This document shows positions 1 through 31,996 of a stretch of 31,996 nt of DNA, piece by piece (position 1 is the first letter of the stretch; each line of letters begins with the position of its first letter). Position numbers and translations under genes: made by a program. The DNA comes from Pseudomonadota bacterium (GTDB taxonomy: Bacteria > Pseudomonadota > Alphaproteobacteria > Micropepsales > Micropepsaceae), in the NCBI GenBank assembly GCA_021808875.1, contig JAKBAU010000009.1:1-31996 (forward strand), written 5' to 3'. Below the pieces are notes generated by a model. That model ran no database searches. It was not told where the DNA came from and worked only from the letters and a program-made list of their open reading frames with translations.

Positions 1-2
1 TG

Positions 3-150
3 CACGCGGCGATGCTGAGCGCGGTGCTGGCCTCGCCACGGGTGTTCGCCGACGACACGACGCTGCCGGTGCTCGATCCCGGTCAGGGCAAGACCAAGAC
101 CGGGCGGCTGTGGTGCTACGCGGCGGACAACCGCCCGTGGGCCGGGCCGG
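3..150 (+). pseudogene. IS66-family transposase (TnpC) internal fragment
   Basis: The frame reads through residues typical of the IS66 TnpC catalytic core: FADDTTLPVLDPGQGKTKTG followed by RLWCYAADNRPWAGP. In this family the aspartate of the first segment belongs to the DDE catalytic triad. Only about 50 residues survive. The window edge removes the 5' side, and at about position 150 the homology stops abruptly and turns into an unrelated recombinase in a different frame. It is therefore a dead remnant. It shows that an IS66-type element once inserted here, or that two mobile elements recombined. Confidence 0.85.
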
Positions 151-357
151 GGCATCCGGCTCGAAGGCGGCGGCTACCGCCGCGACCATCTTCGCGCGCT
201 CGCCCAGCGCATGGAGGTCGCAGATGGCGAGATCCGGATCATGGGATCGAAGTCCCGGCTGCTCCAGGTGCTGACCGGAAAAAATGGCGTAAATTCAGTG
301 CCCACTCAGGGACTGAAGTGGCGGAGAGAGAGCCCTTATCAGCCAACAGTCTCGTAG
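151..357 (+). pseudogene. Serine site-specific recombinase, C-terminal remnant
   Basis: Starting at the junction with the IS66 fragment but in another frame, about 68 residues read GIRLEGGGYRRDHLRALAQR, then EVADGEIRIMGSKSRLLQVL, ending with GLKWRRE shortly before a TAG stop. This is the recognisable C-terminal tail of large serine recombinases common in alphaproteobacteria. The N-terminal catalytic serine domain and zinc ribbon are missing, so it cannot recombine DNA. The exact join of two mobile-element pieces looks like an old deletion or recombination scar at the island edge. The bases after it, up to about 556, hold no gene I can support. Confidence 0.75.
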
Positions 358-556
358 TGCGCCAAATTAGTACCAAGCACCCCCCGATAAACGCAAGCAA
401 GGCTTCGCATACGCCCAATTTCGCTGGTAGCAGCCAATAATCGGCAGGGCACGCGGCCCCGATAATGGCGCGCGTGCGGCATTCGCCTTGATAGTCTTTT
501 CGACCCACGCCTTCGTCACGTCGCATTTAAACTTGCCCGAAGGAAAGGACGCGAAG

Positions 557-787
557 ATGCAGGCAACCCGAAGCGACGCGATTTGCATCAACCAAATCGA
601 ACTGGCGGAGCGGTGGCGGATCAGTCCACGGACCCTTGAGCGTTGGCGCTGGACCGGCGAAGGTCCCAAATTCCTCAAGGTAGGCGGGCGGGTGGTTTAT
701 CGCCTGGCGGACATCGACCAGTACGAACAGATGGCGATCCGATCCAGCACCTCCGATGGCGGCCAAACCCATCAGCAAGCCGACTGA
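557..787 (+). CDS. Helix-turn-helix (AlpA/excisionase-like) DNA-binding protein
   Basis: A 76-residue protein with a winged-helix MerR/excisionase-type domain. The core runs LAERWRISPRTLERWRWTGE, then GPKFLKVGGRVVYRLADIDQYE, the usual pattern of a recognition helix followed by a strand carrying the residues that set the wing. I chose the ATG at 557 over an upstream in-frame start because AGGAAAGGA lies 7-8 bases before it and homology begins there. Such proteins direct excision of integrated elements or activate integrase genes. Here it stands alone beside recombinase debris and converges on the defence operon, so it may be a leftover of the element that brought the island. Its target is unknown. 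Confidence 0.75.
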   Translation: MQATRSDAICINQIELAERWRISPRTLERWRWTGEGPKFLKVGGRVVYRLADIDQYEQMAIRSSTSDGGQTHQQAD

Positions 788-795
788 CCTTGCCC

Positions 796-830
796 CCTGA
801 TGACGAGCAAGCCTTGCGGCCGTCATCAGG
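796..830. terminator. Hairpin between convergent genes, possible bidirectional terminator
   Basis: Perfect 10-bp arms CCTGATGACG (796-805) and CGTCATCAGG (821-830) enclose a 15-nt loop that itself has a 4-bp inner stem. It sits between the stops of the helix-turn-helix gene and the last gene of the defence operon, the right place to end both transcripts. Neither side has a good T-tract, so intrinsic termination is uncertain. An mRNA 3'-end stabiliser is an equal possibility. Confidence 0.5.
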
Positions 831-852
831 AGCCTTCCAGGGCGTGCGTTTC

Positions 853-2442
853 TCAAGCCCGGCCCAAATTTGCGCCTGCTGGCAGTTCACGATGCAGCGC
901 CGCCGCTAGTTCAACGCAAAGATGGAGAACCGCATACGCTGTGCCAGGATCGATGCGAGCCCCTTCCTGATGTTGGCCGAAATCGCCGAAGCCATGAATC
1001 GCATTCATCAAGACATAGGTTTCTTTTGTCACGCGCTTTGCACAAGGAACACTCCGGTCGGTTCCAGTCATAAGATTCAGTAGGCGAACCCGGTGCACTC
1101 CCTGTGGAAACGTCATTTCCCATTCTTCAACCCTTCGTTCCTCGTTCCGTTTCCAAATCGCCATCCACTGGGAGGGAATTCGCTTTTCGGGTAGCTCCGC
1201 CTTCCAAATTAGATCAAATGATTGATTCACGATGCCGCGGACGTTGCTCAAGAACACTTCAGGATGGTCAGGTAGATCTTCGGTTCCACGCTCCAGGTAG
1301 CGCCGTAAGGTCAAATCAATGCCACTGAGCTGTCCGATCCTACGCTCCAAGACACCCTTGAGGTTCCTCTGAAAGCCCTCCTCGGTACCGAACAATCGCA
1401 TCAGGGTAATGCCCTCATGCGGTTGTTCTTCTAAAAATCTGGCCAGCATGCGGTTCGGTCTCTGAAGCTTGTTTGCCACAGAGTGGACGAAGCCCCGCTC
1501 AATCAACATCTCTGCATCTGCTGCGGGAATACCATTACGGGCCACAACCCCCTGCTCCAGCACAAGCCTCAGAAGATCTTGTGAGGAAGGTGGGCAATCA
1601 ATCCAGAGCGCATCGATCTTATCGTAGAGCGAAGCAAAAACGCTGCCGCATGCCGCTTTCATCCCATCTGCGCTGACTGGACCTGGCACACCAGAGCCAC
1701 ACAGCTCGTTTAGAATGCCAAGCATCAATACCGGGAAGCCGTTGCTAGCATTCCAGAGTTCCGTTCTAGCGCCCCCCGCCAGATCCAGATTCGAAACCGT
1801 AGACAGGACGGCCGACAGATCATTCTCATCGAAACACCCCACACGTACGGGCGCTGGGTCGAAAATGTTCCAGAAATCGCTTGTTTGAGCATCAGGGTGG
1901 CGAATGAGATCGCGCAAGGTGCGCCGGCTGGCGGTCACCAATCGCAGGCTCGGTTTTAGGGCCAGTTCCCTGAGCTGATCCCAAAGATTACGTGTGAGCT
2001 GGCCATTGGAAAGCGGCTTATCAAAGCCGTCCATAATCGCCAGTACCTTTTTGCCATCGGCCACCAGCAGATCCAGAACTTCAGCGATCTCCTGGTACGG
2101 ATTTCCTTGTGTAATCTCAAGATGCTCAGCGTAGTCACGATGGCTTTGGCTTAGCGCAGAAGAAAGTTCCCGCGCCAAGCGCTGCATGAACAACTCATCC
2201 GTAGCGGGCGTCTGATGGCCTAAATCCAATAGGACAACAGCGGAATATGGCGAATCACTTTGCCGAAATCGGGATGCGAGCGAATGCAGAATGACCGTCT
2301 TGCCTGCAAATCGAGGCCCCACCACCTGCAAGTGATCAGGAACTGCCTTAGTCAAGGCGTTGATCATCCTTTGCAGAACGGTCACCCGCCCTAGCATCGG
2401 CGGCACCGTCGTACCAAGGATTGGGAATCTCTGGTCAGGCAT
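853..2442 (-). CDS. P-loop ATPase (STAND/AAA-like), last gene of the defence operon
   Basis: About 529 residues. The N-terminal half is a P-loop ATPase: Walker A GPRFAGKT (near residue 42-49 from the chosen start), Walker B VLAIMDGFD (near 133-141), a sensor-like LRLVTASRRTLRDL, and an NGFPVLMLG motif. The C-terminal half (about 260-529) is unfamiliar, has no nuclease motif I can see, and may be a helical sensor or adaptor. I chose the ATG at 2442 because GAGGAAGAGA precedes it and it overlaps the upstream stop by 8 bases, implying translational coupling. An in-frame start at 2469 is possible. The ATPase core resembles the one at the C-terminus of the upstream protein (both have a D-x-FDK Walker B), so the two could form a mixed complex. 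The role is inferred only from context. Confidence 0.8.
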   Translation of the reverse strand: MPDQRFPILGTTVPPMLGRVTVLQRMINALTKAVPDHLQVVGPRFAGKTVILHSLASRFRQSDSPYSAVVLLDLGHQTPATDELFMQRLARELSSALSQSHRDYAEHLEITQGNPYQEIAEVLDLLVADGKKVLAIMDGFDKPLSNGQLTRNLWDQLRELALKPSLRLVTASRRTLRDLIRHPDAQTSDFWNIFDPAPVRVGCFDENDLSAVLSTVSNLDLAGGARTELWNASNGFPVLMLGILNELCGSGVPGPVSADGMKAACGSVFASLYDKIDALWIDCPPSSQDLLRLVLEQGVVARNGIPAADAEMLIERGFVHSVANKLQRPNRMLARFLEEQPHEGITLMRLFGTEEGFQRNLKGVLERRIGQLSGIDLTLRRYLERGTEDLPDHPEVFLSNVRGIVNQSFDLIWKAELPEKRIPSQWMAIWKRNEERRVEEWEMTFPQGVHRVRLLNLMTGTDRSVPCAKRVTKETYVLMNAIHGFGDFGQHQEGARIDPGTAYAVLHLCVELAAALHRELPAGANLGRA

Positions 2443-5400
2443 TCTCTTCCTCAGCTTCTGCACGCGCACGGCTGGACACCACGTCGGCGTCTTGTTGTTG
2501 TTCGATCCAATCTGCCATCAGCGGAATGGCAAGGCGGTACTCACCGTCACCAATTTCGCCGGAGAATTCGATCAGTTCGAGTTCCCGGAGATAGGAAAGA
2601 TCTGCGTCTAGCGCTTGGTCGTCTATGTCTACGCCAGATTGCGTCAAATGCTCGTGCAAGGTACCGAAGCTAATCTGGGTCCGTTGCTTAAAGCTCAGCG
2701 CGCAAAGCAGAAGGATCCACTGCCGACGATTTCGGCCGATCTCTGGGCCCAAGCCAGCATAGTCCCACAGGCTCGCAAAATGCTCATTATCCCGCACCAG
2801 TCCGAGAGCCGCATCATTGACGACACTCACGGTGATTGAGCGACTCTTTGTCTGCACGGCATAGTCAAACACGCGGTTACACAAGCACTGCATCAGATAT
2901 GGTTGCCGTGCCGTGATCTCGATTACGCGTCCAATAGCCTCCTGTGAAAAGGTCAGCTGCTCACGTACCGGTTCGGTGATGACTTTACGGGCGCTCTCCA
3001 CATCCAGCGCGGTAACTGGGATACTCGTTCCCAGGCCGTAAAGCGCCGACCAGTATTCCTCGCGCAGACGCTTTAGGCGACGTGATCCTGTCAGGACGGC
3101 TGAAAACTTCGAATAGGTTTGTATCAGAAAGCGAATGTTTTCTGGAACCTGAGGCGACGTAACTCCGTTGTCTATGCCCTCCTGGAGCTTATCGAACTCG
3201 TCCAGCATCAACACCAAGCCCAGGCCCATGGGATCAAGCAGTGACAGCACCAATTCCAGATAATCACGGAAGTCGGCAAACGGAGAATCGCCGCTGATTC
3301 CCTCACGGCATGCCCGCGCGACACCCAGCGCCGGCTTGCCGGCCGCGATCACATGGCCATTGGGCAGCGGCACATCGACGCCGAGCTTTGTCAACGCGGT
3401 TGCGATGCTGCGGGCGATCTCACGGAACACCTCAGCCGTCGGCACGCCCACTACATGCGCCGCCCCTTCTGCTCCTTGCAGGCTTGAATAGACCGCCAAC
3501 CAACCCGGAATGGCCGTGCGCCCTTCCAGGTGCTTGAGGATGGAGGTCTTGCCGGCCCGGCGATTGCCCTCAAGCAGGACCACGTTCCCGTGGGTCGCAA
3601 TCTGGCGGCTGATTTTTCCGATCAGCTCTTCTCGGCCATAGAACACGCTGTGGCCATGCTGTGGCTCCAGCGGGCTTCCGGTCACGTACGGACTTCCACC
3701 CAAATCTGTCGCCAGTGCGGTCGTCGCTTGCTCCGATTCCGCCACCCTTATCGCAAGCTCAATCTCGCCACCGACCGCTTGGGCAGACAACGTTTGCGCC
3801 TGCCAACGCAGCCGCAATGCAAGGTCGCCTCCCTGCTTGGGCACGTCACCACGCAAATTGAGCGTGAACGCTCCTCGCTCAACCAGATACGGCGTCTCGG
3901 CTAGGCCCCAATCGGGCAGCGTGTCGATCCGCACGTTGCGAAGAGGCAAGGCGCCTTGATTTTCCAGTTCAACGGAAAATTCAGCGAAGCTACCTGCCGT
4001 AAGTGACGTGGGCGCAGTTCGAACCTCGATCCCACCCTTGTCGACCAGGTCTGAGATCGCTTCGCGTAACCATATATGTAGGCGTTCAGCGATTCCTCGC
4101 GCCTGCGATTCTGCAGGTAAATGCCCGCTAGTCTGCTCCAACACGGCTTTTATGCCCCGCTCAGCGTCCTGAAGCACATTCAGGAGTCCAGGTCCGGGCG
4201 GGATCTGAGCTACGCCCACCAGCCTTTGCATTGCTTCAGCAAGGGGCATCAACCAGCGAGCCGCATGGTTATCCACTTGGCCATGGGCCGCCCAATTTCG
4301 CGCCGTGCGGATCAGGGCTACGATAGGCTCGAACATGCTGAGCGGCGGAGTGACGTCCAGGCCACCTACGAAGCTTGGAACCCTGCTCCCTAATTCACTC
4401 AACCATGTCGTGAGCCGATTCGATTCGCTGCTTCCCACGGCCTGAGCCAGAAACGCCAGCGCATCAGTACCAAACTCGCGATACTGTGCGGCAGCTCTGG
4501 CTTGCAAAGAAAGGGGCGGCAGAGGCACCGGCAAGCTGTCCAAAACCGGACGATTCAGGTGCTGGATCACCGCCCCGCGCGACTGAGCAGCCAGCCAGTT
4601 CTGGCAAGCTGGACTCGCGAAATAGGCCAGCAGAAACCCCGCGTCCAACCGCTCCTGATTGGTTCGCAGCACATAGAGCCCATTTGCGGCAACCGAACCA
4701 ATGGCTCCATTGCGAACGAGGGCGGACTTTCCGATGGTGCCAGATTTCGAGAGCAGTACATCGCCCGGCAAGAGAGTCCAGCGTTGCTCCTGGCCGGCGA
4801 CATCCGGCCGCAACCAGCTTGATACGCGGCCAACCTTACCCTGGCTCAGATCTTTGATGCGCACGTAGCCCACCGCACGCTCAGACGGTGGCTCATCAAG
4901 CAAATCGGCGGATTTGATGGAGCGGCCGGCAAAAACCTGCGCCACTTCGGACAAGGTCGCCACCGCACCTGAACTTCCCAGAGCCTCCTTAAGGTCGGCT
5001 AAAAGATCATCCAGCCCCCCCTTCTCCCGACGCCTCGGTGACAAGTCCCATTCCGCCGCGGCGAGATCCTCAACACTTACCTCCCAGATCGATCGAGATA
5101 GGGTCCCCGTTTCGGGGGTTCCTTCGGGAATACCTGGGGGGAGTTCTCGCGGCTTACGCAGCTCTGGCTGGCGCATTGCATCCGCCAGTTGTTCCGCGAG
5201 CGCAGCGCGGATTGTGGGTGCCTTGCGTCCCGAGCGTTGCTCAAACAGTGCACTGGCATCGGCCATGCGCACCCGGCCGATGCCACCTCGCTTGCTCAGC
5301 ACCAAAAGGCTGCCCTTGACGCCGGTATGGGGAGCAAACGCCCCCGCAGGAAGGCCAATCACGGCCTCGACCTGGCCCTGCTCAAGCAGATAACGCCGCA

Positions 5401-6424
5401 GCTCCCGCTCGGCCCCGCCACGAAACAGAAACCCCTCGGGAACAGCGATGACCGCTCGGCCGTGGGGTTTGAGTTGTGACAGGGCGTGCTGCACAAACAA
5501 CCCGGTGCTGTCGCTGGTGGCAATGGCGAAATGTGAGTATCGCCAAGGTTCCCGGCTGGTCTTCGCGCCGATGGGTGGATTGGCCAGAACCACATCGAAG
5601 CCTTGCCGCATGGGGCTGCTCAGCGACTCTCGCTCCAGGCTATCGCCCATTTCCAGACGCGGGCTTTCGATGCCCGCCAGAAGCATGCGGGTCAGACCGA
5701 TTAGAAAGGCACTGCTATTGATTTCGATCCCAGCGATTTCAAGCAGGGCGACTGGACGCCGCTTTTCCTGCCGACTTCGCTCGGCCAACTGCCACGCGGC
5801 CACCAGAAAGTTACCGGCGCCGAAACACGGATCATAAACCCGCTCACCAGGTTGTGGATTGGCCAGCGCAGCCACAAGGCGAGCGATCGCGGCGGGCGTG
5901 GCATATTGTCCATCGTGTGCGCTCGCGGTCTCGGTCAGAACCTGATCGAACACCTCGAGCAGCGCACGCCGCTCACTCGGCGTCTCAAACGGCAATTCGC
6001 CGACCCAGCGAACGAGGTCGCTCAGGTAGACAAAATTCACATTCAGAACGCGGTGCAGCGGCGCAGCCAGTACGTGAAGATGGGCAGCCAAGGGATGGGC
6101 AACATCGCCGCGCAGACCATCCAGGTAGCAGGCCAACTCACCCAATCGATCTGCGGTGGCATGCGGTGAATCCAGACGCGCCCAGTGGCGCCATTGCAGC
6201 CATTCCGGTAGGAGCGGTTGGTAGGACCGATCCTCGAAAATTGCCATGGCCTCCTGTTCGGCGTCCTGCAAGTCGGCCCAGCGCAGCAGTAAGAATGCGG
6301 CAAAGACCTCGCGGATAAGGGTGTTGGACTCCCCGATGGACAGGACGCTCGTCAGCGCCGCATCGAGCCCGGCAATCCATTGCGCAGTGCCCTCGCGCAG
6401 AGGTTTATCTTGCACGACGCTCAA
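2435..6424 (-). CDS. Fused N6-adenine methylase, HsdS-like recognition domain and P-loop ATPase
   Basis: A 1,329-residue multidomain protein. Residues about 1-165 resemble the HsdM helical domain. Residues 166-470 are the methylase fold with motif I DPCFGAGNFL (198-207) and motif IV NPPIG (282-286), preceded by QYATP. Residues about 490-645 form an HsdS-type target-recognition domain (LLPGDVLLSKSGTIGKSALV, LPVPLPPL). About 650-800 is helical and 800-895 is beta-rich, Ig/CARDB-like. Residues 910-1,310 form an ATPase with FYGREELIG, Walker A GNRRAGKTSIL (953-963), Walker B LVLMLDEFDK (1070-1079) and QPYLMQ. The apparent TTG start overlaps the hsdS stop (TTGA); a GTG three codons later is an alternative. 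The aromatic residue normally following NPP is isoleucine, which may impair base flipping. It could methylate, or sense unmethylated DNA and signal through the ATPase; this is inference. Confidence 0.85.
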   Translation of the reverse strand: MSVVQDKPLREGTAQWIAGLDAALTSVLSIGESNTLIREVFAAFLLLRWADLQDAEQEAMAIFEDRSYQPLLPEWLQWRHWARLDSPHATADRLGELACYLDGLRGDVAHPLAAHLHVLAAPLHRVLNVNFVYLSDLVRWVGELPFETPSERRALLEVFDQVLTETASAHDGQYATPAAIARLVAALANPQPGERVYDPCFGAGNFLVAAWQLAERSRQEKRRPVALLEIAGIEINSSAFLIGLTRMLLAGIESPRLEMGDSLERESLSSPMRQGFDVVLANPPIGAKTSREPWRYSHFAIATSDSTGLFVQHALSQLKPHGRAVIAVPEGFLFRGGAERELRRYLLEQGQVEAVIGLPAGAFAPHTGVKGSLLVLSKRGGIGRVRMADASALFEQRSGRKAPTIRAALAEQLADAMRQPELRKPRELPPGIPEGTPETGTLSRSIWEVSVEDLAAAEWDLSPRRREKGGLDDLLADLKEALGSSGAVATLSEVAQVFAGRSIKSADLLDEPPSERAVGYVRIKDLSQGKVGRVSSWLRPDVAGQEQRWTLLPGDVLLSKSGTIGKSALVRNGAIGSVAANGLYVLRTNQERLDAGFLLAYFASPACQNWLAAQSRGAVIQHLNRPVLDSLPVPLPPLSLQARAAAQYREFGTDALAFLAQAVGSSESNRLTTWLSELGSRVPSFVGGLDVTPPLSMFEPIVALIRTARNWAAHGQVDNHAARWLMPLAEAMQRLVGVAQIPPGPGLLNVLQDAERGIKAVLEQTSGHLPAESQARGIAERLHIWLREAISDLVDKGGIEVRTAPTSLTAGSFAEFSVELENQGALPLRNVRIDTLPDWGLAETPYLVERGAFTLNLRGDVPKQGGDLALRLRWQAQTLSAQAVGGEIELAIRVAESEQATTALATDLGGSPYVTGSPLEPQHGHSVFYGREELIGKISRQIATHGNVVLLEGNRRAGKTSILKHLEGRTAIPGWLAVYSSLQGAEGAAHVVGVPTAEVFREIARSIATALTKLGVDVPLPNGHVIAAGKPALGVARACREGISGDSPFADFRDYLELVLSLLDPMGLGLVLMLDEFDKLQEGIDNGVTSPQVPENIRFLIQTYSKFSAVLTGSRRLKRLREEYWSALYGLGTSIPVTALDVESARKVITEPVREQLTFSQEAIGRVIEITARQPYLMQCLCNRVFDYAVQTKSRSITVSVVNDAALGLVRDNEHFASLWDYAGLGPEIGRNRRQWILLLCALSFKQRTQISFGTLHEHLTQSGVDIDDQALDADLSYLRELELIEFSGEIGDGEYRLAIPLMADWIEQQQDADVVSSRARAEAEEENA

Positions 6425-7638
6425 ATCTCCCCAGCAAACGCTTTGCGGAGGACAGCGCTGCGAAGGGTCGCAATCTCACCAGAGGCACATTCAGCTGCTA
6501 AGCCACGAATAAGTAGGTGAGCGGCATCCAGACGGCCGATGATTTGCGATTGCTTATCGAGCGAAGGCACAGGAATGCTAACTTCCCGCAGGCGCTCGCC
6601 AGATATTTTCACCATTGTCTGACTTGAACCCAGAGCACGTTCCTTGATCTGCTTGCGCGCGTTGGCGCTGCGCAAGGCATAAGCAAGATAGCGAGGCAGT
6701 ATTTTGGATCTGTCGGCTTTCAGCTTAATGAGCAGGTCGGGATATATCAGGCGTTCGAACGGCCGTTCCTCGGCCACTGCAGCCAAGCCAACCAGCTCAA
6801 TAGTGTTGGCCCGAGACACGAATACATCGCCTGCGTCGATGACAAACTGTCGCGCCACATTCTCAGGAAGCGCAATCGGCTTCTGAAACCCAATCCCTAG
6901 ATCAATGCTACGCACGGCCGTAAGTGTGAGCACGGCACCATCAGCACGGCCTTCAGTATCCTGCGAAATGGATCGACCATTCCGGACGGTGGTAACCAAT
7001 TCACCCACGGCGCGAACCGACCAGTCTTCATTAGCTGTCAGATCAGGATGCAATTCGGACTCTATAAGTGACGCTGACAAATATTTCTGCTGCACAAGTG
7101 AATCTGCGCGGAGGCGCTCAATCTCCTCCACCCGATCAATGCATTCCTTAACGCGCGTGACGATGCGGTGCTGTTCGGGCAGTGGTGGAATGAAAACTTC
7201 GAAATCCTTGAATTTTCCGCGGGGAATTTCGAGGAAAGTCGTCTTGCCCGCCATCTGTATTAGATCGTTAGTATACCGTCCCAACAAAAAAGCGAGGAAC
7301 CACGGGCAAACTTTGTCGGCGTTGGGGGTGAGATTAACAAAGCCTTGGTTGGTCGCACATTCTCTGTCCGTGACAGCGATCTTTCCAATGCTGGCTCGAC
7401 TGGAAAATAACACAGAGCCTGCCGGAATCAGCTTGGCACTGCTGTTCTGCAAACCCATCTCCGTCAATGTCTCGGCGACATCACCTAGACGGATGATTTT
7501 GCCAATCGGCGCTAAGTCCGTGGGCGTAACCCAGGGCAGTTTGCCACCGAAATACGCCGCTTCTGAACGGGGAGGAGTGCCTCCCCCTCGGATCGTGGCA
7601 ATGTCCTCTATCTTGAATTTGGTCCAATTTTCAGGCAT
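6421..7638 (-). CDS. hsdS: Type I restriction-modification specificity subunit HsdS
   Basis: A 405-residue S subunit with the usual two half-repeats. The first target-recognition domain spans about 1-165 and ends in the conserved IPPLPEQHRIV (150-160), followed by a coiled spacer rich in E/R/L. The second spans about 205-385 and ends in IPVPSLDKQSQIIGRL, again followed by a helix ending RSAVLRKAFAGEI, a typical HsdS C-terminus. It reads the bipartite DNA target and positions HsdM and HsdR. It starts six bases after the hsdM stop (TGA-TCG-ATG), and its stop overlaps the start of the next gene, so translation is coupled. Length is normal and both halves look intact. The target sequence cannot be predicted from inspection. 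Confidence 0.95.
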   Translation of the reverse strand: MPENWTKFKIEDIATIRGGGTPPRSEAAYFGGKLPWVTPTDLAPIGKIIRLGDVAETLTEMGLQNSSAKLIPAGSVLFSSRASIGKIAVTDRECATNQGFVNLTPNADKVCPWFLAFLLGRYTNDLIQMAGKTTFLEIPRGKFKDFEVFIPPLPEQHRIVTRVKECIDRVEEIERLRADSLVQQKYLSASLIESELHPDLTANEDWSVRAVGELVTTVRNGRSISQDTEGRADGAVLTLTAVRSIDLGIGFQKPIALPENVARQFVIDAGDVFVSRANTIELVGLAAVAEERPFERLIYPDLLIKLKADRSKILPRYLAYALRSANARKQIKERALGSSQTMVKISGERLREVSIPVPSLDKQSQIIGRLDAAHLLIRGLAAECASGEIATLRSAVLRKAFAGEI

Positions 7639-7641
7639 CGA

Positions 7642-9129
7642 TCAATGCTCCAGCAAATTCTCAAGTTCACTGAGCAAGTCGGTGATCCGATCCTCCTTGG
7701 TCCTGATCAACTGAATAAGGTCCATAGCCGGCCTGTGCTCATAATCATCCACCTTGTTCGGGTTTTTTGCTGAGAGGTCGAAGTCCTTGGCGACAATATC
7801 GGCCAAAGAGACTGTCCATGAATTTTCGCCCTCGACACGGTCTTGCCACTTGGCGAGGAAGTCCGGCAGCTGGTTCCCGGCAATCGGCTTGCGTGTCTGC
7901 TTCAGTTCAAAGCCGTCATTGGTGAGGTCATAATACCAGATAGCTTCGGTGCCCGAGCCATCGAGCACACGGTCAAACAAGATCACATTGGTCTTAACGC
8001 CGGTGTAGGGCAGGAAGCATCCCGCTGGCAGCGAGAGGATGGTGTGCACCTTGAACTGCTCCAGAAGCTCCTTGCGCACCTTCTGATCGGGGCCGCCGCG
8101 AAAGAGAACTCCCTCAGGGATGATTACGGCCGCGCGCCCACCCTTGGCGAGATTGGCCATGATGTGTTGCAGGAACAGGCACTCGGCAGCACTCGACCGC
8201 ACGCGAAAATTGGTTTGGAGTTCCTGCGCCATCTTGCCGCCATAGGGCGGGTTGGCCAGGACAACCTGAAATTTGTCTTTCTCGGAAACGTTATGGTTGT
8301 GCGCCTCCAGAGTATTCGCCAATTCCAGGTTCGCGCCCTCGATGCCATGCAAGATCATGTTCATCGAGCCCAGCAAATATGTGAGCGGCTTGAGCTCCAT
8401 GCCGAAGAACGTCTTGTGCTGCAGCTGATCAAGCTGATTGCCACTGAGCGTGCTGCGGCTGCGCATGTAGTCAGCCGCCTCCCCGAGAAAGCCAGCCGTG
8501 CCAAAGCACGGATCGTACACCCGCTCGCCAGCTTGCGGCTGGACCACCTCCACCATGGCGCGGATGATATGACGCTGGGTGTAAAACTCACCGGCATAGC
8601 CAGCAGAGTCGGCTGCAACGCGCTTGAGGAGGTCCTCGTAGATCTCTGAGAGTACGATGACATCCGTATCGCTTGAAAAGTGCAGCTTGTTCACCTGCTG
8701 CACGACTTTGGCAAAGCCCACGCCACGGCGGCTGTAGTTGCGCACGTTGTCGAAGATGCGGCGGAAGCGCTGTGCCAGGGCGTCGTTGCCCAGGCCCTTG
8801 GCTGGGTCAGGGCTGGTCAGCTTGATCCACAGCTTGCCATCGACGAACTCCAGCATTTCGTCGGGATGGTCGGTATCCTGCGCCCAATTGCTCCAGGCAA
8901 ATTCCCCCGCCAGCCGACGCTCGTATGGCGTATCGTCGAAAGCTGCTTCCTGCTCCTTTCGCGCTTCGGTTTCATCGAAGGCTTTGAGGAAGAACAGCCA
9001 AGCGAGTTGTTCGACGTAGTTGCGTGCGTCCACACCTTCCGCGTTGAGTTGGTCGCAGGCGTTTCTGACGATCTGCTGGACTTCCTGCCGGCGATGGTCG
9101 GCGTTGTTCTGTGCCATTTCGCTTCTCAT
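7642..9129 (-). CDS. hsdM: Type I restriction-modification N6-adenine methylase HsdM
   Basis: A 495-residue M subunit. Residues about 15-165 form the HsdM helical domain (YVEQLAWLFFLKAFDETEAR). The Rossmann methylase follows: GEFYTQR (180-186), motif I DPCFGTAGF (206-214) for SAM binding, and an intact catalytic motif IV NPPYGG (293-298), then IIPEGVLFRGG. The C-terminal helices (DLIQLIRTKEDRITDLLSEL) probably contact HsdS. It methylates adenine in the HsdS target to protect the host. The first ATG (9129) has no clear ribosome site; the fifth codon, also ATG (9117), has GAGAAG just upstream and may be the real start. It lies 22 bases after the hsdR stop, across a perfect palindrome. Confidence 0.95.
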   Translation of the reverse strand: MRSEMAQNNADHRRQEVQQIVRNACDQLNAEGVDARNYVEQLAWLFFLKAFDETEARKEQEAAFDDTPYERRLAGEFAWSNWAQDTDHPDEMLEFVDGKLWIKLTSPDPAKGLGNDALAQRFRRIFDNVRNYSRRGVGFAKVVQQVNKLHFSSDTDVIVLSEIYEDLLKRVAADSAGYAGEFYTQRHIIRAMVEVVQPQAGERVYDPCFGTAGFLGEAADYMRSRSTLSGNQLDQLQHKTFFGMELKPLTYLLGSMNMILHGIEGANLELANTLEAHNHNVSEKDKFQVVLANPPYGGKMAQELQTNFRVRSSAAECLFLQHIMANLAKGGRAAVIIPEGVLFRGGPDQKVRKELLEQFKVHTILSLPAGCFLPYTGVKTNVILFDRVLDGSGTEAIWYYDLTNDGFELKQTRKPIAGNQLPDFLAKWQDRVEGENSWTVSLADIVAKDFDLSAKNPNKVDDYEHRPAMDLIQLIRTKEDRITDLLSELENLLEH

Positions 9130-9133
9130 TGTT

Positions 9134-9149
9134 TTCGCAGGCCTGCGAA
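9134..9149. repeat. Perfect 16-bp palindrome between hsdR and hsdM
   Basis: TTCGCAGGCCTGCGAA is identical to its reverse complement and fills most of the 22-base gap between the hsdR stop and the hsdM start. As RNA it could form only a short hairpin with strained loop bases. As DNA it could bind a dimeric protein. It might separate expression of the nuclease from the methylase, by RNA processing or by a local operator. No promoter-like boxes are obvious next to it. Confidence 0.6.
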
Positions 9150-9151
9150 CA

Positions 9152-11446
9152 TCACGCGGCCATGGGGATGTAGAGGTGCTGCTTGACCAGTTCGAGATCG
9201 GCCTTCAGCAGAGCCGGGCCGCCATAACGGTTTGTCAGCGTGGTGAAGCTGCCGAATTGTTCTGCGAACTGCGGCGCGCCATAGGTTCGGGCCTGCTCCA
9301 GATCATCGATCCCGAACAGTCCGTAGTGATCCAGCGCGGTTTGCCAGATATGGGTTTTGAAACGCTGGCTTTCAGGTAAGGCAGCCTCGCCGAGGTGATT
9401 TACCAGCCATATCTGGTCTTCGTCCCACAAGCGGTTCGCCCGGTCGACGCGGTTGGGCACGCGCGCCAATTGGAACCCAATCTTGGCCAGGATATCGACG
9501 TCGTCGGCATCCGGAAGATCGAGGAAGTGCCTGAAGGCGGAGGGATAAATGTCGCGATCCCGGAGTGCTTCCCTGAGCTCCTTGCGGCTACTCTTATCAA
9601 TCCAGATGCGCAGCAGCTCATCCATCCCCTTGTGGCTTACGTCCAGGATGAACTCGCGGGATAGTTCGGTGTATTCCTCGAACGGCACTTTGCGGCCGTC
9701 GGCCAAGCAGACGTAACGGTTCTCGGTGGAGATGACCACCGACACGCCGTCGCCGACAGGCTTGGGCGTGGCATCGTCGTCCTTTTTCCCCTTAGACTTG
9801 CTGCTGGTGGAGACGGCTTTCTGCCGATTGGCGGGGTGCCCATCGAACTCGGCATCCTCCAGCTGGCTGGCGCCCGAGTAGTCGAAGATGGTGAAGTATC
9901 GCTTATTGATGTCCTCGCACAGCCGAGTGCCGCGGCCCTTCATCTGCTTGTACAGGATCGCGCTGCGCAACGGCCGCACGAACACCACGTTCTTCACGTC
10001 TGGGGCGTCAAAGCCTGTCGTGAGCAGATCAACCGAAACGGCCACGCGCGGATTGCTTGGGCCAACGACTGCAAAGTTGCGTTCGAGCTGATGGCTGTTC
10101 CGCTCGGCCCGCGTAATGCGGGCAGCATAGTCAGCGTTGCCCGAAAGGCGGCGTAGCTCCTGCGCCATGAAGGCGGCATGGGTGTCGTCCACGCAGAAGA
10201 CGATCGTCTTTTCGTCACGAAGATCATATTTGCCAAGCACCTCCCATAGGTCCTCGGCGATTGCCTTGGTCCGATCCGGCATGCGGATGTCGCGCTCAAA
10301 ATTCGCTGTTGTGTAGCGCCTGCCATCTGGACCGGTGTAACCATCCTGGTCGACGTTGGTGATCCGCTCTTCCAGCAGGTAAGGCACCAGATAGCCGTCT
10401 TCGATGGCCTGCTTGAGGCTGTAGGTGAAAACGGGGTCGCCAAAGTAATGCTGGGTATCGCGGCGCTTTTCCTCGTCCGTCAGCGCGCGAGCACCTTCCT
10501 CGAGCTCACGCGGTGTCGCGGTCAAGCCCAGCTGCAGCGCGCTGCCAAAATGTTCGAGAACCCCAAACCAGTCACCAAATCCAGAACGATAGCACTCGTC
10601 GACGACGACAAGATCAAAGAAATCTTGATCGTAATGCTCGTAAACCTTCTTGCCATCGAGTTCTTCATCTAGGCTCTGGTAATTGGCAAAGAAAACTTTT
10701 CCCACAAGGTGCTGTCCCTGGGCGACGGTCTCTTTGTCAATCTGCACCCGCTCTGCGGCCGAGTAGGCACTGAAAGCGCGGTAAGCCTGATCCTTGAGGC
10801 TGTTTCGGTCGGTCAGGAACAGGACATGCTCGCGCTTGAGCGCCTTACCGTTCAGTAGCTTCCATACCAACTGGAAGATGGTGAAGGTCTTCCCGGTGCC
10901 CGTCGCCATTAGCAACAGCACACGTTCATCGCCCTGCGCAAACTGCCAAAGCGCCTTGTTGATCGCTATGTCCTGGTAGGGCCGAACGGCTTTGCGGGAT
11001 ACCTGATCTAGGTGGTACCCTGCCTGAAAGGCATTTTCCCAGCGCCTCCAGTCGATTGAAACGCCCATGCGGGAGATCAAGTCGTCAGGAGAAGTTGGCG
11101 CCCCCAACGGCTCGAACTCTCCGGTGTCGTTGTCGGTCAATATCCAGTCGTTGCCATTCGAGGCAATCGAGAACCTAACCGCCAACCTGCGGGCGTAACG
11201 GGAAGCTTGCTGCATACCGTCGGCCGCACTTTCGGTCTCGGACTTCGCTTCCAAAACGGCGAGAGGCACCCCCTTATAGCGCAGCAGATAATCCGCAATG
11301 ATCGACTGCGTTTCATCATACATCGCGTCGCCGGTGAGGTTCACACGACCTGTCCCGATGCGCAGTTGTTCCTGCCACGACCAATGGAGCGCCGCCAGTC
11401 GGGGCTCGATCAGCTCTTTGCAGGTTACTCGTTCGTTGCGGGCCAT
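9152..11446 (-). CDS. hsdR: Type I restriction endonuclease HsdR (EcoEI-like)
   Basis: A 764-residue motor and nuclease subunit. The N-terminus has a PD-(D/E)xK nuclease core with candidate residues D52 and the E67-x-K69 of LAVLEAK. A superfamily-2 helicase follows: Walker A ATGTGKT (181-187), motif II DECY (283-286), motif III LTATP (308-312), GFDAPDV (478-484) and motif VI QMKGRGTRL (501-509). The C-terminal 200 residues match the EcoEI R-type domain. It translocates DNA and cuts when HsdS reports an unmethylated target. The usual histidine of the DEAH/DECH box is tyrosine here. It is the first gene after the sigma-54 promoter, with a leader of about 64 bases and an AAGG ribosome site 8 bases before the ATG. 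Confidence 0.95.
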   Translation of the reverse strand: MARNERVTCKELIEPRLAALHWSWQEQLRIGTGRVNLTGDAMYDETQSIIADYLLRYKGVPLAVLEAKSETESAADGMQQASRYARRLAVRFSIASNGNDWILTDNDTGEFEPLGAPTSPDDLISRMGVSIDWRRWENAFQAGYHLDQVSRKAVRPYQDIAINKALWQFAQGDERVLLLMATGTGKTFTIFQLVWKLLNGKALKREHVLFLTDRNSLKDQAYRAFSAYSAAERVQIDKETVAQGQHLVGKVFFANYQSLDEELDGKKVYEHYDQDFFDLVVVDECYRSGFGDWFGVLEHFGSALQLGLTATPRELEEGARALTDEEKRRDTQHYFGDPVFTYSLKQAIEDGYLVPYLLEERITNVDQDGYTGPDGRRYTTANFERDIRMPDRTKAIAEDLWEVLGKYDLRDEKTIVFCVDDTHAAFMAQELRRLSGNADYAARITRAERNSHQLERNFAVVGPSNPRVAVSVDLLTTGFDAPDVKNVVFVRPLRSAILYKQMKGRGTRLCEDINKRYFTIFDYSGASQLEDAEFDGHPANRQKAVSTSSKSKGKKDDDATPKPVGDGVSVVISTENRYVCLADGRKVPFEEYTELSREFILDVSHKGMDELLRIWIDKSSRKELREALRDRDIYPSAFRHFLDLPDADDVDILAKIGFQLARVPNRVDRANRLWDEDQIWLVNHLGEAALPESQRFKTHIWQTALDHYGLFGIDDLEQARTYGAPQFAEQFGSFTTLTNRYGGPALLKADLELVKQHLYIPMAA

Positions 11447-11520
11447 TTGGGGTGCCTTGCCGTCTTACGCTTGCGGGTTTGGGTGTAGATCATAAAATAA
11501 CTTGCGGTCTGAGCATCATC

Positions 11521-11537
11521 AGCAAGGAGCGTGCCAA
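11521..11537 (-). promoter_or_regulatory. Sigma-54 (-24/-12) promoter for the restriction operon
   Basis: On the minus strand the sequence reads TTGGCACG-CTCC-TTGCT. This matches the sigma-54 consensus TGGCACG-N4-TTGCW at every defined position. The conserved GG is at 11535/11534 and the GC at 11523/11522, predicting transcription start near 11510, about 64 bases before the hsdR ATG. It begins directly after the stop codon of the sigma-54 activator gene and points into hsdR. Such promoters are silent without an ATP-hydrolysing activator, and the neighbouring gene encodes one. Confidence 0.92.
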
Positions 11538-13034
11538 CTACCCGGCCTCGTACTTTTGCAGCCAGTTGCTTAGCGTCTGGTAGCTGCCTAGCCCCAGGAG
11601 GCGAGCTGCCTCCGACTTGTTGCCATGGGTCATCCCCATGGCACGCTCTAGGTAGTGGCGCGCAACGTCTCCAATGAGTTCGGGCAGGGAAATCCCTTGA
11701 TCCAGAGGGCGCCCGAGGACCGTCTCCCCTTTGAGGGGAACGGTTACGGCCAACGATGTAGCCACATCCTCCGCCGTTATCGTCTCGCCCGTCGACCAGA
11801 TGCTTGCCCGCAATAGTGCATTGTGTAGCTCCCTAACGTTACCCGGCCAGGGGTGCCTTAGGAGAAGGTTTTTTGCGGAAACGTCCAAATTCTTATGCTG
11901 ATATCCAGGCTGCGTCGCGGCCTCTGCGTTGATGGCGAGCATCATAGAATCAATGAGCAGGGTGAGGTCTCCTTCTCGCTCGCGGAGCGGTGGCAACAAC
12001 AGCACCCCAACAGCAAGCCGATGAAAGAGGTCTTCTCGGAAACGGCCCGCGCTGATCTCTTCGGGCAGCACGCGATTGGTTGCTGCGACAATTCGCACAT
12101 TGATGGCTCTTCCCTTCGTCGCACCTACACGTGTGACTTCTTGCTCCTGCAACACGCGGAGCAAACGGACTTGAGAAGCCAGGGGTAATTCGCCGATCTC
12201 ATCAAGGAACAACGTGCCGCCGTTGGCAGACTCGAAATAGCCTGCACGGGCAGCAGTGGCCCCGGTGAACGCTCCCTTTTCATGCCCGAATAACTCAGAA
12301 TCGACGAGTTCTTGCGGGATGGCGCCGCAGTTAACGGGCACAAAAGGCTGACCTTTTCGGACGCCAGCCTGATGAATTGCCCGCGCGAACAGCTCTTTGC
12401 CCGTTCCTGATTCACCCTGAATCAGCACCGGCACATCCCGCAGGGCCAGGCGGTGGGCCATCGCCACTGTGCGTTTCATGGCGGCGCAGCGATGAATAAT
12501 TGCTGTGAAGGCAGGAGAATCTGGCGGCAGCCCCTGCATAAGGCGCGCAAGTGCGTCATCCGCTTGGCGACCAGGCGAGGGAATGAACTCTGCGGCAAGG
12601 TCAAAGGGAATGTTGACCTCTTTGATTCCATGCTCCCGAGACGTTTCTATCAACTGAGCCGGATAGCGAGTCTTGGCGAGCAGAAGCCAAATGGCCGCCA
12701 TGGCCGGAGTGCCTGGACTAAGATGGAATGTTAGCGATGCCCCGCTTTCTTTTCGTTTTATTTCATCAACAACGTTAACGGCGGCACGGAAAATTTCTTC
12801 GAAGCTGGTGGGAGAGGTAAGCGTCACCTGATGCGCCTCAATGGCGCTGCCTATTTTACCGGAAAGCCACTCAATATACGCCCGCGTCTTCTTCGAATTA
12901 TGGTCAGAAAGCAGATGCACAGATTCGAAGGGGCGCGCAGTCAATGCGCCGAGGATAGGCCCGAGCTCGCCAGTGTCTGGCGCCTCTGATGCCCGCAGAT
13001 CTGTATTGCCGAGCCAAGCCAGAAGAATCGCCAT
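11538..13034 (-). CDS. Sigma-54-dependent activator with CARF-like N-terminal sensor (RtcR-like)
   Basis: A 498-residue enhancer-binding protein. Residues 1-155 look like a CARF/Rossmann sensor: an opening strand ILLAWLGNTDL and the ligand-loop motif HLSPGTPAM (104-112), comparable to the SGGT-type loop of CARF proteins. Residues 180-410 are the AAA+ domain: Walker A GESGTGKE (207-214), GAFTGA (254-259) for sigma-54 contact, Walker B TLFLDEIGE (274-282) and RHPWPGNVREL (393-403). A Fis-type helix-turn-helix (GNKSEAARLLG) ends the protein. There is no receiver domain, so the input is probably a small ligand, as in RtcR, whose CARF domain senses RNA-derived signals. It very likely turns on the downstream restriction operon. 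All ATPase motifs are intact. The ligand is unknown. Confidence 0.9.
   Translation of the reverse strand: MAILLAWLGNTDLRASEAPDTGELGPILGALTARPFESVHLLSDHNSKKTRAYIEWLSGKIGSAIEAHQVTLTSPTSFEEIFRAAVNVVDEIKRKESGASLTFHLSPGTPAMAAIWLLLAKTRYPAQLIETSREHGIKEVNIPFDLAAEFIPSPGRQADDALARLMQGLPPDSPAFTAIIHRCAAMKRTVAMAHRLALRDVPVLIQGESGTGKELFARAIHQAGVRKGQPFVPVNCGAIPQELVDSELFGHEKGAFTGATAARAGYFESANGGTLFLDEIGELPLASQVRLLRVLQEQEVTRVGATKGRAINVRIVAATNRVLPEEISAGRFREDLFHRLAVGVLLLPPLREREGDLTLLIDSMMLAINAEAATQPGYQHKNLDVSAKNLLLRHPWPGNVRELHNALLRASIWSTGETITAEDVATSLAVTVPLKGETVLGRPLDQGISLPELIGDVARHYLERAMGMTHGNKSEAARLLGLGSYQTLSNWLQKYEAG
11621..11643. promoter_or_regulatory. Inverted repeat, candidate enhancer (UAS) for the activator
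   Basis: Perfect 9-bp arms TGCCATGGG (11621-11629) and CCCATGGCA (11635-11643) are separated by 5 bases. The centre is about 122 bp upstream of the start predicted for the sigma-54 promoter, within the 80-150 bp range usual for enhancer sites of sigma-54 activators. It lies inside the codons for the activator's own C-terminal helix-turn-helix, so part of the symmetry could reflect coding. I saw only one copy nearby and no clear IHF site between it and the promoter. Confidence 0.6.
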
Positions 13035-13040
13035 GATCCA

Positions 13041-13074
13041 TAAAATTTTAGGTGAAAGTAGAAGTTTTCTTCTA
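13041..13074. promoter_or_regulatory. AT-rich dyads upstream of the activator gene
   Basis: Two symmetrical elements precede the activator start: TAAAATTTTA (13041-13050) and TAGAAG-TTTT-CTTCTA (13059-13074). This is the most AT-rich stretch of the region. On the minus strand a weak sigma-70 pair, TTTACC and TAGAAG with a 17-base spacer, overlaps the second dyad. The site could hold the promoter and an autoregulatory operator of the activator. This is a suggestion only. The rest of the stretch to 13204 holds the prophage terminator and no gene. Confidence 0.35.
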
Positions 13075-13140
13075 TCCCGTGTCAGGTGGCGGGTAAAGAG
13101 GGGTTTGCTTCCACCACTCCCAGGACGAGGCTACCAACGA

Positions 13141-13182
13141 AAAAAGCGGCCGACCGAGGGATTGCTCCCCCGGTCGGCCGCC
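13141..13182 (-). terminator. Intrinsic terminator at the end of the prophage late operon
   Basis: On the minus strand, an 11-bp perfect GC-rich stem (arms 13172-13182 and 13147-13157) with a 14-base loop is followed at once by six T residues (13146-13141). It lies just downstream of the last small prophage gene. It should stop phage late transcription before the defence island, insulating the activator gene that begins about 100 bases further on. Confidence 0.88.
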
Positions 13183-13204
13183 TCGTCTCGTTGTGTGCGC
13201 CTGG

Positions 13205-13402
13205 TCACGTCGTCAAAGCAGCAGCCTCCCGGCTGGCCACCTGCGCCTCCAAAGCCTGGATGGCAGCATAGACTGCCGCAGCATCGGCCTCGGTGGCCGT
13301 CTGGCCGTTGATGATCTTGGCGATCACCGGCAGCACCTGCTCGATCTCGGGCAGGAGTTGGGCTGCGACGCTGAGGATTTGGACGATGACGGTGATGTCC
13401 AT
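13205..13402 (-). CDS. Small hypothetical protein at the end of the prophage
   Basis: A 65-residue protein that I do not recognise. It opens with a hydrophobic stretch (ITVIVQILSVAAQLLPEIEQ), continues as an alanine-rich helix and ends AALTT. GGGAG lies 8 bases before the ATG, and the upstream gene stops one base before that ATG (TGACATG), so the two are translated together. A minor role in lysis is possible from position alone. The intrinsic terminator follows directly. Confidence 0.65.
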   Translation of the reverse strand: MDITVIVQILSVAAQLLPEIEQVLPVIAKIINGQTATEADAAAVYAAIQALEAQVASREAAALTT

Positions 13403-13403
13403 G

Positions 13404-14078
13404 TCAGTTGCTCCCGGTGGTGGTGGTTTTCGGCGTCAGGCCGTTGGCCTGCAGGGCTGCCTGGAAGGCGGCCAGCGCCGTTTGGGCGGCGAGGGCCTGG
13501 TCGCTGGTCGGGACCTGCCCCTTGGCAGCCCCAGCCGCGATGGGATCGAGCACCTGGGCGACGGCGGTTCGCGCGTTGTGCAGCGTCGTCACCACGGCGG
13601 GGTCGGCCTTGCCGGAGGCCAGGTATTCGTTCTCGGCCGCCAGAGCTGCGCCATAGCCGGCTTCGACGCTGACGATGGTGGTGGTGGGATCGCTGAGGTT
13701 GGCGCAGGCCGAGAGGCCCAGCATTCCAACCAGGCCAAGCGCTAGGGCGACGGCTGCCGTGGTGGGTGCGGTTGCCGATGTAGGCGTCGAGGCAGCCACC
13801 TGCTCGACTGGATTGGTCGTGGCGGGCTGAGCAATGCCCTGTGCCTGCAGCACTGGCGTGGCGATGCGCACGATCCATGTGACGAGGTCCGGCTGCTTGC
13901 CATTGCTGGCATTGCCGACGTTGATCGCCAAGAACGAGATCACCTTGCGGATGATCAGCCAGTGCGATCCCGGCGTCGGTTGCGGCAGCGTCGCATCCAG
14001 CGTCGACGCGGCGGCGATAACGGCCGTGATGAACGGCCAAGCGGCGGCCCAAAGGGCCAGGAGAGAAGTCTGGTCCAC
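13404..14078 (-). CDS. Membrane protein with internal lipobox, holin/spanin-like
   Basis: About 224 residues from a GTG start with AAGGAG 8 bases upstream; the open frame extends further 5' but that part reads like noise. Residues 4-25 form a membrane helix (LLALWAAAWPFITAVIAAAS). Residues 33-80 (HWLIIRKVISFLAINVGNAS) look like a holin-type phage protein. A second hydrophobic run at 108-124 ends in LSAC (Cys125), a lipobox, followed by a helical domain (AALAAENEYLASGKADPAVV) like small phage lipoproteins. It may be a fusion of a holin-like protein and a lipoprotein that are separate genes elsewhere. Its position next to the endolysin supports a role in lysis, but no function is proved. Confidence 0.65.
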   Translation of the reverse strand: MDQTSLLALWAAAWPFITAVIAAASTLDATLPQPTPGSHWLIIRKVISFLAINVGNASNGKQPDLVTWIVRIATPVLQAQGIAQPATTNPVEQVAASTPTSATAPTTAAVALALGLVGMLGLSACANLSDPTTTIVSVEAGYGAALAAENEYLASGKADPAVVTTLHNARTAVAQVLDPIAAGAAKGQVPTSDQALAAQTALAAFQAALQANGLTPKTTTTGSN

Positions 14079-14101
14079 GGCGAACTCCTTGTGTGGGCAT
14101 G

Positions 14102-14132
14102 AAAAAGCCGCCTCGGGTGGGTCCCGGGCGGC
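14102..14132 (-). terminator. Intrinsic terminator after the endolysin gene
   Basis: On the minus strand the stem GCCGCC-CGGG pairs with CCCG-A-GGCGGC (one bulged A) around a 5-base loop and is followed by five T residues. It lies between the endolysin stop and the holin/lipoprotein-like gene, so it should reduce expression of the last two prophage genes. Confidence 0.75.
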
Positions 14133-14142
14133 GGGTTCAACG

Positions 14143-14159
14143 ATCCGGAATTTCCGGAT
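14143..14159. repeat. Short perfect dyad downstream of the endolysin gene
   Basis: ATCCGGAA and TTCCGGAT flank a single T, 9 bases past the endolysin stop codon. It is a strong DNA dyad with no attached T-tract. It might bind a dimeric regulator or be incidental. No function is assigned. Confidence 0.4.
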
Positions 14160-14167
14160 GGTTGGTG

Positions 14168-14638
14168 TCAGGCGGTGGCGACGCCCATGGCGGACTGCCA
14201 ATTGGCGAGATACTCGGCCGTCGTGGCAGCGCCCCCGGGCGTGTTGTAGTGGGCCTTGTAGTAGGCGGCTTGCCCGGCCAGATCGGTCGGGATCGGCGCT
14301 GGCACCCTCAGGTAGTGAACCCGGCACATCGCCGCCGCGTAGTGCGGATAGGGAATGAGTTGGTCAGCTCCCGGCTGCACGCGCGCCGGCAACAGCGCCC
14401 GCAGGCGCGTCGCCAAGTCTTTCCTGCCAGCCAGGAAATTGCTCCAGATATCGTCGTGCGTCGGGGGCTCCATCTGGAAGTAGCCGAGCGCTGGGCCACC
14501 ACCTTCCTGGCGGTAATTGCGCAGCGCGCTCTCCTGCAGAGCGGTGCCAAGCAGCAATTGCTCTGCGTCGGGCCCGTCGAGATTGGTCGCCGCCAGAGCG
14601 GGACGAACGATGTGATCGAGGAAGAACTGCGGCGTCAT
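14168..14638 (-). CDS. Phage endolysin, lysozyme/transglycosylase-like
   Basis: A 156-residue protein. The pattern LLLGTALQESALRNYRQEGG (residues 29-48) with GPALGYFQMEP (48-58) is that of soluble lytic transglycosylase and lysozyme-like muramidases; Glu36 is the likely catalytic acid. The C-terminal half (YYKAHYNTPGGAATTAEYLA) fits phage endolysins. No signal peptide is visible, so export to the cell wall needs a holin. The overlapping upstream gene encodes a small membrane protein that fits this role. I chose the ATG at 14638, with GGGAG upstream, over a longer frame whose extra N-terminus is arginine-rich shadow sequence. Confidence 0.85.
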   Translation of the reverse strand: MTPQFFLDHIVRPALAATNLDGPDAEQLLLGTALQESALRNYRQEGGGPALGYFQMEPPTHDDIWSNFLAGRKDLATRLRALLPARVQPGADQLIPYPHYAAAMCRVHYLRVPAPIPTDLAGQAAYYKAHYNTPGGAATTAEYLANWQSAMGVATA

Positions 14639-14853
14639 GGTGTGCTCCCTTGGTCGATGTTGTCGGGGTCTGCTGGAATGTTTGGCCATCGCCGCCGCCA
14701 CGCTCGGATGGCCAGGGCGATGCGGAGGGTGAGCAGGATGGCGCCGCCGATGAGCAGGACCTCCTGCGCGACGGCGTTCACGGACTGCAGCCAGAACTGC
14801 AGGCTGATCGCCCCACCGCCCGTGGCGGCGTCGATGATGGTGTCTCGCGGCAT
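14635..14853 (-). CDS. Small membrane protein, probable holin
   Basis: A 72-residue protein with one clear membrane helix (VLLIGGAILLTLRIALAI), a preceding amphipathic segment (ISLQFWLQSVNAVAQ) and a basic tail (RAWRRRWP). Size, topology and a 4-base overlap (ATGA) with the endolysin gene fit a holin or holin-like protein. The ribosome site AAGGAAC lies 5-6 bases before the ATG. Sequence similarity to a named holin family was not recognised. Confidence 0.7.
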   Translation of the reverse strand: MPRDTIIDAATGGGAISLQFWLQSVNAVAQEVLLIGGAILLTLRIALAIRAWRRRWPNIPADPDNIDQGSTP

Positions 14854-14876
14854 GGATGTTCCTTCGGATTGCGGGA

Positions 14877-15134
14877 TCAGCCGCCGACCACGGTGATGCA
14901 GGCTTGAGCGATGTCCGCCACGCCCGCGCCGGTGCCGACGGTGGCGGCCAGCAGTTGGGCGACGTCGGTAACGCCCAACCCCACGGCGACAGTCGCGACA
15001 CAGGCTTGGTCGACACTGACGATGCCAGCACCGTCGCCCACGCGCGCTATGGCCCCGGCTTCGACGCTGATCCGTCCTGGACCGTCGCCGCTGACAACGA
15101 GGGCGATCTGCCCAACATCGGCGGAGGTCGGCAT
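14877..15134 (-). CDS. 17-residue-repeat protein downstream of a tail fibre
   Basis: An 85-residue protein made almost entirely of five copies of a 17-residue unit, roughly [S/D]-V-x-Q-x-x-x-x-x-V followed by G-x-G-x-G-x-[V/I]. The hydrophobic/glycine alternation suggests a beta-solenoid or other fibrous fold. It starts at an ATG that overlaps the stop of the preceding fibre gene (TGATG), so the two are translationally coupled; an earlier in-frame start lies within that gene. It is probably a tail appendage component or fibre chaperone. The same 17-residue period occurs in two other proteins of this prophage. Confidence 0.7.
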   Translation of the reverse strand: MPTSADVGQIALVVSGDGPGRISVEAGAIARVGDGAGIVSVDQACVATVAVGLGVTDVAQLLAATVGTGAGVADIAQACITVVGG

Positions 15135-16213
15135 CAGGTGGCTTCCAGGCCGAGCTGACACAGATTGACGGTAGAGGGCGTCCAGGCGCCGCCCGCGGGC
15201 GCTTGGTTGAAGGTGGCCGAGAGGTACCAGAAGGCTGCCCCGGTGGTCAGCGCGACCGCCGCGGAGACATCATCGGTGCCGTTGACCCGCGCATGCAGCT
15301 TGAGGCTGCGCGTGCCGGAATCCTCCTTGCGGGCACACGCGGTGACGACAACGCCATCGATGAAGGTCGGCACGCCCGGGAGATCAGTGATGTTGTAGTA
15401 GTCGACGGCCCCTGTCTGACTGGTCGTGTTGTAGATCGTGGTCTGATAGGCCTGCCCATCGACTGACGCCCAATTCGCCTCCGCGCCACCGACACGCGAC
15501 CACTGGGTCTTGTCGCCGACGGCGTTGGGCAGGCTGGTCCAGACCGAACGCGATGGCACCAAGATCGAGGCGATGTCTGACCCATCGGTGGTGTAGGAGA
15601 CGAGATCGTCGACGGTGACGTTCTGACCGCTGCCGCCGATGCCGGCCGAGCCGAAGGTGATGTATTGCAGCGGGAAGCTGACACCCAGCGTGGTCGTGGC
15701 GATGACGGCACCGTTCAACGCCAGGGTTACCCACCCGGAATTCGGATTGCATGACAGCGACAGCCAATACTGCGTGTTGCCGTTGACCGCGTAGGACGCC
15801 GAAGTCGCCAGGACGGCATTGGTTGAGTTCTGGCGAATGCGGACCGTGCCGGTGCTGTCCAGCGTGATCCGCACCCCGTCGGTTCCTTGGGCGCTCGGAT
15901 GGGTCGGCGTCGCCGTGAACAGAAAGACGTTGCCCTCGCCCGAAGGCAGTGACGCCAGATACCAGCCCATGCCGAGGAACCGCGTGCCGACATTCGGCAC
16001 CGACCAGATCACGCCGCTATCGCTGAAGTAGCCGAGGTTCAGCGCCTTGGCGGTAACGCCGACACCCTGGAGAGAGCGCACACCCGAGTTTGTCGAGATG
16101 TTCATGAACTGCGGGTAGATGACCTGGGCGTTCCACGGCTGGGCAATCTGGTTGAGATCGCTGGGCGCCCCGAATTGCTCAAAGCCGCATGCCCATTCCA
16201 GGGTCAGAGCCAA
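15134..16213 (-). CDS. Tail fibre/appendage protein, LamG-like (concanavalin-like)
   Basis: About 359 residues. The central part (WYLASLPSGEGNVFLFTATP, VRITLDSTGTVRIRQNS, QYWLSLSCNPNSGWVTLALN, VTVDDLVSY) is a beta-sandwich of the LamG/concanavalin type common in phage fibres. The last 130 residues carry a second domain, with GVVVTACARKEDSGTRSLKL and GGAWTPSTVNLCQLGLE, shared with two other proteins of the window. I chose a TTG start at 16213 because AGGAG lies 7 bases before it, formed partly by the upstream gene's TAG stop. It probably binds cell-surface glycans or capsid-distal tail parts. Confidence 0.75.
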   Translation of the reverse strand: MALTLEWACGFEQFGAPSDLNQIAQPWNAQVIYPQFMNISTNSGVRSLQGVGVTAKALNLGYFSDSGVIWSVPNVGTRFLGMGWYLASLPSGEGNVFLFTATPTHPSAQGTDGVRITLDSTGTVRIRQNSTNAVLATSASYAVNGNTQYWLSLSCNPNSGWVTLALNGAVIATTTLGVSFPLQYITFGSAGIGGSGQNVTVDDLVSYTTDGSDIASILVPSRSVWTSLPNAVGDKTQWSRVGGAEANWASVDGQAYQTTIYNTTSQTGAVDYYNITDLPGVPTFIDGVVVTACARKEDSGTRSLKLHARVNGTDDVSAAVALTTGAAFWYLSATFNQAPAGGAWTPSTVNLCQLGLEAT

Positions 16214-16223
16214 GACGAATCTC

Positions 16224-16748
16224 CTATGTGATGATCCACAGAACCGGCCGTGCCGCGGCGGCGCCACCGCCGTCGTCGCGCAAGATTTCGATCGCGACTT
16301 GCCCCAGGAAGACGCCGGACGGCCCCTGGCGGAGCACCTCGACGGCCAACTGCGTCAACCAGGCACTGGAGGCGCGATCGGTGATGCCGCGCAGGACCTC
16401 GAGCGAAGCCTGGCCGAGACGCACCGGCGGCGACGTGCTCCACATCGCCTCGATCGCCACCTGTCCGATGCGCGCCGGCACAGCGCCGCCGCGCAACACC
16501 TCGACCGCCATCTGACCGACGATGGCGCTGGACGACTGCGTCGATGTGCCGCGCAGGACCTCGACGACCGCCTGACCGACCCGCACCGGCGGATTGGCAC
16601 CACGAAGCACTTCGACCGCGGCCTGCCCGGTTCGGAGCGTCATCGGCCCGGATCGGAGAACCTCGACGGCAAGCTGGCTCGTCTGAAGGGATGGCTGCGC
16701 GCTCCGCAGGACCTCGACGGTGGCCTGCGAGACGTTCGCGCTGGTCAT
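16224..16748 (-). CDS. Repeat protein with nine VEVLR-type 17-20 residue units
   Basis: A 174-residue protein built from nine units of G-Q-x-A-V-E-V-L-R-[G/S] followed by a 7-residue connector such as ANPPVRV; two connectors are 10 residues long. Ends are a short N-terminus and DDGGGAAAARPVLWIIT. The regular alternation suggests stacked beta strands in a fibre. It lies between two LamG-like fibre genes, overlapping the upstream one by 4 bases (ATGA), so it is probably a tail appendage subunit. I know similar repeats only as uncharacterised phage structural proteins. The repeats are visible in protein but are degenerate in DNA. Confidence 0.75.
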   Translation of the reverse strand: MTSANVSQATVEVLRSAQPSLQTSQLAVEVLRSGPMTLRTGQAAVEVLRGANPPVRVGQAVVEVLRGTSTQSSSAIVGQMAVEVLRGGAVPARIGQVAIEAMWSTSPPVRLGQASLEVLRGITDRASSAWLTQLAVEVLRQGPSGVFLGQVAIEILRDDGGGAAAARPVLWIIT

Positions 16749-18217
16749 GAAGCGATCTTGGCGCCCGCAGTCAGGCTGTTGACGCCACTCGCCGTCCAGG
16801 CGGCGCTCGTGTTTGGATCGTTGTCAAAATCGGCGTTGAGGTAGGTGTAGGACGTGCCCGGTGCCTGCGCGCTGCCGGCCACCTCGGTGGCGCCCGACTT
16901 GAGCTGTAGCGACACTGTCCGCGACCCGCTGTCAGATTTGCGCACCAGCGCCGAGACTTTGACGCCGGCGATATTCGATGGCGTCGAGCTCAGCGAGGGG
17001 AAGCTGTAGCGGTCCTCTTGGCCCACGGTGTTCGAGGCGACGTAGCTGAGGTCGCCACCCGCTTGCGCCTGATTGATCTCGCAGAAGTTCGAAGCAATGC
17101 CAGTGACCGTGCCCCAGATCTGCAAGCTGACCTGCCCGGAACTCATGGAAGGCGCGGTCGAAGGTGCCCCGCTGGAATAGGTGACGCTCGCTGAATAGCC
17201 TGCGCTCGTCGGGTAGCTCGAGTTGTCCTGCCGGGACATGGAGATCGTGGTGTCGCACATGTAGCCGAGCCACACCGCCGTTCCGGCAACAAGCGTCTGG
17301 GCCGTGGTCAGCGGCATGATGATGGTGGTGCCGCTCGTGGCACCCGTGACCTGGGCGCCAGTGGTCAGCAGGGTGCCGGGCGAACCCGCGTTGTCGGCAT
17401 AGACAACGGGCCGGAAATTGGCACTTGCCGCCGAGCCTTGCGGCAGCACACAGACATTGGCGAGCGTGCCCCCGACGCTCGGGATGTATCGGCGCAGGAA
17501 CAGGATGTTGCCGGAGATGCTGCTCGATGAGCCTGCCAGGTTGTAGTAGGCGCCGATCACCCCCTGCCCGGGCGTGAACGACACGGACGCATCGGCGGTC
17601 GGGAACAGCGTCTCCACTCGGCTATCGCCACGCACCGCATTGTTGGTCGTGCCGGTGTTGTCGAACAGATACATGTCATCGAAGTTGCAGGCGTAACCAC
17701 TGAGTGCCACCGTGTTCGCGGAGGCATTGCTGCTGGACTTCAGGTTGCCGGTGCCGGTGAAGACCTGGGCGCCATCCAGCCAGACCGTGTAGGCCCCGGT
17801 GGCCGCGAAGGTCAGGTCCCATTCGACATAGTGCCAGGAATTGGCCGTTATGGCATTCGAGGCGATGGCGATCTGCGTGCCGCCGAGGCCGCCTTGCCAC
17901 GGCACGAGCTTGCCCTGGGGAGTGATGCCGATGGAGCATTGGGTCGTGCCCGCGTCCGAGAACAGGATGCCGCTGTTGTTCGAGAGCGTGCTCTGGATGG
18001 CGACGCCGCCAATGAGCCGTGGATAGTTCGCGGGCAGACTCCGGCTCGCGGTTTGGCCGTAGCCAATCTGCAAGGCGACGCTGCCGGTGAACCGTCCGGC
18101 CACCAGGCCGCCGAAATTGGCGGGCAACCCGGTCCACTCGCCGCCCATCGTCGAGCTGCTCAGGGCGGCGTTGGGCAGACCATACTTGTCGAAGCCGTCC
18201 CAGAAGATCTCAGCCAT
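16745..18217 (-). CDS. Large LamG-like tail fibre/receptor-binding protein
   Basis: A 490-residue protein starting MAEIFWDGFDKYG. Residues about 1-200 form a LamG-like sandwich (SWHYVEWDLTFAATGAYTVW, LDGAQVFTG, CNFDDMYLFDNTGTTNN). About 215-370 is an inserted beta-rich domain (VLPQGSAASANFRPVVYADN; AVWLGYMCDTT). The last 120 residues are the domain shared with two other fibres (GVKVSALVRKSDSGSRTVSL; AAWTASGVNSLTAGAKIA). GAGGT, made partly by the hub gene's stop, lies 6 bases before the ATG. It follows the hub gene directly, the usual place for host-recognition proteins. The inserted middle domain may set receptor specificity. Confidence 0.75.
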   Translation of the reverse strand: MAEIFWDGFDKYGLPNAALSSSTMGGEWTGLPANFGGLVAGRFTGSVALQIGYGQTASRSLPANYPRLIGGVAIQSTLSNNSGILFSDAGTTQCSIGITPQGKLVPWQGGLGGTQIAIASNAITANSWHYVEWDLTFAATGAYTVWLDGAQVFTGTGNLKSSSNASANTVALSGYACNFDDMYLFDNTGTTNNAVRGDSRVETLFPTADASVSFTPGQGVIGAYYNLAGSSSSISGNILFLRRYIPSVGGTLANVCVLPQGSAASANFRPVVYADNAGSPGTLLTTGAQVTGATSGTTIIMPLTTAQTLVAGTAVWLGYMCDTTISMSRQDNSSYPTSAGYSASVTYSSGAPSTAPSMSSGQVSLQIWGTVTGIASNFCEINQAQAGGDLSYVASNTVGQEDRYSFPSLSSTPSNIAGVKVSALVRKSDSGSRTVSLQLKSGATEVAGSAQAPGTSYTYLNADFDNDPNTSAAWTASGVNSLTAGAKIAS

Positions 18218-18220
18218 GGA

Positions 18221-20635
18221 TTACCTCGTTCCAGCAATGGTGTAGCTCGGCCCGGCGAAGGTGTTGTCGGCCGGAGATGGCGCGTCGAGTTCCAAGATGT
18301 CGCCCGGCGCCAGGGTGATCTGGTTGGGCAACGTGAAGCTGCCGACGGTGGCACCGGCGGCAAAGGCGATGCTGCCGATCGCGGTGCCGTTCTGCTTCAG
18401 GGGCAGGGTGACAGCGTTGGTCGGCGCGGTCTGACAGGCGGCCCGGCTGCCGGTCAGCCAGGCCGGCAGGGTGACCGAGCGCACCATCTCGATGCGGAAC
18501 AGTGCCTGGCCCGCTGTCAGCAAGCCCGGCACGTAGCCGCCTATGTCGTAGGGGTTGGTGCCCACCGCCGAGGTCACGGCGGTGATCTGACCAGCGGCGT
18601 TCACCGTGATGCCGCCATAGGTTCCCGCTGAACTCAGCAGCGGGAAGCCGGTGCCCTGCGGCGTGTAGGAATAGGCGGTGCAGGTCGAGAGGTCCTGCAC
18701 GCCACTGCCCCAGACGTTGAAGGATTGCAACTTCAAGAAGATCGCCTGGCCGACATAGGCCTGCGGCAGGTTGTATTGGAACACCGCCTGGTCGAGCCGA
18801 GCGAACTGGGCGCCTACCGCGTGCGATCTCGCCACCGTGCCGTAGAGGCCGCGATAGAGCGTGGTGAGATTGTATTTGCCAATCGCCGTCAGCGTCGCCG
18901 TTTCGAACGCCAGCAACTCGCCGTCGCACCAGCAGAGCGTTCGGTAGGCGGCGGCATCGGCGGCGGAGCCGGATGACAGCGTGCCGGCGCTTTCGGTGAG
19001 ATCGACCGCCAATGTGTGCGCGTTGTCTGGGTTGGTGCCGGAGGAGGACGGCAACGCCGCGGTAAGCACTCCCATCCGGGCTGGACCGTTGATGCTGCCC
19101 ACCATCTCGTAATCGGTGCCATCGACGGACAGCCAGACATTGCAGCCACCCCAGTTGGGGTCGGCGACACCGCTGGTGCCACCCGACGCCGCGATCCATA
19201 CCTGTGCCACCCCACCAGTCAGCGTCGCCGCCGGCTCGAAGATCACCGGTGGATTGACCGGAGCCGGGACGGCAGCCGGGTTGATGGTCAGCCCGTTGCT
19301 GTTTGTCTGCGCCGGATAAGCCGTGGCGGTCGCGGTGCCGGAGGGGAACTCCTCAGCGACGATGGTGAGGATGCCCTCCTCGTCCTCCTCGATGGAGGTG
19401 ATCCGCACGGCAACTTTCGCCAGTCCCATGCCGGGATCGGTCAGCGTCACGAGGTCCATCGGCTCCAGCAGGAAATACTCCCAGGACAGCCGGAAGGTGT
19501 AGGTGTTGCGGATGTTGACCGAGCGTTGGCAGATCAGATTCGCCGCGACCTGGGCGACTGATCGTTGCGTGAACTCATGCGCCGAGACCTGGCTGCCGAC
19601 CCGCAGGCCGAATTGCTCGATGCTGGCCTGGTCACGCGCTTCGACGATGTTGGCGTTGTAGAGGACGGTGCAGTCGGCGAACTGCAGCCGGTAGCAATTG
19701 TAGGCGTCATTCGGGTCGGAGCGGACCAGTTGCACCGGGTCGCCATCCGTCGGCCGCACGAAATCGCTGTCCGTTAGGTCGTAGATCGGGGTGGTATTCG
19801 GCGTGAACACGTAGCCGTTGCCGCTGATCGGCGCGTCGCCATACGGGATCGCCTTCAGCACCGCGCCCGACCACACGGCGGCCGTGTTGGTAATCTGGAA
19901 CCAGCGGGCGAGCACGTCATTGGCCTTCTCGACCGAGTCCAGACACGGCGAGAAATCCAACCCCAGCGCCCGGCAATAGGTCTGCCAGGAGGCATCGCCG
20001 GTGGTCTGGGCGTTGGCACCGGAGAACCACGACGCCCCGTCGATGCAGGATCCCGGAAGACCAACACCGTGAATGCCGATGAGATAGTCCTGGGCGACAA
20101 GCGGGATGTCGGCATCGCCGCGACTGTTGATCCCGGTGCCGTAGAGCGCGCCGAAGGTTTCCACTTTCAGGTTCGGCAGGGAGTCACTGGAGCCGAGGTC
20201 AAAGCTCGCCGATGCCAGATAGGCGGTGTAGCGGTAGTTCAGCGCCTGGGACGGGCTGAACGATGACAGCCAACTCCAGGCTGTCTGCGACGAACTCCCT
20301 AGGAACGCGGTCAGCCCGAGTGCGCCCGGGCTGCCATACTGGTCCTTGCCCTTCCAGACATTGCCGAAGCCATTGATCGGCCCGGCGCAGATGCCGAGGA
20401 TCAGCCCGGTCTGGTAGGTGTAGCTGGTGACGGTCTTGCTGCTGCCGCCCTTGCCGCCCGCCTTCGACGAATGCGCGATTGCTCGGAAGTTGCCATACCA
20501 GAGCAGGTTGATGCCGGAGGCCGCGCGTCCCCAGAGCAGCGGCACCGGCAAGGTGGCGATCGAGGTGTTGATCGCGATATCGGTGTAGTCCGGCTTGACG
20601 TCCGACTTCTTGCCGCCCCCGAACAGCCAACTCAT
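18221..20635 (-). CDS. Tail hub/tip protein (GTA-like, gpJ-type)
   Basis: About 804 residues from the ATG at 20635 (MSWLFGGGKKSDVKPDYTDI). The N-terminal half (LPVPLLWGRAASGINLLWYG; ADIPLVAQDYLIGIHGVGLP; LDFSPCLDSVEKANDVLARW) matches the large central tail protein of siphoviruses. The region FRLSWEYFLLEPMDLVTLTD and IEEDEEGILTIVAEEFP is the hub domain shared with gene transfer agents. The C-terminal third has fibronectin-like and beta-sandwich parts (GVAQVWIAASGG; CWCDGELLAFETATLTA; LYRGLYGT). It closes the tail tip and carries the fibres. Its start overlaps the NlpC/P60 stop by 4 bases. In this module order it equals the last large gene of the GTA tail cluster. Confidence 0.85.
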   Translation of the reverse strand: MSWLFGGGKKSDVKPDYTDIAINTSIATLPVPLLWGRAASGINLLWYGNFRAIAHSSKAGGKGGSSKTVTSYTYQTGLILGICAGPINGFGNVWKGKDQYGSPGALGLTAFLGSSSQTAWSWLSSFSPSQALNYRYTAYLASASFDLGSSDSLPNLKVETFGALYGTGINSRGDADIPLVAQDYLIGIHGVGLPGSCIDGASWFSGANAQTTGDASWQTYCRALGLDFSPCLDSVEKANDVLARWFQITNTAAVWSGAVLKAIPYGDAPISGNGYVFTPNTTPIYDLTDSDFVRPTDGDPVQLVRSDPNDAYNCYRLQFADCTVLYNANIVEARDQASIEQFGLRVGSQVSAHEFTQRSVAQVAANLICQRSVNIRNTYTFRLSWEYFLLEPMDLVTLTDPGMGLAKVAVRITSIEEDEEGILTIVAEEFPSGTATATAYPAQTNSNGLTINPAAVPAPVNPPVIFEPAATLTGGVAQVWIAASGGTSGVADPNWGGCNVWLSVDGTDYEMVGSINGPARMGVLTAALPSSSGTNPDNAHTLAVDLTESAGTLSSGSAADAAAYRTLCWCDGELLAFETATLTAIGKYNLTTLYRGLYGTVARSHAVGAQFARLDQAVFQYNLPQAYVGQAIFLKLQSFNVWGSGVQDLSTCTAYSYTPQGTGFPLLSSAGTYGGITVNAAGQITAVTSAVGTNPYDIGGYVPGLLTAGQALFRIEMVRSVTLPAWLTGSRAACQTAPTNAVTLPLKQNGTAIGSIAFAAGATVGSFTLPNQITLAPGDILELDAPSPADNTFAGPSYTIAGTR

Positions 20636-21072
20636 CGCTTGCCCCACGGGTTGAAGAAGCGGCGCGCCCGGTTCTCCGACAGCGGCCCCGGCAAGCCGAC
20701 ATCGGACTCCACGACAATGCCTTCGGGCTGATAGGCGTGCACCACCAGCGGCCACGCGGTGACGATGCCGCCATGCGCGAAGGCACGCCCGATCTTCCAG
20801 ACGACGATGTCACCCGGGCTTGGCGTCTCCACTTCGATCCCACGGGCGGTCAGGAAGCCGAGATAGCGCTCATCGTCCCGATGCAGATGCCACTGGACCG
20901 GGTATGGGCGCGGATCGAAGGTAGGCACGACGCCTGTGTCGACGTAGACGCGGACCAGCAGCATGCCGCAGTCGACGCCAGCACCCAGCATATCGGCCTG
21001 ATGGTGATAGGGCGTGCCGATCCAGCGTCGGGCTTCCGCCACGACAGCAGCACGCTGTTCCAGTTCGGTCAT
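20632..21072 (-). CDS. Phage NlpC/P60 cell-wall peptidase (tail-associated)
   Basis: A 146-residue protein. WIGTPYHHQADMLGAGVDCG places the catalytic cysteine at residue 35, and GRAFAHGGIV the histidine at residue 100, as in NlpC/P60 peptidases of phage tail tips and gene transfer agents. It probably trims cell-wall peptides while the tail crosses the envelope. I chose the ATG at 21072 (MTELEQRAAVVAEARRWIGT) because the longer frame overlaps the upstream gene and reads as arginine-rich shadow. No strong ribosome site is visible; the start lies only 8 bases after the upstream stop. Confidence 0.88.
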   Translation of the reverse strand: MTELEQRAAVVAEARRWIGTPYHHQADMLGAGVDCGMLLVRVYVDTGVVPTFDPRPYPVQWHLHRDDERYLGFLTARGIEVETPSPGDIVVWKIGRAFAHGGIVTAWPLVVHAYQPEGIVVESDVGLPGPLSENRARRFFNPWGKR

Positions 21073-21080
21073 GGGTGGTC

Positions 21081-21959
21081 TCAGTACATCGCCAGTTCGG
21101 GCGGCGGCACGAAGGGATAGCCCCGAAAATTCGCCAGGTTGTTGAACCGGCCAGTGCAGGTCGCCGTGGTTTTGTCGCAGCCTTTGTAGACGACGAAGCT
21201 GTCGCCGGCGGCGGGCGGATAATCGAGCGGCCGTTGCAGCGTGAGGCCGCTGGACGTCGACTTCCGCACCGTCCGCGACACGCCGACATTGGCACCACTC
21301 TGGAAGGTGACGACGCCCTGGCTGTAGATGTCCTGCGCTGAGCCGGACCAGGGAATGAAGGTCAGCGTCGGGCTGGCACCCACCGTGCCGGCGGCGCTGT
21401 TCGCAGCTTTCGACAGGGTGCATTTGGCGTCGTAGACCGTGTTCAGGCAGCCGGGTTGCCAGATCTCCTGCGGCATATCGATGGCGAGCTTGTTCAGCAT
21501 CGACTTGATGGTCATGCGGCAGGAAAGCCGGCCGATATTGTCGACCGTCGCCACTAGCCCGTGGAACATCACCACCAGACCGCCGCCGATCACCGCCCCG
21601 CCCGGGCCGGTCAGCATGGCGCGCGCCCGCTCGATGGTGGCGCCGTCAAAGCGACCCTCCCGGACCGCCACCGGCCACGGCAGCCCGGCGATGGTCGAGG
21701 CCGGTTTGAAGGCGATGTCGATCGATCGCTCGTCGATGTCGACGCCGCAGGTCTGTTTGAGCTTCAGCCCGTCGATCAGAATGTCGCCCGCGGCGAAGAC
21801 CAGTGCCGGCGCACCCGATTGCGGGACGACGACGCTGAATTGGGCGTTGGTGAAGCGGACGGTGGTGCCGTCGGCGAGGGTGATAGTGAAGCAGTCGGCG
21901 AAGGAGAGTTCTCGGCTGGACTGCAGCGCCGAGATGATCGCAACCGGCGCCGATTTCAC
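21081..21959 (-). CDS. Phage tail-tip protein, DUF2163/BR0599 family
   Basis: A 292-residue protein ending with the family signature CDKTTATCTGRFNNLANFRG and YPFVPPP, which contains paired cysteines; another cysteine is in the middle (WQPGCLNTVYDAKC). This family is the conserved neighbour of DUF2460 and NlpC/P60 genes in gene transfer agents and many siphovirus-type prophages, and it forms part of the baseplate hub ring. It begins with GTG overlapping the previous stop (GTGA). Confidence 0.88.
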   Translation of the reverse strand: MKSAPVAIISALQSSRELSFADCFTITLADGTTVRFTNAQFSVVVPQSGAPALVFAAGDILIDGLKLKQTCGVDIDERSIDIAFKPASTIAGLPWPVAVREGRFDGATIERARAMLTGPGGAVIGGGLVVMFHGLVATVDNIGRLSCRMTIKSMLNKLAIDMPQEIWQPGCLNTVYDAKCTLSKAANSAAGTVGASPTLTFIPWSGSAQDIYSQGVVTFQSGANVGVSRTVRKSTSSGLTLQRPLDYPPAAGDSFVVYKGCDKTTATCTGRFNNLANFRGYPFVPPPELAMY

Positions 21960-22789
21960 GGCAGCACCGTGGTGAGCTTGAGCTCGTGCAGCGACCAGAG
22001 ATTGGCCATGAACTCCTCGAAATCCTGGGTGTCGGCGGCGAACCAGCAGATGAAGTAGAAGCGGAACGACGCGGTGATCTGGCTGCCGGCAGCAGGCGCC
22101 GTGTTAAAAGTGAGCGTGTTCGGCGGCGCGAAGACGTAGCTCGCCGGGTCCTGCAGAACACCGGCGACGAAGACGCTCATCAGATCGGCAGGGATGACGT
22201 AGCCCACTGGCTCGACCGCTTCGCCCACGGTGCGCACCAGGGTGAACACGGTGGTCGTGCCATCCCCGACGCCAAGCGGCCCCTGCGTCACGGTGTCGTC
22301 GGCCAGGTTGCGTGTCACCGCGCCGAGATCGAGCAGGAAGGTGTCGTATTGCCCCTGCCGCGCCAGGAAGAAGCCCATCAGGGTCTGGATTTCCTGGTTG
22401 GCGTCGCCGCGCAGAACTTCGAAGGTCAGCGTCAGATCGTAGATCGCATATTGCTGCCAGGCCGTTCGGATTTCGCGGCCGGAGACGTGGCTGGCAACCC
22501 GCGTCCTGAACTTGGGCGCGACATGAACGCTCCAGGCCAGCCCCGGCGGCAGCGGGAATTTCTCGGTGCTCACAGCGGGCGCGCTCCCGACGACAACCAG
22601 TGGTTCGATGGCGATGCAGGCGACGCGCAGCGGGGCGACACCCTTGGCAACAAGCTCGGCTGCGGCGGTGGCAAGCCGCGCCGAGGGCGCGCCCCTGGAC
22701 ACGAGTTCCGCCAGCGCGAGATTGACGCGCGCAGGCGCCGTGCCCTTCGCGGCAGCCTCCGCCGCGATGAAATCCAGCCGAGCGGCCAT
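21956..22789 (-). CDS. Phage tail protein, DUF2460 family, with N-terminal 17-residue repeats
   Basis: About 277 residues from the ATG at 22789. The C-terminal 210 residues are the DUF2460 tail protein (FPLPPGLAWSVHVAPKFRTR; WQQYAIYDLTLTFEVLRG; FFLARQGQYDTFLLDLG), which forms the distal tail ring. Residues about 15-67 are extra: three 17-residue units of the form [K/R]-G-x-A-P-x-R-[V/L]-x-x-x-x-x-E-L-V, absent from typical members as far as I know. The upstream fibre gene stops one base before the ATG (TGACATG). The N-terminal repeats may dock an appendage that has the same repeat. Confidence 0.85.
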   Translation of the reverse strand: MAARLDFIAAEAAAKGTAPARVNLALAELVSRGAPSARLATAAAELVAKGVAPLRVACIAIEPLVVVGSAPAVSTEKFPLPPGLAWSVHVAPKFRTRVASHVSGREIRTAWQQYAIYDLTLTFEVLRGDANQEIQTLMGFFLARQGQYDTFLLDLGAVTRNLADDTVTQGPLGVGDGTTTVFTLVRTVGEAVEPVGYVIPADLMSVFVAGVLQDPASYVFAPPNTLTFNTAPAAGSQITASFRFYFICWFAADTQDFEEFMANLWSLHELKLTTVLP

Positions 22790-22790
22790 G

Positions 22791-23765
22791 TCACTGAACC
22801 AGTTCGGCACCGACTTGGAGAGCGTCCACGCTCTGATAGGTCCAGTTCCCGCCGGTGTTCGGATCGACCGTGAAGATGTCGGTGTGCCCGGCATGGGAGG
22901 CATTGGTGCTCGCGGCAGCGCCGGTGGCGCGTGCGGTGCCAGACTGAATGACGGACTGGACCTGACGCTGGCCGGAATCGTCCTGCCGGGCCACGAGGAC
23001 GCTCTGAACCGCCAAGATCTGCGGCGCGTTGGCAACCGGCGTCAGGCTGTAGAGGTCGATGTTCCCCGCAGCACTGCACGACACGTAGGAGGAATCGTCC
23101 ATGTAGGGATTGCTCGCCAACTGCCAGTTGGCCGAGGCCGATCCCGTTGGCGTCCACTGTGTTGATGCACCGGCGCCGATCAGCGTCTGCGCCGGCACCC
23201 GAGTATTGCCGAGGAAGCTGTTCAGCGCCGAGCCGCTGTTGTCGCAGATGTAGAAATCGTCGACGACAGCGCCGTTGTAGGGAAAGCTGATCTGATCGAC
23301 GCCGGTCGAGCCGTTGCAGGACGTGACCGCCGAGACGACCGACAGCACCACCGTCTCGTTGACCCTGACGGTCACCGCGCCATTGCCGGTGCCGATCAGC
23401 CCGTAGACCTCGACGAACTGCCAGACCGTACCGGGGATCAGCGCCATCGGTGCCGAGGACGCGGCGGCGGAGTTCCACGGCGTGCAGGTGATGGCGCCAG
23501 CTGAGCTGATGTCCAGCCGGAAGTTCTGGCCTTTAACGGAATCGTTGAACTGCACCTACACGCCGGACGTGTTGGCGATGGCGAACCCGCAGTAGAAGGT
23601 GCCGAGGTTGGCCGGCAGATTGATCTGCCCGAGCTTGGCCGCCCCGCCGCCGGCACGCCCCTGTCCGGGCAGGATGGTGGCGTTGGTGAAGCCGAGGCTC
23701 GCCAGCACAGACGCCGGTGCCAGCGGTGTCAGGTAGTCGAAGCCCGCGCATTTGATGAGAGCCAT
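22791..23765 (-). pseudogene. LamG-like tail fibre gene with an in-frame amber codon
   Basis: One continuous frame of 324 sense codons broken once by TAG at 23556-23558. The first 69 codons (MALIKCAGFDYLTPLAPASV ... FAIANTSGV) end at the amber, and the same frame continues at once with VQFNDSVKGQNFRLD. Both parts belong to one beta-sandwich protein: the second carries VDDFYICDNSGS and a C-terminal domain with SVLVARQDDSGQRQVQSV shared with the other two fibres. Either the gene is dead, the stop is read through, or there is a sequencing error. A GTG directly after the amber could restart translation, but it has no convincing ribosome site. It sits between the tape measure and DUF2460 genes. 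Confidence 0.75.
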
Positions 23766-23768
23766 GGG

Positions 23769-26762
23769 TCAGGTCCGGAAGGCGCCATTGCGCATCTGGT
23801 TGGACAACCACCGCCGCATTGTCGTTCCCTGCCGCAGGAGCAGTGCTTCGAGATCGACGTTGCTGCCGGCGTTGATCGACGGTGCGTAGTGGAAATTGAC
23901 GTCGCCACTCGCGCTGGTGCCGGTGCCGTTGCCACCAGCCCCGGATGGCGAGGACGGTGCCCGCATCTGCTGCATCGCATCGGCAATGCCGGCCGGTAGC
24001 ACGAACGCCGAGGCTCCGCCTTCCGCGAAATTCCGCAACGGTGAAGCGATCCGCTCCGGCAGCACCATCTCGTTGCGATGCAGTTCGGCCAGAGCACCGT
24101 CCGCCGGCACGCTCGCCCAGCCGCCGGCCGCAGAGGGGATCATCCCGCCGAATGCCGCCACAGCCGCAAAGGCTGCTGCCGCCGCAGGTGGTGCGAGGAG
24201 CCAGCCCACATAGGGAATCTGCGCCACATCATCATAGACCGCGGCCGCTGTGGACGCGGCATGGCCGAGCACGCCTTGCTTCTGGGTGGCGGCGTCCATC
24301 GCAGCCCCGGCGCTGGACACCGAACTGCGCGCTGCAGTCCCGGCCGTCACTGCCGCCGTCTGCGCGGATTGCGAGGCCATTGTCGTCGTGGCTAGCCCAG
24401 CGATCTGGCTCGCCAAGAAGCCGAACGCCTGCTTGATGCCGGATTGCATCAGGCTTTCCACCATCGACAAAGCGAGGCGTTTCAGCCCTTGCTGCAGGGT
24501 CTGCGTGCCCATCAGCATGCCTTCGATCGACGAGGTGAACGCGTGTTCGATGGGGGCAAAGGCGTTCTGCCAAGCCTGCGTCACCTGTTGTGCCGCCTGC
24601 TTGTTCAGATTGGCAGTGTCGACCGCATACTGCTCCTGCACCGCCGCCAGCTTGGCCTGCGCTTCGGCGATCTGCACTGCCGTGCTGTTGGGATCGGCGG
24701 TGACCGCCTGGAACTCGGCCTGCTTGGCCTGGAATTCCAGCTTCAGCGCATTCATCCGGCGGTCGAGTTCAGCCTTGGCCCCCTCGCCATCGAGATCGCC
24801 GAACAGCCAGTTCACCAGGCTGCCGGCCTCCTTGCCCTTCGGAGCGGGGGCGCCGGCCAGATCGATCTTGGCGATCTCCGCCCGGCTCGCCAATGCGATC
24901 TGGCGGATTTTCTGATCGTCCTGCATCTGCTGCTGGAGCAGACGGGTCTTCTCGTCAAGTGCCGCCTTGTAGGCCTTGATGTCGTCGCCGTAGAGCGAGC
25001 GGCCCTTCTCGACCCATTGCTGCGCAAGTGCCAACTGCTGGCCGACATTGCTCTTCGACGCCTCGATCTTGAGGCGCATGGTCTCAGAGAAGTTGGCCCA
25101 TTCATCGGACAGGGACTTGGTGTCCGTGTCGTGCTGGAGGGTGGCGATCTGCTTGCGGATGTCGAGCTCGGCGCGCGATCCGGCCTGCACCTGCGCCAGA
25201 TGGTCCTGCCAGAACTTGAGCTCGTACTGCTTCTGCTGCTCGCCCACCAAGCGGCGCTGCACCAGTTCCTGTTCCAACTCGTCGCGCAGCGATTGCAACT
25301 GGCCGGCGCCGACGCGGTTGTTCAGCTCGCGCTGCTGACGTTGCAGCAGGGCGATGTTGTCCTGGATCAGCGCGGCCTCACCACCGGTCGCGGTCTTCAG
25401 CGCCTCCTCGTCGCGGGCCAGTTCCTGCTTGATGCGGTCGCGCTCGGCGTCATCGGCCTTGAGCCGGAAATTCTCGTCCTGGATCTCGCGGAGGGTTCGC
25501 AGGTGTTCGGCATCCGCGCTCGAGGTGGCGCTGCTGGTCGTGGTCGACGACATGGCGTCCGGGGGCACCACGGAGGGGAGCGTGGCCGCGGTATCGGCAG
25601 CGGGCGGGCGGATATTGGCCGCCGCTTCCGGGAAGGCGCCGATGAGCGCGTAGTAGTCCTTGGTCTCCTGCTTGATCTCGCCCAGCCCGTCGATCCAGCT
25701 GGCCATCGACTTCATGACGCTGGCCAGATTGGCGTTGAAGCGGTTCGCCCATGCGGACTCGCTGATCGACCGCGTCAGATCATCCCAGGCGGATTTGACG
25801 TCGTTGCTCGCCTTCTGCATCGGCGTCAGGCCATCATTGATCAGCGGTCCGAACTTGGCCTGCAGCGCCTCGATCGCGACCGCCAGTGCCTGGGCCTTCT
25901 GTCCGTTCTCCTCGAAATCATGGATCGCCTTGGCCTGGGTGACCGACAGAAACGAGAAGCGCTGGTCCAGCTTGGCGATGCTGTCATAGCCACCGTGGAG
26001 GACGGTGATCAGCTCCTCGCTTGCCTTCTTGACGTCGGTGCCCGTCACGCGCGCGTAGCCAGCCGCAGCCTGGCCCAGGCCGACATAGGATTCGACGCCG
26101 ATATCGCGCTGCTGGGCGAAGGCCGCCACCATCTCGGTCGCCGTGGTGGTGGTCACGCCATGCAGTTGGCGCAGCTGATCGATGTAGGACCCGATCCGGT
26201 CGCGGCCGTAGTCGAAGCCTTGGCCGGTGGCATCCATCGCCGCCTTGATCTGGCCGAACGCTTCGCTCCACCGCTCAGCGGCGCCGAGCATCTCGATGAA
26301 GGCCCCAGCGACGGCTGCGACGCCTGCCACGATCAGCGTGGTGGGCGAGAGCAGCGTGCCAAAGGCGCCGGCCAGGCTGCCGGTGCGCTCGGTCAGCACC
26401 ATCATCGAGCCGGCCATCCGCTTGTAGGAGCCGGTCAGCGCCTCGTGCGCCATGACCAGCTTCTCGCGGAACACACCGGCCTGGTGCTCGCCAGCGGCCG
26501 ACACGCCCTCCATCGGCGCCTTCGCAGCCTGCAATTCGCTGCGCAGCCTGGCGACGCTGGCCTGTGCCAATGCCGCCGCTGAGGCAGTCTGGCTGAGGCC
26601 CGCCTTGAGGTCCTCGGATGCCGAGGCACCAGCCGCCCGCATCTGGGCGGCCATGTTGCGCAATTCGGCAGTGGTGGCCGAGAGGTCCGCCTTCGCCAGC
26701 GCCAGCTTGGCGGTCAGGCTGGTGACGTCGGCACTGATGCTGACAGCGATGTTGGTGGTCAT
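23769..26762 (-). CDS. Tail length tape measure protein
   Basis: A 997-residue protein, the longest phage gene here. The N-terminus is an alanine-rich coiled coil (SADVTSLTAKLALAKADLSA). A hydrophobic segment at about 138-160 (LLSPTTLIVAGVAAVAGAFI) is followed by the conserved tape-measure block (ELITVLHGGYDSIAKLDQRF; FSFLSVTQAKAIHDFEENGQ). Long charged coiled coils fill about 410-720, and hydrophobic alanine/glycine-rich segments (VYDDVAQIPYVGWLLAPPAA) lie near 840-890. It sets tail length and enters the cell with DNA. At about 1 kilobase per 50 nm it predicts a long tail; that conversion is general knowledge, not measured. The cargo gene on the other strand separates it from the chaperone genes. 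Confidence 0.9.
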   Translation of the reverse strand: MTTNIAVSISADVTSLTAKLALAKADLSATTAELRNMAAQMRAAGASASEDLKAGLSQTASAAALAQASVARLRSELQAAKAPMEGVSAAGEHQAGVFREKLVMAHEALTGSYKRMAGSMMVLTERTGSLAGAFGTLLSPTTLIVAGVAAVAGAFIEMLGAAERWSEAFGQIKAAMDATGQGFDYGRDRIGSYIDQLRQLHGVTTTTATEMVAAFAQQRDIGVESYVGLGQAAAGYARVTGTDVKKASEELITVLHGGYDSIAKLDQRFSFLSVTQAKAIHDFEENGQKAQALAVAIEALQAKFGPLINDGLTPMQKASNDVKSAWDDLTRSISESAWANRFNANLASVMKSMASWIDGLGEIKQETKDYYALIGAFPEAAANIRPPAADTAATLPSVVPPDAMSSTTTSSATSSADAEHLRTLREIQDENFRLKADDAERDRIKQELARDEEALKTATGGEAALIQDNIALLQRQQRELNNRVGAGQLQSLRDELEQELVQRRLVGEQQKQYELKFWQDHLAQVQAGSRAELDIRKQIATLQHDTDTKSLSDEWANFSETMRLKIEASKSNVGQQLALAQQWVEKGRSLYGDDIKAYKAALDEKTRLLQQQMQDDQKIRQIALASRAEIAKIDLAGAPAPKGKEAGSLVNWLFGDLDGEGAKAELDRRMNALKLEFQAKQAEFQAVTADPNSTAVQIAEAQAKLAAVQEQYAVDTANLNKQAAQQVTQAWQNAFAPIEHAFTSSIEGMLMGTQTLQQGLKRLALSMVESLMQSGIKQAFGFLASQIAGLATTTMASQSAQTAAVTAGTAARSSVSSAGAAMDAATQKQGVLGHAASTAAAVYDDVAQIPYVGWLLAPPAAAAAFAAVAAFGGMIPSAAGGWASVPADGALAELHRNEMVLPERIASPLRNFAEGGASAFVLPAGIADAMQQMRAPSSPSGAGGNGTGTSASGDVNFHYAPSINAGSNVDLEALLLRQGTTMRRWLSNQMRNGAFRT

Positions 26763-26928
26763 GGCTTGCGACGACTGACGTAAGCGGGGAATGTTGCGCG
26801 GACGTCTCCTCCACTTGGCAACACAGCAGGGAGCAATGTCATCCGGTCAAATCGGACGCCTTCTGTGCGAATTGCCATGCACTATTGGCCTCTGCATCAT
26901 ATGAGCCCGAAAGGAAGCGTTTCTCGCG

Positions 26929-27612
26929 ATGTCGGTGGATTACCTGCGTCACCACCTCAATGCCCTCGAAGCCGAAGGCCGCTTTGGCGGTAGGGCCTAT
27001 CCCGAAGGATTGGAGCGGTTTCCGCGAACATTGGTGGGCCAGGGATTCTTCCCAGGTGGGGATGGCCTCTGGCGTGATGTCGGACCGACGACTTTGCGTC
27101 AGCCGAGTCCCTATGCATTCCCCACTGGGGGCATCATGTTTCTTGGCAACGACTTTGGTACGTTGGAGAGCTTCCAACGGCTGAACCTGCACGAAAACCC
27201 GCCTACATGGCGCTGGCTTCGCCAGCGTCTCGATCATGCGAGGATCCCCGGATGGCTGGGCTTTTACACCAACGCTTACCTTGGGCTACGCACAGATCGC
27301 GCGGCTTTGGCACACCCCGTAGACCACCCGGGCTACAGTGCAGCCTGCGCCGAATACCTTGCGCTCCAAATCCGCACACAGATGCCTAAGCTGATCGTTG
27401 TGCTTGGCGAACGCCCTGCGCGATTGTTGGGTCCTTTGGTCGGCTTGAAAAATTTCGAGATTGGTGCGGCCAAACCAGGTCACTTCGACGCTACTTCCAT
27501 TTTGACTCTGCGCGTCAGCCATCCGTACTCCGATGTCGGAAAGTCATCAGTCCAGCGCGCGGAGGAAGGAATGCTTCTCGCGAAGGCTTGGGGAAAGGCC
27601 CTGAACTGGTAG
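26929..27612 (+). CDS. Uracil-DNA glycosylase-like protein (cargo gene, opposite strand)
   Basis: A 227-residue protein. The layout matches the uracil-DNA glycosylase superfamily: motif A-like GGIMFLGNDFGT (68-77), a GFYTNAYLGLR strand (111-121) before a helix with a cysteine, PKLIVVLGERPARLLG (153-168), and a late motif SHPYSD (197-202) resembling the catalytic HPS loop. The classical GEAPG and exact HPS residues are altered, so activity is uncertain. It reads opposite to the phage operon and splits the chaperone genes from the tape measure. AGGAAG lies 13 bases before the ATG. The 166 bases upstream hold its presumed promoter, with no clear boxes. It may be a DNA-repair or nucleic-acid-sensing defence cargo. 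Confidence 0.7.
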   Translation: MSVDYLRHHLNALEAEGRFGGRAYPEGLERFPRTLVGQGFFPGGDGLWRDVGPTTLRQPSPYAFPTGGIMFLGNDFGTLESFQRLNLHENPPTWRWLRQRLDHARIPGWLGFYTNAYLGLRTDRAALAHPVDHPGYSAACAEYLALQIRTQMPKLIVVLGERPARLLGPLVGLKNFEIGAAKPGHFDATSILTLRVSHPYSDVGKSSVQRAEEGMLLAKAWGKALNW

Positions 27613-27700
27613 ATTGCTGTTCGGAATGGGCGAAGTGACAAATTTTCTAGCCGAACGACCATTAGGCGCGGCTGTCATCTGCCGGAATTTCCCCCAACGA

Positions 27701-27928
27701 TCACATCCGGTGGCCGACGAACCACTTCAGCAGCAGATGGGAGGGTGGGTTCCGGCGCCAATATGCGAGGAGGTCGAGGTAGGCGGGGAAAGGCAGCGCA
27801 TCGATCTCGGCGGGCGTGTAGCCACAGCCGGTCATCAGGCTGCCGTAGACCTCTGTCCAGTCGAGATCGCTCAGGGTGCCGGCGCTATCGCCGGTGTCAT
27901 GGTGGTTGCCGGCTGCGCCGGCGGGGCT
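27701..27928 (-). CDS. Tail assembly chaperone, frameshifted C-terminal (T) part
   Basis: In the -1 frame relative to the short chaperone, an open frame of 75 residues runs from the candidate slip site to TGA at 27701. Its core reads DLDWTEVYGSLMTGCGYTPA, then EIDALPFPAYLDLLAYWRRN, ending KWFVGHRM. It has no good start of its own, overlaps the short protein's end, and shows coding character well past that protein's stop. This is the arrangement of lambda G/GT-type chaperones, which coat the tape measure during tail assembly. The fused product would be about 173 residues. Confidence 0.75.
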   Translation of the reverse strand, partial: SPAGAAGNHHDTGDSAGTLSDLDWTEVYGSLMTGCGYTPAEIDALPFPAYLDLLAYWRRNPPSHLLLKWFVGHRM

Positions 27929-28221
27929 TCCCCCGGCTCGATCTTCCGCATCTCGACGCCCATCAGCAGCGCCACCTTCTCCACCGCCGCCTTCAGTTCG
28001 GGGAAGGTGACACCGACGATGGCATCGACGTCCGCCGGGGTCACCGCGGCGTTAGCGGCATGCATGGCGAGGTAGATGATCGTGGCCTGCGCGCCCATGC
28101 CTTCTGAGCTGTCGATGCCGATACGCGTGAAGGCGGGTCCGGCCTGGCGCATGGCGCCCAGCGTCAGTGGAGCAATCGGGAAATCCTGGCCGCCCAGGGT
28201 GATGGTGCGATCGTCAGCCAT
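27871..28221 (-). CDS. Tail assembly chaperone (gpG-like)
   Basis: A 116-residue protein (MADDRTITLGGQDFPIAPLT) with a helical core (IYLAMHAANAAVTPADVDAI) and a proline/alanine-rich tail. It lies between the major tail protein and the tape measure, the position of the lambda gpG-type chaperone. The ATG overlaps the end of the small upstream ORF. A minority of ribosomes probably shift at GGGGGAA near codon 97 to make a longer product. Confidence 0.85.
   Translation of the reverse strand: MADDRTITLGGQDFPIAPLTLGAMRQAGPAFTRIGIDSSEGMGAQATIIYLAMHAANAAVTPADVDAIVGVTFPELKAAVEKVALLMGVEMRKIEPGEAPPAQPATTMTPAIAPAP
27928..27934 (-). promoter_or_regulatory. Candidate -1 ribosomal frameshift site
   Basis: The heptamer G-GGG-GAA, read in the chaperone frame as ..G GGG GAA, lets the GGG-decoding tRNA re-pair on GGG after a one-base slip, while the GAA tRNA would pair imperfectly with GGA. 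Downstream, the -1 frame is open for 75 codons of tail-chaperone sequence. The GC-rich bases 3' of it could fold and stimulate slipping. The frame need is firm; this exact heptamer is the best candidate rather than proved. Confidence 0.5.
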
Positions 28222-28384
28222 GTTTGCTGTCCTGTTGGATGGGGTCGGTTGATGGCGCTTGCGCCGATTGGTCGAGATGGTCCGCTTCCGCGCGCAAGGC
28301 GGCAGCGATCTCGGTGTCCGATGCCCCGCGCCCGCGGGCGAGGCAGATCAGTTCGGTGAGGTGGGCTTGCTCGAGGTCCGTCAT
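28214..28384 (-). CDS. Small ORF (56 aa) between major tail protein and chaperone
   Basis: A 56-residue frame starting MTDLEQAHLTELICLARGRG, continuing ASDTEIAAALRAEADHLDQS and ending QDSKHG. The ATG is 7 bases after the major tail protein's stop, and its own stop overlaps the chaperone start, so it fills the gap exactly. The sequence predicts two amphipathic helices and has no low-complexity look. I do not recognise its family. An assembly factor or a small DNA-binding protein is possible; T-D-x-E-I-A-A-A-L-R resembles a helix-turn-helix piece. Confidence 0.65.
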   Translation of the reverse strand: MTDLEQAHLTELICLARGRGASDTEIAAALRAEADHLDQSAQAPSTDPIQQDSKHG

Positions 28385-28391
28385 CGCTGCC

Positions 28392-29174
28392 TCATGCCTG
28401 GTCGCTCGACCAGTCGAATACCCGGCCGAAGCTGTCGGCGAAGGCGGAGAATTCGAAGTCCGGGATGGTGCAATCCTCGTTCTTGAACTCCCAGGTCGTC
28501 TTGGTCGGGATGCACTGGTAGAGGCTCAGCGCCAGCTTGTTGCCCTGGAAACTATTGCCGAGATTGAGCCGGAAGATTGGGGACGATCCCATCAACTGGT
28601 TGTAGGCAATGATGCGGGCACCGCTCGTCGTCTCGAAATAGGCGTAGGAGATGACGACCTTCACCCCGGCGGTCTGGTCGGTGGCGCTGAACGTGTAGGT
28701 GCCAGTCGTCATGTCGCAGGCGTATTGCCCTGCAATCGGCGCCGAGGCGACGCGGGTCAGCTGAATGCCGGTGGCGGCATTGAACACCCCGAGATCGAGG
28801 CCCGGATTGCCGGCCGACATCTGCGCGCCGTTCGCCACCACGACCTGATATGGGCTGGCCGGGATCGCCGTGCCGACGGAGCCGCCTTCGTCGACCACCT
28901 GGACCTGTTCACCGGTGGCGAGCGTCTGGCCGAAGAACGCGTCGTTGAGCGCACGGGCGTTGATCTTGGCGAACTTGGCCTTGCCGGTGATTTTCATCTT
29001 ACCGCGGGCGACCGCGACCGGCGCCTGGTATTGGCCGGTCAATTCCTTGGCGTCGAACGACATATCGACACTGACATCCTGCAGCGTGCCGACACGGGTC
29101 GGCGTTGGTGCGGTGATGTCGGTGCGCACCAGGAACAGCGCTCCGGCACCGAAGCTGTATTGCTCCAGGGGCAT
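28392..29174 (-). CDS. Major tail tube protein
   Basis: A 260-residue protein with beta-rich segments (LFLVRTDITAPTPTRVGTLQ; VSVDMSFDAKELTGQYQAPV; VARGKMKITGKAKFAKINAR) typical of siphovirus major tail proteins; the last third (PIFRLNLGNSFQGNKLALSL; TWEFKNEDCTIPDFEFSAFA) resembles those of Proteobacteria prophages. It polymerises into the tail tube around the tape measure. The gene lies between the toxin-antitoxin cargo and the chaperones. Length fits the family. Confidence 0.85.
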   Translation of the reverse strand: MPLEQYSFGAGALFLVRTDITAPTPTRVGTLQDVSVDMSFDAKELTGQYQAPVAVARGKMKITGKAKFAKINARALNDAFFGQTLATGEQVQVVDEGGSVGTAIPASPYQVVVANGAQMSAGNPGLDLGVFNAATGIQLTRVASAPIAGQYACDMTTGTYTFSATDQTAGVKVVISYAYFETTSGARIIAYNQLMGSSPIFRLNLGNSFQGNKLALSLYQCIPTKTTWEFKNEDCTIPDFEFSAFADSFGRVFDWSSDQA

Positions 29175-29254
29175 TGTGGTCTCCGAGGGTTGTAAGGGGG
29201 GCGTCGACGAGAGGAACAGCAGCCGGTCCGCTTATCCGGGCGCTCTCAATCTGC

Positions 29255-29305
29255 TTGCTCTTGCCACCACCAATGGGCTAGACTTGTGCAAGATGTAGGA
29301 CAAGT
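29255..29305 (+). promoter_or_regulatory. Promoter and operator-like dyad of the toxin-antitoxin pair
   Basis: A sigma-70-like pair TTGCTC (29255-29260) and TAGACT (29279-29284), 18-base spacer, precedes the antitoxin gene. The -10 box overlaps an inverted repeat ACTTGT (29282-29287) and ACAAGT (29300-29305) separated by 12 bases, where the antitoxin could bind for autorepression, as YefM proteins do. The rest of the 29175-29309 gap shows no gene. Confidence 0.45.
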
Positions 29306-29309
29306 CGCT

Positions 29310-29564
29310 ATGCGCACGATCAGCTTCTCCGAGGCTCGTAACCACCTGAAGCAGGTCATCGACCAAGCGGTCGATGATGCGGATATAACTGTGATCACAC
29401 GCCGGGACGCGCCGGATGCGGTGGTCATGTCGCTGGACACGTTCACCAGTTGGCAGGAGACCGTCCACCTGCTTAAGACCCCGGCCAATGCCGCACATTT
29501 AGCGAATTCGATCAAGCAGTTGCGCGCTGGCAAGACGAAGCCGAATGATCTGATCGATGCCTGA
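29310..29564 (+). CDS. yefM: YefM/Phd-family antitoxin
   Basis: An 84-residue antitoxin. MRTISFSEARNHLKQVIDQA begins the Phd/YefM DNA-binding fold, with VITRRDAPDAVVMSLDTFTS as its second half; the C-terminal helix (AAHLANSIKQLRAGK) neutralises the toxin. I chose the ATG at 29310 (AGGA 8-10 bases upstream) over an in-frame GTG at 29286. It overlaps the toxin gene by 8 bases and presumably represses the operon. It reads opposite to the flanking phage genes. Confidence 0.93.
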   Translation: MRTISFSEARNHLKQVIDQAVDDADITVITRRDAPDAVVMSLDTFTSWQETVHLLKTPANAAHLANSIKQLRAGKTKPNDLIDA

Positions 29565-29820
29565 ACGGCTGCTTTGGACTGCCGCCGCATGGGCAGACTA
29601 CGTCTGGTGGCAAGGTCAGGACCGGAAGACGCTGAAACGGATCAATCTCCTGATCCAGGACGCGTTACGGCACCCGTTCGAGGGGATCGGCAAACCAGAG
29701 CCCTTGCGGGAAAACCTCTCCGGCTTTTGGTCTCGGCGCATCGATGACACTCATCGGCTTGTCTACACCGTGGAAGACGATGCCTTGGCCGTAATCGCCT
29801 GCCGCTATCACTACGAGTAA
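29557..29820 (+). CDS. yoeB: YoeB/Txe-family mRNA-cleaving toxin
   Basis: An 87-residue RelE-superfamily toxin. KPEPLRENLSGFWSRRIDDT and HRLVYTVEDDALAVIACRYH are the YoeB signature; the general acid/base set E48, R67 and H85 plus Tyr86 are all present, matching E46, R65, H83, Y84 of the E. coli protein. It cuts mRNA in the ribosome's A site when free of antitoxin. Inside a phage tail operon it may stabilise the prophage or exclude other phages. Confidence 0.93.
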   Translation: MPERLLWTAAAWADYVWWQGQDRKTLKRINLLIQDALRHPFEGIGKPEPLRENLSGFWSRRIDDTHRLVYTVEDDALAVIACRYHYE

Positions 29821-29829
29821 CCGCCTCCC

Positions 29830-30255
29830 TCACGGCACCAGAATCTTCACCGGGATGATGGCCTTCGCGATGCCATCCAGAACGCCGGGGAACTGCTCGA
29901 CCTCGCCTTCAATCCAACAGTGTAACACTAGCCCTCCCAAGGTCTGGACACCGGTGAGCAGGTTTGGCGCCAACGCCACCTCGATGGCGTCGACGATGTC
30001 GTTCAGCGCCGCTTCGGGATTGGCATTCGGGTCCTTGCCGACGTCGGTGTAGACCCAGAGTTCGGCGCTGATCGTCCGCTTCGGCGGCAAGCCGCGCGTC
30101 TCACGCGGTGGGTAGTGGGTGCCGGTCGACTGGATGAACAACGCCGGGAACGATGACACCTTGCTCCACAGTTGCAGCCGTCGGCCGCTGGTGTTGAAGG
30201 TGGCCGCCGTTAGCGCCAAATCGAACAAAGCGGAAATAATCGTTTCTCGGGTCAT
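29830..30255 (-). CDS. Tail terminator/minor tail protein
   Basis: A 141-residue protein (MTRETIISALFDLALTAATF; TISAELWVYTDVGKDPNANP; LHCWIEGEVEQFPGVLDGIA) with the length, order and KRTISAELWVYT-type strand of the protein that caps the tail end and joins the head (gpU/tail terminator-like). It sits between the gp10-like protein and the major tail protein, as expected. No ribosome site is visible before its ATG, and the upstream bases belong to the cargo gene's promoter region, so the GIY-YIG insertion seems to have replaced its original leader. Confidence 0.7.
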   Translation of the reverse strand: MTRETIISALFDLALTAATFNTSGRRLQLWSKVSSFPALFIQSTGTHYPPRETRGLPPKRTISAELWVYTDVGKDPNANPEAALNDIVDAIEVALAPNLLTGVQTLGGLVLHCWIEGEVEQFPGVLDGIAKAIIPVKILVP

Positions 30256-30256
30256 G

Positions 30257-30284
30257 TTGACGTCGATCCCACACTTGGTACGCT
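30257..30284 (+). promoter_or_regulatory. Possible promoter of the GIY-YIG cargo gene
   Basis: TTGACG (30257-30262) and TACGCT (30279-30284) with a 16-base spacer lie in the 58-base gap between the divergent starts of the tail terminator gene and the GIY-YIG gene. The -35 is good and the -10 weak. Confidence 0.35.
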
Positions 30285-30313
30285 CTCACGCGATCAGGAA
30301 CGCCGGAGGCATC

Positions 30314-31048
30314 ATGTCGAAATACGCGCCGCTGGGTCGCCATCTGGCCAGCCGAACTGATGAAACGTGGCGGACGACGTTCCCCGAGATCGAGAAACTC
30401 CTCGGCTTCACTTTGCCCGATAGTGCTCGCAAGCACCCGGCCTGGTGGGCAAATGACCAGCAAGGTATTCGGGCGTCAGTTTGGCTCGAGGCTGGCTGGC
30501 GGACCGAAGAGCTTTCAATTGCCTCCGAAAAGGTCGTGTTCAGGCGCGATGGTATTCCCACTATGCGCCCGACGCCGAAAGCCGAGAGCGCGCCCTTTGT
30601 GCCTATCCCGCTGTCCGAGCCGGTTGAGATGCATCTGAGGATGAGTTGGACGACGCTAGGAGCCATTGCCACCGATGGAAATGGCAAACTAGTCTTCCCG
30701 GTGGCACCCCACTCGCCTGCGATCTATCGGTTCACTATCCGGATGGCCGGAAAGGAACGGCGTTATGTCGGTGAAGCCGTCGATGTCGCTCGTAGATTTC
30801 AGAACTATCGAACGCCAGGGCCGACCCAGCAGACGAGTCAACGTATCAACGAAATACTGACTGCGGCGATGGGTGTCGGTGCCGAAATTACCGTTGCCGC
30901 AGTCCTTCCCGATGCGGCGTTGTTCAATCAGAACGGCACGCAACGGAGCGCCGATCTGAACTCCAAAGTCATCCGATGCCTCTTCGAGAATGCGGCCATC
31001 CTCGATGGCGGCGGTGAGGAAGTAGAAAGCTTAAACATGGCGAAATGA
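30314..31048 (+). CDS. GIY-YIG nuclease-like protein with N-terminal DUF7662-type domain
   Basis: A 244-residue protein starting at an ATG with GGAGG 5 bases upstream. Residues 1-79 (SKYAPLGRHLASRTDETWRT; FPEIEKLLGFTLPDSARKHP; AWWANDQ; WLEAGWRTEEL) are a small domain I recognise as DUF7662-type, which often precedes nucleases. Residues 130-235 are GIY-YIG: IYRF (137-140) in place of GIY, YVGEA (151-155), the catalytic Arg161 and a likely metal-binding Glu225. It may be an antiviral or mobile nuclease. It reads opposite to the phage genes, fitting between the gp10-like and tail terminator genes with 19 bases to the next stop. Confidence 0.8.
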   Translation: MSKYAPLGRHLASRTDETWRTTFPEIEKLLGFTLPDSARKHPAWWANDQQGIRASVWLEAGWRTEELSIASEKVVFRRDGIPTMRPTPKAESAPFVPIPLSEPVEMHLRMSWTTLGAIATDGNGKLVFPVAPHSPAIYRFTIRMAGKERRYVGEAVDVARRFQNYRTPGPTQQTSQRINEILTAAMGVGAEITVAAVLPDAALFNQNGTQRSADLNSKVIRCLFENAAILDGGGEEVESLNMAK

Positions 31049-31067
31049 CCCCTTTTCAAGTCAGGCT

Positions 31068-31565
31068 TCATTCTCGGATCCGCTGATCCATCGCCGCCGC
31101 CAGTTCCGTCGTTGCACGCGTCTCCATGCCGCCAAGGCCGGCGCGGAGGTAGAGCTGGGCATCGAGGTTTGCGACGCGTGAGTAGGCGCCGACATCGATG
31201 CGGGTCGGTGAGATATCCCGGCCGAAGGCTTGGCTGATCGTGCGGCTGTAGGCGCGCACCTTGAACCGCCCGCGCCGGCCTGGGGCGCCGTATTCCAAAG
31301 CCGCCGCCTTGGCGTATTCGGAACTCGGCAGGTCGCCATCCAGGGTGACGACGCCCTTGATCCGCTGCGGGTCGTCGTAGATGCGTGAGACGATCTCGCT
31401 GCGCAGCTTGCCGGTCCGCTCAGGCGCCAAGGCGCGCACCCGTGTTTCAAGTTCTTCCGTCAAGGTGCGAATTCTGGCAAGCAGAGCGTCGTGCAGTTCT
31501 GCCGGCCATTCGGCGAATCGGGCGACGACACGGCGGTCGCCGCTGATGACAACATCGAAGTCCAT
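31068..31565 (-). CDS. HK97 gp10-like tail completion/head-tail protein
   Basis: A 165-residue protein. LHDALLARIRTLTEELETRV and RALAPERTGKLRSEIVSRIY, then SSEYAKAAALEYGAPGRRGR, match the HK97 gp10 family (helical start, P-x-R-T-G-x-L motif, E-Y-G strand). It is a head-tail joining or tail completion component. It follows the connector by 2 bases and precedes the cargo GIY-YIG gene. Confidence 0.85.
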   Translation of the reverse strand: MDFDVVISGDRRVVARFAEWPAELHDALLARIRTLTEELETRVRALAPERTGKLRSEIVSRIYDDPQRIKGVVTLDGDLPSSEYAKAAALEYGAPGRRGRFKVRAYSRTISQAFGRDISPTRIDVGAYSRVANLDAQLYLRAGLGGMETRATTELAAAMDQRIRE

Positions 31566-31567
31566 GC

Positions 31568-31996
31568 TCAGCCTGCCACCGGAACCCGGTATTTTTCCAA
31601 GACCGCCGCGATGTCCGGCGGGAACGGTCCGGACTGGCCGGGCAAGGCGCCGATCCAGTACTGCTCCTGGCCAACGCCAGGCTCGCCTTGGCTGCGCAGG
31701 AACGGATCGCGCGCCCGTGCCTTGAAGCGGGCAGTGACCAGACGCAGCACCGCCATCTCCAGATCGGCCGGCGGATTGGTCGTCCCGGGCGTGAACAAGC
31801 CGGCCTGATACTGGATGGTGTATTGATCGGCCCTCCAGCCGATCGGCGTTCCGGTCGAAGGGTCGATCCGGGAAGTATCCGAATTTTTGTGTGCGGGGCG
31901 TAGTTCAGTCCCACCCACCATTGGGCGAACGACTGTAAGCGACGGATGACCGTGACGGCAAGGCCATGACGCGAGCGGCGGCAGCGGCGCGACGAT
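31568..31996 (-). CDS. Head-tail connector (gp6-like), 5' end cut by the window
   Basis: At least 142 residues; the frame is open to the window edge. The last 75 residues (PPADLEMAVLRLVTARFKAR; ARDPFLRSQGEPGVGQEQYW; GPFPPDIAAVLEKYRVPVAG) match the C-terminus of phage gp6-like connector proteins with the usual PFPPxIxxVLxxYRVP ending. The N-terminal part visible here (IVAPLPPLAS...) fits the family less well. A start at an internal ATG (31921) would give 117 residues, too short for the family, so the gene probably begins outside the window. Confidence 0.75.
   Translation of the reverse strand: MVAPLPPLASWPCRHGHPSLTVVRPMVGGTELRPAHKNSDTSRIDPSTGTPIGWRADQYTIQYQAGLFTPGTTNPPADLEMAVLRLVTARFKARARDPFLRSQGEPGVGQEQYWIGALPGQSGPFPPDIAAVLEKYRVPVAG

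What the first reader, a model, noticed from the sequence alone, without database searches (positions are those of the whole stretch)
11446..13034. A CARF-like/sigma-54 activator and a consensus-perfect -24/-12 promoter make this restriction operon inducible
Seen: the activator ORF ends at 11538, and one base later TTGGCACG-CTCC-TTGCT reads toward hsdR, matching the sigma-54 consensus at all fixed positions. Walker A, GAFTGA and Walker B are intact. The N-terminus has HLSPGTPAM, a CARF-type loop, and no receiver domain. Known: sigma-54 promoters need such activators, and RtcR uses a CARF sensor to control RNA repair. Inference: a small molecule or RNA signal, perhaps produced during infection, turns on the type I system. 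Restriction genes are normally constitutive, so this control is unusual.
Basis: partly seen in the sequence, partly recalled or inferred. Interest (0 to 1): 0.92.

Follow-up and report, generated by a model that had tools for sequence, protein, structure and literature searches.

The report
Sensor-controlled switch before restriction genes
A bacterial DNA-cutting defence operon sits behind a switch that should turn it up only when a sensor protein detects a signal, and the same switch is found in nearly the same place in front of other defence genes in other bacteria.

Summary
A 498-aa CARF–AAA+–HTH activator (13034–11538, −) is followed at once by TGGCACG-CTCC-TTGCT (11536–11521, −), the only exact σ54 site in the window. 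Then come hsdR, hsdM, hsdS, a 1329-aa methylase/specificity/STAND fusion and a NACHT-like ATPase.

It is more than chance. In 44 loci with this activator, 30 carry a −24/−12 site with at most 2 mismatches near the activator's stop, 27 of them within 25 nt; control windows do so in 141 of 4999 cases. Among loci followed by type I genes it is 23 of 27. The unit is portable: activators 96% identical precede unrelated hsdR genes, with similarity ending at the promoter. rpoN was found in 28 of 30 carrier genomes, the RtcA cyclase that RtcR signalling needs in 2 of 30.

The link itself is not new: RtcR-like CARF activators beside restriction systems were predicted in 2014 and described again in 2024. 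What I did not find in print is the promoter, its fixed placement and the cassette swapping.

The parts
11538..13034 (-). Activator, 498 aa: CARF-type sensor (about residues 1-155), sigma-54 AAA+ domain (179-342, with lid to 429), HTH_8 (459-495)
   Evidence: Pfam; PADLOC RtcR_PspF2 666 bits over residues 2-496; CARF profile matches
11521..11537 (-). Sigma-54 promoter TTGGCACG-CTCC-TTGCT, directly after the activator stop codon
   Evidence: Only exact match in the window; recurs in relatives
11510..11510 (-). Computed transcription start (12 nt after the C of TTGC)
   Evidence: Computed from the promoter; no transcript data
9152..11446 (-). hsdR, 764 aa, EcoAI/EcoEI-like restriction subunit
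   Evidence: Pfam ResIII, HSDR_N, EcoEI_R_C; NF046051 at 514.7 bits, below its cut-off of 550; ATGTGKT and DECYR intact, a D...E-x-K stretch in the N-terminus
7642..9129 (-). hsdM, 495 aa, methylase with NPPY
6421..7638 (-). hsdS, 405 aa, two specificity stretches
2435..6424 (-). Fusion protein, 1329 aa as listed: N6-methylase domain (NPPI), specificity domain, STAND/AAA ATPase
   Evidence: Pfam; relatives of about 1295-1389 aa; motif counts
853..2469 (-). NACHT-like ATPase, 538 aa, GPRFAGKT
   Evidence: Weak Pfam NACHT and NPHP3_N, both below cut-off; Walker A
13143..13184 (-). Strong terminator-like hairpin between the upstream phage-like genes and the activator
   Evidence: Pattern scan
11621..11643 (-). 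Perfect dyad TGCCATGGGGATGACCCATGGCA inside the activator gene; possible enhancer site, not supported statistically
   Evidence: 6 of 60 codon-shuffled versions (0.1) do as well

Best explanation
The activator gene and the promoter at its end form a signal-controlled switch. The CARF domain senses a ligand or partner; the AAA+ ring then forms and drives sigma-54 RNA polymerase at 11536-11521, raising transcription of hsdR-hsdM-hsdS-fusion-ATPase from about 11510. Before the signal, read-through from the co-oriented activator gene probably gives the low expression that keeps host DNA methylated. Shown by sequence: the domains, the promoter, its conserved placement, the exchange of effectors behind it. 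Inferred: ligand binding, sigma-54-dependent transcription, read-through, and that infection is the trigger (the least certain step).
For: Full-length match to a CARF-AAA-HTH model and CARF profile matches in relatives. Exact promoter, unique in the window. Site with at most 2 mismatches in 30 of 44 loci and 23 of 27 type I loci, against 141 of 4999 and 18 of 352 control windows; by clusters of 70% identity the median member passes in 15 of 24. An in-frame start codon of the first gene lies 15-40 nt after the computed start in 22 of 24 type I loci (ATG in 20), against 38% (10%) at random places inside those genes; the window itself, with 64 nt, and L111 are the two exceptions, and the range was chosen after seeing the data. 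Similarity of swapped loci ends at the promoter. rpoN in 28 of 30 carriers. No terminator-like site between activator and hsdR on this strand.
Against: 14 of 44 loci, 4 of them of type I, lack a good site. Generic bEBPs also have such sites after their stops, 15 of 75, though none within 25 nt. No enhancer site was found: dyads 35 against 30.4 expected. Two of 30 carriers gave no rpoN (completeness unknown). No transcript, ligand or fold. The host's own genome is not held, so rpoN in the host is untested.
Confidence: 0.75

Rival explanations
1. The switch is real but answers general RNA or translation damage, as RtcR does, rather than phage infection as such.
For: The sensor is of the RtcR branch. 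RtcR binds tRNA halves ending in cyclic phosphate that accumulate after DNA damage (PMC7790460 passages).
Against: RtcA, required for RtcR signalling, in 2 of 30 carriers and RtcB in 12 of 30. Of 44 loci, 27 are followed by type I genes and others by defence-like genes.
Confidence: 0.3
2. The CARF domain is controlled by a protein of the operon itself, such as the fusion or the ATPase, as RtcAB bind the RtcR CARF; the small-molecule view is wrong.
For: RtcAB bind RtcR CARF and are needed for activation (PMC9650030 abstract). Activator and fusion relatives share contigs more than expected: 23 of 58 against 0.26 (from two lists capped at 120).
Against: The same activator type precedes loci without the fusion or ATPase, and the fusion occurs without the activator in L114.
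Confidence: 0.12
3. Induced suicide: host DNA is unmethylated until the switch fires, so induction of the restriction enzyme kills the infected cell.
For: hsdR comes first and no separate promoter for hsdM-hsdS was seen (gap of 22 nt). Sigma-54 promoters are tightly off without activator (general knowledge).
Against: Co-orientation and no terminator-like site in front of hsdR make basal read-through likely.
Confidence: 0.1
4. The site is a chance match and the operon is constitutive.
For: 14 of 44 related loci lack a good site; the loose pattern is common in the window.
Against: Recurrence far above controls and at a fixed place.
Confidence: 0.04

Closest known systems
CARF-NtrC activators linked to restriction-modification (PMC4012209; PADLOC RtcR_PspF2)
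   Same: Same domain order, same family model, restriction genes next door, predicted sigma-54 activation by infection ligands
   Different: That work, as far as I saw in passages, gives no promoter; here the promoter, its place and its exchange between systems are shown
RtcR and the rtcBA RNA repair operon
   Same: CARF sensor, sigma-54 AAA+ domain, HTH
   Different: No rtc genes in the window; NCBIfam RtcR 328 bits against a cut-off of 650; RtcA in 2 of 30 carriers
RtcR homologues before CoCoNuT and type I RM superoperons (PMC11090510)
   Same: CARF gene first, type I RM directly after it, same strand
   Different: No CoCoNuT in this window by the scans made; the paper's one mention of promoters names no site
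RptR repressor of type I RM (PMC12255303)
   Same: Small regulator gene in front of a type I operon that rises on infection
   Different: A repressor with a TAGCTA site, not a CARF or sigma-54 activator
MADS
   Same: HsdM, HsdS and the fusion resemble MAD2 and MAD5
   Different: Far below the equivalog cut-offs: 96 of 720 and 32 of 400 bits for HsdM and HsdS

Membership tests
RtcR_PspF2 CARF-AAA-HTH (PADLOC) | Full-length match to the family model | tested here: met
   666 bits, residues 2-496 of 498
RtcR_PspF2 CARF-AAA-HTH (PADLOC) | Next to restriction genes | tested here: met
   hsdRMS directly downstream; 27 of 44 relatives by BLAST
CARF superfamily | Sequence profile match of the N-terminal domain to CARF models that lack AAA+ | tested here: met
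   PADLOC Csx1/Csm6 model in 8 of 10 and CARF4 in 8 of 10 domain sequences; Pfam Cas_Csm6_CARF in 2 of 10 and CARF_Card1 in 2 of 10 at E 0.01
CARF superfamily | CARF (Rossmann-like) fold | not testable with these tools
   Structure tool interrupted, then switched off; no CARF chain by sequence profile
CARF superfamily | Basic residue in the loop after strand 4 | tested here: not met
   GTPAM invariant in 49 sequences; PMC4012209 says RtcR-type CARFs mostly lack it, so this fits the RtcR branch rather than expelling it
RtcR proper | NCBIfam RtcR equivalog cut-off | tested here: not met
   328.2 of 650 bits
RtcR proper | Linked rtcBA operon, RtcA in the genome | tested here: not met
   None among the operon proteins scanned; RtcA in 2 of 30 and RtcB in 12 of 30 carriers of relatives; the window's own genome is not held
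Sigma-54 (bEBP) activator | Walker A, GAFTGA, Walker B, HTH | tested here: met
Sigma-54 promoter | GG at -24, GC at -12 with fixed spacing | tested here: met
   Exact match
Sigma-54 promoter | Conserved position in relatives | tested here: met
   Within 25 nt of the stop in 27 of 44 loci and 23 of 27 type I loci
Sigma-54 promoter | Enhancer site upstream | tested here: inconclusive
   No dyad excess
Sigma-54 promoter | Transcription start dependent on rpoN and activator | not testable with these tools
   Needs RNA data
Type I restriction-modification | HsdR, HsdM and HsdS with intact motifs | tested here: met
MADS | MAD2 and MAD5 equivalog cut-offs | tested here: not met

The most novel reading that the evidence does not exclude
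The activator gene with a promoter welded to its stop codon is a portable infection switch that has been plugged in front of unrelated defence effectors (type I RM, TerY-P/CoCoNuT-like genes, MoxR-VWA-DrmA genes). It senses a ligand made without RtcA. Here it turns up a five-gene machine in which a methylase-like protein with an altered catalytic motif (NPPI here, HPPV in a plasmid operon that has no separate hsdM or hsdS) and a conserved specificity domain, fused to a STAND ATPase, acts as a DNA-reading alarm rather than a methylase.
Probability: 0.3. Interest if true: 0.82.

Novelty: new variant of a known kind. Interest (0 to 1): 0.6.

Why it matters
How restriction systems are switched, and what CARF-σ54 sensors outside RNA repair detect, are open questions. 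A base-resolved promoter next to its own activator turns the 2014 prediction into a simple reporter experiment. Effectors exchanged behind one switch give a search key for new defence operons. The rarity of RtcA among carriers suggests that the ligand of this branch is made differently from RtcR's.

Tried and rejected
Enhancer site: dyads in the 210 nt before the activator stop of 27 loci, with codon-shuffled controls, showed no excess (35 against 30.4). Codon conservation in the activator 3' end gave no clear footprint.

The scan of genome contigs with the whole activator returned mostly generic bEBPs; 75 of the other 78 loci became a control set (L013, L029 and L070 left out for short flanks; two of the 75, L022 and L023, may be CARF-type and were kept). 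E. coli: 0 of 5426 genomes hold a match over at least 80% of the activator query. Phage records: 64 with a match, none over 80% of the query. MADS rejected by cut-offs. PDB by sequence: no CARF chain.

Rows dropped before the 44-locus count: L001 and L002 (same places as L113 and L112), L150 (same as L149), the short duplicates L088-L098 and L116-L136. One weak match (G001, E 3.4e-8) was never counted. L101 and L102 are near-copies and both were kept; the clusters correct for this. L111, L147 and L155 have interrupted or truncated activator frames; L111's site was counted from the end of its C-terminal piece.

Corrected while checking: I had set the fusion's conservation against HsdS variability as if two loci showed it; only L111 does (fusion 79%, HsdS 27%), while L139 has 46% and 41%. 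The start-codon spacing is now given with a control, and it is not independent, because the gaps are short.

Literature: the searches showed no report of a mapped σ54 promoter between such an activator and a type I operon. The library lacks most subscription papers; Makarova 2020 was not held and is only recalled.
Full report
WHAT IS THERE. On the minus strand, after phage tail-like genes and a strong terminator-like hairpin (13184–13143), lies a 498-aa activator (13034–11538): a CARF-type sensor, a σ54 AAA+ domain and a Fis-type HTH. Its stop codon is followed at once by TTGGCACG-CTCC-TTGCT; the exact pattern occurs once in the window. Then come hsdR, hsdM, hsdS, a 1329-aa methylase–specificity–STAND fusion and a 538-aa NACHT-like ATPase. 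The gap before hsdR is 91 nt and before hsdM 22 nt; the others are 3 nt or overlaps of 4 and 35 nt.

IS THE PROMOTER MORE THAN CHANCE. Within −60 to +250 nt of the activator stop, 30 of 44 hold a site with at most 2 mismatches and 15 of 44 with at most 1. Controls from the same loci: 141 of 4999 windows, and 18 of 352 windows after other long genes, with at most 2. Grouped at 70% activator identity, the median member passes in 15 of 24 clusters. Misses are 14 of 44: L083, L101, L102, L103, L113, L140, L147, L149, L149b, L153, L154, L155, L156, L157; of these L140 and L157 hold 3-mismatch sites 1 and 7 nt after the stop.

A FIXED PLACE. In 27 of 44 loci the site lies within 25 nt of the stop. 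Among 75 other bEBP loci, 15 have a site but none within 25 nt; theirs lie 95–237 nt away. In 22 of 24 type I loci examined an in-frame start codon of the first gene follows 15–40 nt after the computed start (ATG in 20), against 38% (10%) at random places inside those genes. This range was chosen after seeing the data, short gaps favour it, and 18 of the 24 loci list an earlier in-frame start as well, so it is consistent with the promoter but not independent proof. The window is an exception: its leader is 64 nt and holds an out-of-frame ATG at 11493 (read by eye).

A SWAPPABLE SWITCH. 27 of 44 loci have type I genes downstream by BLAST (L149b only at 3.1 kb, L113 with hsdM first, L146 with a fragmentary hsdR). 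Four have VWA, PP2C, kinase or DUF2357 genes (L081, L083, L107, L108), which I read as TerY-P/CoCoNuT-like from PMC11090510. L087 and L148 have MoxR–VWA genes, and L148 a DrmA homologue. The rest are unassigned or end early. L139 and L137 activators are 96% identical, yet L139 is followed by the window's type of hsdR (77% identical to it), and DNA identity between the two falls from 84–98% to 28–46% right after the activator stop. Conversely L104 has a window-like activator (77%) before an hsdR only 30% alike. The Acinetobacter plasmid L114 carries hsdR, the fusion and the ATPase with no such activator found, no better than a 4-mismatch site, and a WYL gene upstream. So control and effector recombine.

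MECHANISM. rpoN was found in 28 of 30 carriers. RtcR needs RtcA and binds tRNA halves ending in cyclic phosphate (PMC7790460 passages). RtcA was found in 2 and RtcB in 12 of the same 30 carriers; genome completeness is unknown, and the base rate in non-carriers was not measured (RtcA rang in 5 of 14 control genomes, E. coli and four archaea). So the ligand here is probably not RtcA-made; ribonucleases that leave cyclic phosphate directly remain possible. No operon protein matched a nucleotide cyclase in Pfam. No terminator-like site lies between activator and hsdR on this strand, so basal read-through could keep the chromosome methylated; this is inference. No enhancer site was found.

THE EFFECTOR. 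The 120 listed relatives of the fusion (a capped list of the closest) are 68–100% identical to it, the first being the window's own, and its specificity region (residues 501–650) is among the conserved parts. In L111 the fusion is 79% and HsdS 27% identical to the window's, which suggests fixed against variable specificity; L139 (46% and 41%) does not show this contrast. The fourth residue of the catalytic NPPY/F motif is Ile in 107 of 120 and aromatic in 10; it reads NPPW in L139 and HPPV in L114, where no separate hsdM was found in the 32 kb held. Loss of methylation is inferred from general knowledge of the motif, not tested. Activator and fusion are linked: 23 of 58 listed activators on contigs of 12 kb or more share the exact longest-contig length with a listed fusion relative, 0.26 expected.

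WHAT IS KNOWN. PMC4012209 (passages) already says that RtcR-like proteins not linked to rtc genes are often associated with R-M systems and likely act as σ54 activators, their CARF domains perhaps sensing infection ligands. PMC11090510 (passages) places RtcR homologues before type I RM and CoCoNuTs. The family has a PADLOC model. Hence: new variant of a known kind, with a base-resolved and testable switch. Frequency at E 1e-15: 5 of 369, 3 of 199 and 21 of 398 genomes (class, genus and phylum draws), and 1 of 36 and 1 of 5 in two families chosen for a carrier; the fusion was found in 1 of 398 genomes of one family.

Noticed in passing
window 2435-6424 and L114:13962-17933: Methylase-specificity-STAND fusion whose catalytic motif is NPPI here, Ile in 107 of 120 listed relatives, and HPPV in L114.
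   Followed up: partly
L114:11723-19488: hsdR, fusion and ATPase without separate hsdM or hsdS, and a WYL gene upstream, on an Acinetobacter ursingii plasmid that also carries an aminoglycoside resistance gene nearby.
   Followed up: partly
window 15134-31996: Phage tail-like genes (tape measure, tail proteins, DUF2460) on the same strand end just upstream of the activator, so the operon may be cargo of a prophage or prophage remnant.
   Followed up: partly
window 12-440: IS66 transposase remnant beyond the operon's end; short matches to IS66 and nearby plasmid DNA of Methylosinus, Sphingobium and Roseomonas.
   Followed up: no
L084, L109, L110, 9-30 nt after the activator stop: An inverted repeat (such as GGTCCT ... 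AGGACC) overlaps the -12 element; it could be an operator or a hairpin at the transcript's start.
   Followed up: no
L111 (G493): Activator, hsdR and hsdM frames are interrupted, and in the same genome RtcB lies in three pieces and the RpoN frame is short, so assembly errors are as likely as decay.
   Followed up: partly
window 11425-11493: Out-of-frame short ORF in the predicted hsdR leader that overlaps the hsdR start; read by eye.
   Followed up: no
L149 (G1120:C6): Two such activators lie about 14 kb apart in one genome, neither with a good sigma-54 site after its stop.
   Followed up: no
L113, L156, L103, L154, upstream of the activator: Sites with 1-2 mismatches on the opposite strand upstream of the activator, perhaps divergent promoters; no control was computed.
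   Followed up: no
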